This document shows, piece after piece, positions 1 to 64,000 of a stretch of DNA of 64,000 nt; within the stretch, counting starts at the first letter, position 1, and each line of letters starts with the position of its first letter. The DNA lies in contig JAUQPH010000004.1 of assembly GCA_030550455.1 (NCBI GenBank), positions 62,001 to 126,000 of the forward strand, read 5' to 3'. Source of the stretch: Thermoproteota archaeon (GTDB taxonomy: Archaea; Thermoproteota; Thermoprotei_A; Sulfolobales; NBVN01). Position numbers and translations under genes: made by a program. The notes below the pieces were generated by a model. The model was not told where the DNA came from, did no database searches, and saw only the letters and a list, made by a program, of their open reading frames with translations.

Positions 1-2169
1 TCTTCAGACGAGCCGGAGGTGCTGGAGATCCTGAGGGAGGTCGTAGTGATATTGATACCGTCCCAGAATCCAGATGGCCAAATAGCCGTAGTAGACTGGT
101 ACACCAAGACCCTTGGGACAGAGTACGAGGGTACTAGCCTCCCCTGGCTCTACCACAAGTACTGCGGTCACGACAACAATAGAGACGCTTACGCACTAAA
201 CCTAGTGGAGAGCCAGTACATAGCCAAGATAGTCTACAGAGAGTGGTGTCCGCAGGTCTACTTAGACCACCACCAGATGGGTCCCTATGGTGCTAGGTTC
301 TTCCTCTCACCCGAGATGGACCCGATATACCCGGAAGTAGACCCACTAGTCTGGAGGGAAACCCAGTTCCTTGGGATGCTCGCCGCCATGAGGCTCGAGA
401 GAGAGGGAGTTAGTGGCGTTGAAACAGGAGCACCGTTCACACCCGACTTCATATCTGCATTTCAAACTCTAGCGTACACAATGAACATCATCGGTATACT
501 AACAGAATCTGCTTCAGCAAGGATAGCTACTCCGATATTCGTAGACCCGCATCAGCTGAGGGGTTACGGGAGAGGTAGACTGTCGGACAAGCCGTACATG
601 AACTACCCTAACCCGTGGAGAGGAGGGTGGTGGAGGCTTTCGGACATAGTTAGGCAACAACTCATTGCTTCTATAGCCATACTCTCTGCTGTAGCTAAGT
701 TTAGGCGCGAGTTCTTGAGGAACATGTACGTTAAGGCTAGGAGAAACGTTGAGAGAGGTATGTCGGAACCTCCTTACGCTTTCCTCATTCCGAGAGAACA
801 GCATGACTACCTCACTGCGATTAAGTTCATCGATGTACTGTTAAAGCTCGGTGTAAAAGTCTTCGAGGCGACTAGTTCCATAAGAGTTGGGGCTGTAACG
901 TACCCCGCCGGAACCTACGTCATTCCACTAGCCCAACCCAGGAGAGCCCTTGTCAAGAAGCTCATCGACAGGTTCCTCTACCCCGACGACGAGACGACAC
1001 GCGACCGTGAGGGCAAGCCTCTCAGGCCATACGATATAGCAACGGACACCCTGGCTGAATTCATGGGTGTATCGACCGTTAGGGTAGACGAACCCTTCGT
1101 TGCTGAATTAAAGCCGGTAAGAGAGGTGGCTAGAGTAGTGCCGAGTCTAGGTGAGCATAGGTACTACGTACTTGACCCGAGGCTTAACGACTCGTACTAC
1201 GTAGTCAATAGAGTTCTGAGTAGTGGTGGAGAAGTGTATAGGGTATTTGAGGCTGTCGACATAGGTGGCTTACGCCTCCCTCCAGGAGCTTTCGTAGTGC
1301 GTAGAGATGGTGTTAGTAGAGTACTGCTCGAAGCCGCCAGCGAGAGGGGAGTCCCGGTCTACGGACTCGACGACTTACCCCAGCTTAGGTTGCTTAAGGT
1401 AAAGATCGGGAGGATCGGTGTTTATGAAAGGTACTACGGAGGCAACATGGAGGCAGGCTGGATCAAGTACGTCTTAGACACATACAACTTCCCCTACACT
1501 GAGCTAAGAGATGAGCCAATAAAGTCCGGAAAGCTTCAGGAGGTAGTCGACATAGTGGTATTTCCGTCAGATCCCTTACCATTCCTGACTGGTGAAAACA
1601 TCGAAGAGGAGCTAGCAAAGAGGTGGGGTAGACCCATAAAGCTCCCACCTTACCCACCGGAGTACAAGAGCGGCTTCGGAAAGGAGGGCATAGAGAAGCT
1701 AAAGAGCTTCGTCGAAAATGGTGGTGTAGTCGTAACTATGGGAGAGTCTGTAGAGCTCCTGACGAAAGGGTTTAACCTCCCACTGAGGGATGTAAGTGAG
1801 GACATCAAGGACCCGAAGCAGTTCTTCTGCCCCGGTTCCACTCTCAAAATCCAGGTAGACACCACACACCCACTAGGCTTCGGAATGCCTAAGCAGGCTC
1901 TAGCAGTATTCGTCGACAGACCAGTACTAGAGATAGTTCCGTCACACATGAACGAAAAGTTCAAGGTGGTGGCGAGATACCCCGAGAGAGACATACTGCA
2001 GAGCGGGTGGTTAATAGGAGAAAACATACTGAGCAGAAAACCTGCCTTACTAGAAGCAGAAATAGGGAGAGGAAAAGCAGTAGCCTACTCGTATAAACCG
2101 ATCTTCAGGGCGCAAGCTCACGGAACATTCAAAACGCTGTTTAACTCTCTCTACATCTACTACGAGTAG
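1..2169 (+). CDS. M14-family zinc carboxypeptidase-like protein, 5' truncated by window
   Basis: Peptidase M14-like protein, probably hydrolysing C-terminal residues of peptides. The reading frame is open from base 1, so the N-terminus and the first zinc-ligand motif (HxxE) lie outside the window; the GTG at 19 is internal. Visible M14 features are IPSQNPDG (substrate-pocket strand), the HDNNRD segment, VYLDHHQMG (likely third zinc ligand) and LTESAS around residue 165, which fits the catalytic glutamate. About 500 further residues follow, resembling the long C-terminal extensions of archaeal and bacterial secreted M14 homologues; that part has no motif I recognise. Family assignment is good; substrate is unknown. 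Confidence 0.8.
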   Translation, partial: SSDEPEVLEILREVVVILIPSQNPDGQIAVVDWYTKTLGTEYEGTSLPWLYHKYCGHDNNRDAYALNLVESQYIAKIVYREWCPQVYLDHHQMGPYGARFFLSPEMDPIYPEVDPLVWRETQFLGMLAAMRLEREGVSGVETGAPFTPDFISAFQTLAYTMNIIGILTESASARIATPIFVDPHQLRGYGRGRLSDKPYMNYPNPWRGGWWRLSDIVRQQLIASIAILSAVAKFRREFLRNMYVKARRNVERGMSEPPYAFLIPREQHDYLTAIKFIDVLLKLGVKVFEATSSIRVGAVTYPAGTYVIPLAQPRRALVKKLIDRFLYPDDETTRDREGKPLRPYDIATDTLAEFMGVSTVRVDEPFVAELKPVREVARVVPSLGEHRYYVLDPRLNDSYYVVNRVLSSGGEVYRVFEAVDIGGLRLPPGAFVVRRDGVSRVLLEAASERGVPVYGLDDLPQLRLLKVKIGRIGVYERYYGGNMEAGWIKYVLDTYNFPYTELRDEPIKSGKLQEVVDIVVFPSDPLPFLTGENIEEELAKRWGRPIKLPPYPPEYKSGFGKEGIEKLKSFVENGGVVVTMGESVELLTKGFNLPLRDVSEDIKDPKQFFCPGSTLKIQVDTTHPLGFGMPKQALAVFVDRPVLEIVPSHMNEKFKVVARYPERDILQSGWLIGENILSRKPALLEAEIGRGKAVAYSYKPIFRAQAHGTFKTLFNSLYIYYE

Positions 2170-2621
2170 AGGATTAGAGTAGTTAGTTTCTAGTCTCTAG
2201 ACTTACGTACGCTAAACTTTTGTTTCCGTTTGTCCCTGGATACTCACTCCTATTAGTTTATTTTCGTTCGTAGCTGTATCCAGGGGCTTCCACCTCACCC
2301 ATACAGATATCGGTATCTGTATGGGTTCATGGGTGGCTGTTGAGCTCAACGGCACGAGGCTCCCGCATAGTTTTAGCCTAGGAAGGCTTGGAGCACCGCC
2401 TAATCACCACTTAGGTTCATCCCAGGTACAGCCGTAAGCAACACTCATAAACATTACCCTCAAAACATTAAAAAGAAAACAATCCCATGTGCGTATCGTT
2501 CGATGACGTCGAGAGCTCTCTACACGGTGTGGTGTTCTCTTCTTAGATGGCGTCAGAAACGCTAAAAGAGCTTACTTCAGCGTATCGAAAGGATAGAGTT
2601 GGAAAGCGATGGTGAGTTGCT
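2170..2621. other. Intergenic region holding one copy of the 260-bp repeat
   Basis: No credible gene. Most of the space is the repeat element at 2226-2486, described separately. The rest (2487-2621) shows only short frames and lies past the 3' end of the convergent LeuA-family gene. Confidence 0.6.
2226..2486 (-). mobile_element. 260-bp dispersed repeat, family 1, copy A
   Basis: One of three near-identical 260-261 bp copies (others at 11713-11972 and 62012-62271). The ends are sharp: similarity begins at CCGTTTGTCCCTGGAT and stops after AAGAAAACAATCCC. It contains a perfect 12-bp-arm hairpin at 2298-2325 (CCCATACAGATA, loop TCGG) and 10-bp arms at 2234-2243 and 2276-2285. Read on the minus strand, the family encodes a tail with the motif PLGSTATHE, which resembles C-terminal tails of crenarchaeal IS200/IS605 TnpB proteins; in this copy that frame is damaged. 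Most likely a non-autonomous derivative keeping the tnpB 3' end and right end. Confidence 0.7.
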
Positions 2622-3866
2622 TTAGCGAGTCTCCTCACTGATGACTTTTTTGACTATCATGCTGAACTCCTCTCTTGAAACCGACCCCTTCTTTAGTATT
2701 GAGTAGAACTTCGTTTCTAGCAAGATCTTTACTAACTTTTCCGTGCTTACTTTACTCGAATCTATTCCAACTTCCTTTAAGGCCTCGACGATGTTCGTCT
2801 TACCCGACTTCTTTCCTAGAACTATCTCAATTCCTCCTTTCCTACCCACTAGTTCGGGCAGTATTGGGAATACCTCGGTTGGTCTTACCTCTCTAGCTGA
2901 AATCCACCATTCAGCGATCATCCCGGACTCTACCCTGAACGGTGAATCTCCAACGATTGGTTTGTGGGGTGGTAGCTTAACACCTGAGAGTTGCTCAACT
3001 AGCTTAGATAGTTCGTACAGCTTGTCGAGCTTTACGTTAGTCCTCACTCCTAGAAGTAGTTCTAGTGCTAATACTGTTTCCTCTAGAGCAGCGTTACCTG
3101 CTCTCTCACCTATGCCATTGACAGTTACGTGAACTGCTGATGCACCTGAAGCTACAGCTGCTAGAGCGTTAGCTACGGCTAGACCGAAATCGTTATGCGG
3201 GTGTACCTCTACAGGCTTCTTAGTAAGGGACTTTACTTGCTTAGTTAGGTACTCCATAGCGAACGGACTAGCAACTCCGAAGGTATCTGCTATAGTAAGA
3301 GAATCCATGAAGTCTTGTACTGAGTTTACCACCTTCTTTAGGAACTCGTAGTCAGCCCTCGTCGAGTCTATTGCGAGGAGAGTAACGAAGAGTCCGTGCT
3401 TTTTTGCGTACTCAGCTGCCTCGACAACCATTTTTATAGCGCTGTCTTCTGGGATGCGGTATCCGTATTCGATAATATGCTTACTAGAGGGAAGCTCCAT
3501 CACGACCCCGGGTACTTCGGCCTTAATCGCTAGGTCTACATCTTGTTTTAAGCACCTCGAGAAAGCCATTACTCTTGCTTTAAGCCCCAGCTTGGCGATC
3601 TCCTTGATGGCATCGAAATCGTCTCTAGAGACTGAGGGCATTCCAGCCTCGATCCTATCTACACCCGCCTCATCGAGAGCTGTGGCTATTCTAACTTTCT
3701 CGTCTCTTCTAAACACTACACCTGCCTGTTGCTCTCCGTCTCGCAGTGTGGTATCGTGTATAACCACTCTCTCGGGTAGCTCGAGTTTCTTCCTAACCTC
3801 ATCATCGAAGTTAAGTGGGCTAACAAACCAGAACTTAGAGGACCACATATACAAACATTTCACCAA
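2622..3866 (-). CDS. 2-isopropylmalate/homocitrate synthase-family enzyme
   Basis: Member of the LeuA/NifV/CimA/Re-citrate synthase family, which condenses acetyl-CoA with a 2-oxo acid in the cytoplasm. Motifs: HDTTLRDGEQQAG near residue 37 (metal and substrate binding), EAGMPSVS, and VEVHPHNDFGLAVANALAA with the HxH metal ligands. At 414 residues it lacks the C-terminal LeuA regulatory domain, so it is nearer NifV, homocitrate or Re-citrate synthase in build. No leucine or lysine pathway genes adjoin it, so the 2-oxo acid cannot be assigned. The first Met may not be the true start; Met7 (MWSSKF) is an alternative. Confidence 0.85.
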   Translation of the reverse strand: MVKCLYMWSSKFWFVSPLNFDDEVRKKLELPERVVIHDTTLRDGEQQAGVVFRRDEKVRIATALDEAGVDRIEAGMPSVSRDDFDAIKEIAKLGLKARVMAFSRCLKQDVDLAIKAEVPGVVMELPSSKHIIEYGYRIPEDSAIKMVVEAAEYAKKHGLFVTLLAIDSTRADYEFLKKVVNSVQDFMDSLTIADTFGVASPFAMEYLTKQVKSLTKKPVEVHPHNDFGLAVANALAAVASGASAVHVTVNGIGERAGNAALEETVLALELLLGVRTNVKLDKLYELSKLVEQLSGVKLPPHKPIVGDSPFRVESGMIAEWWISAREVRPTEVFPILPELVGRKGGIEIVLGKKSGKTNIVEALKEVGIDSSKVSTEKLVKILLETKFYSILKKGSVSREEFSMIVKKVISEETR

Positions 3867-4330
3867 AACTATGATCGTAGAAAAGCATAAGTGTATACAT
3901 TAAAGCCACTTATTGAGTGCAACACACGTCCGTGTTCACGTACAATCGGTATCTGTTTAGTGATGCATTACTAAACTAACCTACTAATAGCTATGGTTCG
4001 TTAAGAGCTAATTTAGTCCCTCTTATAGGTTTGAGAATATAGATGAGTCTGCTGAAATCTTCGGTATCCATTAACGCATTAGTACGACTCAGGCTACTTC
4101 CCCATGTAATGTTGTGTAGTATATGCTTCTCATCGGCCTCGGTTCATATTCTTCTACTGGAGGTAACCTAGTATAGGTGATGTAATTACTGTGATTGAAA
4201 TGAAGTCTAAGAAATCTTAGTTAGTGAACACATGGAGATGCTCGACATTAGCGATAGAAAAAGTTGGGAGTCTCCTTAGAAGTCGAGAAAGTTTTTATGT
4301 GTATGTGGAATTACAAGCTGGCGTAGACGC
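3867..4330. other. Intergenic, no clear gene
   Basis: No gene recognised. A minus-strand frame of about 50 codons (roughly 4020-4170) is protein-like in composition but has no start codon and matches nothing I know; it may be a gene remnant. A TATA-like AAAGTTTTTATGTG lies near 4288, about 40 bases before the membrane-protein gene at 4331. Confidence 0.3.
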
Positions 4331-4717
4331 ATGTCTGAGAAGCCTACTGTAACTTTAGTTCTCCTGCTCGTTGGAGGAACACTTATAGTTTTAGCTGGAG
4401 TTATCGGGTTACTAGTGAGTATAGAGCTCGGTATTTTAGGGAGCAGGGTTGGCGTAACGTATCAACTAGCTACTCTCACATTCGGAGTACTACCTGTATT
4501 ATTCGGGGCTTTAGTTATAGTAGGAGCAGTTGTGGCAAACAGTAGTGAACTAAGTAGAGTAAGAGCGGGAGCGACACTAGGGTTGGTTTTCGGCACGTTG
4601 AGCCTCTTAGTAATGAGAGGCACAGGTATATATCCCCGACTACTTCTCGCGGGTTTATTGCTCTCCGTAGTCGGAGGTATAGTGGGTCTCGTGTGGAAGC
4701 CTTCTCTACATCAGTAA
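4331..4717 (+). CDS. Small four-helix membrane protein, unknown
   Basis: 128 residues, almost entirely four hydrophobic segments (about residues 8-30, 42-66, 78-97, 103-122) joined by short polar loops, ending in a short charged tail. The N-terminus MSEKPT is cytosolic-looking. No family recognised. An upstream TATA-like sequence, ATG start and stop followed by non-coding sequence support a single-gene unit. Composition matches its neighbours. Confidence 0.6.
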   Translation: MSEKPTVTLVLLLVGGTLIVLAGVIGLLVSIELGILGSRVGVTYQLATLTFGVLPVLFGALVIVGAVVANSSELSRVRAGATLGLVFGTLSLLVMRGTGIYPRLLLAGLLLSVVGGIVGLVWKPSLHQ

Positions 4718-5666
4718 CAACAAGGTGACTCTCTATTACTTAATCTAAGCGAGTGTTCCAAGCTTGAGCAGTAAACCAAGTCGCTAGGAAAATGGCTGTG
4801 ATACTGTCTAGAACTCACTAAGAGCGTGAGATGTCTTTTCTCTCGGCTATGTGCAACCGGCAGGTAAATACCGTCTCTAGCGGTTAAGCAGCTTGCCGTA
4901 GGTAGCGGTCACTGATGCGAGTGACTTTAGTGCTCTCTGAGGGGGCGACCGAAGCTCAGCTTATCCCTAATACCCAAAGTTCTAAGGCTTAACCACATAG
5001 ATGCCGTATTGCTGGATACTATTGGGAGCTGGAGTTCTCTCTAGTACTTCAACCACTTCTAGAGCTCTAAGGTTCGTGCAGCCTACGAAGACCCCACCTA
5101 TTGTTGGTCCAGCTACTCCAAAGGTTTCTTTAGCTTCAGAAGCCATATACCTGAGAGCATTTGAGTTGCCTCGATTAACTTAACTCTCAACGCGTGAACA
5201 CATACTTCCTAGGGAGCCATCCTTCAGAACTCAGGTTCCACCGTAGCGTTAGATGGCGGAACTATAAGGTCTATCCTACCTCTCCAACCGTACATAGGGG
5301 GTCTAAGAAGATTACGTATCAAGGTTTAAAGTTATTAACTCATGAACGTTAACAATGCAGAAGGCATTAACCGTACCGTAGTTCAAGAACTTGAAGGATT
5401 TTAGTGGGTTTAGTCGAGCTGTAAGTATGCTATAATCGTACTTGTTTACAGCTGAAAGTCCCTCTCTAAATGTTAGGAGGAGGTCAAGTTCTTGAAGAGA
5501 TTTAAGAGGAAGTTGCGCTAATTTTATTATCTTAACCCAAATTCGTTAACTGAAATCCGATAATCAAACTCCTAAGTAATAAATGCTATCGTGGTCTTAT
5601 GCCGTACCTATTTAGTAGGTTAAGAAGCATCTTATTTTGTTTGTATCAATCAGTAAGTGTTAAGAC
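4718..5666. other. Long intergenic region with a pseudogene and paired palindromes
   Basis: No intact gene. It holds a decayed racemase-family gene (4982-5295, minus) and two near-palindromes TTCAAGAACTTGAA (5382-5395) and TCAAGTTCTTGAA (5484-5496), which are also inverted copies of each other. Around 4890-4960 there are small hairpins (GTCACT/AGTGAC with a 6-base loop, AAGCT/AGCTT) that could belong to an RNA, but I could not match any known RNA. Confidence 0.4.
4982..5295 (-). pseudogene. Decayed Asp/Glu racemase-superfamily gene (maleate isomerase/arylmalonate decarboxylase-like)
   Basis: On the minus strand a start at 5295 gives MYGWRGRIDLIVPPSNATVE followed by PEF and a stop, the standard N-terminus of maleate isomerase/arylmalonate decarboxylase homologues (GWRGRIGLIVPSSN...VEPEF). 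After stops and a frameshift, a second piece (about 5179-4982) reads GPTIGGVFVGCTNLRALEVV, which fits the C-terminal catalytic-cysteine loop of the same superfamily. About 400 bases of an expected 720-base gene are missing between them. The gene is clearly dead through deletion plus stops. Confidence 0.75.
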
Positions 5667-7049
5667 GTGAGGGTGTGGTCAGTGACTAATAAGAGTGTTT
5701 CACTAGGTGTCGAGGGACTAAGAGAGCTCATTGGGGAAGTCGAGGGTCCCTATGTTCTACTAGTTGCCGGTAACCCAGGTGCCGGAAAGACTACACTGGC
5801 TTCCACGATCTGTTATAAAAACGCTATAAGCGGAAATAGGTGTCTCTATGTAACGTTTTATGAACAGAAAGAGAAATTGTTTAAGTATATGTCAAACCTG
5901 GGATTGAACCTCGCCGATGCCGAATCTAAAGGGTTGTTGAGGTTTGTCAGGCTATCGATTCCATCAAGTATCGAGACCTTTGTCGAGATCTTTACCTCAA
6001 TGCTATCGGAGGGGCAATACGGTGTCGTAGTAATAGATTCAATCAACCCAATACTTGATAACTTAGGACCTCAAGTCAGTAGGGCCTGGCTCACCAACTT
6101 CTTCTACAATATAGTGCAGACTACTCAAGGACTTCTTGTGCTAGTAAGTGAACTTCCTTACGGTTATGAGACAGCAGGATCTGGTGTACTGGAGTTCGTA
6201 GCTGACGCCATAGTGGTGTTGAAGCAGAAGATTGAAGATAGGTTCTTAGTTAGGTTTATGGAGATCAGGAAAGCTCGAGGTTCAAGCGTGTCTCTAGCGG
6301 AAGTACCGTTCTCGATTAACGTAGGAGAGGGTATCCACATCTGGGTTCCCCCGTTACTAAGCGAAGTATCTCCAGAGAGAGAGCAAATAGATTTAGGGTG
6401 CGAAATTTTAAGGAAGGCGTGGGGAGCTATACGAAAAGGTCAAGTCATCAACATATTTTACCCTCCAGACTGTAGGCATGCTGTCACATTTTTGCCCGTA
6501 CTCTTACCGACTCTAGCTTCTAAGCTTAAAACGCTAGTTATTAGCTATAGGTACTCACCTCAAGCTTTCGAAAACGCCATCTTTACATACCTAAGTACGC
6601 GCGGAGTAAGTGAAGACAAGATAAGAGACCTTCTTGGGAAGTACATTAAGATAGCAAGCATTAATCCGTTCAGCTATAGCACCAGTCAGCTCGCCATCAA
6701 GGAAATGGAGATAATAAATAGCGAGAGCCCTGATGTAGTAGTATTTCATGGACCTGAGATAGCGAGGACAGCATCTGATTTAAAGACATATACGAGAGAG
6801 TTATTCAACGAAATCAATTACTTAAAGAACAAAGGGATATTGATAGTGCGTTTTATAGGTCACATAGATGAGACCACCTATAGACTAGAGTCGAGTATGG
6901 CTGATGCGGTAATGAGGCTTGACTACGAAATTGTTAACGGTAAGGTAGCACTGACGGTATTCCTCTGGAGTAAGGGTCGAGACCCACATACCATCTCTCT
7001 AAGTGAGTTAGAGAGTTGCTTACTAGAAGCCTGCGGTAACATCAAGTAG
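5667..7049 (+). CDS. KaiC/GvpD-like RecA-superfamily ATPase, 460 aa
   Basis: Cytoplasmic ATPase with an N-terminal RecA-like domain: Walker A AGNPGAGKTTLAS near residue 37, Walker B GVVVIDSINPI near residue 120. The C-terminal half (about 245-450) resembles a second RecA-like fold but has no Walker A, as in some KaiC-like and GvpD-like archaeal proteins. Function unknown; relatives act as regulators or assembly ATPases. The start is GTG; a second GTG four codons later is possible. It stands alone, preceded by a pair of palindromes that could be operators. Confidence 0.75.
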   Translation: MRVWSVTNKSVSLGVEGLRELIGEVEGPYVLLVAGNPGAGKTTLASTICYKNAISGNRCLYVTFYEQKEKLFKYMSNLGLNLADAESKGLLRFVRLSIPSSIETFVEIFTSMLSEGQYGVVVIDSINPILDNLGPQVSRAWLTNFFYNIVQTTQGLLVLVSELPYGYETAGSGVLEFVADAIVVLKQKIEDRFLVRFMEIRKARGSSVSLAEVPFSINVGEGIHIWVPPLLSEVSPEREQIDLGCEILRKAWGAIRKGQVINIFYPPDCRHAVTFLPVLLPTLASKLKTLVISYRYSPQAFENAIFTYLSTRGVSEDKIRDLLGKYIKIASINPFSYSTSQLAIKEMEIINSESPDVVVFHGPEIARTASDLKTYTRELFNEINYLKNKGILIVRFIGHIDETTYRLESSMADAVMRLDYEIVNGKVALTVFLWSKGRDPHTISLSELESCLLEACGNIK

Positions 7050-7244
7050 AACACTAGCCCCTCACAAAGCTTTTGGGCATATTTAGTTGAATTTAATTGA
7101 AGCAGTAGTTCTATGTAGTTCTATCTTTCATGTCTTAGTAACTACCAACTTGCGGATCTTGCTCCTTGCTTATATGGTACACCCTAAAGATTCCTGCTAC
7201 AGTGAGACCGAACTGCAAGTCGTGCTATGTGGTGCTTTCCTTCC

Positions 7245-7877
7245 TTAAAGTCTTGGTTTAAAGTAGTTGTTGGCGTAGATAGCTGCTAGGGGGTTATGTC
7301 CTGTCACTCTATCCTTAACTGCTAGGTAAGTTACTGGTGCCTTTGAATACTTTATGAAGAGAGTGTCGTGTCCCACGCAAAGCCCTAAGACTACGTTAAG
7401 CTCCGTACCTACTGAGTTAAGGAGTTCTGCTTGAACTATCGGGTTGCACATAGACTCGTGTGACCCGGGAGATAGCTTGTCTTCTTCTCTCAATCCAACC
7501 CTCGTCTTGTCCACACCACCACATTTACAGCAGACTGAGTACACCTTGAATCCTTTGCTCTCTAGGTATCTAACGACGTACTCTGCTTCACTACTTAACC
7601 CTATACAGAACGCTACCCCAAGCTTTTCTAAACCTAACTTACGGGCGAACTCCACAATTTCGCGAAGTCGTGGCCATACACAGTAACCTTCTTTTTCTAC
7701 TAAAGAAGCAGCTCTGTGAACTCTCCTAGCTTCGTCGTTATACATACTCATACTGAGCTCAATTAATTCTCGATAAAGTACCATAGGGCAGAAACTAGGT
7801 TTAGGTGCCTCAGGGTTTTTGTAGCAGGGCTTAGGCTTGCACTTAGCGCAATTAGGTGAGTTAACGCTCTCACTCAT
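7245..7877 (-). CDS. DUF1847-type cysteine-rich metal-binding protein
   Basis: 210 residues with an N-terminal cysteine cluster (CAKCKPKPCYK, then C near residue 30) and further cysteines in VCCKCGG, MCNP and GLCVGHD. This pattern and the segment VAFCIGLSSEAEYV match the DUF1847 family, thought to bind metal; the reaction is unknown. It is transcribed divergently from the Tm-1-like pair that starts at 8051, sharing a 170-base intergenic region. Confidence 0.75.
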   Translation of the reverse strand: MSESVNSPNCAKCKPKPCYKNPEAPKPSFCPMVLYRELIELSMSMYNDEARRVHRAASLVEKEGYCVWPRLREIVEFARKLGLEKLGVAFCIGLSSEAEYVVRYLESKGFKVYSVCCKCGGVDKTRVGLREEDKLSPGSHESMCNPIVQAELLNSVGTELNVVLGLCVGHDTLFIKYSKAPVTYLAVKDRVTGHNPLAAIYANNYFKPRL

Positions 7878-8050
7878 CCGCTATACCGAAGCCTATTGGT
7901 GAAGAATCTAAATAAGGACTAAACCTCGCCTTAATTCCTGCGCAGACCTTAATATCAGCTAGGGAAAGCACGAACCCGCTCTTTATTAGACCTCTCAAGC
8001 ACGACGTTACAATATTTAACTTTACACTAAGCAAGTATCTCGGTGATATA

Positions 8051-8905
8051 TTGGTAGAGTACATACCTCGGAGAGTCATTCTCGACAGCATGTATGACAA
8101 GATTTCTAGGAGTGAGCCTATAATTGGTGTTGGTGCTGGTGTAGGGATAATCGCTAAAGTAGCTGAGATGGCTGGTGCTGACTTAATAATAATATACAAC
8201 TCCGGTAGGTACAGGATGGCCGGCTTCGGTTCTCTCGCCGGTCTCATGCCCTATGGTGATGCTCACCAAGTGCTACTCGAGCTCGCACCTGAGGTACTTA
8301 GTGTTGTTAGGTACACACCAGTTCTAGCGGGTGTCACTGGTACTCACCCGTTTTACCAAGGACACAGAATGAAGAAGTTCTTAATCTACTTAAAGGAGAT
8401 GGGCTTTTCAGGCGTTCAGAACTTCCCCACAGTAGGTCTAATCGATAAGGACTCCCTTTTCAGGAGAAATCTTGAGGAGACCGGGATGGGATACGATAAG
8501 GAGGTCGAGATGATCAGGCTAGCTCACGAGCTCGACATGCTGACGACGCCCTACGTATTTGATGAAGAAGACGTCGTGAACATGATTAAAGCTGGTGCCG
8601 ATGTACTAGTCTTACACTTTGGTCTAACGGCTAAAGGTACTATTGGTGCGAAGACTACAATCAGCCTGAAGGAAGCTGCTGAGAAAGCTAGAGCGTGGTC
8701 GGAGCTCGCTAGAAGCCACAAGCAGGATGCTATAATCCTAGTCCACGGGGGTCCAGTGGCAGACTTAGATGACTGGAAGTACATAGCTGAGAGAGTGAGG
8801 GGAGTACACGGCTTCTTTGGTGCAACGACATTTGAGAGACTGCCTACTGAGAGAGCCGTAGCCGAGCAGATCAAGGCTTTCAAGAACGTTAAGCTTAGTG
8901 CTTAG
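8051..8905 (+). CDS. TIM-barrel phosphoenolpyruvate-hydrolase-family protein (Tm-1 C-domain type)
   Basis: 284 residues of the TIM-barrel family related to phosphoenolpyruvate mutase/hydrolase and to the C-terminal domain of plant Tm-1 proteins. Visible: PIIGVGAGVGIIAKVAEMAGADLIIIYNSGR near residue 20 (written here only as a family signature region), the FPTVGL and LVHGGP loops. Start is TTG preceded by GGTGATAT. The 3' end overlaps the next gene by eight bases, so the two are translationally coupled. Together they equal the two halves of fused fungal and plant proteins. Biochemical role is unknown. Confidence 0.8.
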   Translation: MVEYIPRRVILDSMYDKISRSEPIIGVGAGVGIIAKVAEMAGADLIIIYNSGRYRMAGFGSLAGLMPYGDAHQVLLELAPEVLSVVRYTPVLAGVTGTHPFYQGHRMKKFLIYLKEMGFSGVQNFPTVGLIDKDSLFRRNLEETGMGYDKEVEMIRLAHELDMLTTPYVFDEEDVVNMIKAGADVLVLHFGLTAKGTIGAKTTISLKEAAEKARAWSELARSHKQDAIILVHGGPVADLDDWKYIAERVRGVHGFFGATTFERLPTERAVAEQIKAFKNVKLSA

Positions 8906-10349
8906 GGAGACGGCTTTGAGGGGAAGAGGACCTCCAACCATAGCCATCCTAGTCACACTTGACACGAAGGAGTGCGAAGGCTTCTATCTCAAGCAGAGAA
9001 TCGAGGCTCATGGGGGTAGAGGTCTTTTAGTAGATCTGTCTATGCGTAAGTACTCACCTAAGCTCGGTAAGCCGGATGTAGGCAATGACGAAGTTGCTAA
9101 AGCAGCGGGTACTACTATAGAAGAAGTCAGTAAGCTCGATAGAGCTAGTGCTCAAGAAGTTATGGCTAGAGGAGCTATTAAGATACTAAAGGAGTACTTA
9201 TCCAAGGGAGAGCTCGACGGCGTGGTAGGTCTCGGAGGCTCAACCGGTTTCTCGCTAGTAGTGTCTATTATGAGAGAACTACCTATGTTTTTACCGAAGT
9301 ACGCAGTGACAACAGTCATAGCTGAAGCAGGTTCTCTGATAGCGGGAACGGACATAGTACCGGTGTGGTCGATCTCAGACCTAGCTGGAGGTGAGAGAGT
9401 TAATGCTATTGAAGCAGAAGTTTTGAATAGAGTTGCGGCTGCGGTAGTAGGTGCTTCATCAGCTGTACCGTATACCATAGAGAAGATGCCTACGATATTT
9501 GCTACACAGTTTGGTAACACCACCCCACATCTCATAGTAGCTAAAGACTACCTAAACAAGCAGGGCTATGATTTAGTAGCCTTCCACGCTCTAGGAAAGA
9601 CAGGAGGGTACACTATGGAGAGGTTGATCGAGGCCGGTATGGCTGTCGGAGTACTGGATGTCACAACGCACGAGTTAGTCGATGAAGTTGCTGGAGGTGT
9701 TTTAAGCGCTAGTATTGGTGAGAAAAAGAGGTTGACGGCAGCTGGAACTATTGGTATTCCTCAGGTAGTAATCCCGGGGGCCGTAGACATGATAAACTTC
9801 TGGGCACCGGAGACTGTCCCCGAGAAGTTCCGTGAAAGATGCGCATACGAGCACAGCAGGGGTTTGGTGACCCTCATAAGAGCAACAGCTGAAGAACTAT
9901 ACAGAGTGGGGAAGGTGATGGCCGAGAGATTAAATAAGTCGGTTGGACCAACCGTAGTCATATTTCCTTTGAGAGGATTCAGCATAATCGATAACGACCC
10001 AGAAGCTAAACCTAAGAATGCCCCACCAGGTGCCTACTGCCAGAAGATGGTCTTTAAAGAAGGCAGAATAGTCTTCGAGAGAACTAATAGGCCGTGGCAC
10101 GATCCTACATCAAACCTATACCTACTTAAAGCCCTCATCGAAGATCTAGACCTATCCAAACCTAACGTAGACCTCATAGTGTTAGACTACAACGTAAATG
10201 ACCCAGAAGTAGCTTTACTGAGTGCCAAGATCCTCAACAGAATGATTAAGAAGACTTGGAAGAAGGGTGAGATACCCGAGGTAGAAGGTCTTGACGTAGG
10301 TAAGATAGTCAAAGACCCTATCAAGATAATAAAAGAAAAACTCGGTTAA
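8898..10349 (+). CDS. Tm-1-like ATP-binding (UPF0261) protein
   Basis: 483 residues of the UPF0261/Tm-1-like family: N-terminus TIAILVTLDTKECEGFYL, glycine-rich loop GVVGLGGSTGFSLV near residue 110, and FHALGKTGGYTMERLI near residue 235, the segment linked with nucleotide binding in the plant Tm-1 structure. The gene overlaps the TIM-barrel gene, which in plants and fungi forms the C-terminal half of the same polypeptide. In tomato the N-terminal domain inhibits tobamovirus replication; the ancestral function in archaea is unknown. GTG start. Confidence 0.85.
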   Translation: MLRETALRGRGPPTIAILVTLDTKECEGFYLKQRIEAHGGRGLLVDLSMRKYSPKLGKPDVGNDEVAKAAGTTIEEVSKLDRASAQEVMARGAIKILKEYLSKGELDGVVGLGGSTGFSLVVSIMRELPMFLPKYAVTTVIAEAGSLIAGTDIVPVWSISDLAGGERVNAIEAEVLNRVAAAVVGASSAVPYTIEKMPTIFATQFGNTTPHLIVAKDYLNKQGYDLVAFHALGKTGGYTMERLIEAGMAVGVLDVTTHELVDEVAGGVLSASIGEKKRLTAAGTIGIPQVVIPGAVDMINFWAPETVPEKFRERCAYEHSRGLVTLIRATAEELYRVGKVMAERLNKSVGPTVVIFPLRGFSIIDNDPEAKPKNAPPGAYCQKMVFKEGRIVFERTNRPWHDPTSNLYLLKALIEDLDLSKPNVDLIVLDYNVNDPEVALLSAKILNRMIKKTWKKGEIPEVEGLDVGKIVKDPIKIIKEKLG

Positions 10350-10470
10350 ACCAAGCCTCGAGTCTAACCTATTCTATCCTACATGTCCTTATTCAATTGC
10401 TACTGAAGGATTCCCAGGGAGCTCATCGATGTTTAACTCGTTTTAATTATCAATTATCTCCCAACTTTCG

Positions 10471-11457
10471 CTACTTTAAGAGTCGCTGGTTGTTGAAAGC
10501 TCTAACTATGAAGTCCTCGCCTTCGTAAATAACTACCCGGATTTCACCACTCATTTTAAGTTTTTCTATCACTGCGAGTGGGTCCTCAACTATTCTTTCT
10601 AGAGCTCTTACAGCGTAATTCAGTCTTAGCGGATGTACCGAAACGAGGTTCAATAGCCACGTTTCCGAGTCACCGTACACTTTGTACTCTGGAGGTTCTG
10701 GAAGGTTAAGTAGTTCTACTCTGTCTTCACCGAGTGCTTTAGTAAATAGAGTGTATGCCTCTACTAGCTTGCTCGGTTCTGGAGGTTTAACGTAACTTTC
10801 TGCGGGAGGTCTTACCGGTACTGCTATGTAGGCCTTGACGGGGTTGATCTTCCTAATGTAGCTCGAGATTTGCTCTAGTTCTTCTGCACTCGTGTTAAAT
10901 CCTTCTACAAGCATAGTCTCGGTCACAAGCCTCCCCTTAAAGCTCTTCGCGAACTCCTCTACCCCAGCTAGGACGTTCTCTAGCTTTAGATCGGGGTGTG
11001 GTCTGTTCACTGCTTTCCAGCTTCTACAGAGTACACTGTCGATCTTGATTGACACTAAGTCCGCATAAGCTATATCCGCTCTGGCTTCCTCTAAATAGAG
11101 TAAGGACGAGTTCGTAATTACTGCTATAGGCTTACTAGTTACCTCCTTTATTCTACTGATAGTCTCACCGATACGTATATCAAGCAGAGGTTCTCCATCT
11201 GGAACGAAGGTAACGTAGTCTACTTCACTATCAAACCTATCGATAAACGCGTGTACTTCGTTAACTACTTGATTTACCTCGAAGAAGGGTCTTCTCTCTA
11301 TAGTCAGATCTGTGGTCCTCCCGAGTTGGCAGTACGTACAGGAATAGCTACAGGTTTTATAAGGAACATTGTTTACTCCCAAACTTAAGCCCAGCCTTCG
11401 AGAGCGGACTGGTCCAAAAACGTACCTAAATCTACAGAGATCCACGGAGGCACTCAC
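10471..11457 (-). CDS. Radical SAM protein (COG0731-like)
   Basis: 328 residues. The radical SAM [4Fe-4S] motif CSYSCTYC (CxxxCxxC) lies near residue 36 within PYKTCSYSCTYCQLGRT, followed by FVPDGEPLLD, the GE motif that contacts SAM, and ITNSSLL. The preceding FGPVRSRRLGLSLG is characteristic of the COG0731-like group of uncharacterised Fe-S oxidoreductases. Substrate unknown. Monocistronic on the minus strand. Confidence 0.8.
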   Translation of the reverse strand: MSASVDLCRFRYVFGPVRSRRLGLSLGVNNVPYKTCSYSCTYCQLGRTTDLTIERRPFFEVNQVVNEVHAFIDRFDSEVDYVTFVPDGEPLLDIRIGETISRIKEVTSKPIAVITNSSLLYLEEARADIAYADLVSIKIDSVLCRSWKAVNRPHPDLKLENVLAGVEEFAKSFKGRLVTETMLVEGFNTSAEELEQISSYIRKINPVKAYIAVPVRPPAESYVKPPEPSKLVEAYTLFTKALGEDRVELLNLPEPPEYKVYGDSETWLLNLVSVHPLRLNYAVRALERIVEDPLAVIEKLKMSGEIRVVIYEGEDFIVRAFNNQRLLK

Positions 11458-12192
11458 CTAAAGCGAACGCTGTGTCTAAATGCAGTTCCTGAACGCGCTA
11501 ATATAGTTTCCCACGAACTCTTCGGTAAGCCCTTAGAGCTACTAGACATAAAGCTCTCATACGCATTGTAAGCGCTTGACAAGCTTGTAACAACTCTTAA
11601 GGTCTATTCACACTGTATTTCAAGACCTCCACACTTGCCTAACTCTAGCACTTGCGGTCATACAAATACACATACTCTAACGCTACCTTCAGACCTTTTT
11701 AGAACTGGCCTTGGGCTGTTTTCTTCTTGATGTTTTAGGAAATGCTTGTAAGCGTTGTTTTTGTTCTATGCTTATTGAAAGCTCTGGGTGGTGATGGGGA
11801 CACTGCTCCAAGCTACCCGGGCTTAAGCTAGATGGGAGCTCCGTGCCGTTGGGTTCAACAGCCACTCATGAACCTACACAGATATTGGTATCTGTATGGG
11901 TGAGGTGGAAGTTCTTGGATACAGCTATGAACGAAAACGAACTAATGGGAGTGAGCATCCAGGGACAAACGGTACGCCGCCTAGTAGTTCTTGAGATAAA
12001 CAACACTACTTAAGCTGCCTTTCCTAGGATTAGCCTTTAGCGTGATAAATGGTTGAAACTATGCGCCCCGAGCTTCCTCGCTACAAGCTCACTCTCGTAG
12101 ATGTATTTCGTCTCTACAGCAAGAAGAGTTTGTGAAATACTGAGCTCACTTTATAAGTTACTTTACTACCGAGGTTTTTAGATGTTTTTTAG
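11458..12192. other. Intergenic region with repeat copy B
   Basis: No convincing gene. The repeat copy B fills 11713-11972. A 28-codon ORF at 12049-12135 (starting MVETMRPELPRYKL) follows a TATA-like TTAAGC and looks like a truncated gene start; nothing else supports it. Confidence 0.5.
11713..11972 (+). mobile_element. 260-bp dispersed repeat, family 1, copy B
   Basis: Reverse-oriented relative to copies A and C and the same length (260 bp). It begins GGGCTGTTTTCTTCTTGATG and ends CCAGGGACAAACGG. The central hairpin (11872-11899, arms ending CAGATA / TATCTG with loop TTGG) has one wobble pair and one mismatch compared with copy A. The plus strand carries the decayed tnpB-like tail with interrupting stops. 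Flanking sequences differ from those of A and C, so the ends are real element ends. Confidence 0.7.
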
Positions 12193-13245
12193 TTAGTACC
12201 TACACCTTTCTTTAGACTCCTTAAGCTTCTTTTCCCAAATCCTCCACGCTCTATAGATCTCGTCTTCAACATAAACGTCGTCGAGTTTCTCTATAGTTCC
12301 ATCTTCCCTATATACCACTACCAAGTTCTCAGATCTATCTCCTACATAACCTATCTCACTAGCTTCTATGCCGGCTTTCTTCAGTAATTCAACTGCTTCT
12401 TTAGCTAAGTGGGACGGTACTGTAGCAATGAGTGTACCGGAACTTATGAGCTTCAAGGGGTCGAGTCCTAGGGTTCTTGCTATAGCTAGAGTTTCTTTTG
12501 CTATACTTACTTTTTCTTCTCGAACGTATAGGGTTTTCCCGGATGCGTATGCTATCTCAGCTAATCCACCGAGTAATCCACCCTCAGTCGGGTCATGCAT
12601 TGAGGTAGCTAGTCCGGCTTCCGCGAGTAGCAGGGCTTCTCTAACAATACTCACTTTTCTAACAAACTCACTACCTCGTTGAATAATGCTTTGAGGGACT
12701 CCTAAGTCGAGGAGTACCTCTCTAAAGTCAGTAGATAGTATTGCGGTACCTTCAACACCGGCTGTCTTAGTCATGATCACGACATCACCTACTCTAGCAC
12801 TACCAGTTGTTACGTACTTACCCTTCTCCGCTATCCCTATGGCAGTCATCGATAATAGGGGTCTATCGAGACCCGGCGTAATCTCGGAGTGTCCACCGAT
12901 CACTGCCGCACCAACTTCTTTAGCTGCTTCATCTATCTGAGCAGTTATCTTATCTACTAGCTCTTCGCTAGCATTCTCAGGCATGTAGAGAACGGGTAAA
13001 AGCCACCTCGGCTTCACTCCTCTAACTGCGATATCATTACAGGAAATGTGAACAGCAAGCCAGCCAAGGAACTCAATAGCTCCTGTAATTGGGTCTACAT
13101 GTGCTACTAAAACCTTACCGCCACCGATATCCACGACAGCAGCATCTTCACCGATCGAGGGACCAACGAGGACAGAAGGGTCTCTAGTACCGACTCTACC
13201 GATGACGTACTTTAGTAACATCTTAGGCGGTAGTTTTCCTACCAC
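12193..13245 (-). CDS. HypE-like AIR synthase-related protein
   Basis: 350 residues of the PurM/HypE/ThiL ATP-binding superfamily. Motifs: GPSIGEDAAVVDIGGGKVLV near residue 28 (metal and ATP loop), AVIGGHSEITPG near residue 115, and SMHDPTEGGLLGGLAEIA near residue 215, the typical HypE HDPTEGG motif. True HypE ends in PR[IV]C for cyanylation; here the C-terminus is KESKERCRY, a cysteine third from the end but not the canonical motif. No hydrogenase or other hyp genes are visible nearby. Best called HypE-like with unknown substrate. Confidence 0.75.
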   Translation of the reverse strand: MVGKLPPKMLLKYVIGRVGTRDPSVLVGPSIGEDAAVVDIGGGKVLVAHVDPITGAIEFLGWLAVHISCNDIAVRGVKPRWLLPVLYMPENASEELVDKITAQIDEAAKEVGAAVIGGHSEITPGLDRPLLSMTAIGIAEKGKYVTTGSARVGDVVIMTKTAGVEGTAILSTDFREVLLDLGVPQSIIQRGSEFVRKVSIVREALLLAEAGLATSMHDPTEGGLLGGLAEIAYASGKTLYVREEKVSIAKETLAIARTLGLDPLKLISSGTLIATVPSHLAKEAVELLKKAGIEASEIGYVGDRSENLVVVYREDGTIEKLDDVYVEDEIYRAWRIWEKKLKESKERCRY

Positions 13246-13336
13246 ACTCTAACACCGATTAAAGTCCGAGTTAAAAGAAAAGAGCTCTAAACGTTCTAAA
13301 ATAGAAACTTGTAGTACTTAAATCAGTTACTACATT

Positions 13337-13663
13337 ATGTCTCGGTTAACAAGAGCTCAAGCCTCCTCATTTATACGTTATCATCTACTGATCTGCGGTG
13401 GGAAAACGAAGATTAAGGTCCTGTGCCGAAGGGACTATATATGTTACACTCTAGTCTCGTGGCTATATGAGGTCTCTGAAGTCCTTTCTAGCGAGTTTGA
13501 AGAACGTGTCGAAGTAGTTGAAGAGTACTCTGACTCAGTTGCTCTACCTGAAGTCTATGTAGATGGGGAACTAGCGGTAGTGGGTTTACCGAGTGAGGAA
13601 GGATACCTAATAGAGTCACTAAAACACGCTGTAGTAACCTTAAGAAAAGTGAAGCAAAGTTAG
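13337..13663 (+). CDS. Small thioredoxin-fold-like protein
   Basis: 108 residues. After a variable N-terminus, KIKVLCRRDYICYTLV starts like a thioredoxin-fold strand with a Cys-x5-Cys pair in place of CxxC, and ALPEVYVDGELAVVG matches the cis-Pro loop and following strand seen in small redox proteins. The role is unknown. The start is uncertain: ATG at 13337 gives about 25 extra residues before the fold. It is divergent from the HypE-like gene. Confidence 0.5.
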   Translation: MSRLTRAQASSFIRYHLLICGGKTKIKVLCRRDYICYTLVSWLYEVSEVLSSEFEERVEVVEEYSDSVALPEVYVDGELAVVGLPSEEGYLIESLKHAVVTLRKVKQS

Positions 13664-13888
13664 CAACCAACGAATCAGCGCAACTAGTTATAGCTGTAGA
13701 GGATGCGGACTAGAGAAAATCTGTGTGGTACTGTTTAATACGTGCTCGATGTAACAAAACTAATCTGTTCTTACGATTATGGTGCCCTCTAAGGTAGGGA
13801 GGGAGTCGAATTTTGGAATAGTTTATGGAGCACCCGAATTCTTAAGTATATTTGCTATAAGCTCGTGAGATAGTTGAGGGTGTAGCAT

Positions 13889-15121
13889 ATGTCAACTAGA
13901 GGACCTGGAGTAAAGCTTCTTATCGCTATTGCCGTAGGTTTCGTCATCGGTTTAGTGTTGGGTTTTGCTCTTCTAGGTTTACCGGATGCTGTCAGAGCTG
14001 ATGTCGCTACATGGCTTAAGGCGTTGGGAGACATCTTCGTGAGGTTAATACGTATAGTTATACCACCACTGATATTCTTCACTATATCTGCTGCTGTAGC
14101 CTCTATGGCAGACTTACGCAGGCTTGGCTTAGTGCTAGTGTGGTTGCTCGTGCTCTACATAACTACGTCAGCTATAGCAGCTTACCTAGGGGTAGTAGCT
14201 GGACAGGTATTTCAGCCGGGTGTCGGTATTGGGCTACAGCCTCCGGCCGGCTACACTCCACCGAAGCCTCCCTCAGCTGTTGATATACTCTTGAGCTTCT
14301 TCCAGACCGACTTTAGTGCCCTCCTAGCTGTTGGTGGGGCTATGACTATGATAATATTCGCCATAATCCTTGGCGTAGCCGTCGTACTACTGGGTGAGGA
14401 GGGTAGAAGGATATACTCGTTCCTAAGACTAGCATCAAACACTATGATAACTATGGTTAGAGTAATAATGTACTACGCACCAGTAGCCATATTCGCTTAC
14501 GCAGCCTGGCTCATAGCAGTTTACGGTCCGCAGATGCTTGGAGCTTACGGTAAGTTCCTGCTAGCTCAGTACAGCTTTTCCTTCATACACTTCTTCGTCG
14601 TTTACGGTATCATAGTACTAACTGGAGGACTTAGCCCACTGAAGTACTTCAAGATCCAGTCTACACCATTCCTAATAGCCTTTACCACCAGGTCTTCAGC
14701 TGTTACGCTACCCTACAACATGGAGGCAGCTAGGAGAATGGGAGCACCCGATGAGGTGTTCCAAATAACGCTCCCCATAGGTGCTACAGTGAACATGGAC
14801 GGGACAGCTCTATACCAAGCACTCTCAGCTATCTTCGTAGCTCAGCTTTTCGGGATAGCTCTGACACCGGTACACATAGGTCTGGCTGTAACCTCAGCTG
14901 TCATAGGGTCTGTAGCGACGGCGGCTATACCCGGTGGAGGGACGATAATGCTCGCATTCGTCTTAGGTACCCTCGGGCTTCCACTGGAGGGGGTCGGTAT
15001 AATGATGGTCATAGACCCTATATCAGATGCTCTAAGAACAGCTATCAACGTATCAGGAGATAACGCATGCACTATCCTAATAACTAAGCTCGTCGGCCTA
15101 AAGCTAAGGAGCTCGAGCTAG
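13889..15121 (+). CDS. Dicarboxylate/amino acid:cation symporter (GltPh family)
   Basis: 410-residue DAACS-family membrane transporter importing acidic amino acids or C4 dicarboxylates with Na+ or H+. Visible: FTTRSSAVTLPYN (HP1 serine-rich tip), ITLPIGATVNMDGTALYQA (TM7 NMDGT sodium-site motif), AAIPGGGTIML (HP2) and the TM8 segment DPISDALRTAINVSGDNAC with the conserved aspartate and asparagine. Length agrees with the family. ATG preceded by GAGGGTG. Followed by a T-rich run that may stop transcription. Confidence 0.92.
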   Translation: MSTRGPGVKLLIAIAVGFVIGLVLGFALLGLPDAVRADVATWLKALGDIFVRLIRIVIPPLIFFTISAAVASMADLRRLGLVLVWLLVLYITTSAIAAYLGVVAGQVFQPGVGIGLQPPAGYTPPKPPSAVDILLSFFQTDFSALLAVGGAMTMIIFAIILGVAVVLLGEEGRRIYSFLRLASNTMITMVRVIMYYAPVAIFAYAAWLIAVYGPQMLGAYGKFLLAQYSFSFIHFFVVYGIIVLTGGLSPLKYFKIQSTPFLIAFTTRSSAVTLPYNMEAARRMGAPDEVFQITLPIGATVNMDGTALYQALSAIFVAQLFGIALTPVHIGLAVTSAVIGSVATAAIPGGGTIMLAFVLGTLGLPLEGVGIMMVIDPISDALRTAINVSGDNACTILITKLVGLKLRSSS

Positions 15122-15138
15122 CCCGATCAAACGTAATT

Positions 15139-15156
15139 TAACTTTTTTTATTTTGC
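15139..15156 (+). terminator. T-rich archaeal terminator
   Basis: A run of seven T followed by ATTTT starts about 20 bases after the symporter stop codon. Archaeal RNA polymerase terminates at such T tracts without needing a hairpin. Confidence 0.45.
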
Positions 15157-15350
15157 TTACTGCTCCCAAACCTTTCTATCTCTCCTTATCTGACATCCCC
15201 CACTGCCATATGCTCTTGATATGCTTGATAGAGTTCTACGTGATTTAAGTGATTGTTACATGTCGTAGGAACCGTGAACCACGTCCTCGTAAAGATGTCA
15301 GAGGGCTCTTGAGGAGGGTCGGTGATAATCCGCGACCGAAAGACGACCGT

Positions 15351-16070
15351 TTAAGTCCTTGAGTTAAGTATCTTCGACATAGTCCTAGCATTATCCAGCA
15401 TCCAGTGGTCATTGTTAAAGAATACGTAAACTCTGCGGGGACTTACTTCAGCTATCTTAGTAGCTATCTCTTTAAGCTCTTCTAGAGAGTACTCGTAGGA
15501 GTACCACTCAGTTCTTCCATGGAGCCTGATGTAGACTACGTCATTGCTTGAAGCAATCCAGGTACCTATAGGTGAGTCTATAGACACCACTGTAACGCCG
15601 ATTTTCCGGCAAAGCTCGACTGTGTCATCATTGAACCAGCTTTTATTCCTGAACTCTACCGCCAACCTGCTACTTAACCCGGTAGATCTAGCGAATCTTT
15701 CCAGTTTGAATATGTTATCAGCACTCATCTTAAACCTTGGCGGCATCTGAAGTAAGTAGAAGTCTACGAAATCGTCTAGGGGCTTAAAGAGGTTAACAAA
15801 CTTTGACCAGATAGCTAGAGAATCCTCGCTAAGCATCCTCATGTGGGTTACGCTTCTATGTACTTTAACGGCCCAACGGACTCCGCAGGCCTCGGTTTTC
15901 CTCCTCCAGCCAATCACCTGGTTCGGAAACGGGAACCTATAGAAGGAGGCATTTAGTTCCACAGCGTTGAGACCTGAGTACTTTAAGTACCAATCGAGAG
16001 AAGCACCCTCATTCCAGTCGTAAAGCCAGCCAGATGTACCAACATACACACTTACTGAAGTGTTCCACAA
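15351..16070 (-). CDS. DUF72 family protein
   Basis: 239 residues of the DUF72 (YecE-like) TIM-barrel family: N-terminal YVGTSGWLYDWNEG, VELNASFYRFP, WAVKVHRSVTH, AVEFRNKSW near residue 140 and VYVFFNNDHW near the end are the standard family blocks. Function unknown. Monocistronic, convergent with the symporter. Confidence 0.88.
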   Translation of the reverse strand: MWNTSVSVYVGTSGWLYDWNEGASLDWYLKYSGLNAVELNASFYRFPFPNQVIGWRRKTEACGVRWAVKVHRSVTHMRMLSEDSLAIWSKFVNLFKPLDDFVDFYLLQMPPRFKMSADNIFKLERFARSTGLSSRLAVEFRNKSWFNDDTVELCRKIGVTVVSIDSPIGTWIASSNDVVYIRLHGRTEWYSYEYSLEELKEIATKIAEVSPRRVYVFFNNDHWMLDNARTMSKILNSRT

Positions 16071-16318
16071 TACACTTAAACCCCAGGTTTAACGTGAAGC
16101 TTTAGATATTAACGGTTTAACCAGCCACTCCCACTTTTTCCACTTACTTTTAACCAATCTCCACGGTCTTGAGGTTAAACTCCATAAGAGTTAGACTCAC
16201 TAAAATAAAACAAATACGGCACTGCGGTTGGAGCTTGTCCGTGTTTATATTATTGCTGACCCTCTAATACGTTAGGTGCTAGATAGTTGAGTTTCCGTAA
16301 CTTATTTGGTGAAGCTCT

Positions 16319-17389
16319 ATGCCTATCCACGATAGCCTAGTGAACGCTTTAAGTAATGTTGTTAGAAGCTTGTTCGCAAGTATCGGTGAAGTAGGAGACC
16401 TCCTAAAGTCGCTCAGGGAGGTAGAAGTTTTCGAGCTGAGGGTCCCCTCTGATTCCCCCCCTGTGGTAGCAGCTGGGGACTCTAGCTGGGCGTTAAGGAC
16501 GCACGCTATGGTTTTGGTCTACGCTGTTCAGTCAGTAGCGATCAGGGTCTCACCAGGGAGAGCTGAGTCTACAGAGCGTTTGGTTGACGCAGATGCTGGC
16601 TACTTTATTCCGTCACAACACGTTGGTGACGCTACTGCCGACGAGGTTGTAATGAGAGCTATCCAGTTTATCTCGAAGAGGCTAGAGGTCTCAGCACTAA
16701 CTAAAGTTTCTGAGGGAGCGGACATCTCCTTATTCGATGGATCTATCTTCTCCTTTCTATGGTACAGTAAGTTTCCTGAGATCCCGAGTAGCCTCAAGTC
16801 CTTTAAGAACAGACCCTCTAGGTTTAGAGACATATGGCGGGAGGTAGTCGTAGGAGTGAGGTCTATAGCTACGTCCGGAGTCATTCCTCTGTTTATAGCT
16901 AAAAGCGTTAGGAGAAGCTACTACGTAGATAGACTCTCAAGTCCAGACTTACTCCAAAAGTTAGGAGATAGAGCAAACGATTTAGTACTCATAGAGCTGA
17001 TGAGGAGGATAGGATGGCTCCCAAAAAAGGCTTTAGTGCTTGAGCCTGTCCACATATCAAGCTTTAAGGATATGCCAAGACCTCTTAACTCTCTAGACTT
17101 GGAGGACCGATCCCTCCTAGAGCCTCTCATACCCATAACGGTTACGTACGTAATCTTCAACCCGTCAGCCCATGCGTTCCAAGTCACTATTCCTGGTAAG
17201 TGGAGTCTCGAGGAGCTTGCTGAGGTCTTGTCGAGGCTCTACCCTTATTCCCACTCAGGTTACCCAGACCCTCTAAGGGTGGCACACAACTTGAGCAAGA
17301 TAAGTAACCGTGAGCTCAGGTACTTACTCCTCAAGTTGGGTGTTTCGTCGATACCTACTGGGAGGGAGCTCTTAGGTGAGTTTGTATGA
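16319..17389 (+). CDS. nurA: NurA 5'-3' nuclease
   Basis: 356 residues. NurA is a Mn2+-dependent nuclease that works with HerA to resect double-strand breaks together with Mre11-Rad50. Visible RNase H-like motifs: VVAAGDSSWALR near residue 50 (first catalytic Asp) and ISLFDGSIFSF near residue 140 (second acidic motif). First gene of a tight operon: the stop overlaps the herA start by four bases. ATG preceded by GGTGAAGCTC. Confidence 0.9.
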   Translation: MPIHDSLVNALSNVVRSLFASIGEVGDLLKSLREVEVFELRVPSDSPPVVAAGDSSWALRTHAMVLVYAVQSVAIRVSPGRAESTERLVDADAGYFIPSQHVGDATADEVVMRAIQFISKRLEVSALTKVSEGADISLFDGSIFSFLWYSKFPEIPSSLKSFKNRPSRFRDIWREVVVGVRSIATSGVIPLFIAKSVRRSYYVDRLSSPDLLQKLGDRANDLVLIELMRRIGWLPKKALVLEPVHISSFKDMPRPLNSLDLEDRSLLEPLIPITVTYVIFNPSAHAFQVTIPGKWSLEELAEVLSRLYPYSHSGYPDPLRVAHNLSKISNRELRYLLLKLGVSSIPTGRELLGEFV

Positions 17390-18984
17390 GCTTGAAGCCA
17401 ATCGGGTTGGTTGGTGAGTACTCAACACCAACCGAAGTAGACGTAAAGTCTCACTACCCGGTGTCTCCCGGGACCTACGTCTATATATCGTTTAAAGCTA
17501 GAGACCCGGTGAAAGACAAAGAAGAGGTTAGGGAAGTAGTCGGGATTGTCGGCTCAACAGTGTATAGGTCTGTAATACCAATAGTCGTTAGCCAGAACGT
17601 AGGGCTTTTCGAGAGCTACTCAAGCGACTTAAAGAGGGAGAGCTACATGAAGGTCCTGCTCGTCGCAGACATCACTGATGGCAAAGCTAAGTTCCCAACG
17701 TATCCTCCACCACCTGAAACCCCTGTATACCTCGCCCGTATAGAGCACCTCAGACCGATCTACAGCTGTGAACCTACTAGTGGTGTTAGAGTCGGCTCTT
17801 TAGTCGGGTTAGAGTCTCTCGAGATTAGAGTTAGAGTCAATTCATTAACAAAACACTTACTAATAGCTGGGACAACTGGTTCTGGTAAGAGCAACTTAGT
17901 CGCTGTACTAGCTGATAGAATAGCTCAAATAGGTGGCTCGGTAGTGATATTCGACGTTCACGGCGAATACGGAGGGCTTACAAGCGAATCCGAGGACGTC
18001 GTTGTTAGCGTTTACGATGCCCAGATAAACCTGCTTAAAGTACCGATAGGGCTTCTCGCTAACTTCATAATACCAGAGCCAGCGGCGACAAAGCAGAGAA
18101 GGATTCTGAGAAACGCTCTGAAGAAGCTAAACTCAGAGATACTCGAGCAATCCAGGAGCAAAAGTATTCCACCTGCTAAGGCTGTGGAGAAGCTTTACGC
18201 TTCCACAGAGAGTTATAAGCACGGGGGAGCACTCGATAAACCCCTCGACCCACCAGTGATGTACAGAGAGCTCCTGAAAGAGCGTATCAAGAGAGAGTCC
18301 GATGAAGGCAAGACGGTCGGAGACGTCATAGACAAGGTCGATGACTTCTTCGAGTGGCATCGGGTCAGTCTCGAGAGCCCTACTGTGAGCGAGCTGATGG
18401 GATACAGCAAGATCGTCGTGGTGGACGTGTCAGCTCTAGTAGATGACGAGAAGGACTACATGTTGAAGGTCGTGGCAGAGGACATCCTCTGGTCCCTTAA
18501 GGAGGGAGCTATTCCACCGACCCTGCTCGTCGTCGAAGAAGCCCACATATTCTTGAATCGAGAGACCAACACGCGGTCAAAGGGGGCCCTCCAGAGGTTC
18601 GTGAGAGAGGGGAGGAAGTTCGGCGGGATGCTCGCAGTGGTAAGCCAGAGACCGAGGGCTCTCGACATAGGGGTGGTTTCCCAGGTCCAGAACTTCGCGT
18701 TCCTGCGTTTAGTCCAGAAGGCTGACAGGAGCGTGCTAATGGAGCTTGCAGACATCCTAAGTGAGGAGTACGCGAACATCCTCCCATCCCTCCCACCTGG
18801 TCACGGGGTACTCATAGGGGAGTGGACGGGTTGGTACCCTGTCTACACCAGGCTGGACCTGCACAAAGGAAAGAGGGTTGGAGCTACACCGAACATCGTC
18901 GAGAGGTGGAGACGCGGGAGAGACACCATTAAAGCAGAACAGGAGGACTTCAAATCCCTAGCTAGCGAGTGGGAGGGTGGCTAA
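17386..18984 (+). CDS. herA: HerA DNA translocase/helicase
   Basis: 532 residues, hexameric FtsK/HerA-family DNA translocase that loads NurA on broken ends. N-terminal HAS-barrel region (about 1-130), Walker A IAGTTGSGKSNLVA near residue 161, Walker B LLVVEEAHIFLNR near residue 380, and an arginine-finger region RFVREGRKFGGMLAVVSQRPR. Overlaps nurA by 4 bases and mre11 by 8 bases, the usual crenarchaeal order nurA-herA-mre11-rad50. Confidence 0.93.
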   Translation: MSLKPIGLVGEYSTPTEVDVKSHYPVSPGTYVYISFKARDPVKDKEEVREVVGIVGSTVYRSVIPIVVSQNVGLFESYSSDLKRESYMKVLLVADITDGKAKFPTYPPPPETPVYLARIEHLRPIYSCEPTSGVRVGSLVGLESLEIRVRVNSLTKHLLIAGTTGSGKSNLVAVLADRIAQIGGSVVIFDVHGEYGGLTSESEDVVVSVYDAQINLLKVPIGLLANFIIPEPAATKQRRILRNALKKLNSEILEQSRSKSIPPAKAVEKLYASTESYKHGGALDKPLDPPVMYRELLKERIKRESDEGKTVGDVIDKVDDFFEWHRVSLESPTVSELMGYSKIVVVDVSALVDDEKDYMLKVVAEDILWSLKEGAIPPTLLVVEEAHIFLNRETNTRSKGALQRFVREGRKFGGMLAVVSQRPRALDIGVVSQVQNFAFLRLVQKADRSVLMELADILSEEYANILPSLPPGHGVLIGEWTGWYPVYTRLDLHKGKRVGATPNIVERWRRGRDTIKAEQEDFKSLASEWEGG

Positions 18985-20146
18985 AGTGCTCTTCCTTCAC
19001 GTGTCGGACACTCACTTGGGCTCATCGAAACCCTTGTCCGGCTCCAAGGCCCGCGAGCTCGATTTCTACGACGTCTTCGACGAGGTGGTAGACATAGCGG
19101 TCAGAGAGAGAGTAGACGCAGTTATCCACTGCGGGGATCTGTTCGATAATTACGAGCCGAGCCCAAGAACTTACTATCATACCGTTAAGTCCCTCAAGAA
19201 GCTCTCTGCCGCGGGGATACCGTTCTTGGTTATAGCTGGGGGGCATGACCAGCCTAAGCGCGCCGAGATGTCGCCGCTGAAGGTCCTCGAAGAGGTAGGA
19301 GTGGCGAAAGCCTTGGCCATTAGCGAGCCCGCTACCCACGTAGTTAGCCTGCGCAGTGGTGAGCTCGGAATAACAGCAGTGCCTTACTCACCGCCCAACG
19401 CTTTCAGCGGGTGGATCGGAAGGCTCAAGAGGCCGGAAGCCGGGAGGAAGATCCTCGTAGCTCACATAATGCTCAAAGAGCTCAATCTTCCGGAGTCTCA
19501 CGCCTCTCTAGATGAGCTCAAAGCGGTTGAGTACGACTACGTGGCTCTAGGACACTACCACATGAAGTACTCAATTAGGCGCAATAGTACTCCAATCGTA
19601 TACCCCGGCTCTACGGAGGCTCAAGATAGGAGAGAAGCGAGCGACGAGAGATTCGTGACTTTAGTCGACTTAAGCACAAGAGAGGCAGTCGTAAGCTGGG
19701 TCAAGCTAAGCAGGTTTAGGAGGTTCGTGATAGTAGAGGGGGTCAGGGACCTCGGCGACCTAGACAGAAGGCTCGCCAAGCTGGTTACGGGCGTAGACGA
19801 GAAACCCGCGATACTCTACGTCGAGTTCTCGGAGCCGGTAAAAAGGTGGGACGGAGTTAGGAGCCGACTGAACGAGCTAGTGCGCCGCGGGGTTATTCTA
19901 AACTACAAGCTATCAGCTCCTGGTATAGCGGAATCTGAGGAGCGAGTTTATGAGGACCTCAGAGAGGCACCGCTCAGCCTAGAGTCCGTGGTCTACGAAG
20001 CATCAGGAGACCCGGAGGTCGCAGAGCTCTTGCTAGAGATCATCAGGAACAGTGGAAACAGAGAAGCCGTCGAGAAGATCGTTAATGAACTACTAGAAAG
20101 AGAGAGACTCGTGGAGAAGATCGAGAAGCTGGTGAGAAAGAAGTGA
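18977..20146 (+). CDS. mre11: Mre11 double-strand-break nuclease
   Basis: 389-residue calcineurin-like phosphoesterase. Motifs: FLHVSDTHLG (DxH), IHCGDLFDNYEPSP (GDxFD), VIAGGHDQPKR, ILVAHIM, and ALGHYHMKY (HxH). The third motif is normally GNHD, or an acidic variant in some crenarchaea; here the metal-binding position is Gly (GGH). C-terminal capping and Rad50-binding region about 270-389. Start is GTG inside herA, and the 3' end overlaps rad50 by 4 bases. Confidence 0.93.
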   Translation: MAKVLFLHVSDTHLGSSKPLSGSKARELDFYDVFDEVVDIAVRERVDAVIHCGDLFDNYEPSPRTYYHTVKSLKKLSAAGIPFLVIAGGHDQPKRAEMSPLKVLEEVGVAKALAISEPATHVVSLRSGELGITAVPYSPPNAFSGWIGRLKRPEAGRKILVAHIMLKELNLPESHASLDELKAVEYDYVALGHYHMKYSIRRNSTPIVYPGSTEAQDRREASDERFVTLVDLSTREAVVSWVKLSRFRRFVIVEGVRDLGDLDRRLAKLVTGVDEKPAILYVEFSEPVKRWDGVRSRLNELVRRGVILNYKLSAPGIAESEERVYEDLREAPLSLESVVYEASGDPEVAELLLEIIRNSGNREAVEKIVNELLERERLVEKIEKLVRKK

Positions 20147-22425
20147 TAATCAGGAGAGTCGAGCTCGAGAACGTACTCTCACACGAAAAAACTGAGGTAG
20201 TTTTCTCCGATGGTATAGTATCGATAGTAGGTCCAAACGGTGCGGGTAAGTCAACTATCGTTGAAGCCATCTACCTCGCTCTGCTAGTTGATGGCAGGCC
20301 AGATATCAGAGGGGGGAAAACGGAGTTCATAGTTACCAAAGGTAAGAGAAATGGAAGGATCTCAGTGTATTTTGAGATAGGGGGAAAGAAATACATAGTT
20401 GAAAGAAAGTTAGACGTCGACAGCTCTAGTCAGGCTAAACTCTACGAAGTAAATGAAAGTGGAAGAAGGCAGATATCATCAGGAGCTCCAAGTGTAGTAA
20501 AAGAAATAGGGAGATTGCTCGACTTAGCCAACTACACCTCTAGTGAGCTACGAGATCTAATTCGCGCCACTATTTTCTCTCTTCAGGATGAGTTAACGCA
20601 GATAATCGACGTCCAGGACTCTGAGAGAAAGAAGTGGATACTCTCTCTCCTCGGACTCAGCTACCTCGAGAAGGCTTTAGACAACGTTAAGGATGTTATT
20701 AGAGACAAGAAGATCGGCCTTGACGGTGAACTAAAGAGCTTGAAGAAAGTCCTCGAGGAGGCTAAGAATAACTTGAAGAAGCTTGAGAAGGAGCTCAGTA
20801 GTGCTGAAGATAGACTAAGTAAGCTCTTAAAAGAAAAAGAAGTTCGAGAAAGAGAGGTTAAAGAACTAGATGAGAAGCTAAACCTAGTCAGGAGCGCTAT
20901 AGATACAGTAATCGAGTTAAGGAAAGTGTTGGTCTTGAGGAAGCTCGAAGATCTTGAGGGCGTTGTAAGGCGTCTAAGTATTTTGAAAGACTGGAACCCT
21001 CAATCGTACGACTGGATAGCCAACGAGATAGCAAACCTAAGGAATAACCTTCGTAGAGTCGACAACGAGCTAAGGGAATTTCTTGAGAAGGCTTCGCAGA
21101 CCTTCGAAGTACCTATAGACAAGCTTGAGGAACTACGTAGCGACATCGAGAGGAGGATAAGAGCCCTAAAAGAGCAAGAAGGAGGGTACAGGAAGCACTT
21201 AGAGTTGCTCAGGGATTTCCTCAACAAGTTTGAGCTCAGTGATAGGTGCCCCGTCTGTGGGTCGAGGATCGACAGTTCAGAGAGAGTTAAAAAGCACTTA
21301 GTAGAAGAAGCCTCGAACATTGAAGAGAAATTAGAGGAAGTGACAAGGGAACTCAAGGATCTAGAGGGAAAGTTGCGGCTTATTGACAAAACTTTGAGGA
21401 ATCTTAGAGAGCTCCTCCCTAAGAAGAAGAACATTGAGGAGAACCTCGGAGAGAAGGAGAGAGAGCTAGAGCAGCTGGAGATGAAAGCTAAAGAATTTTG
21501 TACCTCGGTGGGCATAGAGTTTCACGACGTCGATGAGTGTATCCAGCAACTCAAGAAGCTGCGAGAGGAATTTACTAGAGCTGAGAACGAGCTCGATGTG
21601 TTGAGGAGTCAGGTAAGAAGTGAGCCTACTCATTCCTTTGCGGACCTTGAAGAGTTGTTCAGTAAGTTAGTACTAGTACTAAATAAGTTGGGGTTAAGAC
21701 CCCTATCCGCACTATCGATAGAGCATCTCAATCAACTGAGAGACGGGGAACTGGAGAAACTCAGGCGGAATCTTGAAAGCGATCTGAGGGTAGCGCAGGA
21801 GAAACTAAGCCGTCTAAGTAGTGAGATAGAAGGGCTTAAGGGGTCTATCGTAAAGACAAAGGAACTCATTGGTGGACTAAAGGTAGACATCGAGAAATAC
21901 GAAAGAGAGATAAGAGATGCCGAGCGAAAGAGTAAGGTGCTCGAACTATTAGGAAGCTTTAGTGAGAGGTATTTAGGCAAAGATGGAGAGATAGCCAAGA
22001 GGTTGACGAAAGCTGTAAGAGAGGGGCTGGAGAAAAGGGCTAACCGAATACTGAGTAAGCTCGAGCTACCCAATATCGCCATAAACGACGAATTCCAGAT
22101 CTTCGTCAAAGTCCCGGAGGGTGAGGTACCGATAAAAAACGCTAGTGGGGGTGAGAGAGTCGGGGTTTCTATAGCTCTCAGGCTGGCTCTAGCCGAGCTA
22201 GTTATGGGGAGGTCTCCTACGACTCTGATACTTGACGAGCCGACAGTATACCTAGACTCCGAGAGGAGGGGGTCGGTGTTCGACATCATAAAAGAGCTGA
22301 GTAAGTCCCTCAGGCAGCTCATAGTCGTTACACACGATGACACTATAATCAACATATCCGATAGAGTAATTCGAGTCGAAAAAGCCGGTGGTGTTAGTAA
22401 GGCGGTCCCGGAGGAACCGGCATAG
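20143..22425 (+). CDS. rad50: Rad50 ATPase of the Mre11-Rad50 complex
   Basis: 760-residue SMC-like ATPase. Walker A GPNGAGKSTIVEAI near residue 29, long heptad-rich coiled coil (about 170-640), zinc hook RCPVCGSR near residue 370 (CxxC), ABC signature NASGGERVGVSIALR near residue 666 and Walker B LILDEPTVYLD near residue 700, followed by the H-loop VTHDD. Slightly shorter than the roughly 880 residues common in archaea, the difference lying in the coiled coil. GTG start overlapping mre11. Last gene of the operon. Confidence 0.95.
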   Translation: MIIRRVELENVLSHEKTEVVFSDGIVSIVGPNGAGKSTIVEAIYLALLVDGRPDIRGGKTEFIVTKGKRNGRISVYFEIGGKKYIVERKLDVDSSSQAKLYEVNESGRRQISSGAPSVVKEIGRLLDLANYTSSELRDLIRATIFSLQDELTQIIDVQDSERKKWILSLLGLSYLEKALDNVKDVIRDKKIGLDGELKSLKKVLEEAKNNLKKLEKELSSAEDRLSKLLKEKEVREREVKELDEKLNLVRSAIDTVIELRKVLVLRKLEDLEGVVRRLSILKDWNPQSYDWIANEIANLRNNLRRVDNELREFLEKASQTFEVPIDKLEELRSDIERRIRALKEQEGGYRKHLELLRDFLNKFELSDRCPVCGSRIDSSERVKKHLVEEASNIEEKLEEVTRELKDLEGKLRLIDKTLRNLRELLPKKKNIEENLGEKERELEQLEMKAKEFCTSVGIEFHDVDECIQQLKKLREEFTRAENELDVLRSQVRSEPTHSFADLEELFSKLVLVLNKLGLRPLSALSIEHLNQLRDGELEKLRRNLESDLRVAQEKLSRLSSEIEGLKGSIVKTKELIGGLKVDIEKYEREIRDAERKSKVLELLGSFSERYLGKDGEIAKRLTKAVREGLEKRANRILSKLELPNIAINDEFQIFVKVPEGEVPIKNASGGERVGVSIALRLALAELVMGRSPTTLILDEPTVYLDSERRGSVFDIIKELSKSLRQLIVVTHDDTIINISDRVIRVEKAGGVSKAVPEEPA

Positions 22426-22593
22426 AGAAATCGATAGAGGTTCGAGTACGCAGCCTAGTGCCCCTCACATAGAGATCGTAGTCAGCATCCAGGCCCCATA
22501 CGTGAACTTTGCTATAGTTTCCTAACAAAAACTAGGGATTAAACAAAACGAGAGCATAAAGTAAAGCTATTAAGAAATAAACGAGCACTATAC

Positions 22594-22671
22594 GGGCCCG
22601 TGGCCCAGCCAGGATAGGGCGCCGGCCTCCGGAGCCGGAGGTCCCGGGTTCAAATCCCGGCGGGCCCGCCA
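22594..22671 (+). tRNA. tRNA-Arg (anticodon CCG), CCA encoded
   Basis: Complete cloverleaf: acceptor GGGCCCG pairs with CGGGCCC (22661-22667); D stem GCCC/GGGC; anticodon stem CCGGC/GCCGG with loop CTCCGGA, anticodon CCG; T arm CCGGG/CCCGG with TTCAAAT loop; discriminator G at 22668 and genome-encoded CCA at 22669-22671. No intron. It reads the CGG arginine codon. An A/T-rich segment about 20-30 bases upstream (TATTAAGAAATAA) is the probable TATA region. It is a plausible integration site for the neighbouring integrase. Confidence 0.96.
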
Positions 22672-22792
22672 CACCCAGGGGAGGCGATGGTTTGAAGAGC
22701 CGTCGTTTCACGACTATCCCTCGCAGTCATGATGCGTTTTTATGTAGAGTAGCAACTCTTAATAGGTTTGATAATAGTTGATGTAGTTCGAG

Positions 22793-23722
22793 ATGTTTCT
22801 CAGAGAGCATAAGAGGAGGCGGAAGGTTTCCACAGACGAGACAGTCAGGTACTACAGGAGTCTCTTCAAGAGGTACTTGGAGGGAAGGGAGCTGTCGGAA
22901 GAGCTCGTGGATTACGTAGTAAGCCACGAGAACGGGTGGCTTAGGAACGTGTTCAGGCACTACGTTCAGTACCTGTACTACAGGAGGAAGATCCCGCTCG
23001 AGACGTTCGGCTGGCTCATGGAGGTGGTGCCGAGCAGAGGCTACAGGGCGGGTGTTAGAGTGTTCGAGATAGATTTAGAGCTATTCGAGGCGACCTTGAG
23101 GCACTTGAAGGAGAGACACGACCTCTACTACCTCTACTTTTTGCTGATGTACTACTCCGGCATTAGGCTGGAGCACGTAGTGAAGCTAGTAGCAACCTTT
23201 AAGCCGAGGGAGATAGTCTACATCCCCATGCTCGACAGAGAGAGCCCCAGGCTGGTCTGCCCCGAGGGCGGGGGGTTCTGCAGGTACTACCTAGGGCTGA
23301 CCGGTGGGAAGCCCTGCGAGTGGGTCTACTTCCCGAGAGAGCTACTAAAGACTCTGAGCCTCTACTCTGGAGAGCTCAGGGAATCCGCTACTGTATCGAG
23401 ATACTTCACTAGGCACGACCTCCTGTCTAAACTCCTTATCACGCATACTAGCATGCCTGCGGCCCTAAGCTTCTGGAAGTGTAGCTTTACGGAGGTACTG
23501 GCGACCTCACTCCACGTAACGCACTCTCCTAAGGCTATCCTGTTGAGCAAGAACATCATCTGCTCCCTCATAGCCGGAGACCTCAGGTACTTCTCGACGT
23601 ACTCTGCGACCTTAGGCGGTATACCACTGCCCATGCTATCACCGTTGCTCAGAACTCTACTTATAAACACTTTGCTCGAAAAGATCATTTTCAGTATAGC
23701 AAGAGCAAGAGCTTGGCGTTAG
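22793..23722 (+). CDS. Archaeal tyrosine recombinase/integrase, possibly degenerate
   Basis: 309 residues. Residues 1-110 look like a basic helical core-binding domain; YYSGIRLEHVVKLV at 120-133 matches the box I Arg (R125) of SSV/pNOB8-type archaeal integrases, and GGGFCRYYLGLT plus VSRYFTRHDLL follow as in that family. The box II region expected as an HxxR-type motif reads SFWKCSF, without the Arg, and the C-terminal part with the tyrosine (candidate Y266 or Y270) is only weakly similar. It lies 120 bases downstream of tRNA-Arg, so it is probably a relic of an integrated element. No duplicated tRNA end was found downstream. Confidence 0.65.
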   Translation: MFLREHKRRRKVSTDETVRYYRSLFKRYLEGRELSEELVDYVVSHENGWLRNVFRHYVQYLYYRRKIPLETFGWLMEVVPSRGYRAGVRVFEIDLELFEATLRHLKERHDLYYLYFLLMYYSGIRLEHVVKLVATFKPREIVYIPMLDRESPRLVCPEGGGFCRYYLGLTGGKPCEWVYFPRELLKTLSLYSGELRESATVSRYFTRHDLLSKLLITHTSMPAALSFWKCSFTEVLATSLHVTHSPKAILLSKNIICSLIAGDLRYFSTYSATLGGIPLPMLSPLLRTLLINTLLEKIIFSIARARAWR

Positions 23723-24075
23723 CTAATGGTCACCTACGCCATTTCCCGCTCTAGGTCTTTGTAGGTTTTCCTAGGGTGGGTTGTGCCTCCTACCAGCGGT
23801 TCACTGAGGCTACCAACCACTCTACGCAGGGGTCATGGACACTGTTCGAGCCTAACGGCATGAGGCTCGCATTCGGTTCTCGAGAAATCTTACAAACTCA
23901 GTAAATCCCTTACGCATTAAAATAGTTCTCCCACCCTATTTATGCTAAGGTCTTAAGAAAACTCAGTTACCTAACTGTGATTAGTTGGATCGAATATTGC
24001 TGAGTAATTGAGGAGCGTTAGGGTGACGTAGGTTAAACGTAATATTCGAGTAGGTAGATAGTGGAGGTGTTTGGA
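23723..24075. other. Intergenic with family 2 repeat copy D
   Basis: No gene. Contains repeat copy D (23741-23872); the rest is A/T-rich and ends with the GGAGGTG ribosome-binding site at 24063-24069 of the next gene. Confidence 0.5.
23741..23872 (-). mobile_element. Dispersed repeat, family 2, copy D (truncated)
   Basis: About 130 bp matching the reverse complement of 44890-45011. The end TTTCCCGCTCTAGG is shared with copy E; similarity stops near GAGGCTCGCAT, so the other side is truncated. It shares the block TCATGxxCACTGTTCGAGCC with E and, more weakly, with the 260-bp family. Contains a GGTGGG/CCTACC hairpin. It abuts the 3' end of the integrase gene. Confidence 0.6.
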
Positions 24076-24540
24076 ATGAGGTTGTGGTCTATTCACCCAA
24101 GGTACTTGGATAGGGTAGGGTTAGTAGCACTGTGGAGAGAAGGAATCCTAGCCCAGAAAGTCCTTGAAGGACGTACGAGAGGTTACGTAAATCATCCACA
24201 ATTAATTAGATTCAAGAATTCTCCCAACCCGTTACTTACAATAGGAACCTACCTCTACCATGTATATCTAGAGGGTCTTCGTAGAGGATATGAGTTCGAC
24301 TCTCACAAGGTCAAAGTATACGATAATTCACTTACTAGTATTATCCCTATAACAACCAATCAGGTTAAATACGAATTCAAACTACTTCTATACAAGCTCA
24401 CGCATAGGGAACCAAAACTTGCGCAAAAACTTAGAGATGTAAAGGAAATCCAGGTAAACCCAGTATTCTACGTTATTGAAGGACCTATTGCGGAGTGGGA
24501 AAAACCTAAGGATATCCTGCTCGAGGAGTTAAACGAATGA
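24076..24540 (+). CDS. Pyrimidine-dimer DNA glycosylase family protein (PF03013-like)
   Basis: About 154 residues from the ATG at 24076, chosen because a GGAGGTG Shine-Dalgarno precedes it and homologues begin MRLWSIHPxYLD. Blocks RLWSIHPRYLD, LVALWREGILAQKVL, GYVNHPQLIRFKNSPNPL and GYEFD match the DenV-related family annotated as pyrimidine-dimer glycosylase. Whether it truly cuts UV dimers is unproven for this subgroup; Arg, Glu and His side chains that could act in a glycosylase are present. It lies in the accessory region next to the integrase. Confidence 0.8.
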   Translation: MRLWSIHPRYLDRVGLVALWREGILAQKVLEGRTRGYVNHPQLIRFKNSPNPLLTIGTYLYHVYLEGLRRGYEFDSHKVKVYDNSLTSIIPITTNQVKYEFKLLLYKLTHREPKLAQKLRDVKEIQVNPVFYVIEGPIAEWEKPKDILLEELNE

Positions 24541-25228
24541 TATGTCTAAAATAAATAATAGCTGAACCCGTATGTTGCGACGATTTTAAGCAACTTCGGG
24601 TAGTCCCCTAGCTCTTATCAAAAGTGTTGAGTAGTACCTCATTTCTAGACGCGTCTAGTCAAGTACAATTGTTTCGGGTTTCGTATCTTTATCTATTGGT
24701 CGATGTAGATAGGAACTCTTATAAGCATTCTATATGTGATGGTACTTGGAAGCAGTTCGGAGAGATGTCAAGAGCTCCCTAGGGGCTCTCCCCGAGACGC
24801 TCAAGATGTGGGGTTTAGGGGTGCCCCCGAGTGCCCCGAGCACGTCGAGGTTTCGAGTGGGATACGGGGGCGAGGATAGAGCGATGAAACCAATCGAAAT
24901 AAACTTGCGTAAGAGCTAAACTTTTGTAGCAAGATTTACACCAGTGTTGCAAACAAGATCTTCAAGCTCGGGTTGGAGGTGTAAACACTAAGTCATTGAG
25001 TCTCCTTTTTGCTTGTAGATTTGGAGGCAATCTTATGAACAGCCATACAACTTACGTACTTGACTCATGTGGAGAGCTGTGATGAGCCAATTCATTATAG
25101 CTTTAGCTGGAAACTTAAAATTTAGACTCTGCTTTACGAAATGCTGTGAGTAAGGTTTGTGTACCGCTCTTCTCCCAAGCACCGCTCCCAGCTCATTTTG
25201 TTTAATTCTTCTTGGAGGGTCGCAAGCA
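24541..25228. other. Intergenic with a transposase-like remnant
   Basis: No intact gene. Contains the 59-codon remnant at 24740-24919. The stretch 24770-24870 is far richer in G+C than its surroundings. A minus-strand frame at 25033-25257 overlaps the permease gene and has no recognisable content. Confidence 0.45.
24740..24919 (+). pseudogene. C-terminal fragment of a transposon protein (probable)
   Basis: An open frame of 59 codons follows an in-frame TGA at 24737 and has no start codon of its own. It reads WYLEAVRRDVKSSLGALPET, then LKMWGLGVPPSAPSTSRF and a tail ending MKPIEINLRKS. Conserved-looking tails of this kind occur at the C-termini of crenarchaeal IS-encoded proteins; the exact family is not certain. 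The G+C-rich composition differs from the flanks, consistent with a transferred fragment. Confidence 0.4.
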
Positions 25229-26062
25229 TTATAGCTTAATCTCTTCGATGGATACACCCCTACTCTTCCTCAACAGTAGCAGGGAGATCACTATTAGAAC
25301 CGCAATCCAAGTGATGGAGGAAGCTGCTGCTAACCTCAGGTTTAAGGCTGGATATAGCTTATCGCTGTATAGCCAACCTAGGTATGTGCCGGTTGGAGGA
25401 TGCGCTCCAGTTCCATGGTATGTTAGGAGGCCTACAAGTGGAGCTACTGGGATGAAGTATGCGGCAGAACCAAAGTCTATCCAGAGCTGAGAGTAAGCCG
25501 TGAAGCCTAAGATTAGAGGTGTATAAGACGCTATGGTTAAAGCCCTAGTCCTCCTAGTCACGACTATTAGGAGGGAAAACGCATACGATAGCCAGTAGAA
25601 GGTTACTGCTGCCATTAGGAGCCCAGCAAATACCCCAACCGGGCTGTGTGGTAACACAATGAGGCCCCACCTCGCATATGATAGGCCGATGACTGAGACA
25701 AAGATCACCAAGACGTAGATGAGGATTGCTATCAGGCTTGCCAAGAAGTCCTCCAGTAGATAGAGCGCCGGTCCAAGCTTGGAGAACTTGGTTATATATC
25801 TCATAGGCACAGAGCTACGGTAAATGCTTCCCGTGAGCCCTGTTCCAGCCGCCGCCATCGATAAAACGCCGAGAAAGCTGTATGCTAATCCAGTATTCAC
25901 CTGTAGAAAAACCTTGGTCCACTCGTCCACCATGGATACCTGCGTGAAAACGAAAACCCACATAAAGACCCAGAACTCTATGAAGCCTATCGACCAACCC
26001 AACAACTCGGCGTTGGTGAGCAACTCCTTAAGCTTATATTTAAGATAGGCCGTCAAAACCAC
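25229..26062 (-). CDS. ABC transporter permease (accessory cassette)
   Basis: 277 residues with about six hydrophobic helices (around 20-42, 55-75, 100-128, 135-160, 170-195, 250-268), as in ABC-2-type permeases. Its start directly follows the stop of the ATPase gene upstream (no gap), so the two form an operon. No substrate-specific motif. The pair is divergent from a membrane-anchored cysteine-peptidase-like gene, suggesting peptide handling. Codon choice (more ATA/AGG/CTT and GCC, fewer CTA/GTA) appears different from the core genes. Confidence 0.75.
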   Translation of the reverse strand: MVLTAYLKYKLKELLTNAELLGWSIGFIEFWVFMWVFVFTQVSMVDEWTKVFLQVNTGLAYSFLGVLSMAAAGTGLTGSIYRSSVPMRYITKFSKLGPALYLLEDFLASLIAILIYVLVIFVSVIGLSYARWGLIVLPHSPVGVFAGLLMAAVTFYWLSYAFSLLIVVTRRTRALTIASYTPLILGFTAYSQLWIDFGSAAYFIPVAPLVGLLTYHGTGAHPPTGTYLGWLYSDKLYPALNLRLAAASSITWIAVLIVISLLLLRKSRGVSIEEIKL

Positions 26063-26875
26063 TTACCCCAAGGCTAGCTCGTAGATCCTATCAAGAGTTA
26101 CTAGGTTTGTCAATGGTTGGCCCCCCGCACCTGGCAGTATGCTAAAGATCCCTCTGGAAGTCTCAAACCTTAATAGCGCATTCTCGACATCGCCAGGCAC
26201 CAGACTCGCACCAACTAGTTCCCTAGCCTCTACTGGGCCATAGACCCTGCCTTCAAAGATGAAGTGTACTTTCCAGTCCCACATTGAATTGATGAGCCAC
26301 GTCTCGTGCGTGTTTAATACCAATGTACCGCCGTGCTCAGCTATCCTCCTTAACGTTATGCTCTTCTTAGCAGGGTCGAGTTGTTCAAAAGGCTCGTCTA
26401 GAAGGACATGCTTGGCACCAGAGGCTAAGGCTAAGGCTGTTGCGAAGGCTTTCCTCTGGCCAGCTGAGAGCTCCCAAGTCTTCCTCCTTCTTAGAATCTC
26501 GGTGCTGACGCCAAGATCTTCCAATATCTGAAGTGCATAGTCTAGCTTACCGCCCATTAAGTCCATGAAGACTTTGAGGTGATCATAGGCGCTTAGATAT
26601 AGAAGATTATAGATTTCGGTTAGGTTTGCAGCTACAAGTCCAGGCTTCCCGTATATTTCATCGATGTTTACACCATCAATTAGGATGTCGCCAGATGTTA
26701 TTGGGGTCAAGCCTGTTAGTGCCCTGAAGAGCGTTGTTTTACCTGAGCCGTTTGGGCCTAGGAGGAGGTGCTTACCATCAAATACGACACTTATGCCCCT
26801 AAGAACAGGCTCCCTCCTCCAGCCATACTTCACAACTAAACCTCTTATGTCTATCATGAAAACGCGCCCCTTCAA
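26063..26875 (-). CDS. ABC transporter ATP-binding protein (accessory cassette)
   Basis: 270 residues. Walker A LGPNGSGKTTLFR near residue 37, Q-loop region AANLTEIYN, signature WELSAGQRKAF near residue 132 (LSAGQ in place of LSGGQ), Walker B HVLLDEPFEQLDP near residue 155 and H-loop NTHETW. The C-terminal 60 residues are an unusual extension. Works with the adjacent permease. A second possible start gives MIDIRGLVVKYG, seven codons in, which looks more like the family N-terminus. Confidence 0.88.
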   Translation of the reverse strand: MKGRVFMIDIRGLVVKYGWRREPVLRGISVVFDGKHLLLGPNGSGKTTLFRALTGLTPITSGDILIDGVNIDEIYGKPGLVAANLTEIYNLLYLSAYDHLKVFMDLMGGKLDYALQILEDLGVSTEILRRRKTWELSAGQRKAFATALALASGAKHVLLDEPFEQLDPAKKSITLRRIAEHGGTLVLNTHETWLINSMWDWKVHFIFEGRVYGPVEARELVGASLVPGDVENALLRFETSRGIFSILPGAGGQPLTNLVTLDRIYELALG

Positions 26876-26936
26876 GGAGATTTGGCGCCAACTATTTAAT
26901 AAGGTTAGGTTTTTGTAAAATTATAAAAGTAAATCG

Positions 26937-28127
26937 TTGTACTCTCAGCTGGGCGGAACTAGAATGAAAAAGAAACGGAGCTTAGCTCTAACATTAGTTG
27001 TTCTAACCCTATCTGTTTCAGTAATCTACGTACTAAACTTACCTCAGCCTGAACTTAATGGAACCAACCTTGCAGTAAGCTACTGGCATCAATACGTCAT
27101 GGAGAATTATAGACCTGAGCCAATAAACCCAGCTGAGTTCGACTGGCACCCTCCTGAGCACTTCATTAGGAATGTTCCGTGGATTAGTTATAGGAAATCT
27201 TACTGCGCCTCAACATGCCTTCAGATGATAGCATATATGTATGGCGTTATAGAACACATAGGCTACTTCAACTTCATCACGTGCTTCACATATGGTGCCT
27301 ACCTTGGTAGGATGGGTGGAACGCTCTTCTTTATACCGGGCTCAGACCCCATAGCCGGGCTCGCAAGGTCCTCAAAGTACCTCGGCTTCAGGTATAGGAT
27401 GCTCGTGACAGCGGATAAAGATCTCTTCCTAAAGGCGGTCCGTTACTTAATATACAAGGATCTACCAGTAATCCTGCCTGTGAACGCCTCAAGGCTTTAT
27501 GGTGGTTTCTTCTCCCCGCATTTCGTGCTAGCCGTAGGATACAGAGGCGATGAAATATACATTTATGAGCCAGTTATGGATATAGAAGGCATCCGATATG
27601 AAGAAAGAGGCATTCCCATAAGGGCCGAGACCCTAGCAAAAGCTGTAATGGAGATGATTAGGGGCATGGGCTACCCAGTAGCTTGGAACTATGCTCTCAT
27701 ATACTACACACCTAAAGGCGAAATGGAAAAGGATTTTAGGGAGGCGCTTAGAGATTGCGCAGAGCTCCAGATCGGGATGAAATTCGGAGGGGCTACCTCC
27801 GCTGTATTTACTGGCGCACAAGCCCTCGAGGCGCTAGCTAAAGCCATTGAAGACGGCAAAATAAGTCCAGAAATGGTTAACGTAGGGCTCAATATGGCAA
27901 TAGTATACAGAAGAGATAACGCAAACTTCCTTAGGTCAGCATTTCCAGGAGTACCTAAAATATTAGAGGCTGCGAGCATGCTTGAGAAAGCAGCCAGCAT
28001 CTACGAAGAGGTCATCGAGATTCTCAAGATGGGATACACCATGGAGATAAGAGGTAAGGTCGCAGGGAAGCTACGTGAAGCTGCGAACTACGAAAGGGAA
28101 GTAGGTCGCCTATTGGCCTCGCCTTGA
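26937..28127 (+). CDS. Membrane-anchored C39/papain-like cysteine peptidase-like protein
   Basis: 396 residues. A K-rich N-terminus (MKKKRS at internal Met10) and one hydrophobic segment (about 14-33) suggest a signal anchor with the rest outside the cell. SYRKSYCASTCLQMIAY near residue 90 has the Cys of a papain-like fold preceded by a helix start, FFSPHFVLAVGYRGDEIYIYEP near residue 190 has the His and a downstream acidic residue, as in C39-like and BtrH-like domains. The C-terminal 140 residues are helical and unmatched. Divergent from the ABC exporter operon; together they could export and process or trap peptides, which is inference. Confidence 0.55.
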   Translation: MYSQLGGTRMKKKRSLALTLVVLTLSVSVIYVLNLPQPELNGTNLAVSYWHQYVMENYRPEPINPAEFDWHPPEHFIRNVPWISYRKSYCASTCLQMIAYMYGVIEHIGYFNFITCFTYGAYLGRMGGTLFFIPGSDPIAGLARSSKYLGFRYRMLVTADKDLFLKAVRYLIYKDLPVILPVNASRLYGGFFSPHFVLAVGYRGDEIYIYEPVMDIEGIRYEERGIPIRAETLAKAVMEMIRGMGYPVAWNYALIYYTPKGEMEKDFREALRDCAELQIGMKFGGATSAVFTGAQALEALAKAIEDGKISPEMVNVGLNMAIVYRRDNANFLRSAFPGVPKILEAASMLEKAASIYEEVIEILKMGYTMEIRGKVAGKLREAANYEREVGRLLASP

Positions 28128-28130
28128 GTA

Positions 28131-28292
28131 ATGCTTAGTGAGGGATGCGACGAATGGTTCTATTTCGTAAAGTGTAGTGTTATAAAGTACAGAACGAAGG
28201 ATACAGCTCTCTACTCACTAGGAAGAGACAAAGAGAAGATCAGGCACCTCCACGGAAAGAGGGTCTACACGCTAATCATAGCAGGAGAATAG
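28131..28292 (+). CDS. Small ORF of 53 aa, unknown
   Basis: ATG lies three bases after the stop of the peptidase-like gene. The product contains KYRTKDTALYSLGRDKEKI and ends HGKRVYTLIIAGE; the tail resembles the KxVYxLII ending of small archaeal AbrB-like proteins, but the match is weak. Not in an annotated family I recognise. It could be the end of a truncated gene. Confidence 0.35.
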   Translation: MLSEGCDEWFYFVKCSVIKYRTKDTALYSLGRDKEKIRHLHGKRVYTLIIAGE

Positions 28293-28514
28293 CATCAAGC
28301 AATACAAACCTATATAGGGGCTGAACCCTTTAACATATGGTTGGTAGCTAAACTACTATCTGGCGTTGAGTAGGAGTTCATGACTCCTAACAATTAACAG
28401 TTATAGGATAAAAGTACCGCAGACACTAATACTTAAGGTATTATGCAACTTTATACGTAGATCTTAAGTTCGTTTCAAAGCGTATAACAGTTATTTAAAC
28501 TATTTGATAAGCGT

Positions 28515-28814
28515 CTAATCATGTCTACTTTGTGGAAGTATCAAGCATTTTGTCGTATTCTTTATCCATCCCCAATTAAGTACTAAATGAATTATCGTTA
28601 ATACTAAGAATAAAATACTTGCTACTACATGTATGTTCTCCCAGACACCCCTATTAAATCCTAGGAATGTATTACTAGTTAGAAATGAGCCGCGGACTCG
28701 TTCGTGAGGTAGAACTAGCCAGAGCGCGAATCCCGAGATGTATACCAACACTCCAGTGATGAGCAGAAGAACAAAATTAACATAACACACTACGAGTTTA
28801 AACGGCTTACCCAT
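28515..28814 (-). CDS. DUF4405-like small membrane protein
   Basis: 99 residues with two hydrophobic helices (about 8-32 and 60-82). The layout of TM helix, loop with NRGVWENIHVV, then SILFLVLTIIHLVLNWGWI follows the DUF4405 family, distantly like cytochrome b membrane subunits with His pairs (here H62 and H77, possible haem ligands). Function unknown. Confidence 0.65.
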   Translation of the reverse strand: MGKPFKLVVCYVNFVLLLITGVLVYISGFALWLVLPHERVRGSFLTSNTFLGFNRGVWENIHVVASILFLVLTIIHLVLNWGWIKNTTKCLILPQSRHD

Positions 28815-29067
28815 GTTGCTGAACCTTTAGGTTATAATGCTAACTAAAGTTAATAGATTTAGCTGTACTGCATTATCTCTCCTTAAGACCTCATAATAGG
28901 TATTGCGAATAAACTCGTTTATGAAATCGTGAGTGGCTGTATGCTTCGCTTCCTGGAAACTAAACTCCAAACTACGTAATAAGAGAAGACGCAGGAAATA
29001 CGATTCATATTAAAGCTTATTTAGTGTAGTCCTTATATGGAGGAGAGTTAGTTGTGGTGGGTACTAA

Positions 29068-29466
29068 ATGAGGGATGAGGCTTTAAGGTGGTTTGATGAG
29101 GCTTTATGGGATCTTGATACAGCTAGAATCCTACATAGGGAGAAGAGGTTTAATGCTGCTGCTTTCTACTCTCACCAGGCGGCTGAAAAGGCCTGTAAGG
29201 CACTTCTCTACAACGTTAATGAGGCTCCATGGGGGCACAGCGTTAGAGAGCTCCTCGCACGGTACTATAATAGACTCGGTGAAACTCCTCCAAACGAGCT
29301 TATGACTTACGCGAGAGAATTAGATAGGCACTATATACCGTCTAGGTATCCGAATGCGCATCCAGCTGGAACACCTCACGAAGCCTACGACGAAGAGACT
29401 TCGAGAAGAGCTCTGGAAGCAGCTGAGAGAGTGATTCAATTTGTCAAAAACGTACTTAGATTATGA
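29068..29466 (+). CDS. HEPN-domain protein
   Basis: 132 residues. N-terminal half LDTARILHREKRFNAAAFYSHQAAEKACKALL region is the standard HEPN helix pair; RELDRH near residue 92 fits the Rx4-6H RNase motif. Overlaps the nucleotidyltransferase gene by 26 bases, the typical HEPN-MNT toxin-antitoxin arrangement, where the HEPN RNase is inhibited by AMP transfer from the MNT partner. ATG preceded by GGTGGGTACTAA. Confidence 0.88.
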   Translation: MRDEALRWFDEALWDLDTARILHREKRFNAAAFYSHQAAEKACKALLYNVNEAPWGHSVRELLARYYNRLGETPPNELMTYARELDRHYIPSRYPNAHPAGTPHEAYDEETSRRALEAAERVIQFVKNVLRL

Positions 29467-29860
29467 AGGATTATCGGAAGTCGTTAAGAGGATTTTAAGT
29501 AGTTTTAAAACATATGCGGTGATACTTTTTGGTTCTCGTGCTAGAGGAGATTATAAGCCGTGGAGTGATTATGATGTATTGGTAATAGCTGAATTTAGAG
29601 AGAGATACCTAGACAGAATAGGAAATATTTTAGAGTTAGTAAGCAACATAAACATAAACGTAGAACCCCACCCATACACTCTCGATGAAGCTACCGAAAT
29701 GCTTAAGAAGGGGAATCCAATAATTGTCGACGCGCTTTCGGAAGGTATAATCCTATATAGTAGAGAGGAGTTTAAGGAACTTCTCAAACTTTATGAAGAA
29801 CTTCTGAGAAAAGGACTTAAAAAATCAGAAACCTCAGTAATCGTACCACCCACTACCTAG
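29441..29860 (+). CDS. MNT-type minimal nucleotidyltransferase
   Basis: 139 residues. Catalytic motif ILFGSRARGDYKPWSDYDVLVI near residue 30 (GSxARG-x-SDxD) and a third acidic residue region INVEPH around 68-73. Partner of the overlapping HEPN gene; probably adds AMP to a Tyr of the HEPN protein as antitoxin, by family knowledge. TTG start chosen because homologues begin shortly before the helix leading to GSRARGD. Confidence 0.87.
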   Translation: MSKTYLDYEGLSEVVKRILSSFKTYAVILFGSRARGDYKPWSDYDVLVIAEFRERYLDRIGNILELVSNININVEPHPYTLDEATEMLKKGNPIIVDALSEGIILYSREEFKELLKLYEELLRKGLKKSETSVIVPPTT

Positions 29861-30007
29861 CTCAAGAGAAAGATAAACAGGGAGAAAAGCTATATCAACT
29901 CTCCGTAGTATGGATAACCCCATGACTACTATAATAGGTCCAGGATCTGTCGATGTTTACATAGTTTATAAGACTAGATGAAGTGGGGAGGTAAGAAGAT
30001 ATATTCC

Positions 30008-31219
30008 TTAACTAAAAGTGTTTAATGCCCTATTAACTGAGGCAACAGCGTTTACTAATCCATAGCCGTAGATTTCGTCATATCCAGAACTCCCTAAGTC
30101 TGTGGCAGTTGTTATTAGGATTCCCTTCACCTGTGTTGGTGATAGCTTATCTTTCCCGTCGGCAATTCTTATTGCTTGCATTAGAGCTACGATTGCTGAG
30201 ACGTGTGGACACGCCATACTGGTTCCGCTTAAGTACGCGTACTTGTTTCTAGGCCATGTAGAGAGTATGTTTACCCCTGGAGCGACAAGATCCGAGTTCT
30301 TGTTACTCCAGCTCGGGACACTTAAGTTCTGGTCTATGGCGCCTACAGCTATGACTTCACTGTAGCAGGCCGGGCATGAAGGTGTTGAAGCACCCTCGTT
30401 TCCCGCAGCAGCAACTAGAACCACATTGTAGCTGTGCGCATAAAGTACTGCGTTGTAAAGTGTTTGAGAGTGAGGTCCCCCGAGAGACATCGAGATCACA
30501 TCGGCATCATCACTCGTGCCAGGGGTGTTGTCAGGTCCCTTAGTAGCTTCTACTATCCCCTTAGCTACGTCACTCACGTAACCACCACCGTTGGCGTTAA
30601 GAACTCTTACAGCATATAAGACTGCTTTTGGTGTAACTCCGGCTACTCCGAAGCTGTTCAATCTAGCGGCTATTATTCCAGCTACGTGTGTTCCGTGACC
30701 GTTCGGGTCATCGCAGTTTTTCAAACTAGTTCCTCTATAGAACGTCTTAGTGTTTCTTAATGAAACGACACACCAGTCTATAGAACCGTAAAGATCTGAA
30801 TGAGTGTAGCTTATTCCAGTATCTACTACAGCAACTCTGATGGTTGTTTGATATCCATAAGCAGCATCGCCGTAAGTAGTATTTAGAGCCCAAACTTCAG
30901 GCGCTTCAACTACTTCCACGTTCCACTGAACCTCACTAGATGTTTTGATAGACTTGTCTTCTTCAACATACTTGACAAACGAGAGAGATTTTAAATGCCC
31001 TAATGAGTAGGGAGGAACTTCAGTAACTAACGCGCTTATTTCAGGAATTTCAAGCACTATAGAGCCGAGACTCTCGATAACTGACTTAGCGCGTACGTAA
31101 TTACCGCTTAAATCAACACCAATAATGACTCTAATACTTGCTGAATAAGCCTCAGCAAACATTGGGAGAAGCACGGACGTTAAGATAAACACTACGGCTA
31201 AGCAAAGAAGTTCCCTCAT
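30008..31219 (-). CDS. Secreted subtilisin-like serine protease (S8)
   Basis: 403 residues. Signal peptide (hydrophobic about 4-24, ending AEAYS), I9-type propeptide about 28-95, then the catalytic domain: Asp in VAVVDTGISYTHSDL near residue 130, His in NGHGTHVAGI near residue 175, oxyanion Asn in AAAGNEG near residue 270, Ser in SGTSMACPH near residue 333. Exported and self-processed to the mature enzyme by family knowledge. A strong A/T-rich promoter lies upstream. Confidence 0.95.
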   Translation of the reverse strand: MRELLCLAVVFILTSVLLPMFAEAYSASIRVIIGVDLSGNYVRAKSVIESLGSIVLEIPEISALVTEVPPYSLGHLKSLSFVKYVEEDKSIKTSSEVQWNVEVVEAPEVWALNTTYGDAAYGYQTTIRVAVVDTGISYTHSDLYGSIDWCVVSLRNTKTFYRGTSLKNCDDPNGHGTHVAGIIAARLNSFGVAGVTPKAVLYAVRVLNANGGGYVSDVAKGIVEATKGPDNTPGTSDDADVISMSLGGPHSQTLYNAVLYAHSYNVVLVAAAGNEGASTPSCPACYSEVIAVGAIDQNLSVPSWSNKNSDLVAPGVNILSTWPRNKYAYLSGTSMACPHVSAIVALMQAIRIADGKDKLSPTQVKGILITTATDLGSSGYDEIYGYGLVNAVASVNRALNTFS

Positions 31220-31670
31220 ATTGACACCTCGACCGTAGTAGCAGCTACAAAGCTTATATATGTATATATATCAAATTACACAAATTATACCAAATAGTAC
31301 TCGAATAACTTCAAAACAGCAGATTACGACATCCAGCATAGTTAGCACAAGTTAGTACGCTAAAAGAAAACCACAATGAAGACCCAGTAGAGATATATCC
31401 GAACAGAAGTTTCATAATTCTGTAGGTTGTCCACCATCTTGAGTAAGGTCTTGGAAATACAGTAGGTAGATAGCAGTACCCGCAAGAGTTAAGTGGAGAC
31501 ATGACTCGACTATCGCATCGCTTAGTACGGCTTACGTATGGACAGTAAAGAGGGTTTATATTCAACGGAAGGGCGGTCTTATGTCTGGATAACGCGGCAC
31601 GCTAGAATTAAAATTTAGACTACTTAAAGAGGGGTCTTCTACGACATTGAAGCCATCGCAGAGTAAGAGA
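31220..31670. other. Intergenic, protease promoter and nothing else recognised
   Basis: Contains the TATA-rich promoter of the protease. A minus-strand 84-codon frame (31311-31565) has irregular composition with many Ser, Tyr and Trp, no family match and no ribosome-binding site, so I do not call it. Nothing else is seen. Confidence 0.45.
31250..31272 (-). promoter_or_regulatory. TATA-rich promoter of the subtilisin gene
   Basis: On the minus strand, a TATATATACATATATAAG segment lies about 32-50 bases before the protease ATG, the position expected for an archaeal TATA box with a short leader containing GAGGTG. Confidence 0.55.
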
Positions 31671-32291
31671 TCAGCTTACGCCTTCCTTCGGCTTCAGGTA
31701 TATCTTTCCTCCTATAATTGCTGAGTTTGGTATGAGTACTTTAACTCCATCAGCTTTATTTACTATTGTGAAGAGTGTGGCAACATCTTCTACAACTCCG
31801 TCCTCACCTGCGATAACGACTTTGTCTCCTATCTTAAACGGTCTCGCTATGAGTAGAAACAGTCCCGCTATTGCCTGCCCTAAGACCTGCTGTGAGGCGA
31901 AGCCTATGACTATGCCTAGGAAGCCGCCTAGAGCAACTCCAGCAGCTCCACCAGCAACTCCACCAGCTATTGCGGCTGCTAGCGCACCTATACCCACGAT
32001 TCTAACGACGTTCCTAATAGCAGCTGCTGTTGGGTGGTCGTACTTAGCTCTAGTTAGCCAGTAGAATACGTTCGCAATATTAGTGACTATTAAGTAGCCG
32101 AATGCTACAGCAATAAGTATTTGAGCGTACACTGAGTACTCAGCTATCTCTATTTTAAAAGACGGTAAGAGGCTAGCAAATACGTACTGCACTATCGCTG
32201 ATACGACTACGTATAGAACTACGTAAACCACCGTTCTTGTAATAGCTTTAGAGGACTCGGCGACAGGACTTACTTGAGTAGGTGCAGACAT
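31671..32291 (-). CDS. Small MscS-family mechanosensitive channel
   Basis: 206 residues. Helices at about 20-42 and 50-72, the pore helix glycine/alanine-rich segment AAIAGGVAGGAAGVALGGFLGIVIGFASQQVLG near residue 105-140 (motif region only), then the MscS beta domain ARPFKIGDKVVI, GEDGVVEDVATLFT and LIPNSAIIGG. It lacks the large C-terminal cytoplasmic cage of bacterial MscS, as in other short archaeal homologues. Releases solutes under osmotic downshock by family knowledge. Confidence 0.88.
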   Translation of the reverse strand: MSAPTQVSPVAESSKAITRTVVYVVLYVVVSAIVQYVFASLLPSFKIEIAEYSVYAQILIAVAFGYLIVTNIANVFYWLTRAKYDHPTAAAIRNVVRIVGIGALAAAIAGGVAGGAAGVALGGFLGIVIGFASQQVLGQAIAGLFLLIARPFKIGDKVVIAGEDGVVEDVATLFTIVNKADGVKVLIPNSAIIGGKIYLKPKEGVS

Positions 32292-32538
32292 AGTGGTAGT
32301 CCCACTAATATGCTATATTCTCCAAATATAAATAATCTATAGTCAGTTAGAGACTTCACTGACTAGTTTGATGCTCGCTATGATCTTAGGTCTGGTCTCA
32401 TAGTATTTAGTGTCGTCCAATGAGATCCTCATTAAATATCCACGAGAATTAATGACTTTACGGTGTTTGATTTAGACAAACGCAAATCTAGAGTAAACAG
32501 TTTTATGGTCTGTCAATTCTTGTTTTTGGTGTAAGTGT

Positions 32539-32991
32539 GTGATCGTAATGTTCATGAGGCATGCTAAAGCTGCTGAAGCCAGACCAGGTGAGAGAGATGA
32601 GGAGAGGAGGCTTACTAAAGAGGGAATAGAGGAGGCTGTCTTAGTGTCTAGGTTTTTACCTAAAGTTAAGATAGTATACTCAAGCCCCTTTAAGAGAGCC
32701 GTTGAGACTGCTGAGATAATATCGCAAGCCCATAGAGTAGAGTACAGAGTTATTGATGAGCTCTCACCAGGTTACTACCTAAAGGATATCGAGCCGTACT
32801 TTACCGATAGGGCGTTGTTCGTAGGACATTCGCCATACGTTGAAGACTTCGTATCAGAGCTAGTAGGCTATAGACCGAGCCTACCTACAGCTGGAGTAGT
32901 CGGTATAAGAAAGTCAGGAAGTACGTGGACGATCGAGTTCCTTATTACTCCACTGTACGCTAGAGAGATAGTTGAGAGAGCTCGAGTTTAG
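32539..32991 (+). CDS. SixA-like histidine phosphatase
   Basis: 150 residues of the histidine phosphatase superfamily: catalytic MFMRHAKA near residue 5 (RHG-type motif as RHA), YSSPFKRAVETAEII with the second Arg, and LFVGHSPYVEDF with the second His. This short build matches SixA phosphohistidine phosphatases. GTG start following GGTGTAAGT. Substrate unknown. Confidence 0.85.
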   Translation: MIVMFMRHAKAAEARPGERDEERRLTKEGIEEAVLVSRFLPKVKIVYSSPFKRAVETAEIISQAHRVEYRVIDELSPGYYLKDIEPYFTDRALFVGHSPYVEDFVSELVGYRPSLPTAGVVGIRKSGSTWTIEFLITPLYAREIVERARV

Positions 32992-33084
32992 TAATTACCA
33001 ACACCTACTCTAAACCATTCTACAAACCTAGGACTTGGAGTCCATGACTATATTGGGACCCCCAAGTGAGCTTTATCACACTGC

Positions 33085-33615
33085 TCAGTAGTCTAACCCC
33101 TCTATGTTAATAAACCCCTCTCGAAAGTAATGTTTTACTTCTCTAACTTCGCTCACTAGGTCTGCCATATTTTTGATTGTTGATGGTACGTATCGACCTG
33201 TGACTACAGCGTGGAGGTTCTTGTTTTTAACAAACCTCTTTAGGGCTCTAGTAGCAGTTCTCTCATCAACTAGACCCATGTGGACAGCAAGGCCGAGCTC
33301 GTCGAAAACCACGAGCCTAGGTCTAAAGGTCCTTAGGAGGTTAGGTAGTACGTAAGTTAAGAAGGCATAGGAGGTAGCCATATTCTCGGAGGCCACCTCG
33401 TCTTCGTATACACCAGGTTTAACGAACTCTCTAGTTCCTAGTACGTACAGCTTGAGCGGGAGCTTGAGCTTACTTAGTAGCAGTAGCTCACCACTATCAC
33501 TAGACTTCATGAATACCGCTATAACCACTCTCCACCCACGGCCTAGAGCTCTAACGACAGCTCCGTAAGCAGCAGACGTCTTCCCCTTACCCTTCCCGAA
33601 GAATACGAGTAGCAA
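33085..33615 (-). CDS. cobO: Corrinoid adenosyltransferase CobA/CobO type
   Basis: 176 residues. P-loop FFGKGKGKTSAAYG near residue 6, Walker B LVVFDELGLAVHMGLV near residue 100, and VVTGRYVPSTIKNMADLVSEVREVKHYF, all typical of ATP:cob(I)alamin adenosyltransferases. Makes adenosylcobalamin from reduced corrinoid and ATP. TTG start. It lies three bases after the M28 peptidase gene; the minus-strand gene group 33085-35574 is probably one transcript. Confidence 0.88.
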   Translation of the reverse strand: MLLVFFGKGKGKTSAAYGAVVRALGRGWRVVIAVFMKSSDSGELLLLSKLKLPLKLYVLGTREFVKPGVYEDEVASENMATSYAFLTYVLPNLLRTFRPRLVVFDELGLAVHMGLVDERTATRALKRFVKNKNLHAVVTGRYVPSTIKNMADLVSEVREVKHYFREGFINIEGLDY

Positions 33616-33618
33616 GCA

Positions 33619-35340
33619 TTAACCCCTAGCTACGTAGCCAACGCTCTCAGCTAACTGAACTAGTTCCTCAAAGACTTCCCTAGGAACCTCGACCCCTAGC
33701 TCTCCGGAGACTTCGAAGCGAAGCCTCTCGAGGTCTTTGCTCTCACTCCTGAGGTAGACTCCGGCAATAGCTAGAGCTGTCATGGCGTATCTAAACCTAT
33801 CTGATAGCTCCCTAACCTTATCTAAGACTGCTGGACCAAGCTTATACCTTAAGTACTGAGCGGTAAGATATCCCTCTAAAGCCAGCTTAAGGGACGGACC
33901 TCCCGTCGGTGGCTCGACGCTCTTTAATCCGATATCGATGCCCAGCTCCCTAGACTTCCTCCAGTATAGGTACTGTCTAGCGTCTAGCACTAAACCGGTG
34001 GTCCTGATAGTGTCTAGCCCGTAGACCATGTGTAAATACGGGTAGAGCCTAGAGTCTTCAACCTCTAGAACTGCCGATAAAGCAGCTACTCCAATGATGT
34101 AGACGAGCCTTGGGTTCATCTTGTCTAAGGTGTCGCTACTCGTATGGTAATACTTATCGGGCCACTGGTTCAGCATAACTGCCGGTATCCCAAGTGATAC
34201 GTAGACGTCGTGGTCACTCCCAGTCTCGTAGTTAACTAGAGAGAACCGTATGAGTGGAAACTCTGCTGGAGACGAAAAGCTGCCCGACTTCGGAAGAGCT
34301 ACTAGTAGTTTGCTATATACTGAGGCTTCTAGCTCGCCCATGAGGACTATCGGGGGTCTAACTACGTTTAGAACTGACCCGGTTTTACACTGCCTCTCAC
34401 CGATCATGTCGAGGTTTACCGCTCCACGCACCTTCCTTCCTTCACTCAAAACTACCTTAAGATACCTAGCTGTTCCGTGGTGCTCGGGCACCCACACGAA
34501 CTTTAATGACCTCTTGACGGATATCCTTCCCTCTCTAACTGCTAGAGCTAGCGATTTAGCAGCACTCAGTACTCCAACAGACCCACTGACGTTATCGTTA
34601 ACCGTAGCGCCGGGGTGGCAGTAGTGAGCAACTATGTGGTACTCATCACCGAAATCACCTATAGACGCCTCAACGACTCTAGCGTATGCTTCACTCCTGT
34701 AGCCAGACTTAACGTAACCTTTTACTATAACCTCTTCACCCTTCTCTATACTACTTATCATTTCTTCGGCGACTTCTCTCGGTACTGTGAGGGCAGGTAC
34801 CTTCATGTACTCCAGCTCGCTTTGAGTCGGAAATATGCCAAAGTATGGGTAGGACCCTATCGGTGCGTTCCTCCTAAAGACTAAAAGTGCTTTAGCACCA
34901 ACTTCGACAGCCTTCATATACGTTCCAAATCCCCAATCCGATGTAAGGATGACGCTATCTCTACACTGAGCTACGTGCTTGTAGGTCGGAGCGTAGCAAA
35001 CCCTGCCCTCGAATTCTCCTGGGGGTGAGTGAGCTACTACAGCAGTCCAAGCATGCTTGAGTGATGACACCACTTTTCTCTTGGGTTTAACGACTTCAGC
35101 GAATCCGTCGACTACAAACCATCCGACGGCTGGAGCTGATGTAGGTGGAGACTCATATCCGTAAGGTAGGTCGTAGACTCTTACGCTTAAACCCCAATCA
35201 GTAAGGACATCGCGAATGAAGTTTCCAGCTTCCTCAAGTCCTGGGCTTCCCTGAATTCTGTGAAACCTGGAAAGCTCTTCAGCTAGTAACTCTACTTCAG
35301 CTCTCGAGAAGTACTCCGTGAGGACACTAAGTATTGTCAA
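33619..35340 (-). CDS. M28-family zinc aminopeptidase-like protein
   Basis: 573 residues. Di-zinc peptidase motifs: VAHYCHPGATVNDNVSGSVG (His and bridging Asp) near residue 238, VWVPEHHGTA (catalytic and metal Glu), VNLDMIGE (Asp) and YYHTSSDTLDKM (final His). A PA-like insert lies near 110-200 (GRVCYAPTYKHV ... ALLVFRRNAPIGS). The 130-residue C-terminal part is helical and unmatched. No signal peptide is visible, so it is probably intracellular. TTG start; gap of three bases to DUF2283 upstream. Confidence 0.85.
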   Translation of the reverse strand: MTILSVLTEYFSRAEVELLAEELSRFHRIQGSPGLEEAGNFIRDVLTDWGLSVRVYDLPYGYESPPTSAPAVGWFVVDGFAEVVKPKRKVVSSLKHAWTAVVAHSPPGEFEGRVCYAPTYKHVAQCRDSVILTSDWGFGTYMKAVEVGAKALLVFRRNAPIGSYPYFGIFPTQSELEYMKVPALTVPREVAEEMISSIEKGEEVIVKGYVKSGYRSEAYARVVEASIGDFGDEYHIVAHYCHPGATVNDNVSGSVGVLSAAKSLALAVREGRISVKRSLKFVWVPEHHGTARYLKVVLSEGRKVRGAVNLDMIGERQCKTGSVLNVVRPPIVLMGELEASVYSKLLVALPKSGSFSSPAEFPLIRFSLVNYETGSDHDVYVSLGIPAVMLNQWPDKYYHTSSDTLDKMNPRLVYIIGVAALSAVLEVEDSRLYPYLHMVYGLDTIRTTGLVLDARQYLYWRKSRELGIDIGLKSVEPPTGGPSLKLALEGYLTAQYLRYKLGPAVLDKVRELSDRFRYAMTALAIAGVYLRSESKDLERLRFEVSGELGVEVPREVFEELVQLAESVGYVARG

Positions 35341-35343
35341 GTC

Positions 35344-35574
35344 TTACACCTCGATGCCAAACCTCTTTAGTAGGTTGTAGATAGTGATCCCGATAACCTT
35401 ATTGTCCTTGATTCTATAGCCTACGTCATTCTCTACTAGAATGGCTTCCTCAGCTTCTTCGGATCCCTCACCGAAGACTATATTGAGCGTGTCGGTATTT
35501 CTATCGTAGTCTACTAAAACCTTGTCAATGTTTTCGAGAACGAACACTCTCCTGCTCTCCGACACGTAGACCAC
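35344..35574 (-). CDS. DUF2283 small protein
   Basis: 76 residues; VDYDRNTDTLNIVFGEG followed by an acidic run, then VGYRIKDNKVIGITIYNL, the hallmark of DUF2283, which often sits beside toxin-antitoxin or restriction genes. Here it begins a minus-strand operon with the M28 peptidase and CobO. Role unknown. Confidence 0.8.
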   Translation of the reverse strand: MVYVSESRRVFVLENIDKVLVDYDRNTDTLNIVFGEGSEEAEEAILVENDVGYRIKDNKVIGITIYNLLKRFGIEV

Positions 35575-35622
35575 CTAGCTTAAGCTTGACCTAAGGTAAT
35601 AAATCCTCGCAAGGTTGGTTGG

Positions 35623-37482
35623 CTAACGATGGCGAACACTCTCGCTATAGTTTCCCCTCATTGTGAGTAGAGTAGCAGTATCGAAGTGACCCAAGAGAGG
35701 TTCAGATGTCTTAAGTATAGTATATCCGGTTCTAACAACGTGAGACTTGACGAGAGCTACTCGATCTGGTGCTAGCTCGAGTATTCTAGCGTACTCGTTG
35801 GGTATGTCCAGCATTTCGAGATACTCCTTCTCACTTCTAAAAACCACCTTCGTGTTTGCTAGCTGTATCACGATTCTGTGTACGTCTTTGGGTGAGTGAG
35901 TACTGAAGACTATTCCCATACCTCTAGACCTACCTAACCTAGCTATTCTCGATATGAAGTCGGCTAGTAATTCTACTTCTTCTGCTGAAGTACCCTCAGA
36001 CGGGAAGAACCTATGGGACTCGTCAAGTACTACGACAGCCGGTCTCGTAGTAGGACCTCCGGACTTCTTCCACTCGTATAAACTCCTTAGGACTTCGTAA
36101 GCTATCAAATTAGCGATTAGGAAGTGTAACCCTCGAGAGACAGCGTAGTCGAGGTCTAAAACTATTGGGCTATAAAGCACGTTACTGAGGAGGTCGGGGC
36201 TTGGAATACCTACTCGAACACCGTTTAAGCTTACGTCAACGCACTCGGAGCTAGCTATGAAACTTACTGCTCTCTCTATACTATCAAACGTGCTTCGGTG
36301 TATCTTTAGTGTCCTCTCTATATCTCTTCTCCTCTCTGCTAGAGCAGCCGATAGATGTGTGAAATTGGATACCTGCCCAATCTCTTGTTCGATGTAGTCG
36401 ATGACGTGGTGTAGGTATATCTTAGCTTGCCTCGAAAAAATCGGGAGCGCATCTAGGTGCTCAAATAACTGCGTGTAGCTAAGGGCAACTGGGACAACGT
36501 CTATCTTGACCTCACCCCAATCACCCAGCCTGACGAGAGCCTCAGCCATTATTTGTCCAGAGCTTTTGGTAACGGTTACGGCTACTTCCGGGTTGATACC
36601 GTGATATACTCTCGCAATAGCTGAAAGTCTCTCCTCTATGTAGTCTACAACAGCTCTCGAGAAGTCTCTAGTTGTGCGATTGACCGGTAGGAGAATCGTC
36701 ATCTTATCGAGTTTCTTCAGAGAGCCTTTAGAGGTAGCTAAGTACACTTTAGAATCAGCTGGTTCAGCAGTAGGTGGCAGAGCTATTTGTGCGTAATCCC
36801 CAGCAGCATCCACTACCAGTACTAAAACCTCGGGGTAGTGATTAACCAAATACCACACTAAGTTCTTAACGAACGTCGTCTTTCCGGACCCGGTAGTCCC
36901 TATGACTAAGACGTGTTTGAATACCTCCTTGAGGGGAAGTTTAACGGGTATATCTCCACCGGCAATCGGTGTAGAGCCTGTGTGTAAGTGTCCCAAAACT
37001 ATGCCGTCTTCCGGGAGCCCGACTACTCTCGATACGAGCCCAGTGTTGCGAGGTAGTACTACGGGTGACTGAGGTTCGACCGGTGACATATAGGGCAAAC
37101 CGCTCTCATCTAAGAGCGGGATCGTTTCTATTACTATGGGAGCGAGTAAGCCTTCCGGGGATACTCCTAAGCTAACTGATAGAGGAGTTTGAAGGTCTGA
37201 GGCCACGTCAGACCTCTTTATTGATGTGACTCTAAGCCCCACGGCTTTTACTGTTCTAATGTCGACGGCTACTAAGAGGTTTCCTACGTCGAAGGCGTTT
37301 GTATACTCGTAGTACACCTGAGGCGCTACCTCAACGTACACCCTGCTGAAGCTATCCGAAGAAGATGAGAGAGCTCTCCTACTCACGTACCCTACTACTA
37401 TCCCTAGCTCTTTAGCCTTAGAGTACGCATCAGATATGAGGGAGGATATCCTGCTTACTGGGCTACCCATATGTAAGCTCAC
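35623..37482 (-). CDS. Second HerA-like DNA translocase (HerA2)
   Basis: 619 residues of the HerA/VirB4-like (DUF87) ATPase family. Walker A VIGTTGSGKTTFVKNL near residue 192, Walker B VVVLDESHRFFPSEG near residue 480, then ARLGRSRGMGIVFSTHSP, the sensor and arginine-finger region. N-terminal HAS-like region about 20-130. A roughly 150-residue insertion between the Walker motifs makes it larger than the first HerA. Its start overlaps the 3' end of a NurA-type gene by 20 bases. It is a second HerA-NurA module without Mre11-Rad50. Confidence 0.85.
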   Translation of the reverse strand: MSLHMGSPVSRISSLISDAYSKAKELGIVVGYVSRRALSSSSDSFSRVYVEVAPQVYYEYTNAFDVGNLLVAVDIRTVKAVGLRVTSIKRSDVASDLQTPLSVSLGVSPEGLLAPIVIETIPLLDESGLPYMSPVEPQSPVVLPRNTGLVSRVVGLPEDGIVLGHLHTGSTPIAGGDIPVKLPLKEVFKHVLVIGTTGSGKTTFVKNLVWYLVNHYPEVLVLVVDAAGDYAQIALPPTAEPADSKVYLATSKGSLKKLDKMTILLPVNRTTRDFSRAVVDYIEERLSAIARVYHGINPEVAVTVTKSSGQIMAEALVRLGDWGEVKIDVVPVALSYTQLFEHLDALPIFSRQAKIYLHHVIDYIEQEIGQVSNFTHLSAALAERRRDIERTLKIHRSTFDSIERAVSFIASSECVDVSLNGVRVGIPSPDLLSNVLYSPIVLDLDYAVSRGLHFLIANLIAYEVLRSLYEWKKSGGPTTRPAVVVLDESHRFFPSEGTSAEEVELLADFISRIARLGRSRGMGIVFSTHSPKDVHRIVIQLANTKVVFRSEKEYLEMLDIPNEYARILELAPDRVALVKSHVVRTGYTILKTSEPLLGHFDTATLLTMRGNYSESVRHR

Positions 37483-38491
37483 CTGGAAATACTGCTAAAA
37501 CACCCTTCGACTTCGCTGCTAGCTCCACTAGCTCTACCAACTTTTTCACTAAGCTCTTAGATACCCTATCCGCAACGTACAGCCCGTAGGGTACGGAGAG
37601 AGCTAAACTAGAGCAGGACGAGTAAACCATAGACAAGAGGTCCACAAGTTTTGATGACTCTAGCTGCTCCGTTACGGCACACGGTATCTCGACTCTACCT
37701 AGAGTATACGTGTACCCGATCCCCCCAGAAGTGATGTAGAAAGAGCAGACTTTAAGCTCGTTTTGAGCGGTTATAGGTCCCACAGCAATAGGCTTACCCT
37801 CATGAACAGACTCCCATGTCGGAATCTCAGTTCCAATCCTTTTGACAAAGCCTATCACAACCTTACCCTCGCTTATTGCTTTACTAATGTAGTGAGCTCT
37901 CTTACTGTTTAAGAGGGCTACTTCGTCCACCCAGTACCCGGGCTTAGGATAAGGTCTTAAAGTAGGAATCAGGGGTCCGTCAATAAGTACGTACTTAAGC
38001 CTGGATCCTACTGCGATACCGAGGCCGTATAGCTCTAAAGCTAGCCTAACGTCAGATTCGAGAATAGACGGCTCTAAGTGTGGATCTTCTTCATACGGAA
38101 TCCCGAGCTCAATGTATCTATCGGTTATCCCGCGAAATGGCTCTCTCAACCTCTTCAGCGACGATATAAAGGGCGGCCCCAGGTATGACTCGGCTGTAAT
38201 GGACGGGTAGACCGCTAGACCTGCTGGGGAGACTACCGATAATCCGGCTATGCCCACATAGTTACCCCCGATGTATAGGGTAGCTGAAGCAGCATCTACT
38301 GCCACAGAGTTAGTAATGAGGTCTGAGTAGTCAACGCTCTTCAGAGTTAGTACCTTAATACCGTCGCTCCCCGCTTCATCTATTTGCTTAAGACTGACTC
38401 CACTTTTAGTAATGCTTGCCTCAACTAATTCCTCTAAGAGCTTTACTAGCGTTATTTCCCCATGCCAGTTACTTAACTGGATTAATAACAC
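37463..38491 (-). CDS. Second NurA-domain nuclease (NurA2)
   Basis: 342 residues. NurA motifs: NSVAVDAASATLYIGGNYVG near residue 63 (first catalytic Asp) and LKYVLIDGPLIP near residue 168 (second Asp), with Glu-rich helices between. Overlaps the second HerA gene by 20 bases, so the products are probably coupled as a nuclease-translocase pair. Clearly diverged from the NurA at 16319. Confidence 0.8.
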   Translation of the reverse strand: MLLIQLSNWHGEITLVKLLEELVEASITKSGVSLKQIDEAGSDGIKVLTLKSVDYSDLITNSVAVDAASATLYIGGNYVGIAGLSVVSPAGLAVYPSITAESYLGPPFISSLKRLREPFRGITDRYIELGIPYEEDPHLEPSILESDVRLALELYGLGIAVGSRLKYVLIDGPLIPTLRPYPKPGYWVDEVALLNSKRAHYISKAISEGKVVIGFVKRIGTEIPTWESVHEGKPIAVGPITAQNELKVCSFYITSGGIGYTYTLGRVEIPCAVTEQLESSKLVDLLSMVYSSCSSLALSVPYGLYVADRVSKSLVKKLVELVELAAKSKGVLAVFPGELTYG

Positions 38492-38736
38492 CAGGTTCCA
38501 GGACTGACGAAACTAGGGGTTAGTAAAGTATCGATAAAGTCGATAAGGGTCTGCGATTTATTCATGGTTAGAAAAAAGTCGGAGCTAAATAAGTGGTAAT
38601 CCTATAACTTAAGGCCTAAAGACGTAGAATAACTAGAGGAGTAGCTACGACATCATCTCACTGTATTGCGTCATAGACTGTTTGGACCGCTCTATACCTA
38701 AACGAAGCATTCCTACCGCTTATACTCAGTATTAAA

Positions 38737-40455
38737 TTGGTGAAGCGAACAATACCGGGTGAAACGATAAAGTTAAACATAGTTTTTGTAGTTACTCTAG
38801 CCTTATTAGTACTGACTTCGTCACTTATCTTGTTGGTCTATTGGAGGCCTCCTGAGGCTCCCGAGAAGCAGAAAAGGATGGTCATAGAGCCCATATCTAC
38901 AGAGAGAGCACCAGAACCCCCTTCAACGGATCTTATGCCTCAGAAACTACCATGGATGTTGGAGAAGGGTACTGCAGGAACAGACTCTTTTTACGCTGGA
39001 GGTGTTCCGAGAAAGCCCGAGATAGCTCTCAAGGTCAACATATCTGCTAGTATCTCCGGAAAACTAGCTGAAGCCCTTGTCGAAGGCGATAAAGTGTTCT
39101 TAGCAGACAGCCAAGGGGTATATGCGTTAAACAAGGACGATGGAAACTTTGTATGGGGTGTTGAAGTATACTCTGATGATCTAGCACATAGGGCTATGCA
39201 AGGTCCCAACACTACAATCAAGTGGAAAGCTCTTGGACTCTGGAGGTTCGTAAAAACCTACGGCATCGGGAAATACTTATACGTAGCTACGTCATCTTAT
39301 CTTGACCTAGGTGATGCCTACCTTCTGGCAATAGATAAAGATAACGGTGAGCTTATATGGAAAGTGAGGTTAGAATCTGAAGAAGGAGCTTCCTCCAAGT
39401 CTTCAGTAACATCAAATCTCTTGGTGATCGATGGAAAAGTTTTTGTTGGGAGTGTTGGTCCCGAAGGATACGTTTTCGCTGTTAGCGAGGGTGGGGAGCT
39501 CTTGTGGCGTGAAAAGATAGGGGGAAATGTTAGAGGGTTGACTTACGGAGAGGGTATGTTGTTTGCGACATCTGAGTATAGGAAAAAGCTTTATGCCTTC
39601 AACCCGGTGAGTGGGAGGCCTCTTTGGATTTATGAGCACGACGCTGAGCTGATGACTCCATCTTATGGAGGAGGGAGAGTAGTTACTGTGGACTCCCTCG
39701 GTAGAATTCTGGCTATCTCCACCAACGGAGAACTTCTTTGGAAAAAGCACCTTGGGATAGGGGGAGATGTTGATACAAATTCCTACATAGCGTTAAGCAG
39801 TAACTACATATACTCTGTTAGAAGCCTCGGTGAAAGACCCAGAAACCTTTACGTGCTCGACTTCGATGGAGGCATTGTTGGAAACTTCACTCTAGGTGTC
39901 GATGAAGACGGAGGTAGACCAGCTTCATCTCGAGACCTCGTAGTTCTTCCGGTGCTAAAGAAGGGCGGTGAGAGCAAGGTTTACTTACTGTGGAGAGGCT
40001 TTCATAAGCTAAGTGAATACCACTTTAGCGAGTGCGGTAGTAGTGGCTGGATGCCCAAGGTCAGTATCGCTTATGGTGAAATACTCGTAGTTGCGTGTCC
40101 AAGCACTCTATACAGACTAACCGACGTAGTAAAGCCGACGATAGATAATATCGAGATCTCTTACAATGAGACCTTAATCATTAAGGTCAAAGCCTACGAC
40201 GAGCAGAGTGCTTTACACAAAGTCTTACTCGTTTACAGCACAAACAACTCCCCGTGGAACTATAAGGAAATGGATATCGCAAGAAGGTACTTGATGGAGC
40301 CAATTGGAGGATATGGCTTGAGGGAAGAGCTTTATATTACTGAAGTGTCGATAGAGGTCGGCAGAGTAGAGTTTTACGTGATCGCTATAGATAACGTAGG
40401 AAACTACCAAGTAACGAACGTCTACGGATATAGAGCTTTCTATCTGGAGACATAA
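38737..40455 (+). CDS. PQQ-type beta-propeller surface protein
   Basis: 572 residues with an N-terminal signal anchor (about 12-34) and then repeated beta-propeller blades of the PQQ/Trp-docking type: ALNKDDGNFVWGVEV, AIDKDNGELIWKVRL, AVSEGGELLWREKI, AFNPVSGRPLWIYEH, AISTNGELLWKKHL. The last 120 residues look like an Ig-like domain. Probably faces the outside of the cell as a scaffold; no catalytic residues visible. GTG start. Confidence 0.82.
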   Translation: MVKRTIPGETIKLNIVFVVTLALLVLTSSLILLVYWRPPEAPEKQKRMVIEPISTERAPEPPSTDLMPQKLPWMLEKGTAGTDSFYAGGVPRKPEIALKVNISASISGKLAEALVEGDKVFLADSQGVYALNKDDGNFVWGVEVYSDDLAHRAMQGPNTTIKWKALGLWRFVKTYGIGKYLYVATSSYLDLGDAYLLAIDKDNGELIWKVRLESEEGASSKSSVTSNLLVIDGKVFVGSVGPEGYVFAVSEGGELLWREKIGGNVRGLTYGEGMLFATSEYRKKLYAFNPVSGRPLWIYEHDAELMTPSYGGGRVVTVDSLGRILAISTNGELLWKKHLGIGGDVDTNSYIALSSNYIYSVRSLGERPRNLYVLDFDGGIVGNFTLGVDEDGGRPASSRDLVVLPVLKKGGESKVYLLWRGFHKLSEYHFSECGSSGWMPKVSIAYGEILVVACPSTLYRLTDVVKPTIDNIEISYNETLIIKVKAYDEQSALHKVLLVYSTNNSPWNYKEMDIARRYLMEPIGGYGLREELYITEVSIEVGRVEFYVIAIDNVGNYQVTNVYGYRAFYLET

Positions 40456-40724
40456 TCCAGTAAGCTTAATCTCATTTTACGTGAAGCGCTATAGGGTTCG
40501 TTTACTGTCAAGCAGTTCTGAACAGTTCTCTATTCTCTAACTTAGTAGTTCGAAATCCGGTAGTGAGTTGAGCATCCAGCATGTGACGACTCTCCATAGT
40601 GTTAGTTGAATACTCTAAACTCTTGTCCGGTGGTTCCTCAGAGTTTTCTCGATTTAAGAGAGACCACGGTTAGTTAGTTCTTGACGTATCTTAGAGCTGA
40701 GGTCTCTGAGAACATATAATTACA

Positions 40725-41552
40725 TTACTTGGAGTAGTGAGCGCAGTCTACGTGTATGTAGTAGTCTTCTACCTTAACGAACTCTTCTGCTGGTCCTGGG
40801 GGGTTTAAGTACTTAGTGCAGTCAGGGATTCCGGCGTTTTTGAATGCTCTATGCCTGTTTACACAGCTTTCACACTTACCGCAGTGGTACTTTTCCGACT
40901 GGTAGCAACTCCAGGTTCTATAAACTAGGTCTCCAAGGATGGAGTAGCATTTAGCTAGGTTTTCATGCTTTTTCAGGTTCTCACGGCTAGGGCTCCATAT
41001 CTCGAGCTTTCTACTATTTCGAAAGTGGCATATCCTAATAGAGGTTTCGAGAGACTCTATGCATTCGGGACTACAGTCCGGGTACTTAGGCTCCCAGCTA
41101 TCGCCTCTCGGAGCTACGTCATCGTATTGGGCACCATACACAACGTATATTCTCTCCCCACCGTACTCCTTTAAAACAGTGTAAGCATAAGCCGATGCTA
41201 TAGCTAGCATCACAACGTTTCTCACGGGGACTACTACTGACGGTGTATAGCTTTCTTCAACGAGTACTCGGTCATCTGTTAACTGCGTGCCTCTCCAGAG
41301 GTCCTTCATGAAGGATATGTCGACGACTCTATGCTCGACAACCTCTCCCCAACCTCTAGCTTTTGCTGTTTCCCCTAGGCTTGAGAGGACGGACTTGAGG
41401 GCGTCTACTTCAGCCAAACCTTTCTGCCCATAGACAAACGTTAAAGCATGAATTCGGCACCCTCTCGCTAGCCACTGAGCCATGTAGCACGTGCTATCTA
41501 TGCCACCGGAGACTACAGCGACTACTCTACACACATCCATCTCCCCAAACAA
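40725..41552 (-). CDS. queC: 7-cyano-7-deazaguanine synthase, QueC family
   Basis: 275 residues. PP-loop [17 protein letters not shown] near residue 11 for ATP, and the zinc site [26 protein letters not shown] (four cysteines) near the C-terminus, with [14 protein letters not shown] between. Makes preQ0 from carboxydeazaguanine, the precursor of archaeosine in tRNA by family knowledge. The middle insert [16 protein letters not shown] keeps the DCxPExI motif of QueC. Confidence 0.88.
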
Positions 41553-42119
41553 CCTGAACTAAGGTTAAAAAACAGAACCCTAGGCTCGAGTATCTAAGTG
41601 TTCCCATTAAACAAGCATGAATTAAGCCTACTGCTATCACTAACCAGCTTCCCTCACACTGAAGAAATGAGAGAAACTGAAGAAGACATAACGAGAGTTA
41701 GTCAGGTAGGTTAAGTGCTCCTCAGAGAGGTTCTTACCCGTTAATGACTTAGAGAGCCTTAACTTTGGTAGTAAATGGACTACTAGGACCTCTAGTAGGC
41801 ACCATGCCGGCTCTCGAGGAATACGAAAAGGTAGGACCCGATAAGGTAGGGATAGTCTTAGAGCTCCCTAAAATAATTAACTTAGGGGCAAACGAATACG
41901 TATTGAAACTAAAGCTTTACGAAGTATATGGAAGCTGAGGTGCTTAACGGCTGAAGCACCTCCAGTTTAGAGAGTACCAGCTTAATAGCTAAAGCCCCTT
42001 ATACTGGTAGGGAGATAATAATAGGGGAGCAGTATCACTCCCTCAAGGTAGATGAAGTAATTCGAAGGCTTAACACCAGTATAGAGCTTGGTTTACCGGA
42101 CGAAGAAGCCAAGAAGAGG
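41553..42119. other. Intergenic/5' region of the P-type ATPase
   Basis: Holds a possible small ORF (41765-41938) and, at 42012-42119, in-frame codons that belong to the N-terminus of the downstream ATPase but lack a standard start codon. TATA-like TTAATAGCTA lies near 41982-41991. Confidence 0.5.
41765..41938 (+). CDS. Possible small ORF of 57 aa
   Basis: TTG start, product begins MVVNGLLGPLVGTMPALEEY and continues with a charged, soluble-looking tail ending KLYEVYGS. Composition is protein-like but I recognise no family, and no ribosome-binding site stands out. It could be a relic of a larger gene. Confidence 0.25.
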   Translation: MVVNGLLGPLVGTMPALEEYEKVGPDKVGIVLELPKIINLGANEYVLKLKLYEVYGS

Positions 42120-44690
42120 TTGCGTGAGTTTGGGAGGAACGTTATTGAGGTAAGAAGAGTAAGCCCCTTAAGAATGCTTTTGAGGCAGTTTTCAAACTTC
42201 CTCATAGGTATACTGCTAGTTGCAACAGCTATATCAGCAGTTCTCGGCGAAGTAGTAGATGCTATCGCCATAGGGATCATAGTAGTTGTAATGGGTGTTA
42301 TGGGTTTTGCTCAAGAGTATAAGGCCGAGAGGATTATGGAGACCCTCAGGCAGTTTGCTATCCCTAAGAGCAAAGTTTTAAGAAGTGGGAGAATAGTTGA
42401 GGTAGACTCTGCCGAGGTCGTGCCGGGAGACGTAGTTATCTTGAGGGAAGGAGACCTAGTACCAGCAGACGGGAGGTTAGTAGAAGCAGAGGACCTCGAG
42501 GTAGATGAGTCTCCTCTGACCGGCGAGTCGACACCGGTGGAGAAGTCTCCTGATGTCGTGCTACCTCCTGAGACGCCGGTTAGCGATAGAGTAAACATGG
42601 TATTTCGCGGGACGATGGTTGTTCGCGGTAGAGGTAAGGCAGTTGTCACAGCTACCGGGATGAGTACTGAGTTAGGTAAAATAGCTAGGGCTGTATCTGA
42701 GGTTAAAGAGGAGAGGACTCCACTGGAGAGAGAGTTAGACAGATTTGGTAAGAGGATAGGAGTTGTGATACTCGTTATAGCTGGAATAGTATTCGCAACA
42801 TCCGTGTTTGAAGGGTACTTAGATATTCTCGAGTCGTTTATGACCGCAGTAGCTCTAGCAGTAGCAGCCATACCGGAGGGACTGCCGGCAATAGCTACGG
42901 CAGTACTCGCTATTGGAGCCCATAGAATGGCCGAAAAGAACGCTCTAGTGAGAAGGCTTGCTGCTGTAGAAGCACTAGGTTCAGTAGACGTTATATGTAG
43001 CGATAAAACAGGTACGATAACTAAGGGCGAGATGGCTGTTAAAGTTGTTAAGCTACTCAATTCAACTTACGAAGTCCGCGAGCACCTGAAGGGCGGCAGA
43101 GTAGATCTAGTGCTAGTAGGTGGAGAGAAAGCCGATGACACGTTGAAAAAGCTTCTGAAGTTCTTGGTGGTACATACGGCTCCTGATGTTGAAGTAAAGC
43201 ATCAGAACGAAAAGATTGCCGCTAGAGGTCCACCAACAGAGGTCGCAGCAGCTGTACTAGCCCACAGAATCTTAGGAAGGGAAGGAGTAGATACGGCTTT
43301 CAAGGAGCTGGAGTTAGTCGACATCAACCCGTTTGACAGGTTTAGAAAGAGAAAGTCCACGGTCCATAGTTACGGAAACAGCTACTTAGTCATAGTGTCT
43401 GGGGCACCTGAAGTACTCCTCAAGAACTCTACGAAGATGTCCCTGTGTGGCGGTGAGGTCCCCCTTACTGAGGAATTATACGCAAGAACTATGAGGGAAA
43501 TTGACGAACTGGCTTCAGCTGGCTACAGGACTCTAGGAGTAGCCTACAGAGTCCTCACGGAGTACACAGAAGACTCAAACCCAGAGGATATCGAGAGAGA
43601 CCTCACCTTCTTAGGTGTTCTGGGGATCATCGACCCACCGAGAGAGGGTGTTAGGGAGGCTATTGAAGCTGCTAGGAGAGCCGGCATAAAGGTAGTAATG
43701 GTAACAGGCGACCACAAGCTAACTGCTACTGCTGTAGCCAGAATGGTTGGGATCGATGTGGACAGAGGACTAGTCGTCGAGGGCCGCGAGCTCGACTCCA
43801 TGAGTGACGAGGAGTTAGTGAAAATTGTTGACAGAGTTTCTGTGTTTGCTAGAGTGACTCCGGAGCACAAGGCCCGCATAGTGCGGGCGCTAAAGCGTAG
43901 AGGATATAGAGTTGCGATGACGGGTGATGGAGTTAATGACGCACCGGCCTTAAAAATGGCGGACGTAGGTGTTGCGATGGGCATTAAAGGAACAGATGTA
44001 GCTAAAGAAGTTTCGCAGCTAGTTCTACTAGACGACAACTTCGTGACGATAGTTGAGGCTATAAGAGAGGGGAGAACGATATTTGAGAACCTTAAGAAAC
44101 CGATCAACTACTTACTGACATGCAACTTCGGTGAAGTTACAGCTCTCTTCGGCTCTCAGCTTCTATTCTTACCACCTCCACTAAAGCCCATACACTTACT
44201 ATGGGTAAACGTAACGACAGACGCTCTTCCAGCTATCGCACTAGGCCTAGAGCCTGCCGAGCCGGACATAATGAGTAGACCCCCGAGATCGCCGAATGAA
44301 GGCTTTATAACTAAGAGAAAGATGGCTTACTACTTAGTGATGGGCTCTATAGTTGGAGGACTAACTCTCGCCATCTACTGGAGGTTTCTAGGAGTCTCCT
44401 ACGAGCTAGCGCAAACACTAGCTTTTACAGCCCTAGTAACCTCTGAGTTTGGAAGAGCTATTGTTTCGAGAAGTGAAAACACGCCAATATGGAGGATTCC
44501 ATGGAACAAGTGGATAGTGCCAGCACTACTGGGTTCACTAGTGCTTCAACTAATAGTCCTCTATACGCCACTATCTTCTGTATTCAAGGTAGTACCTATA
44601 CCTACCCATCTATGGCTTTACCTAGCTACCATACCGCCAATCATAGTGTTAGTAGATGAGACAAGAAAGCTACTTAGACTCAAGATATAG
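42120..44690 (+). CDS. P2-type Ca2+-transporting ATPase (N-terminus extends upstream)
   Basis: At least 856 residues. Motifs: DESPLTGEST (actuator TGES), VAAIPEGLPAIATAVLA (M4 PEGLP of Ca2+ pumps), CSDKTGTITKGEM (phosphorylated Asp), TGDGVNDAPALKMADVGVAMG (hinge). Ten TM helices are expected and visible as M1-M2, M3-M4 and six C-terminal. The TTG at 42120 is the first standard start, but upstream codons in the same frame read YHSLKVDEVIRRLNTSIELG, the usual N-terminal region of this family, back to 42012; only ATA codons (42015-42023) are available there. Pumps Ca2+ or a similar cation. Confidence 0.9.
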   Translation: MREFGRNVIEVRRVSPLRMLLRQFSNFLIGILLVATAISAVLGEVVDAIAIGIIVVVMGVMGFAQEYKAERIMETLRQFAIPKSKVLRSGRIVEVDSAEVVPGDVVILREGDLVPADGRLVEAEDLEVDESPLTGESTPVEKSPDVVLPPETPVSDRVNMVFRGTMVVRGRGKAVVTATGMSTELGKIARAVSEVKEERTPLERELDRFGKRIGVVILVIAGIVFATSVFEGYLDILESFMTAVALAVAAIPEGLPAIATAVLAIGAHRMAEKNALVRRLAAVEALGSVDVICSDKTGTITKGEMAVKVVKLLNSTYEVREHLKGGRVDLVLVGGEKADDTLKKLLKFLVVHTAPDVEVKHQNEKIAARGPPTEVAAAVLAHRILGREGVDTAFKELELVDINPFDRFRKRKSTVHSYGNSYLVIVSGAPEVLLKNSTKMSLCGGEVPLTEELYARTMREIDELASAGYRTLGVAYRVLTEYTEDSNPEDIERDLTFLGVLGIIDPPREGVREAIEAARRAGIKVVMVTGDHKLTATAVARMVGIDVDRGLVVEGRELDSMSDEELVKIVDRVSVFARVTPEHKARIVRALKRRGYRVAMTGDGVNDAPALKMADVGVAMGIKGTDVAKEVSQLVLLDDNFVTIVEAIREGRTIFENLKKPINYLLTCNFGEVTALFGSQLLFLPPPLKPIHLLWVNVTTDALPAIALGLEPAEPDIMSRPPRSPNEGFITKRKMAYYLVMGSIVGGLTLAIYWRFLGVSYELAQTLAFTALVTSEFGRAIVSRSENTPIWRIPWNKWIVPALLGSLVLQLIVLYTPLSSVFKVVPIPTHLWLYLATIPPIIVLVDETRKLLRLKI

Positions 44691-45051
44691 AATTGACCCT
44701 TCACTAAGTCGGTCTATAGCTATTCTCACCGGCTAATCTTTATGTAGCTTCAGAGCGGTTTAGAGTAGAACACACCTGTAAAGGACTCGCAACTGTTTTA
44801 GTGTATTAGGTCTAAAGGTTTTTGTAGTTTTTCGTGATAATGAGGAGAGATACTTCAAGCCACTTAAAGGTAGAGCTAGATGTGAGCTCCGCGCTGTTAG
44901 GCTCGAACAGTGCTCATGACCCCTGCGTAGAGTGGTTGGTAGCCTCAGTGAACCGCAGGGTGGGAGGCACAACCCACCCTAGGATAACCTACAAAAACCT
45001 AGAGCGGGAAACGGTATATCTGCTATAGCTAAGTATCTTACGGGCACAGAG
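44691..45051. other. Intergenic with family 2 repeat copy E
   Basis: No gene. Repeat copy E covers 44834-45011 and ends only about 40 bases before the start of the next gene, so the promoter of that gene may lie inside the repeat or in the short gap. Confidence 0.5.
44834..45011 (+). mobile_element. Dispersed repeat, family 2, copy E
   Basis: The plus strand encodes a short tail with SALLGSNSAHDPCVEW, which resembles the C-terminal tail of crenarchaeal TnpB-type proteins (pattern GSNxAHDPxVEW) and aligns with PLGSTATHE in the 260-bp family. The element end GAGCGGGAAA (45002-45011) is shared with copy D. It contains a hairpin at 44957-44980 (AGGGTGGG / CCCACCCT, 8-base loop). A decayed 3' end of an IS200/IS605-type element is the best reading. 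Confidence 0.6.
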
Positions 45052-46320
45052 TTGACTGAGAGTTGTAGATGGGATGAAGTTCTGGCTGAGGTGAGGAAGC
45101 TGTTCTCGGTCGAAGTTGCAGATGATGTTCTGATACCTTCAATCCGCGATATGAAAGTATCTGAGCTCATATCTAAGTTCAGAGAGTGCTTTATAATTGA
45201 CGTATTAGGGCAGGAGTTAGCCGAAGCGGTAAAGTGGCTTGAGCACGTTAACGCCGAGCTCAACATTCTTTCCGCTAGGTATAGACTATCGGGATATAGT
45301 CTTCCCCGCGAGTTCAAGTCCTTTAGAGAGAACCCACTCGCCCACCTAAAGAAGAAGATCTTCATATACGTTTACGACTACGCCAGAGGGAAGATAGGGT
45401 TAAAAGAGCTCGTCAAGAAGTCTTCATCCGCAGCATATACTTCGCTCAGGACGAATATGAGGTCAGCGTACCAAGTCTGGGGGTTTTCCGCTATATTAAA
45501 CTACTTATTTGAAGAGGGCTACGGTATGCACTTTCCAGAGCATAGGTACTTAACGATAGATAGAGCCGGAAAGCAGAAGCAAGGTAAGATACCTCCAAAC
45601 ACCGTTCTCTTTAACCCCAAGAAGGGGTTCATTAGCTTCTTTTACGAAGCCCCGCGACCTCTATCATGGGAAGATAGCGAGGATCTTCGGGCTGTGTGGT
45701 CTCTTTATACAACCCTCAGACCAGACATGATGGTGTACTCCGGTAAAGTAATGGACATTGTGGAGCTCGGCTCTAATCCACCTGTTAAGAGGCCTAACAT
45801 GTTAGTAGAGTTCAAAGAGCTTACGGACTGGTACGAGAGGTCTAGGGATCTAAAGAGCTACTTCAAGAAAAACCCACTTACAGCTGAAGAGTGGAGGAGT
45901 AAGTGGTTGAGTGGTCTCTACACGGGTCTAGCAGATGCCCTAGGTGTAAAGAAGAGTGAGATAAGGAAGAGTGTTGAAGAAGGGAGGCCTTTGAGAATTA
46001 AGGAGTACAAGCTAGTCCAGGTCTATACTTCTCTCTATAAACCGATGAAAACTTTTCTAGTATCGAGGACAGAGGTGCCTCAGGCTATAAGATCTGAGCT
46101 GGAGAACAGCGGAATTGAAGTAGTCGACGGCGTAGGTTTCGACAGAAAGAAGTTGAAGCCGGTAGCAGAGACTATAGAGAGCTACAGCTCTTTTCTCGGT
46201 GCCGACTATGTGACTGTAGACCTCCCGGTTAGTACGGTTATTAAGCTAGTAGAGTACGCAGAAAGAGTAGGTCTAAAAGACCTCGCAAATGCTGTAGAGG
46301 AACTCTTAAAGAATGTGTAG
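45052..46320 (+). CDS. Unrecognised 422-aa protein with PD-(D/E)XK-like motifs
   Basis: No family recognised. The middle contains TLRPDMMVYSGKV (Asp225) and, 27 residues later, NMLVEFKELTDW (Glu253, Lys255), the spacing and hydrophobic strands of a PD-(D/E)XK nuclease core; an upstream Glu199 (FFYEAPRPL) could complete it. The N-terminal 150 residues are helical, and KLVQVYTSLYKPMKTFLVS precedes a Rossmann-like C-terminus. TTG start. It sits directly after repeat copy E. A defence or mobile-element nuclease is possible but unproven. Confidence 0.6.
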   Translation: MTESCRWDEVLAEVRKLFSVEVADDVLIPSIRDMKVSELISKFRECFIIDVLGQELAEAVKWLEHVNAELNILSARYRLSGYSLPREFKSFRENPLAHLKKKIFIYVYDYARGKIGLKELVKKSSSAAYTSLRTNMRSAYQVWGFSAILNYLFEEGYGMHFPEHRYLTIDRAGKQKQGKIPPNTVLFNPKKGFISFFYEAPRPLSWEDSEDLRAVWSLYTTLRPDMMVYSGKVMDIVELGSNPPVKRPNMLVEFKELTDWYERSRDLKSYFKKNPLTAEEWRSKWLSGLYTGLADALGVKKSEIRKSVEEGRPLRIKEYKLVQVYTSLYKPMKTFLVSRTEVPQAIRSELENSGIEVVDGVGFDRKKLKPVAETIESYSSFLGADYVTVDLPVSTVIKLVEYAERVGLKDLANAVEELLKNV

Positions 46321-46340
46321 TGCCTGCAATCAGCATGGTT

Positions 46341-47741
46341 CTAAAGGGTCTTTAAGACCCCTCTAGCCGCAAGTATCCCCGTTATAGCGGCTCCGTTAAT
46401 ACCTCTCGATAACCCAGCTCCATCTCCTGCTACAAACAATCCCTCGACTGTCGTCTGCATCCAGTCGTCTACAACCGCACGCACGCTGTAGAACTTAATT
46501 TCGGGCGCGTAAACCAGGTTCTGCGGTGAGGCTAGACCCGGTAACATATCGTCAAGCCTCTCAACTGCTTCGACGACATCTGTAACAACTCTATACGGTA
46601 AAGCCATGCCTATGTCGCCGGGGGTTACGTCCTTTAATGTAGGTTCGACAGAGCTTCTGTCGATTCTAGACCAAGTGCTTCTCCTCCCAGACACTAGGTC
46701 TCCTAACCTCTGTATTAGGGGTCTCCCACCACCTAGCTTAGTTGCTGTCATAGCTATCTGCCTCCCGTACTCTACCGTATCTTCGAGGGGGTCGGTCAGC
46801 TGGACTGTGACTAGTAGGGCTAGGTTCGTGTTTCTAGATCTAAGCTCCTTGTAGGACATGCCGTTAACGGCTACATAGCCGTTGTATCTTTCAGCTACTA
46901 CGAACCCCCTAGGGTTAACGCAGAAGGTCCTAACTTTATCGTCGTAGGTCTTTGTGTACATGATCACCTTGGGGTCGTCTATGACGGATACGAGAGGCTC
47001 CATTACGTAGTCTGGCACCTCGAGCCTTACTCCTACATCTAGAGGTCCGGGTACTGTCTGCACTCCCAGCTTCTTAGATATTTCCGAAAACCACGCTGCT
47101 CCAGACCTACCGGGTGATAGTATTACTCTCATAGCCTCGATTACCCCGCGGTTGGTTACCAGCTTAAACCTCCCTCCGGCAGGCTCTATGTCCGTAACGA
47201 CTGTTTCGGTTACCAGCTTAACTCCTTCACTAACTAGGTAGTCAGTGAGCTTCTTAGTGAACTCTATGCTTGCTTCAGTTCCCAACCGCCTTTGAGCTGG
47301 AGCTATGAGTTTAGCACCTGCTTTAGCCGCCCTCCTCTCCCACTCCTTAACTAGCTCTAGGTTAGGAACTCTCAGAGTATCTTCTGATATTCCGAACTTT
47401 GTCAGTATGCTATCTAGATACCTTATCATTTCTTCGGCTCTGCTGAAGCTCTTGAGAAGGACAGCTAAGTCGCCTCCAACTTGTGGATGGAGGTTTATAG
47501 CACCACTACTGAATAATCCAGCACCACCTACTCCGTATAGCACGTTGCAAGGTCTGCATCCAGCACAAGTTATTCCTAGCTCTCTAGATGTGTGAGCAGC
47601 AATTAGAGGGCAGTACCTCTTCTCCACGCTTCTGCCGGCATCAACAATAATGACGTTCTTTAACCCGTGCCTCACGAGTTCGTAAGTAGCAAATAAACCC
47701 GCGGGTCCGGCACCTACTACCGCAACATCGAACTCTCTCAA
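46341..47741 (-). CDS. FAD-dependent oxidoreductase (COG2509-like)
   Basis: 466 residues. Rossmann FAD motif VAVVGAGPAGLFATYEL at the N-terminus, cysteine-containing loop CAGCRPCNVLYGVGGAGLFSSG near residue 60, and C-terminal GLFVAGDGAGLSRGINGAAITG that closes the FAD site. This layout matches the uncharacterised COG2509-type dehydrogenases. Its start overlaps the end of purA by four bases, so the two are coupled. Substrate unknown. Confidence 0.82.
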   Translation of the reverse strand: MREFDVAVVGAGPAGLFATYELVRHGLKNVIIVDAGRSVEKRYCPLIAAHTSRELGITCAGCRPCNVLYGVGGAGLFSSGAINLHPQVGGDLAVLLKSFSRAEEMIRYLDSILTKFGISEDTLRVPNLELVKEWERRAAKAGAKLIAPAQRRLGTEASIEFTKKLTDYLVSEGVKLVTETVVTDIEPAGGRFKLVTNRGVIEAMRVILSPGRSGAAWFSEISKKLGVQTVPGPLDVGVRLEVPDYVMEPLVSVIDDPKVIMYTKTYDDKVRTFCVNPRGFVVAERYNGYVAVNGMSYKELRSRNTNLALLVTVQLTDPLEDTVEYGRQIAMTATKLGGGRPLIQRLGDLVSGRRSTWSRIDRSSVEPTLKDVTPGDIGMALPYRVVTDVVEAVERLDDMLPGLASPQNLVYAPEIKFYSVRAVVDDWMQTTVEGLFVAGDGAGLSRGINGAAITGILAARGVLKTL

Positions 47742-48760
47742 TCTTCGTCACCTAAGTATATAGCGTCTTCAACATCTTCTCCAGTACCGAGTAATTTAAC
47801 AGGCACTTTTAGTGTTGATTCAACCTTTTCGACCCACTCTCTAACGCTCCTAGGGAGCTTAGATCGGTCTCTTAGACCTCTTACTTCCGGGAAGAGCGCA
47901 TCTATCTTCGTAATTGCTACGCCAGTCGCTGAGTTTAAGGTTACTGCCCTCTTAGCTAGCTCGAAGTCGAACGGAGCGACTCTCCTAGGTCTACCGGTTA
48001 CTGTGCCGTACTCTATCCAGCCGAGTTTAGCTGCCTCTTCGAACGGTATCTCACCTCTTAGAGGTCCTGGACCTACTCTAGTTACATAGGACTTGAACAC
48101 CACGATCACCTCACTTACCTTCTTAGGACCTACTCCAACTTCTGAAAGAAATGCTGATGCTGTTGTATCTCTACTAGTAACGTACGGATACGTACCGTGG
48201 TATAGGCTTAAGAAGGTTCCCTGCGTTCCTTCAATTAGTACTTCACTACCTCTGTCGATGTATTCATTGACTTTCCCTGCGAGATCGCAAGTGTAGTCCT
48301 TCAGCTCCGGAGAGTCTCTAGCTAACTTAAGAACCCTCCTGACTCTATCGACCATGGCTTCACCAACTCCCTGTAAGGTAGACCCTATAGTAGTTGCGAG
48401 GTGGTTCGACGACTTCTCACGTAGGGCGTGTTCCTCCTCGATAATTCCAGCGTTATAGTCTACGCAAAGCCTATCGCGGCAACCAGTCTCCTCGATTTCT
48501 TTAAAGAGTACATCTAATCTTATTAGGCTACCGGCGGCGATACCTAGTTGAGCACCTGGATAGATGAACGCCGACGGAACAGACCTCAGCTTCCAAGTTC
48601 TCCCTCTGTAAACGACCGTGTGTCCAGCGTTGATGGCCCCACATCTCACAGCTAGCTGAATTCTCCTCTTTATAGCTAAGTAAGCGACTACCTTACCCTT
48701 ACCTTCATCACCGAAAAACCCGCCGACCACAACTATTGCTGACAGTATCCCACCTAACAA
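47738..48760 (-). CDS. purA: Adenylosuccinate synthetase
   Basis: 340 residues, the short archaeal form. VVVGGFFGDEGKGKVVAYLA (GTP and catalytic Asp), GAINAGHTVVYRGR (catalytic His), GTQGTFLSLYHGTYPYVTSRDTTASA (IMP loop) and TGRPRRVAPFD are all present. Converts IMP, aspartate and GTP to adenylosuccinate in AMP synthesis. TTG start. First gene of a two-gene transcript with the FAD oxidoreductase. Confidence 0.95.
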   Translation of the reverse strand: MLGGILSAIVVVGGFFGDEGKGKVVAYLAIKRRIQLAVRCGAINAGHTVVYRGRTWKLRSVPSAFIYPGAQLGIAAGSLIRLDVLFKEIEETGCRDRLCVDYNAGIIEEEHALREKSSNHLATTIGSTLQGVGEAMVDRVRRVLKLARDSPELKDYTCDLAGKVNEYIDRGSEVLIEGTQGTFLSLYHGTYPYVTSRDTTASAFLSEVGVGPKKVSEVIVVFKSYVTRVGPGPLRGEIPFEEAAKLGWIEYGTVTGRPRRVAPFDFELAKRAVTLNSATGVAITKIDALFPEVRGLRDRSKLPRSVREWVEKVESTLKVPVKLLGTGEDVEDAIYLGDED

Positions 48761-48898
48761 GTTAATTTGAGAAATATAAAAACGACTGGTTCACACCTCC
48801 AGAAATCACCACGTTTTTTCTTCAACTCCATAACCTAAGCTCCTTCGTATACCCGAATTCAAAAGAACTGTAATTAAGCTGTAGGGAACTTACGGCAA

Positions 48899-50152
48899 CT
48901 ACTTAGGCCTCCTCCTTATAGAAACACCTATGAGGATCCTCTCGCTACCGAAGACTTTGACTACAGTCGTTAAGATAGTTGCTACAACTGCTATCGATAA
49001 TAATAGAGCTAGTAAAGCTATCGTCTCATCCCCGGAAACGGAAGCTACCACTATAGCTAGAGGTAATCCATAAACGGTTGCTCCAAGTAAAGATGCTTCT
49101 ATACCGAGCGGAACCCCGATAAACTGAGTCGCAATGAGTCCTACGTACAGTACCGCGCCTATAGGGCCAGCGAGAGCTCCAGCTACTCTAGTATCGCTCG
49201 AAAGTACACCTATTAAAAGCCCTAGAGCACCTGAAAAGAGCAGCATTAAACCAAGGGATACTACTAGTAGGGATACGCCACTGCTACCCAAGTACGTGAC
49301 TAAGTCCCATAAGGACCAAGTAAAAGTTGTTGCTCCAGTAGTTTGGTCTACCTGAGGCATAGCTGACATCATATACGAGAAACCAGCAAAGTATATTACG
49401 ACCATAAATACGGAGATCACAACGGCTCCGGCAATTTTTGCTAGAGCGATAGTTGACCTACTAACCGGTAAAGTCAGGAGCATTTCGAAGGCCTTTTCCT
49501 CTTTCTCACTGGCTACAGCCTGTGCACTGTACATCAAAGTCATCATTGCTAGTATTCCGATGAAGACTGCGAACATCATAGTTGAGCCAAAAAGAGACGA
49601 TAAAGCCTCTAGATTAACGACTCTACCGCCTACCCTAGTCTCGACTCTAGCTACCACTACTTTGTTCAGCTCAGAAATGTTCACTCCTCTCTCTATCGCT
49701 ACAAGTAGTTTTGCCGTCTCCCCGAGGGCTCTGGCAACCGCAGTCACCACTCCGGCTCTAGCTTGCTGAAACGCTGACGCTCTATCTATCGCTACGTAGC
49801 CGTTTACGAATGCCGTAGCGTTTGGGCCGAGAAGAGAAGCTCCAAAACCTCTAGGGATCGAGATAACTACTGAGAATTTTCGAACTCCCTCTTCTATGGT
49901 TCTAACAGCTATTAACCTACCCTTAAGAGATGCATTAACAGTATACACGACTCTAGCTGTGAAGTAGTCCTCGTCCTCAACGATTACACCTACTGGAGCC
50001 TCAACAGCTTCGCGAACAACTTGCTCTGTGGCCACACCCACCATTCTGCCAAGCGCTACAAAGTATATCGCCATAAAGACTAGCCCCATGATGAACGCAG
50101 GGCTCTTGAGTACCGCCATAACCTCTTTCTTAACCAGCTTAGCTAGAGACAA
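48899..50152 (-). CDS. ABC-2 type transporter permease
   Basis: 417 residues. A first TM helix (about 18-38), a large extracellular domain of about 160 residues, then five TM helices in the second half, the NatB/ABC-2 layout. ASEKEEKAFEMLLTLPVSRSTIALAK is the coupling-helix segment typical of this family. Overlaps the ATPase gene by 14 bases. Exports Na+, drugs or other compounds; the substrate is not clear. Confidence 0.85.
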   Translation of the reverse strand: MSLAKLVKKEVMAVLKSPAFIMGLVFMAIYFVALGRMVGVATEQVVREAVEAPVGVIVEDEDYFTARVVYTVNASLKGRLIAVRTIEEGVRKFSVVISIPRGFGASLLGPNATAFVNGYVAIDRASAFQQARAGVVTAVARALGETAKLLVAIERGVNISELNKVVVARVETRVGGRVVNLEALSSLFGSTMMFAVFIGILAMMTLMYSAQAVASEKEEKAFEMLLTLPVSRSTIALAKIAGAVVISVFMVVIYFAGFSYMMSAMPQVDQTTGATTFTWSLWDLVTYLGSSGVSLLVVSLGLMLLFSGALGLLIGVLSSDTRVAGALAGPIGAVLYVGLIATQFIGVPLGIEASLLGATVYGLPLAIVVASVSGDETIALLALLLSIAVVATILTTVVKVFGSERILIGVSIRRRPK

Positions 50153-50891
50153 TGCTTAGACCCCCCACAGTTTTCACAAATACTTCCTCAAGGTTTCTCG
50201 CAGAGTACTTAACCTTTAACTCACTAGGTGACCCCTCTGCTACGAGCTTCCCTCTATACAGTATGCCCACTCTATCGCATAAGTATTCTACCTCGAGCAT
50301 GTTGTGGCTACTAAGTATCACTGTAATACCTCTCTTCTTAGAGAACTCTGCCACCAGGCTCCGAATCCTTATACTGCGCTCAACGTCTAACCCAGCTGTA
50401 GGCTCGTCTAGAATCACTAGCTTAGACCCGGAAGCCAAAACTGTAGAAAGAGCCAGTAGCCTCTTCATACCCTTACTGTACCCTCTAATCGGTCTCTTAA
50501 TGTCCGAACCTAGGTCGGCAATACTGATAGCTTCCTCGATAGCTTCATCCAGTTCCCTCCCCTTAAGCCTCACTCCCAACATGAACTTTATGAAGTCTAG
50601 ACCCGTGAGGTCTCTATATGCTCCTGCTTCTTCCGGCAGATAAGACAGAAGCTTACGTACTTCAACAGCGTTTAAAACAGTGTCGTACCCAAATACCTTT
50701 ACGGAGCCCTTCGTTGGTTTGAGAAGCGTCGCTATTATTCTCAGAGTAGTAGTCTTACCGCTACCATTGGGTCCTAGGAGTCCGTATATTTCACCGATAG
50801 ATACCCGAAACGTAAGGCCATCAACTCCTAGGACACCCCCGGGGTAGACCTTAGTGAGGTCAGTAACATCAACAGCTACGGAAGTGCGCAC
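50139..50891 (-). CDS. ABC transporter ATP-binding protein (ABC-2 partner)
   Basis: 250 residues. Walker A LLGPNGSGKTTTLRI near residue 34, Q-loop SYLPEEAGAY, signature IRGYSKGMKRLLAL near residue 135 (YSKGM as in NatA-type ATPases), Walker B LVILDEPTAGLD and H-loop LSSHNMLEV. GTG start. Forms the exporter with the overlapping permease. Confidence 0.92.
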   Translation of the reverse strand: MRTSVAVDVTDLTKVYPGGVLGVDGLTFRVSIGEIYGLLGPNGSGKTTTLRIIATLLKPTKGSVKVFGYDTVLNAVEVRKLLSYLPEEAGAYRDLTGLDFIKFMLGVRLKGRELDEAIEEAISIADLGSDIKRPIRGYSKGMKRLLALSTVLASGSKLVILDEPTAGLDVERSIRIRSLVAEFSKKRGITVILSSHNMLEVEYLCDRVGILYRGKLVAEGSPSELKVKYSARNLEEVFVKTVGGLSIVSS

Positions 50892-51028
50892 ACTTCTACC
50901 CAGTAGACAAGACCTCTGTAGATTTATGTGCGTAAATAGTTACTATCAAAATGGTCGTGTGCTGTTAATTCCTATTTAACCCGATTGGCTATATTATCTT
51001 ACAAAAGAAGTGGTTTAAGGTAGTGTAG

Positions 51029-51892
51029 ATGTCGTCCGGTAGTTCCTCTGTTATGGACTACTCAAAAAGAGTTAAGCAACGAGATGAGATCGTAAGGATA
51101 TCTACTGGAATCAAAGAGCTCGATGAAGCTATTGAGGGAGGAGTTCCTCGAGGGTCCTGGATTGCTATAACCGGAGAGCCCGGCACTGGTAAGTCCATTC
51201 TCTGCATGCACTACGCTTGGGCGGGTCTGAAAGCGGGAGACCCAGTTGTGTATGTGACCACTGAAGCAGAGTTTAGGGACGTTATTAGGCAGGCTAGACA
51301 GTTGGGTATGGACTTCGAGAGTTACTCGACTTACGATATATCTAGTTCTTGGGAACCTCAGGAACCTCCTCAGATTGTCGTAGTAGATATCTTCGGCTTG
51401 CTTAAGGTAGCCAGGCAGCTAAGTGAAGAGCATGGAGAAGAGGGAGCTAGAAGGTATGCTGTACTCGAAATACAGACCCTAGTTGCTGCTATTAGGGAAG
51501 CATACAAAATCCTCGGCATACTTAAAGAAGGAGGTAGAGGGGTAACTAAGCACGTGAGGCTAGTTGTGGACTCACTTAGTGCCTTTTGGGCGGATAAACC
51601 GGCAATGGCTAGAAAGTATAGCTACGACCTTAAGGTATCTACTCATAGAGAGAACGTGACGGCGTACCTAGTGTCTCAATACGCTATGACCACTAAGAGC
51701 ACGTTCGGTTTCGGGTTGGAGCATATAGCCGACGGAGTTTTCCACCTATGGATGGAGGACGTCGAAAAAGCTAGGGAGATAAGGAGATACATGATCATAA
51801 AGAAGCTTAGGATGACTAACCACTATAGGAAGGCCTTTAGGCTGGATATAGAACCAGGGTACGGAGTGAGGCTTTACTACGAGAAAGACTAA
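51029..51892 (+). CDS. Single-domain KaiC-like ATPase
   Basis: 287 residues. ISTGIKELDEAIEGGVPRG, Walker A ITGEPGTGKSILCMHYAW near residue 48, a lid region with TTEAEF, and Walker B LVVDSLSAFWAD near residue 182; QYAMTTKSTFGFGLEHIADG fits the loop L2-like region of KaiC/RadA-family proteins. An insert of about 60 residues (about 110-170) is unusual. Role unknown; archaeal relatives regulate motility or bind DNA. First of three plus-strand genes. Confidence 0.82.
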   Translation: MSSGSSSVMDYSKRVKQRDEIVRISTGIKELDEAIEGGVPRGSWIAITGEPGTGKSILCMHYAWAGLKAGDPVVYVTTEAEFRDVIRQARQLGMDFESYSTYDISSSWEPQEPPQIVVVDIFGLLKVARQLSEEHGEEGARRYAVLEIQTLVAAIREAYKILGILKEGGRGVTKHVRLVVDSLSAFWADKPAMARKYSYDLKVSTHRENVTAYLVSQYAMTTKSTFGFGLEHIADGVFHLWMEDVEKAREIRRYMIIKKLRMTNHYRKAFRLDIEPGYGVRLYYEKD

Positions 51893-51949
51893 CTATTTAA
51901 GTAACCTCTATTAACTATTCCTTTAATTTGAGAATGTCTAGAGTACTAG

Positions 51950-52756
51950 GTGACTGCATTGAGTGACTTAAGGCTCTTAGTCCACGCGTACTGTCCATCA
52001 AGTTATGCGTTAGTCAGGTACCTCTTCGATAAAGGTCTTCACGACAAGCTGGAGATAATCCCCCTAAATCCGGGCAATCCTGTGTCTCTACTTAGATTAG
52101 TTCCTTCAGTTCCAGCACTAGCTAGCGACGGAAGGATAGTCGCCGTAGATCCTCTTGAGCCAGAGTTTATTGAAGCTTTACTGTTAAACAAGAACATAAG
52201 GAACTACGTCCCGATATCAGAACACGAAGTTATCGAGAGATTCACTAGATCAGCTAAGTCAAGCGGTTACATCATGCTCCACGTACTCCTAGGTGGGTTA
52301 AGCCTCGACGACCTAGTCTCTTCAGAGTTCACCGATATGGCAACAAGAACATACTTCTCAGGCTTAAGTAGAGACTATATTAGAAGCGTGTTACTATCTA
52401 GAGCAGAGGCTATCGAGAGAGAACTTCTCGAGTCGTCAGTTAAGTCTGTTGCTTACAGCTTTATTAGAGACGTCTTGGTTTCTACGGATGTCGATTTAGA
52501 GAAGCTTGTTGACTACAGAGTTCTGAAGCTTTGGTCAACAGCTAAGCTATCGCAGGGGATAGTATATACCCCGCTTCGCGAGCTTTTCCTGAATAGCAAC
52601 ATACGGAAGGTGTTAGAGTACATACAAGAGCACTACGATAGATTAGTTAAGTCGTTCGAGAATTTCATCGCAAAGCTCTCATCAGACACCGAAGTCTATA
52701 GACTGCTATCCGAGGGAAACGTGAGGCGTAGAGCACGTAGTTCCACTTTCTCTTAA
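51950..52756 (+). CDS. Unrecognised protein with thioredoxin-fold-like N-terminus
   Basis: 268 residues, GTG start. The first 75 residues run LRLLVHAYCPSSYALVRYLF, then a strand and VPSVPALASDGRIVAVDP, resembling a thioredoxin or glutaredoxin-fold domain with a single Cys14 and a cis-Pro-like SVPA. The rest is helical and mostly charged with no motif I recognise. It lies 57 bases after the KaiC-like gene and could be in the same transcript. Confidence 0.55.
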   Translation: MTALSDLRLLVHAYCPSSYALVRYLFDKGLHDKLEIIPLNPGNPVSLLRLVPSVPALASDGRIVAVDPLEPEFIEALLLNKNIRNYVPISEHEVIERFTRSAKSSGYIMLHVLLGGLSLDDLVSSEFTDMATRTYFSGLSRDYIRSVLLSRAEAIERELLESSVKSVAYSFIRDVLVSTDVDLEKLVDYRVLKLWSTAKLSQGIVYTPLRELFLNSNIRKVLEYIQEHYDRLVKSFENFIAKLSSDTEVYRLLSEGNVRRRARSSTFS

Positions 52757-52933
52757 AAACACTTATGAGTCTTCTTAAGCTCTGTAATCTGTTCTAGTTT
52801 CCTTGCTGCAGTATGAAGGAGATGGCTATAGTTAGGGACATTATCGGACTTCACACTTTAAGGCAAAAGTAAGGAGATTGGTATTTTAAACACTAATTTA
52901 GTTTGAAAGAACTAATAGGATGCAGAAAAAGGC

Positions 52934-53581
52934 TTGGCGGGAGTGTCAGTGTTTGAGATAGGGATTTCTTATAGGCTTAGGACTAGCGATATGGAGTACC
53001 TCGCTATGAAAATGCATGAGCTATTGAGGGAGATGGGGACATCAGAGCTCGATACTGTCTACTTCTCTGAGGTTGTGGGATCTGTCGGTAACGCTTCTGT
53101 GGCTCTCTACTTGTCGAAGTCTAACGTAGGTGTTTTAGTAGTTGCTTCAGCTTGCGACGATGAGGGTAAGTGCCTTATTGGTCCAGTAAGAGAGATAGCT
53201 AATGTATCGAGGAGAATACTCAAGAGATTAGGGGACTTGATAGAGTTACTCAAAGTGGATTACGTAGTTAAAGCTAAGCTAACGCTAGCGGCTACTCAAC
53301 GCAATTTAGTAAAGTACTTGAAGATGGCTGGTATTGAGGTATCAGACGGAGGTAGCTACGATGCCGGCTGGTATACTGTTAAAATGTATAAGGGCAAGTA
53401 TATAGTCTCTATGAAGAAGCTGGACGTAGTCATCACTCTAGTCCAAGAAAAAACCGGTGGCTTAGTTAGTGCTCAACTAACGGTCTCTAGATCGCGGCAG
53501 GAAGCGAGTGAACCAGCAGAAGAGGAATTCGTTGACTGCTTTAAAGCCGTCTCTCAAATAATTGCTCACTTATCTAGTTAA
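52934..53581 (+). CDS. Unrecognised 215-aa soluble protein
   Basis: No family recognised. It starts AGVSVFEIGISYRL and has alternating beta strands and helices, with VVASACDDEGKCLIGPVREI in the middle (a Cys pair nine residues apart) and an acidic tail region PAEEEFVDCFKAV. TTG start after GAAAAAGGC. Its stop overlaps the 3' end of the convergent dolichol-kinase-like gene by four bases. Confidence 0.6.
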   Translation: MAGVSVFEIGISYRLRTSDMEYLAMKMHELLREMGTSELDTVYFSEVVGSVGNASVALYLSKSNVGVLVVASACDDEGKCLIGPVREIANVSRRILKRLGDLIELLKVDYVVKAKLTLAATQRNLVKYLKMAGIEVSDGGSYDAGWYTVKMYKGKYIVSMKKLDVVITLVQEKTGGLVSAQLTVSRSRQEASEPAEEEFVDCFKAVSQIIAHLSS

Positions 53582-54273
53582 AGAAAACCGAGTAACTTAC
53601 TCGTAACTAGGACTGCTAGTGAGGATACGGTTATTAAGACGTTATCATCTAATAGAGGAGGTATCTCGTAGTGCTCTACGAGGCTAGCAATCAAGGCCGC
53701 AACCAGTCCAACGTATCCAGCGTAGTAGATACCTATAGGTAAAGTAACAACAAACATGCCTAGGTTACCCAGCCACGACTTAGTTCTCCTCTTATATATG
53801 GCGTTTCTTATTACTCCAGTAGCGGCATCCCCAAAGGACATGAAGGTTAGGGGTATGACTGCGTATATGGGGTTACCGAATATAACCCATAGTAAGAGGA
53901 GGGCTAGACTCCACGCAAAGCAGAAGTTTACTTCATACATATTGTCTTTCACTTGAAACCAGTAGAGAAGCTTGCCGGTTCTGTGCGGTATGTAAGTTAT
54001 TACTGCTAGAATTAGAGCAAATACTGCTGGTACGAGAGGTGAGGTAAACAAGTATGGGACTACGAGCGCAACTACTCCACCGGCCATCACGTGGATTATT
54101 TTGCGGTTGTAGTAAACAACTACTCCATCACTTAGCCCCCTTCTTTTGAGGGCTAAGTAGACGTACTTAGTTAGAGCTAAAACCCCCAGAACGTATAAAA
54201 ACAGAGGCACGGCAATCAAGATCTCGACTAGTAAATTATCTGTGATTATGGCACCGGGCGACAGAGTGGACAT
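53578..54273 (-). CDS. Dolichol/diacylglycerol kinase-like CTP-dependent membrane enzyme
   Basis: 231 residues with about seven TM helices. NRKIIHVMAGGVVALVVPY near residue 52, TFMSFGDAATGVIRN near residue 150 and the following KSWLGNLGMFVV match the SEC59/dolichol kinase and related phosphatidate cytidylyltransferase-like families (RKxxH and GD motifs). Probably phosphorylates or activates a polyprenol lipid; the exact substrate is uncertain. Monocistronic. Confidence 0.8.
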   Translation of the reverse strand: MSTLSPGAIITDNLLVEILIAVPLFLYVLGVLALTKYVYLALKRRGLSDGVVVYYNRKIIHVMAGGVVALVVPYLFTSPLVPAVFALILAVITYIPHRTGKLLYWFQVKDNMYEVNFCFAWSLALLLLWVIFGNPIYAVIPLTFMSFGDAATGVIRNAIYKRRTKSWLGNLGMFVVTLPIGIYYAGYVGLVAALIASLVEHYEIPPLLDDNVLITVSSLAVLVTSKLLGFL

Positions 54274-54626
54274 TCAAGACTACCATAAGCTTATTTAGGC
54301 GGGGTATATAAGTATATTTAAATAATCGGATATAAGTACCAAAGCTTCTTACTAGCGTTTCAGTATTCACACCAATTAGTGTGTACCTAAATCAAGAAAG
54401 TATAACCCAGCTTTCACGTCTCCCGCGTTTGTGAAAGGAATTCGAAGGCTGTGTAGTTCGCAGCAATTAAGTAATCACTTAAAACCACCTTACCCACTCA
54501 CGTACACTTCGACTAGACGAAGTGTTATGTGAGAAGGACAATCACTGTAGTGGAAAGGTGAGTCCGCAGTCGCTAACCAAGGATTAACTCAGAGGTTCTT
54601 AAGCATGGTGTAAACAGTAGGTCTTT
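54274..54626. other. Intergenic, nothing recognised
   Basis: A/T-rich, containing TATA-like motifs near 54305-54325 (TATATAAGTATATTTAAA) that fit a promoter for the divergent dolichol-kinase-like gene. No gene or repeat seen. Confidence 0.4.
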
Positions 54627-55304
54627 TTAGCTAGTAGACCGAGTATAGTTAGCTGCCTTATATCTCGCTAATGACGCTACCTGCAGTAACTTAGTAATCA
54701 CGTAAAGATAGCATACGCATGCCAGCAGTACCACAGAGTACGCTAGAGCTCCCCGAACTACTTGCTCGAGTACGCCACCGATCATCAATAAGAAGATCCT
54801 CACGTCTCTAGAAGCTATACTAAGTGAAGGCCTCAGTGCCATAGGGTGGATGCCTAAGTCGAACTGACTTCTAATGTGCAGGTAACTCACTAGTAGAGCC
54901 CCACTTATTGCTAAAGTCGGTACGACATTGTCAAGTGGCTCCGGAAGGCATTCACTCGACGATATTGATGCTGATGCTACTATGAGTATGTCAGCGAGTC
55001 GATCTAGCATAGAGTCTAGAAATGACCCAAATTTCGACTCCATTTTCTTCGCTCTAGCCAGCTCACCATCAACTCCGTCTACAATAGAGGAGATTTCAGC
55101 TACCACACCACCAATAGCTGGCAAACCGATGGTAAAACTTATAGCTGAGAGTACTGATAGTATGAACGATGCTACCGATACCTGGTTTGGTGTTATTGGA
55201 AGATTACTTTTTAGTATTAGCTTTGTTATTCTAGTTGATACTCTCCTGTTTACGTACTTAGATATCGGACCATCGGTAGATTTAATAAAAATCTCTACAC
55301 TAAT
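54627..55304 (-). CDS. CDP-alcohol phosphatidyltransferase, DIP-phosphate synthase-like
   Basis: About 225 residues with several TM helices. The signature GVDGELARAKKMESKFGSF followed by LDSMLDR is the DGxxARxxxxxxxxGxxxDxxxD motif. The N-terminal KSTDGPISKYVNRRVSTRI then SNLPITPNQVS matches the DIPPS domain that condenses CDP-inositol with inositol phosphate. The first standard start (TTG at 55124) would remove that region. The chosen start is ATT at 55304, about 30-45 bases after a TATA-like TTTAAGCTATTTAATAA (55334-55350). Works in the same pathway as the genes at 62495 and 63736. Confidence 0.8.
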   Translation of the reverse strand: MSVEIFIKSTDGPISKYVNRRVSTRITKLILKSNLPITPNQVSVASFILSVLSAISFTIGLPAIGGVVAEISSIVDGVDGELARAKKMESKFGSFLDSMLDRLADILIVASASISSSECLPEPLDNVVPTLAISGALLVSYLHIRSQFDLGIHPMALRPSLSIASRDVRIFLLMIGGVLEQVVRGALAYSVVLLACVCYLYVITKLLQVASLARYKAANYTRSTS

Positions 55305-55333
55305 GGCGTCCCCTATAACAAAACTGAGTAGAG

Positions 55334-55350
55334 TTATTAAATAGCTTAAA
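55334..55350 (-). promoter_or_regulatory. TATA-like element of the DIP synthase gene
   Basis: Minus-strand TTTAAGCTATTTAATAA, 30-46 bases upstream of the proposed ATT start, so the transcript would have little or no leader. Confidence 0.35.
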
Positions 55351-55514
55351 ACTAGAGATACATATACAATAGTAAATAGGAAATAAGTATAAAAACTTCA
55401 GTTGATCTCGATAATCAAAATGCTATTTCAAAGAAATCTATTCGATTAGTTACCGAACGTAAAGTTGATTTAAAGCTTTATAATGTGTCATGAGCTTACT
55501 CTCGATGACCTGTC

Positions 55515-55946
55515 TTGAGCACATATATACCCATGTCGCTAAACAACATGGTTAAAATGAGTGAAAACAAAGAGTTGCTTACTCAGGTTGAGATGGTAAA
55601 TAAGTTCCTCATGTGTATTTCTTCGCTTATTTATCATGGTCTTGGAAGCAATTACCCTGGTCTTAATGCCTTGTTCTTCTTGAGGCTTCGAATGCATGGG
55701 GTTGACTTACAGGTTGGATTAGTCGATGACACAGAGACATACTTAAAAACTCTAGTTTCACTGGTTGGAGATGAGAAACTGGCTCACCAGCTCCTCAGGT
55801 CTATACTACCCAAGAAGAAAGCCTTCGAAGAAGCAATCAAAGTACTTCTGTCATCGCAAAGCAAGGTAGAGCTTGAGATGTCTCTCTTAAACATCATGAG
55901 AAAGTATGAGAGAGATATAAGGTCTGTTTGCAGAGAGTTACGCTAG
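55515..55946 (+). CDS. Unrecognised helical protein of 143 aa
   Basis: Start uncertain: candidates are 55515, the ATG MSLNNMV six codons in, or MSENKEL. The product is helical with a hydrophobic middle (FLMCISSLIYHGLG) and LRLRMHGVDLQVGLV, then a charged C-terminus ending RDIRSVCRELR. No family recognised. Convergent with ileS, 25 bases apart. Confidence 0.5.
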   Translation: MSTYIPMSLNNMVKMSENKELLTQVEMVNKFLMCISSLIYHGLGSNYPGLNALFFLRLRMHGVDLQVGLVDDTETYLKTLVSLVGDEKLAHQLLRSILPKKKAFEEAIKVLLSSQSKVELEMSLLNIMRKYERDIRSVCRELR

Positions 55947-55971
55947 TCCGCTCTACCAGCTTCAAGAAGGT

Positions 55972-58956
55972 TTAAGAAGGTTGCCTAAGAGGTAACTTCT
56001 TCACCCCGATTTTAACTACGAATCCCTCGATATCCCAGGTCTTTACGTAGGAACCTTCCTCGGGGGGTTCTCTAGCAAGCTTTACGGCTCTAACTTCTCT
56101 AGATATGTAGTCACCGAGGGAGCTTAGTGCTGCTAGGATGTCTTCAGAGTCCGAATCTATAGTGACATCTATGAATTCTGAGACATCAAGACCCATCTCT
56201 TTTCTCATGACCTGTATTCTGCGCACGAGCTCCCGCGCTAACGCCTCCATATAGAGATCTTTATCTACACTCCTGGGTAGGCAGACCGTGATTCCTTCCT
56301 CATGGATCGACTCGAAGTCGCTCTCAGAGCATGCTAAAGCATCCACTGCCGTTTTAACAGTTTTAACGTTAGACAGCCTGGATATTACGTCCCTCAATGG
56401 CTCTATACTGCGCAGAACTTTATCATTCGATACTATAATGGCCTCCCGCATCGGCCACCTAATCTTTATTCCAAGCTTGTTTCTTAGTGAGGCCAGTAGC
56501 TCTACTGCCTTAAGAGCAGTTTTAAAGCTCTCCTCTAGTTCCGGTCTTATTCTGGCTTCATCTACCTCCTCGATCTTAGTTAAGTGAACACTCTCAGACT
56601 CCTCGGGTTCGAAGTACTTTATGAAGCGTATCCAGAGGGCTTCCGCTATATGTGGGACAGCTGGAGATAACAGCTTAACTAACCTCTTCAGCACGTAGTA
56701 GAGAGTAGCGTAGACTGCGAATCTGTCGTCACCTACTTCACTCCAAACTCTCGGTCTGACTAGCTTTAGGTACGTCCTGCTTAAGTCCTCGACGGTAAAG
56801 TCTATTAAGACCTGAACCGCCTTATGGATCTCGTATTTAGACATCAACTCAACAAACTCTTTAGTGGTCGTGTTTATCCTCGAGAGTATCCACTCGTCTT
56901 CGACGGACAGTTTACTGGAGTAGCTCGTGAGGTCATGTTTCTTAGGAGAGAACTTGTCTAAGTCCATATACATAGCAGCAAACCTAAAGACGTTCCACAG
57001 TATGTTCAGTATGCTAGTTGAAACCTTTCTGACTTCATCAGGGTCGAACATGAAGGACTCTCCGGGTGGATACCTAGAGAGTAGGTAGAGCCTCATCGGG
57101 TCAACTCCGAACCTCTTGACCGCTTCTTCAGCATATACTACGTTACCTAAGTGCTTAGACATCTTCCTCCCGAATTTATCGAGGACGTGACCTTGTATGA
57201 GGATCTGCTTGTACGGAGCCACGCCTTTATCTATAACCGATGTAGCTAGAAGCGAGTAGAACCACCCTCTGGTCTGGTCGACGGCCTCAGTTATGAAAGT
57301 GTACGGATATAGCTTATCGAAAAGATCCTTATTCCTCAACCCATCGACAGACGCTATCCATGCAACACCGCTGTCTATCCAGACGTCAACAACGAACGGC
57401 TCTCTAACCCATTTAGAGCAGTCCTGCGTTTTGAGTTCAACCATATCAATCCACGGTCTGTGAACAAGTCTATCGTCATCTACTTCAGGGAGAACTGAAG
57501 CGCGGCTCTTTAATTCCTCAATACTACCGATTACGAGTATCTTGCTAGGGTCTTCAGAACACCTCCAAATAGGTAGCGGTGTACCCCATATTCGAGACCT
57601 AGATATAGTCCAATCTTTAACGTTCGCTAGCCATGACTCAAACCGACTTCTGTGCACCTTAGGATAGATCTCGACTGAGCTGAGAGCTTCTAAGAGCTTC
57701 TCTCTGAGGTGACTCATGGCTATAAACCACTGTCTATCTGCTCTATACACTAGTGGAGTACCACACCTCCAGCAGTGTGGGTATCTATGGACAACTTTTC
57801 CCGATTTAACTAAGAGGTTCTTCTTCTCGAGGACTTCGATAACGAGCCTAGATGCCCTGTCTACCGTTAAACCACTAAACACTCCAGCTCGGTCTTCAAA
57901 TACCCCACTAGAGTTGACTGTACTAGTAATCGGTAGTCCGTACTTAACTCCAAGCTCGAAGTCCTCCGGACCGTGACCAGGAGCTATGTGTACGAGCCCG
58001 GTGCCCTCCTCAAGACTGACGAATTCTGCGTCTAGGACTATGTGGCTACTTGCGTGCTCTGCGTGGAGGGGCACCTCCTCTAGCAGTGGGTGCTCATAAG
58101 CTAAACCTCGTAGTTCGACCCCCTTTCTGGTATCAGAGCAGCTCCAATTATCAAGTCCAAGTTCTCTAGCTACTTTATCTGCTAACGCTTTAGCTACGTA
58201 TAGCTTCTCACTTCTTATATCCAGCAGGCAGTACTCTGCATCAGGGTGGACGGCGACAGCCTCATTATCAACTAGAGTCCACGGGGTGGTTGTCCATATG
58301 AGTAGGTACTCCCCGTCTTTACCTTTAATCTTGAACTTAACGTACACTGAAGGAGATTCTTTCTCTTCGTAACCCATATCAACTTCTGCGTCGCTTAGAG
58401 CTGTCTCACACCTAGGACAGAAAGGAAGCACCCTATATCCTTCATAGAGTAGTCCCTTCTCCCAAGCTCTTTTTATTATGTACCACACGTACTCTACGTA
58501 CCTACTTCTTCTAGTTTCATAAGCGTTGTCTAAGTCTAGCCATAGCCCAAGGAGCTCGGTTGCGTATAGTTTCCAGTATGTAAGGTAGTAGTCAACGAGC
58601 TTGTTGCACTCTCCAACAAACCTCTCGAGTCCCACCTTCTCGGAAATATCTCGCTTGGTCTTTACACCTAGCTTCTTCTCTACTTCTACCTCAACCGGCA
58701 GACCCTGCTCGTCCCACCCACCTTGAGCCCAGACATCGTAGCCTAAGACCTTGTGATACCTCAGCACGAAGTCCTTATACACTCTCCCCCTTAGGTGACC
58801 GACGTGTGGATATCCATTAGCAGTAGGAGGTCCCTCGAGGAAGCTAAATAGGTCTCTTCCGGAAAGAGCGCGCCACTTACTTGGTATATTCCTCTCCTTC
58901 CAGTACTTCCTTACCTCATCCTCTATCTTTCTTACGTCCAGCGGAGGTAAATCAAT
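55972..58956 (-). CDS. ileS: Isoleucyl-tRNA synthetase (ATT start proposed)
   Basis: About 994 residues. The HIGH motif is YPHVGHLRGRVYKDF; the CP1 editing domain has TTPWTLVDNEAVAVHPD; KMSKS is KFGRKMSKHLGNV; then the anticodon-binding domain. The first standard start, GTG at 58782, lies after the HIGH motif, so it cannot be right. In frame upstream there is only ATT at 58956 (and CTG at 58941) before a stop at 58966-58968. ATT gives AIDLPPLDVRKIEDEVRKYW, with DVRKIEDEVRKYWKE matching the family N-terminus. Charges tRNA-Ile in the cytoplasm. Confidence 0.93.
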   Translation of the reverse strand: MDLPPLDVRKIEDEVRKYWKERNIPSKWRALSGRDLFSFLEGPPTANGYPHVGHLRGRVYKDFVLRYHKVLGYDVWAQGGWDEQGLPVEVEVEKKLGVKTKRDISEKVGLERFVGECNKLVDYYLTYWKLYATELLGLWLDLDNAYETRRSRYVEYVWYIIKRAWEKGLLYEGYRVLPFCPRCETALSDAEVDMGYEEKESPSVYVKFKIKGKDGEYLLIWTTTPWTLVDNEAVAVHPDAEYCLLDIRSEKLYVAKALADKVARELGLDNWSCSDTRKGVELRGLAYEHPLLEEVPLHAEHASSHIVLDAEFVSLEEGTGLVHIAPGHGPEDFELGVKYGLPITSTVNSSGVFEDRAGVFSGLTVDRASRLVIEVLEKKNLLVKSGKVVHRYPHCWRCGTPLVYRADRQWFIAMSHLREKLLEALSSVEIYPKVHRSRFESWLANVKDWTISRSRIWGTPLPIWRCSEDPSKILVIGSIEELKSRASVLPEVDDDRLVHRPWIDMVELKTQDCSKWVREPFVVDVWIDSGVAWIASVDGLRNKDLFDKLYPYTFITEAVDQTRGWFYSLLATSVIDKGVAPYKQILIQGHVLDKFGRKMSKHLGNVVYAEEAVKRFGVDPMRLYLLSRYPPGESFMFDPDEVRKVSTSILNILWNVFRFAAMYMDLDKFSPKKHDLTSYSSKLSVEDEWILSRINTTTKEFVELMSKYEIHKAVQVLIDFTVEDLSRTYLKLVRPRVWSEVGDDRFAVYATLYYVLKRLVKLLSPAVPHIAEALWIRFIKYFEPEESESVHLTKIEEVDEARIRPELEESFKTALKAVELLASLRNKLGIKIRWPMREAIIVSNDKVLRSIEPLRDVISRLSNVKTVKTAVDALACSESDFESIHEEGITVCLPRSVDKDLYMEALARELVRRIQVMRKEMGLDVSEFIDVTIDSDSEDILAALSSLGDYISREVRAVKLAREPPEEGSYVKTWDIEGFVVKIGVKKLPLRQPS

Positions 58957-59076
58957 AGCAGACCCCTACAAAGCTAGATAGATTAACCTAATAAGCTCCT
59001 AGAAAGGGAGCTCGATTTCGTTAGCTATGTAACTGAGTTAAATTGAGCCCGATATATGGTAGTTCGGTGATGGATA

Positions 59077-60264
59077 GTGCTGGATTTAGCCTCCACCATA
59101 CTATGCTCAGTTTCTGCCTTCATCATTCTCTCTAACTCTATCCTGATGTTGCTAGCTTCTTTAAGTAGAGCTAGGCCACTTGAGCTAAGCCGCAGTGGAG
59201 TTCAATCCAAGGTTGAGGTAGCAATAGTTGTACCAGCCTATAGAGAGGGACCTTTCATACACTACGTGATCCAGTCTCTCAAGGAAGTAGACTACCCAAA
59301 GAACCACTTGAAGCTAGTTATAGTTGGGGAAGAAGACGACGTAGAAACGTATAGGGAAATAGAGAAGCTGTGCGACGTCAGAAGCGATCATATAGACTGT
59401 GGTGGCATAAGGGGGATTTATATAGTTAATACGTCAGGAGAGCGCGGTAAGCCAGCTGCTCTTAATTTCGCTCTTAAGTATGTTGACGCAGACATCGTAG
59501 GGTTTTATGATGCCGAGGACTTAGTACACCCAAAGCACGTTTCAATAGCTGTTGAGCTACTCGAGGACAGCTCCGTAGCCGCCGTTCAGTTCGTCCGCGA
59601 GGTGGCGAAAATTCCGGGAGCGTTAGGGGAAGCTCAAGCCGCCGACTTCTACTTCTACTACATGGTTTTACAACCTTTCTTAATGCGGTATACGGGGTTG
59701 GCTGAGATATGCGGTTCAGCTTTCTTTATTAAGTCGTCACTCTTAAAAGAAACTGGTGGATTCAACACTAACTCTCCAGCTGAAGACTTAGACCTAACCT
59801 ATAGATTAGGGGCTTTAGGACTAAAAGTTCTGCTGGCCCTACCTCCTTCAACAACTAGACCAATAGCCAGCACTTCTAGCTTGATAAAGCAGAGAGCTCG
59901 CTGGATACGGGGTGGGATATTGTCGATACCTACCGGATTCAGTGCCGCACCTAGGTCTATTCCCTTAATGCTAATAACAGGGTTCATGCCCATAACCACT
60001 GTAACTTCCTCACTAACTCTACTGCTAGGTGTAGTAGCACTACTCACAGGCTCTACCCTTACGTTGTCTAAGTATGCTATAGTTGCTTTGGTATTTGCTT
60101 GTGTGCTAGGTGCTTCATCGGTGCTTGCGTCTAACTTGGGTAAGACTCGTATGCTTAGGTATCTCGCCATCATGTCCTTCGTGTATTACTTAGCTAGCTG
60201 GAGGGCTCTTGTCGAGCTATTTACTTCCCCAAGGAGTTGGACAAAATCACAGTCTAAAGCTTGA
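59077..60264 (+). CDS. Membrane GT2-family glycosyltransferase
   Basis: 395 residues. N-terminal TM helix (about 3-25), then VAIVVPAYREGPFIHYVI, VGFYDAEDLVHPKH (DxD-type, Asp-Ala-Glu-Asp), GSAFFIKSSLLKETGGFN, SPAEDLDLTYRL (ED) and IKQRARWIRGG (QxxRW), the full motif set of processive GT2 enzymes, followed by TM helices in the last 110 residues. Probably makes a polysaccharide or glycolipid; sugar unknown. GTG start. Confidence 0.87.
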   Translation: MLDLASTILCSVSAFIILSNSILMLLASLSRARPLELSRSGVQSKVEVAIVVPAYREGPFIHYVIQSLKEVDYPKNHLKLVIVGEEDDVETYREIEKLCDVRSDHIDCGGIRGIYIVNTSGERGKPAALNFALKYVDADIVGFYDAEDLVHPKHVSIAVELLEDSSVAAVQFVREVAKIPGALGEAQAADFYFYYMVLQPFLMRYTGLAEICGSAFFIKSSLLKETGGFNTNSPAEDLDLTYRLGALGLKVLLALPPSTTRPIASTSSLIKQRARWIRGGILSIPTGFSAAPRSIPLMLITGFMPITTVTSSLTLLLGVVALLTGSTLTLSKYAIVALVFACVLGASSVLASNLGKTRMLRYLAIMSFVYYLASWRALVELFTSPRSWTKSQSKA

Positions 60265-60286
60265 AACGGATTTTTATCTGAACTTT

Positions 60287-60297
60287 GCTTTAAAACT
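60287..60297 (+). promoter_or_regulatory. TATA-like element before the carboxyltransferase gene
   Basis: GCTTTAAAACT lies 16-26 bases before the ATG at 60313. A second candidate ATTTTTATC is at 60269-60277. The GGTGAGCAAGGT before the ATG can act as ribosome-binding site, so the upstream box is an alternative. Confidence 0.3.
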
Positions 60298-60312
60298 TGG
60301 TGAGCAAGGTCC

Positions 60313-61875
60313 ATGAGCTCTAGGATAGAAGAACTAAAGAAGCTCTACGAGCAGGCGATGCTGGGGGGAGGTAAGGAAGCTATCGAGGCTCAACACTCTA
60401 GGGGCAAGCTTACGGCTCGCGAGAGGGTCGAGCTGCTGGTAGACCCTGGCACCTTCCTCGAGTTAGACATGTTCGTTCGACACAGAGCAACAGAGTTCGG
60501 CATGGACAAGAGGTGGGTTTGGGGAGACGCTGTAGTAACTGGGCTAGCTAAGATAGATGGAAGGAGGACGGTAGTCATAGCTCAAGACTTCACATTCATG
60601 GGTGGGTCATTGGGGGAAATGCATGCTGCGAAGATAGTTAAGGCAATGCAGTTCGCGATCAGCCAGGGCATTCCCATAGTCTTTTTAAACGACTCAGGTG
60701 GAGCTAGAATACAGGAGGGAGTGGACTCCCTTAAGGGTTATGGGGACATATTCTATATGAACGTTATGGCGTCTGGTGTAGTACCGCAAATAGCGGCAAT
60801 TATGGGTCCCTGTGCCGGGGGGGCGGTTTACTCACCCGCTCTCATGGACTTCGTAGTGATGGTGAAAAAGACATCATTCATGTTCATTACCGGCCCTAGA
60901 GTAGTTAAAGCAGCTATCGGTGAAGTAGTCGACGAACAACAGCTCGGAGGTCCGGAGGTTCATGCTTCTAAGTCTGGGCAGGCAGACTTCGTTGCCGATA
61001 ACGACAAGGAGGCAATATCGATAATCAAGAGGCTTCTATCTTACTTACCGAGTAACAACATGGAGGATCCACCGGTAATTAAGGTTGGCGATCCTCCCGA
61101 TAGAGACGTTCCTGAACTAGATGAGGTAGTTCCCGAAGACCCTAACGCTCCCTACGATATGTATAGAGTTATAAATGGAGTGCTGGATGCTGGGTCGTTT
61201 CTGGAAGTAAAGGCTCATTGGGCTAAGAACGCTATAACAGGCTTTGGCAGGATAGACGGAAGATCGGTTTGCGTTATAGCTAATCAACCTAACTACCTCG
61301 CTGGAGTCCTGGATATAGACTCTTCAGACAAGATAGCGGAGCACGTAAGGTTCTGCGATGCCTTCAATATACCCATAATTACTTTCGTAGATGTTCCAGG
61401 CTATATGCCGGGCACTAGGCAGGAGCACGGTGGGATAATAAGGCATGGGGCGAAGGTTCTATACGCCTATAGTGAAGCGACGGTCCCGAAGATAACGGTA
61501 ATAGTTAGGAAAGCTTACGGTGGTGCCTACATAGCTATGGGGTCTAAGCACCTAGGGGCCGACTTTGTAGCTGCCTGGCCGACTGCCGAGATAGCTGTCA
61601 TGGGACCCGAAGGGGCTGCTGAAATAATCTGGAGGAGAGAGCTTGAGGCAGTTAAAGACCCGCAGGAGAGAGCTAAGCTACTAGCTAAGTTTACAGAAGA
61701 ATACAGAAGCAAGTTCGCTAACCCATATGTAGCAGCCAGCCGAGGTTATATAGACTCAGTGATCCAGCCAAGAGACACTAGGCGCGTAATCGCAAGAGCT
61801 CTCGACATGCTGTCTACAAAGAGAGAAGTGAGAATATGGGTTCCACCTAAGAAGCACGGATTAACACCAGTTTAG
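60313..61875 (+). CDS. Acyl-CoA carboxylase carboxyltransferase subunit
   Basis: 520 residues, a biotin-dependent carboxyltransferase of the propionyl/acetyl-CoA carboxylase beta type. HSRGKLTARERVELLVDPGTF, GGSLGEMHAAKIVKAM, GPCAGGAVYSPALMDFVVM, and FVDVPGYMPGTRQEHGGIIRHGAK with KAYGGAYIAMGSK are typical blocks (acyl-CoA and biotin binding). The matching biotin carboxylase and biotin carrier genes are not in the window, so the partner lies elsewhere. Could serve propionyl-CoA metabolism or a decarboxylase complex. Confidence 0.92.
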   Translation: MSSRIEELKKLYEQAMLGGGKEAIEAQHSRGKLTARERVELLVDPGTFLELDMFVRHRATEFGMDKRWVWGDAVVTGLAKIDGRRTVVIAQDFTFMGGSLGEMHAAKIVKAMQFAISQGIPIVFLNDSGGARIQEGVDSLKGYGDIFYMNVMASGVVPQIAAIMGPCAGGAVYSPALMDFVVMVKKTSFMFITGPRVVKAAIGEVVDEQQLGGPEVHASKSGQADFVADNDKEAISIIKRLLSYLPSNNMEDPPVIKVGDPPDRDVPELDEVVPEDPNAPYDMYRVINGVLDAGSFLEVKAHWAKNAITGFGRIDGRSVCVIANQPNYLAGVLDIDSSDKIAEHVRFCDAFNIPIITFVDVPGYMPGTRQEHGGIIRHGAKVLYAYSEATVPKITVIVRKAYGGAYIAMGSKHLGADFVAAWPTAEIAVMGPEGAAEIIWRRELEAVKDPQERAKLLAKFTEEYRSKFANPYVAASRGYIDSVIQPRDTRRVIARALDMLSTKREVRIWVPPKKHGLTPV

Positions 61876-62494
61876 CCAAAGTCCTCGCTTTTCAAATAAG
61901 ACAACTAAAGTTAATGAATGTTTTCGAGTAAACAAGAAGTTAAACCTGCCCAGTTCGATCTCTGGAGAGTTCAAGTAGCTTAGTTGACAGAATAATGTAG
62001 CTAGAGCGAGCCCGTTTGTCCCTGGATGCTCACTCTTATTAGTTTGTTTTCGTTCGTAGCTGTATCCAGGGGCTTCCACCTCACCCATACAGATATTGGT
62101 ATCTGTATGGCTTCATGAGTGGCTGTTGAACCCAACGGCACGGAGCTCCCATCTAGCTTAAGCCTCGGGTGGCTTGGAGCATCGCTCCCATCACCACCCA
62201 GGCTTATCAATAAAATAAACATAAACAACGCTTACAAGCATTTCCTAAAAACATCAAGAAGAAAACAGCCCGCCTTAAGAGAGGCTCCTAAACCGAAAAA
62301 CGTTATCTTCCGCTATACTTAGTGCGAGAAGTCCTATTAGAGTTGACGCGTGGTTGCAGACACGATTTCGCAGCTAGTTGATCATACTAATGCTCGTTGA
62401 AGAGATCACACATACCTTCATAGAATGCCGTAACTTTCTATCGGTAGCTCGTTAAAGCTTTTATTTGCTGAATCGACAATAGAATAGTCGCTCT
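61876..62494. other. Intergenic with repeat copy C
   Basis: No functional gene. Repeat copy C fills 62012-62271. A TATA-like AAGCTTTTATTT near 62454-62465 and GGTGAT before the ATG at 62507 region mark the promoter and ribosome-binding site of the inositol-phosphate synthase gene. Confidence 0.5.
62012..62271 (-). mobile_element. 260-bp dispersed repeat, family 1, copy C
   Basis: The best preserved copy. The minus strand is open for 75 codons and includes GGDGSDAPSHPRLKLDGSS, then VPLGSTATHEAIQIPI and SVWVRWKPLDTATNENKL, a tail reminiscent of crenarchaeal TnpB proteins. The hairpin at 62085-62110 has 11-bp perfect arms (CCATACAGATA, loop TTGG). Ends match copies A and B exactly, and the flanking bases differ. 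Confidence 0.72.
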
Positions 62495-63730
62495 TTGGTG
62501 ATATCTATGACAATACGTGTAGGCATAATTGGGCAGGGGTACGTAGCATCAACACTAGCGCTAGGATTAGCTAGAATTAAGGAGGGAGAGATAGGCCTTA
62601 ACGGAATTCCGTTTCAGAACTTTATTAAAAGCTATAGAGTTGAGGATGTAGAGATAGTGTCGAGTATAGATGTCGACGCTAATAAGATAGGTTTGTCTCT
62701 TCTTGATGTCGTTAGAATGTACTTCCCTAGTTTAAGTAAAAAATACGAGTCTTTAGAGAGAGTTAGGGTGTCCCCGGGTATACACCTCGGGAGCACTAGA
62801 AACCTCCCCATAAAAGCCGTGGGAATAGAGAGCGAGGTGGGTCTAGAAAACGCTATTTACGAAATAGTGAATGAGTGGGACAAGAGTGGTGTAGACGTCT
62901 TAGTAAACCTTATTACGACTGAGTATTCAGAGCCCTTAGAGAGCTTTCACCACTTACATAAACTAATCAGATCTAATGAGTACGAAGGTCTTCCAGCGAC
63001 TTACGCGTATGTATATGCGGCAGCAGTTTACGCCGAGACTGTGAAGCCGGTTGCGTTCATAAACGCTATTCCTGCTACAGTAGCTAGAAGTAGGTCGATC
63101 GTTAGAGCATTCGAGGAGAGAAACAGCATTGTTCTCGGGGACGATGGAGCTAGTGGTGCTACACCACTAACTAGCGACATCCTGGAGTATCTAGCTGAGA
63201 GAAACAGGGTTCCTAGGGGGGTCGTGCAGTTTAACATAGGTGGAAACCTTGACTTTCTAGCACTTCTGGACGAGACTAGAAACAAAGCGAAAGAAAAGAC
63301 CAAGAGCAGCGTAGTATCTGATGTTCTAGGCTTCGAGGTGCCAACCTTCATTAAGCCTACCGGCTACGTGGAGTACTTAGGAGATAAAAAGTTCGTGTCT
63401 ATGCATATCGAGACCATAGGGTTCAACGAGTCAATCGACGAGATAGTTGTGAATGCGAGGATAAACGATAGCCCCGCACTAGCCGGTCTTTTAGTAGACC
63501 TCGTTAGGCTAGCTAAAATAGCTCTTAACGCAGGGTATAGGGGGACTTTATACGAAATCAACTCTTTCTATATGAAGAGTCCGGGACCTGAGGGATCAAA
63601 GTCTATATCTAGGATAGTAGCCTACCAGATTCTCGTGGACTGGCTCTTGAGAATGGGAGAACTAACGAGATTACCTAGGTACAGCGTACACAACTTCATT
63701 CCAGAGCTTAAGAAGATATACGACCTATAG
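62495..63730 (+). CDS. Inositol-1-phosphate synthase
   Basis: 411 residues. N-terminal NAD-binding IRVGIIGQGYVASTLALGLARI, VDVLVNLITTEYSE, AFINAIPATVARS, GDDGASGATPLTSDIL (catalytic region) and VQFNIGGNLDF are the family blocks of archaeal and actinobacterial myo-inositol-1-phosphate synthases. Converts glucose-6-phosphate to L-inositol-1-phosphate, the first step of DIP solute and inositol lipid synthesis. The second Met (MTIRVGI, five codons later) is the likelier start. The next gene begins six bases after the stop. Confidence 0.9.
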   Translation: MVISMTIRVGIIGQGYVASTLALGLARIKEGEIGLNGIPFQNFIKSYRVEDVEIVSSIDVDANKIGLSLLDVVRMYFPSLSKKYESLERVRVSPGIHLGSTRNLPIKAVGIESEVGLENAIYEIVNEWDKSGVDVLVNLITTEYSEPLESFHHLHKLIRSNEYEGLPATYAYVYAAAVYAETVKPVAFINAIPATVARSRSIVRAFEERNSIVLGDDGASGATPLTSDILEYLAERNRVPRGVVQFNIGGNLDFLALLDETRNKAKEKTKSSVVSDVLGFEVPTFIKPTGYVEYLGDKKFVSMHIETIGFNESIDEIVVNARINDSPALAGLLVDLVRLAKIALNAGYRGTLYEINSFYMKSPGPEGSKSISRIVAYQILVDWLLRMGELTRLPRYSVHNFIPELKKIYDL

Positions 63731-63735
63731 TCACC

Positions 63736-64000
63736 ATGATTCGAGAAGCAATAGTTCTCGCAGCTGGATGGGGGAAGAGATTTAAAAGCTGTGAGCACAA
63801 GCTACTCGCTAAAATACTCGGATATCACCTGATCGAGTATCCGATAAGAAGTATAGCGTCTGCGGGGTTACGGAGGATCCTAATAGTAACTAATGGCTTA
63901 CTGCTCAAGAAGCTAGAGCGTATTGTGAGAGAAGTAGAGAAAGATGTTGGTGTAGAAGTAGACTTAGTATTAAACAATGAGGTCAGTAGAGGTAATGCTT
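63736..64000 (+). CDS. Inositol-1-phosphate cytidylyltransferase-like (3' end beyond window)
   Basis: The first 88 codons are visible, beginning IREAIVLAAGWGKRFKSCEH, the nucleotide-binding loop of sugar-phosphate nucleotidyltransferases (GxGxRF-type with Gly-Lys-Arg), then KLLAKILGYHLIEYPIRSI and VLNNEVSRGN, as in IPCT domains. Placed immediately after inositol-phosphate synthase, so CDP-inositol formation is the likely reaction. In some archaea IPCT is fused to DIPPS; because a separate DIPPS-like gene lies at 54627, this one may be single-domain, but the window cuts it. Confidence 0.8.
   Translation, partial: MIREAIVLAAGWGKRFKSCEHKLLAKILGYHLIEYPIRSIASAGLRRILIVTNGLLLKKLERIVREVEKDVGVEVDLVLNNEVSRGNA

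Follow-up and report, generated by a model that had tools for sequence, protein, structure and literature searches.

A second NurA-HerA pair apart from mre11-rad50 in a Thermoproteota archaeon, probably an ancient machine acting on double-stranded DNA ends

A 64,000-nucleotide stretch of a Thermoproteota (Sulfolobales) genome, hereafter the window, encodes a second NurA-HerA pair, and we consider it probable (roughly 0.6) that this second NurA-HerA machine is ancient in Thermoproteota and has been inherited vertically, encoded apart from mre11-rad50, with a standing core role in removing or trimming dsDNA ends and with relatives that were recruited to CRISPR loci. The pair lies on the minus strand and consists of nurA2 (37463..38491; 342 aa), encoding an RNase H-fold nuclease whose active site is predicted to be D-E-D-D, and herA2 (35623..37482; 619 aa), encoding a translocase of the FtsK-HerA type. 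Both ORFs are present and exactly placed as the first-pass annotation described them, overlapping by 20 bases at 37463..37482. The same annotation correctly reported a full nurA-herA-mre11-rad50 operon at 16319..22425 on the plus strand, in which NurA (NurA1) and HerA (HerA1) are followed by a Mre11-type phosphoesterase and a Rad50-type ATPase; a third NurA-HerA pair is located on another contig of the source genome. HerA2 matches the Pfam model PF01935 with 52.7 bits, above the curated cut-off of 23.2, and NurA2 scores 20.2 bits against PF09376, just under the cut-off of 21, which other members of its family pass (104.9 bits in G054 and 104.2 bits in G059, at the positions of their NurA2). 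No match to NurA2 was found in NCBIfam or PADLOC at E 0.1. Searching the PDB by sequence, whether from the NurA2 alignment or from NurA1, returned nothing meaningful, and a fold search was therefore used for NurA2. The NurA2 model (pLDDT 86.7) matches SsoNurA (2ygk) with a Foldseek E of 1.8×10−6, and NurA chains take all of the VIA ranks 1-6 (Z 13.2-15.1), T. kodakarensis NurA being the best at Z 15.1. The best match of the HerA2 model (pLDDT 91.8) is SsoHerA (4d2i; Z 28.2, rmsd 4.1, 429 aligned). On these models, NurA2 and HerA2 are predicted to have NurA and HerA folds.

The residues expected of a working motor and nuclease are conserved throughout the group. The HerA2 motor motifs GTTGxGK and DE are invariant across an alignment of 86 sequences; in Walker A (G195-T202; 36877..36900, minus strand), G195, T196, T197, G198, G200 and K201 are invariant and T202 nearly so, and Walker B (D487-E488; 36019..36024, minus strand) falls in invariant columns. 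The catalytic D-E-D of NurA2, on the same strand, aligns with that of NurA1. The first catalytic aspartate, D66 (38294..38296), is D in 82 of the 83 NurA2 sequences (one gap) and in 25/25 NurA1 rows, E153 (38033..38035) is E in 83/83 and 25/25, and D171 (37979..37981) lies in a motif that reads DGP in 83/83 NurA2 and DGS in 25/25 NurA1. The fourth residue, D308 (37568..37570, minus strand), replaces the His of most NurA1, its column holding D in 80, H in one and gaps in two of the 83 NurA2, vs. H in 22 and D in three of the 25 NurA1 rows, which include the window sequence twice. NurA2 thus carries neither of the marks of the mre11-linked NurA1, DGS and the C-terminal His; because three NurA1 rows also carry D, this His is not a defining feature of NurA in general. 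The change could weaken the nuclease of NurA2; we suppose that it would retune the enzyme without killing its activity. The large insertion between the Walker motifs of HerA2 noted in the first-pass annotation is real, with 292 aa separating Walker A and Walker B vs. 222 aa in the HerA1 of the window, but it is not unique to this protein. Motif spacing and the model place these ~70 additional residues in the stretch at 36025..36876 (minus strand), and the secondary structure of the model has three predicted strands at residues 299-332. The median distance is 292-339 aa in most HerA2 groups, and that of the group C_sulfB (240) is close to the HerA1 median of 224, for which 17 of 31 copies could be scored by pattern. 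Compared with Mre11-Rad50-linked NurA-HerA (SsoHerA 4d2i, SsoNurA 2ygk and T. kodakarensis 9x1l), the second pair shares the folds, the motor motifs and the D-E-D residues, and it has the gene order nurA-herA in common with the mre11-rad50 operon of the window; it differs in having no mre11 or rad50 beside it, in DGP for DGS, in Asp for the last His and in the longer inter-Walker stretch.

The trees bear out the earlier suggestion that a separate role is plausible, since HerA2 and NurA2 each group in a clade of their own, separate from the mre11-linked pair. The HerA2 of the window belongs to a single HerA2 clade (SH-aLRT 99) that is divided into halves of 50 rows, including the window, and 41 rows, with supports of 94 and 92 that are below the 95 mark; a CRISPR-linked Thermoproteales clade (14 rows, support 100) falls within the 41-row half, outside of which the window lies. 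The NurA tree is rooted next to the family of the window, so that the order of early branching is tentative. These trees come from quick searches with SH-aLRT supports only and with long branches flagged, and fragments, duplicates and distant matches were left out of the HerA rows for the tree and the groups by a hand-made list. The family labels, which cover 32 of the 50 rows in the window's half and eight families (five with more than one row and three with one row), need seven changes, which is the minimum. NurA2 and HerA2 diverge together, their paired tree distances being correlated with r = 0.87 over 83 pairs (0/999 permutations as high). Among the 43 loci of V_main, which comprises the half of the HerA tree containing the window minus its f7/f10 branch and is not a clade, nurA is located at most 50 bases (overlap or gap) upstream of herA2 on the same strand in 40, overlapping in 35. 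The pair is found in 7/7 genomes of the genus. The identity of HerA2 to the six genus relatives (70-77%) is higher than that of HerA1 (58-64%) in 6/6, and that of NurA2 exceeds that of NurA1 in 5/6, two NurA2 ORFs there being N-terminally shortened. The first-pass annotation had held that strict conservation in all relatives would suggest a housekeeping paralogue; such conservation is complete within the genus, but beyond it 11 of the 14 genera represented by at least two genomes are uniform and three are mixed. In two of these, g5 and g7, the genome without the pair is 59% or 82% complete; in the third, g17, both genomes are 99% complete. Within f7, presence differs between two 99% complete genomes of one genus (G036 and G055). 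Because near-complete genomes such as G015, G022, G026 and G028 are missing the pair, it is not indispensable in every lineage. A scan of viral contigs with HerA2 found no relative.

The genomic context of the pair is partly a local matter. The genes for CobO/BtuR (PF02572; 33085..33615), an M28 peptidase (PF04389; 33619..35340) and a DUF2283 protein (PF10049; 35344..35574), all on the minus strand, lie downstream of the pair as previously described, and the DUF2283 gene is probably co-transcribed with it. The claim of a different context is, however, weakened by the herA spacing in relatives, which points in part to local rearrangement: both herA genes are 6-7 kb apart on the same strand in four of the six genus relatives and on separate contigs in the other two. 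We rejected a functional partnership of the M28 peptidase, DUF2283 and CobO with the pair because they were seen beside it only inside the genus.

A defence function like that of SIR2-HerA or DUF4297-HerA, which the first-pass annotation cited as examples, is not supported. These systems resemble the window pair in that a HerA-type motor adjoins an effector gene, and they are found among the structural matches (Z 17.5-25.5), but the partner here is NurA, the closest solved HerA is that of Sulfolobus (Z 28.2), and PADLOC matched no SIR2 or DUF4297 partner among five neighbours in the window. When 140 neighbour proteins from 28 of the 43 V_main loci were compared with PADLOC at E 1×10−10, the matches were solely to homing endonuclease models. 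Overall, the pair does not resemble an accessory module for defence; the idea of defence is kept alive because relatives are CRISPR-linked at 25 of the 47 HerA2 loci outside V_main. RecBCD and AddAB in bacteria make fragments for spacer uptake, and the pair might similarly serve as an antiviral or CRISPR partner in trans, shredding linear viral dsDNA or making spacer fragments without being CRISPR-encoded, a possibility that we regard as real though unlikely. CRISPR linkage, as labelled by our own repeat finder (≥4 copies) and five neighbour clusters, four of them with one tested member each named by Pfam and the "cas5" cluster without a Pfam match and named by look, is found at 14/14 loci of C_thermoCR, 7/12 of C_sulfB and 4/6 of V_f7f10, and 13 of the 14 C_thermoCR loci have a gene of the Cas_APE2256-type cluster, one tested member of which was so named. 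We take the families f24 and f32 to be Thermoproteales and L075 to be Caldivirga. An antiviral role is also consistent with the best PADLOC match of the window's HerA2, the "Type III coevolved" HerA PDLC01055 (183.5 bits), and with Cas10, Cas1 and an 89-repeat array on another contig of the source genome, and one has been proposed for HerA-NurA in the available text of PMC12977600. Against this, an array or any of the five cas-type clusters is found at 0/43 V_main loci, 30 of them with a complete 6 kb to either side and 13 with a flank under 6 kb (10/47 among the other loci). The V_main loci include near-copies (L043, L044 and L052; L068 and L072). The groups were drawn after arrays had been seen beside f7 and Thermoproteales loci, and the cut was not blind; the figures independent of it are 4/49 loci in the window's half, all of the f7 lineage (4/4 of its loci), 21/41 in the other half and 0/16 in the window's family. 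No CRISPR array or Cas_APE2256 gene is beside the window's own pair. Moreover, in a set of 60 genomes the presence of HerA2 shows no association with either RAMP genes (P = 0.79) or Cas1 genes (P = 0.43), and among the 34 genomes with HerA2, some of them incomplete, 19 have no RAMP match and 19 no Cas1 match. The strongest lean was one of HerA2 towards RAMP when only genomes of 90% completeness or more were counted (odds ratio 3.25, P = 0.11). Genes for ring nucleases (PF09651) are present in 15 of the 60 relatives, and in genomes with both PF09651 and HerA2 none is within 19 kb of HerA2 on the same contig. The slow evolution of the pair is also unlike that of an arms-race gene.

Two further explanations appear less probable still. 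A role in DNA exchange, in which the pair prepares DNA for cell-to-cell transfer on the donor side of Ced/Ted, is improbable: HerA2 scores only 24.8 bits against CedB and 36.3 against CedD. It would be in line with the Ced/Ted authors' proposal of NurA-HerA as a source of ssDNA substrate (PMC9905601, in the text available) and with NurA-TdtA transjugation in Thermus thermophilus, where, as the available text of PMC5365140 describes it, a second pair of TdtA and a NurA-like nuclease, beside a repair-type HerA in one genome as here, is needed for DNA donation; TdtA is on a mobile element (ICE), unlike the window pair, which is genus-wide. That the pair is a paralogue without a role of its own, redundant and in the course of being lost, would fit the third pair in the genome and the lineages without pair 2, but is very improbable, given that the motor residues are invariant in HerA2, that the catalytic residues are kept in NurA2 bar gaps and one H308, and that 11 of 12 comparisons in the genus show stronger conservation of pair 2 than of pair 1. 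Our preferred reading of a core machine for dsDNA ends has evidence against it as well, as the f7 lineage in the window's own half is CRISPR-linked and TdpAB is among the structural matches. TdpAB, an anti-phage system, has NurA-fold and HerA-fold chains in one complex (8wfd); its matches to NurA2 (Z 12.7) and HerA2 (Z 24.7) rank below archaeal NurA and HerA structures.

A close described relative is the CRISPR-associated nurA-csm6-herA cluster of Thermoproteales, reported as vertically inherited in the available text of PMC3396285 and matched by one CRISPR-linked HerA2 branch (PADLOC PDLC01055). It shares with the window pair the HerA2 clade, the NurA2 marks and the joint encoding of NurA and HerA; the window pair differs in its position in the other half of the tree, in the lack of an APE2256-type gene or array nearby, and in the PDLC01055 score of its HerA2 (619 aa), which is far below the 604.5 bits of the yardstick L175 (535 aa). 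The solved T. kodakarensis HerA-NurA is a 6:2 complex that cleaves both dsDNA strands, and the same recent work, in its available text, argues for dsDNA destruction and against end resection (PMC12977600). By analogy with the solved relatives, six HerA2 would assemble into a ring through which dsDNA is drawn in and passed on to a NurA2 dimer for cutting of both strands, and the inter-Walker insertion may enlarge the DNA-entry part of the ring. The most likely role would be the removal or trimming of linear dsDNA ends, as at broken forks or in leftover or foreign linear DNA, and related copies would have been drawn into CRISPR loci, probably more than once. More speculatively, and with considerable doubt, HerA2-NurA2 may be a separate crenarchaeal nuclease-motor lineage with a D-E-D-D site, older than the split of Sulfolobales and Thermoproteales, and a general dsDNA-end degrader for both chromosome care and CRISPR memory. 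On this view it was recruited to CRISPR loci two times or more, perhaps in three lineages, and the group of the window would keep the ancestral, free-standing state and serve CRISPR in trans. We found no experimental work on the HerA2-NurA2 group in the literature. The DGP motif together with the Asp-for-His change provides simple marks for recognising the NurA2 lineage. The role of archaeal HerA-NurA is disputed. The free-standing pair, slower to evolve within the genus than the mre11-linked one and with relatives at CRISPR loci, offers a means of telling repair, degradation and immunity apart through a comparison of the pairs of a single host.

HerA2 and NurA2, which make up pair 2, are, judging from profile scores and predicted structures, what their names say, a HerA-type motor and a NurA-type nuclease. 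Their ORFs lie on the minus strand of the window (herA2 at 35623-37482, nurA2 at 37463-38491) and overlap by 20 bases, and herA2 is followed downstream on the same strand by DUF2283, then an M28 peptidase, then CobO. HerA2 passes the Pfam cut-off for PF01935 (52.7 bits), and NurA2 scores 20.2 bits against PF09376, just below the cut-off of 21. The closest structure to the HerA2 model (pLDDT 91.8) is the Sulfolobus HerA crystal structure 4d2i (Z 28.2, rmsd 4.1, 429 residues); SIR2-HerA and DUF4297-HerA structures reach Z 17.5-25.5. NurA structures are the top matches to the NurA2 model (pLDDT 86.7): 2ygk gives a Foldseek E of 1.8e-6, and in VIA the NurA chains score Z 13.2-15.1. TdpAB, an anti-phage complex, ranks after the archaeal NurA and HerA structures (Z 12.7 for its nuclease against NurA2 and 24.7 for its motor against HerA2). 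On a joint alignment of 83 NurA2 rows and 25 rows of NurA1, the mre11-rad50-linked protein, D66, E153, D171, K217 and Y252 are common to both, the exceptions being a few gaps and a single Leu at 252, and DGP in 83/83 NurA2 rows contrasts with DGS in 25/25 NurA1 rows. D308 is found in 80 of the 81 NurA2 rows with a letter there, and NurA1 has His in 22/25. Other RNase H-fold nucleases, Argonaute among them, also vary between Asp and His at the last active-site position, and we therefore read NurA2 with D308 as an active variant.

HerA2 matches were found in 43/60 relatives at E 1e-5 or better and, by our own count, strong matches (1e-25 or better) in 34/60; all seven genomes of the window's genus and 21/31 of its family have HerA2. 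At 1e-30, 122/197 genomes of the class sample and 87/397 of the phylum sample have a match. The absences mostly go by genus: among 14 genera with at least two genomes, 11 are uniform (e.g., 0/5 in g10 and 0/3 in g12) and 3 are mixed. In two mixed genera, g5 and g7, the genome lacking HerA2 is 59% or 82% complete, and in the third, g17, G036 lacks HerA2 and G055 has it, both being 99% complete. In a HerA tree of 138 proteins, one branch (SH-aLRT 99) sets apart all 92 HerA2 rows, which split, save one long-branched row, into two halves, one of 50 rows that includes the window (support 94) and one of 41 rows (support 92); neither support reaches the 95 mark. Family labels on the window's half require 7 changes, the minimum (32 rows, 8 families, 5 of them with more than one row). 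NurA2 is likewise separate from NurA1 in the NurA tree (support 100), where the two halves need 2 changes and the root adjoins the window's family; distances in the two trees are correlated over 83 pairs (r = 0.87, 0/999 permutations as high).

HerA2 carries an insertion between its Walker motifs, whose A-to-B spacing is 292 residues in the window versus 222 in HerA1. The median is 295 in V_main (our label for the window's half of the HerA tree minus the branch of families f7 and f10; 43 copies) and ranges over 292-339 in most of the remaining HerA2 groups; C_sulfB has 240, the third pair 245 (8 copies) and HerA1 224 (the 17/31 copies that the pattern scored). Three strands occupy residues 299-332 of the HerA2 model, within this stretch. 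The HB domain of HerA is situated between the Walker motifs. In the solved HerA-NurA complex, HB grips the incoming DNA (available text of PMC12977600), and we infer that the HerA2 insertion enlarges it.

The nurA-herA2 order is looser outside V_main. nurA2 overlaps herA2 or lies at most 50 bases upstream at 40/43 V_main loci, and the same test gives 8/12 in C_sulfB, 7/14 in C_thermoCR, 5/6 in C_thermo2, 3/6 in V_f7f10, 0/8 in C_sulfA and 1/1 for the single locus L055. In C_sulfA (L091, L152, L153, L158 and L160-L163) the nurA-then-herA order is lost in 8/8 loci: five have the genes on opposite strands, two have nurA downstream and one has no NurA found, and none is CRISPR-linked. The remaining neighbors of pair 2 differ between families (e.g., a glucosamine synthase-type gene, a CDP-alcohol phosphatidyltransferase and a thioesterase). 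The DUF2283-M28-CobO block follows pair 2 in 4/6 fetched genus relatives; of the other two, one breaks off within M28 and one does not show the block.

A locus was scored as CRISPR-linked when an array with at least 4 repeats lay no more than 7 kb away or one of five cas-type neighbor clusters had a member within 6 kb. Such linkage was found at 14/14 C_thermoCR, 7/12 C_sulfB and 4/6 V_f7f10 loci; within these distances no array or cas-type neighbor was found at 43 V_main, 8 C_sulfA and 6 C_thermo2 loci or at L055. By tree half, 21/41 loci are linked versus 4/49 in the window's half, all four in f7; the window's family has 0/16. The linked state needs 8 changes on the HerA tree, and linkage has therefore been gained or lost repeatedly. 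One neighbor cluster, whose tested member is Cas_APE2256, is present at 13/14 C_thermoCR loci, which matches the nurA-csm6-herA cluster published for Pyrobaculum, Thermoproteus and Vulcanisaeta (accessible portion of PMC3396285); the same portion reports at least three NurA-HerA pairs in most Pyrobaculum, one CRISPR-linked. The PADLOC "Type III coevolved" HerA model gives 604.5 bits on the C_thermoCR-type copy L175 versus 183.5 on the window's HerA2, and 140 neighbors from 28/43 V_main loci hit only homing endonuclease models in PADLOC at E 1e-10, one member each.

The window's genome (1.65 Mb, 17 contigs, 87.8% complete) also bears the nurA1-herA1-mre11-rad50 operon (window 16319-22425) and a third pair on contig 11 (L132:2911-5578; HerA3, 58.5 bits against PF01935; NurA3, 30.3 bits against PF09376), whose genes overlap in the order herA-nurA. 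On contig 4 of this genome, away from pair 2, lies a CRISPR locus (L143, 1-20000) in which Cas10/Cmr2 and Cas1 accompany an 89-repeat array. The mre11-linked herA and herA2 share a strand and are 6-7 kb apart in four genus relatives, so the opposite orientation in the window results from a local rearrangement; the other two relatives have the pairs on separate contigs. Set against four genus relatives, a block that includes the mre11-linked operon (window 13300-31600) is inverted with respect to pair 2. Within it, directly after rad50, lies an archaeal phage integrase (PF16795, 37.1 bits; 22793-23722), and none of the ORFs between 22793 and about 31200 has a counterpart at E 1e-5 in the stretches that were fetched. 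Family f1 has two very different HerA1-type proteins (loci L102-L114 versus L125, L127, L128 and L131), with 32-35% identity to the window's HerA1 and each with a NurA-like gene upstream. No NurA match was obtained with PF09376 or the NurA2 alignment in G015, G026, G028, G030 and G057 (81-99% complete), which is at odds with the statement, in the part of PMC4641729 available, that NurA and HerA are present in all known thermophilic archaea. Our literature search found no description of the free-standing pair 2 group as a lineage; as it reached few subscription papers, this is weak evidence that the group is new.

The first-pass annotation held a separate role for pair 2, without Mre11-Rad50, to be plausible and pointed to defense systems; the main rival explanation is that it is antiviral, acting in trans. 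HerA2 occurs independently of RAMP genes in the 60 genomes (both 15, HerA2 only 19, RAMP only 10, neither 16; p = 0.79) and of Cas1 (15, 19, 15 and 11 in the same order; p = 0.43). When the count is confined to genomes with a completeness of 90% or more, the HerA2-RAMP association tends toward the positive side (odds ratio 3.25, p = 0.11). HerA2 is 70-77% identical to its counterparts in six genus relatives versus 58-64% for HerA1 (higher in 6/6), and NurA2 48-64% versus 49-55% for NurA1 (higher in 5/6, two NurA2 ORFs being shortened by ORF picking). Such better conservation is the opposite of what would be expected of a fast-evolving defense gene. A role in DNA exchange is a lesser rival, which might be drawn by analogy with Thermus TdtA-NurA (PMC5365140, as far as available) and from the Ced/Ted proposal (PMC9905601, likewise in part).

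In the Thermococcus kodakarensis complex, dsDNA enters the HerA hexamer, which propels it toward the NurA dimer, where both strands are cut (PMC12977600, available text). By homology, a HerA2 hexamer would take in dsDNA and a NurA2 dimer would cut both strands. We favor a standing role for the window's group, since its behavior is that of a core gene set; in this role pair 2 would remove or trim linear dsDNA.

Follow-up and report, generated by a model that had tools for sequence, protein, structure and literature searches.

An archaeal ileS gene that probably starts at AUU, with signs of a conserved weak start in related archaea

Where does translation of an essential gene begin when its reading frame offers no ATG, GTG or TTG ahead of the catalytic motif? 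The question is raised by the isoleucyl-tRNA synthetase gene (ileS) of a Thermoproteota archaeon (Sulfolobales; NBVN01), which lies on the minus strand of the window, i.e., the whole stretch of 64,000 nucleotides of contig JAUQPH010000004.1 that was analysed here. The following features are concerned:

55972..58956, minus strand: ileS, isoleucyl-tRNA synthetase, counted from ATT with the stop included (994 codons)
58966..58968, minus strand: in-frame TAG on the 5' side of the proposed start, read in the sequence
58954..58956, minus strand: ATT, the proposed start codon
58939..58941, minus strand: CTG, the rival start codon
58795..58806, minus strand: HVGH, the HIGH motif, read in the sequence
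58780..58782, minus strand: GTG, the first standard start in frame according to the ORF list, downstream of HIGH and not usable

Read on the minus strand from 58968, the frame runs TAG GGG TCT GCT ATT (58956-58954) GAT TTA CCT CCG CTG (58941-58939) GAC GTA AGA AAG ATA GAG, continues with EGPPTANGYPHVGHLRGR and then reaches the GTG at 58782; between the TAG (58968-58966) and this GTG, a distance of 61 codons, no ATG, GTG or TTG was found in frame. The longest ORF listed under translation table 11 begins at the same GTG, past PHVGHLRG, and would lose the HIGH motif, and the in-frame standard codon that precedes the conserved N-terminus of an ordinary table 11 gene is missing. The first-pass annotation, which had described a HIGH motif in frame with no standard codon upstream back to the stop, is thus borne out by both the sequence and the ORF list, and it places the stop, ATT and CTG correctly. 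The bare gap is not the evidence, because 61 random ileS codons would lack all three standard starts with a chance of about 6%; the evidence is conservation. The identity of the product is clear: counted from ATT as its first residue, the protein scores 851.7 bits against NCBIfam TIGR00392 (cut-off 621), and it carries the HIGH motif and the Pfam class I synthetase and anticodon-binding domains (PF00133, PF08264) of an isoleucyl-tRNA synthetase. Residue 7 aligns to position 7 of the TIGR00392 profile, so reading from ATT retains the whole family N-terminus. A protein search returned the sequence itself at 100% and members of the genus at about 75%; a search of the plasmid collection gave no match.

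The genus, which is represented by draft assemblies only, comprised the genome of the window (G000) and six genomes from a whole-genome search (G001-G006; 73-76% protein identity). All seven keep ATT GAT TT(A/G) CCT CC(G/A) CTG at the 5' end of ileS, with the six codons from ATT on invariant at the protein level. Four of these six show the identical codon in all seven genomes, versus 63 of the 513 invariant non-Met, non-Trp columns overall, and ATT is the rarest Ile codon in the seven genes (43 of 328 Ile codons). The three codons before ATT vary (GGG/GGA, TCT/CCC, GCT/ACT), as non-coding sequence would. A stop lies four codons upstream of ATT in the window, G005 and G006 (TAG at the same place in each), and in G001, G002 and G003 no standard codon occurs between the upstream stop and ATT. 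A relative with a normal start at this place had been named as the finding that would speak against a non-standard start; at the ATT column itself none of the seven genomes has ATG, GTG or TTG, and standard codons do occur nearby. G004 has a GTG 10 codons upstream of ATT, downstream of the TATA-like box but ahead of the predicted mRNA start, and a TTG follows two codons after ATT in G003, G005 and G006 (TTA in the other four), which cannot be the common start because it is present in these three only.

AUU at 58956 is the best candidate and the simplest start, and the conservation pattern makes it the probable start of the window's ileS. Both ATT 58956 and CTG 58941 had been proposed as choices from the sequence; both survive every test run, with ATT favoured. 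Translation from CUG 58941, five codons downstream, is improbable. This CTG is as invariant within the genus as ATT, which counts against the AUU start (the same codon stands in 7 of 7 genomes, and only 2 of the 68 invariant Leu columns keep one codon throughout), and CTG serves as a start elsewhere in the genus; but the column reads TTG, ATG, TTA or Phe TTT in other genera, no Shine-Dalgarno element stands in front of it, and the five residues before it, I-D-L-P-P, never vary although their codons change synonymously (TTA/TTG, CCG/CCA), a pattern expected of translated sequence. That a sequencing or assembly error conceals an ordinary start is scarcely credible. The source assembly is a draft in 17 contigs, but the same bases recur in seven genomes, and ileS genes without a standard start are also found in single-contig genomes of other families. 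An error restoring ATG, GTG or TTG, which the first-pass annotation had allowed for, is refuted by this conservation across the genus.

The region upstream of the proposed start contains two further features:

58989..58994, minus strand: TTATTA, TATA-like box of ileS, 32 nt from the end of the box to ATT
58962..58966, minus strand: GGGGT, weak Shine-Dalgarno-like element, 5 nt before ATT (GGTG here in other genera)

In 7 of 7 genus genomes, 31-33 nt separate the end of the TATA-like hexamer from ATT. In archaea the TATA box usually precedes the mRNA start by about 25 nt, and in leaderless or short-leader mRNAs the start codon follows within about 10 nt; on this basis the 5' end of the ileS mRNA should lie near 58962-58966, about 7-10 nt upstream of ATT, and the spacing of the box fits a leader of 7-10 nt. 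GGGGT could pair with the ACCUC in the 16S tail if one G-U pair is allowed (the 16S 3' end, GGATCACCTCCTAG, was read from L117). This match is weak and may sit at the very end of the mRNA, which is a point against the AUU start. A hairpin hiding the Shine-Dalgarno element is not conserved. The same geometry bears on the very improbable explanation that an upstream standard start is joined to ileS via a bulge-helix-bulge mRNA intron or a frameshift. Pre-mRNA introns, though few, are known in archaea, and an out-of-frame TTG overlaps ATT (58955-58953). Against this, the position of the TATA-like box (31-33 nt upstream of ATT) predicts an mRNA that begins about 7-10 nt before ATT, too close to it for an exon or start to fit in between; the frame of the overlapping TTG stops after 7 codons, and this TTG is missing from L011, L016, L019, L023 and L035. 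No conserved fold spans the region, and the sequence gives no sign of a transcribed upstream exon with a start or of a splice fold.

With AUU as the start, transcription from the TATA-like box (58994-58989) would give an ileS mRNA beginning about 7-10 nt before AUU, its 5' end at or inside GGGGT, an element able to pair weakly with the 16S tail. Initiator Met-tRNA would be placed on AUU with a mismatch at the third base only, and the N-terminus of IleRS would then read M-D-L-P-P-L. A start codon without third-position G may be retained in ileS across the order as a deliberately weak, perhaps regulated start. An archaeal review lists AUG, GUG and UUG as the sole start codons (PMC7531240). In S. 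solfataricus aIF1 has been reported to favour discrimination against non-canonical starts (PMC6237735, PMC8211752), so that a weak ileS start is a plausible control point. The closest parallel by start codon is bacterial infC (IF3), whose conserved AUU is a weak start through which the gene is controlled (Butler 1987 and Brombach 1987, cited in PMC9845219). As in infC, a gene of the translation apparatus keeps AUU at its start position among close relatives (7 of 7 genus genomes). Unlike infC, ileS encodes an aminoacyl-tRNA synthetase and not the factor that discriminates against AUU, and it is archaeal with a very short predicted leader; any autocontrol of ileS through its AUU would be hypothetical.

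In most other genera of the family the 5' end of ileS reads GTG TCN NNT ATT GAT TTG. An in-frame GTG thus stands three codons upstream of the ATT column as a possible leaderless start, and this counts against AUU. It is absent from L016, L019 and L023, in which the GTG is one base out of the ileS frame: L016 reads AGGTGAGGAAGC ATT (AGGTGA-GGAAGC-ATT), and L019 and L023 read AGGTGCGGAACC ATC. The ATT column is occupied by ATT, ATC or ATA in these other genera (ATA in L035). Because the GTG is out of frame in L016, L019 and L023, the shared feature is a GGTG-type element, complementary to the 16S tail (GGATCACCTCC), followed 6-7 nt later by an AUH triplet. With regard to a normal start in relatives, the comparison outside the genus leaves a mixed but mostly favourable result overall, the in-frame GTG of most genera being the unfavourable part. 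As a separate observation, L025, L027 and L028 have an AUG or GUG frame before ileS that encodes a short, leader-peptide-like peptide with two Ile codons (e.g., ATG TCC ATT ATC ... or ATG GAT ATT ATT ...). In a more distant Thermoproteaceae MAG (L037, JAJHRB010000014.1), no standard start for ileS occurs from the upstream stop to EGPPT, and an out-of-frame ATG GGG ATC TGA is followed by CTG AAG.

An order-wide search printed the sequence after GGTG upstream of ileS (genomes without a GGTG match there are not in the count, and most ileS genes of families f7 and f11 were read over 80 nt only). GGTG-N5/6-ATTATYY was present in 51 of the 53 GGTG-bearing ileS starts, from families f2, f3, f7, f10 and f11 with Sulfolobaceae included; the two exceptions, G162 and G185, begin ordinarily with ATG or GTG. 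Read in frame with ileS, the element is TTA TCY (45) or TTA TTC (6), so that UUA stands in frame in the 51 genomes, in which a standard start is often absent. The families f2 and f3 (except G154) carry an in-frame GTG three codons upstream; in f7, f10 and f11 the GTG is out of frame. In 13 genomes from four families an in-frame TGA occurs two to three codons before TTA with no standard codon after it within the printed stretch. The Sulfolobaceae genomes G205 and G197 both read TGA GTT GAA TTA TCT, and ileS of G197 has no ATG, GTG or TTG over 69 codons, past HIGH. G041 (f2; L030) has TTG at the TTA column, and the ileS starts of families f4, f5, f6, f8 and f9 are mostly ordinary. In a phylum-wide search the ATTATYY element was found in 23 of 398 genomes, all from the same order. 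The order contains two types of IleRS, of about 990 codons (f1, f2, f3, f7 and others) and about 1060 codons (f4, f5, f9, f11 and others), and the odd start was found in both.

In many related archaea ileS likewise has no normal start at this position. The pattern suggests that a weak start has been conserved, possibly for regulation, and two readings of the sequences compete. The start column may be UUA in five families and AUH in the family of the window, in each case a codon without third-position G that is kept weak; this needs no shift, and the TTG of G041 agrees with it. Alternatively, and in our view doubtfully, ileS would initiate at AUU in all these families, and outside the family of the window a +1 shift would feed ribosomes into the ileS frame. 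The AUU of Sulfolobaceae and relatives would then lie one base out of frame and be followed by an Ile codon (AUY), the shift being favoured when charged tRNA-Ile is scarce; in the window's family AUU would already be in frame and no shift would be needed. An order-wide isoleucine-sensing start of this kind (AUU, an Ile codon and a +1 shift dependent on charged tRNA-Ile), by which IleRS would control its own synthesis, is a tentative proposal that we think rather unlikely. The shift is consistent with the triplet after ATT, which is ATC (45) or ATT (6) and so encodes Ile in every case when read with AUU, but Ser or Phe in the ileS frame, and with the spacing of AUU, which follows a GGTG-type element by 5-7 nt in both groups; it also explains the nucleotide constraint better than a UUA/AUH start column does, since the second triplet is only ATC or ATT and the A before TTA never changes. 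However, the in-frame UUA at the same Shine-Dalgarno distance accounts for the reading without a shift, and G041 has TTG in place of this UUA. In most Sulfolobaceae the AUU frame is interrupted by a stop codon ahead of ATT, Met-tRNAi slipping from AUU to UUA would pair poorly, and the codon after ATT in the window is GAT, not Ile. The constant pyrimidine at the seventh base of ATTATYY is explained by neither reading. The ileS geometry of Sulfolobaceae, f7 and f10 fits a prfB-type arrangement, and ileS of Sulfolobaceae and f7 resembles the autoregulatory +1 frameshift of prfB in having an out-of-frame start led by a Shine-Dalgarno element and the main frame at +1. It differs from prfB in that the window's AUU is in frame and needs no programmed shift, and in that the shift in the other families is putative.

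Near-cognate starts in other genes were sought by comparing G000 (about 850 kb) with G003 (660 kb), which gave 276 ortholog pairs at ≥45% identity; a gene was flagged if at least six conserved codons preceded the first ATG, GTG or TTG. The 25 genes flagged in G000 and 20 in G003 include several clear cases and many doubtful or spurious ones (shadow frames, masked ends, conserved flanks). A NusA-like gene (TIGR01952) has a CTG start in 7 of 7 genus genomes, at a near-constant distance from a GAGGTG-type element, with a single codon (GTT or GCT) between the upstream stop and CTG in G000 and G001; its start column is TTG, GTG or ATG in nearly all other family genomes read (L227-L255). The start column of purQ (TIGR01737; L216-L226) is ATT in G000, ATG in G001, G004 and G012, GTG in G007, G010 and G018, and CTG in G003, G009 and G019. 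CTG stands opposite the ATG of the sibling at G000 C14:167468-169117 and 127510-127998, and G000:C14:143697-148328, outside the window, has an ATT start after GGTGATGATGT (GTG in the sibling G003; its product of about 1540 residues has an apparent signal peptide). Within the window, a P-type cation ATPase gene (PF00122, PF00689; 41955-44687, plus strand) has no ATG, GTG or TTG for 55 codons after the stop, and an ATA near 42021 aligns with the ATG of G003. A further case is ACG opposite GTG in G003. ATG, GTG and TTG dominate a count of Shine-Dalgarno-anchored codons, with CTG and ATT only mildly enriched, so near-cognate starts are a minority (by our estimate a few per cent). The NusA-like gene, purQ and the further cases imply that near-cognate starts are tolerated in the genus, and probably in the family, to which the AUU of ileS belongs.

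Relaxed start-codon use is familiar from the same phylum, e.g., GUG and UUG initiation in Aeropyrum pernix, in which TTG makes up 52% of starts (PMC5911459). Those starts all keep the third-position G, in contrast to AUU, CUG and probably AUA and ACG here, and perhaps UUA in other families. Belinky et al. 2017 counted 2 CUG and 1 AUU among 61,358 ancestral AUG starts of annotated genes (PMC5622118); the type of substitution is the same, against several clear cases in 276 ortholog pairs here. No report of non-standard ileS starts in archaea was found in the open-access literature. If the interpretation is true, an essential gene lacks third-position G in its start codon across at least six families of the order, the tractable Sulfolobus included, which would extend the natural repertoire of initiation codons by AUU, perhaps UUA, and point to a new control of isoleucyl-tRNA synthetase. 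Gene callers restricted to ATG, GTG and TTG would truncate such genes, here removing the active site of IleRS, and would misplace the N-termini of several other genes in the genus.

A control pair in Sulfolobaceae (G205/G197, 65 ortholog pairs; the pair G205/G059, S. acidocaldarius-like, was dropped as too similar at 98%) yielded very few flagged genes, with ileS the strongest case. In the Saccharolobus-like G197 a KsgA/Dim1-like gene (ortholog of sa|C1|-|92086) also has no standard start for about 21 conserved codons.
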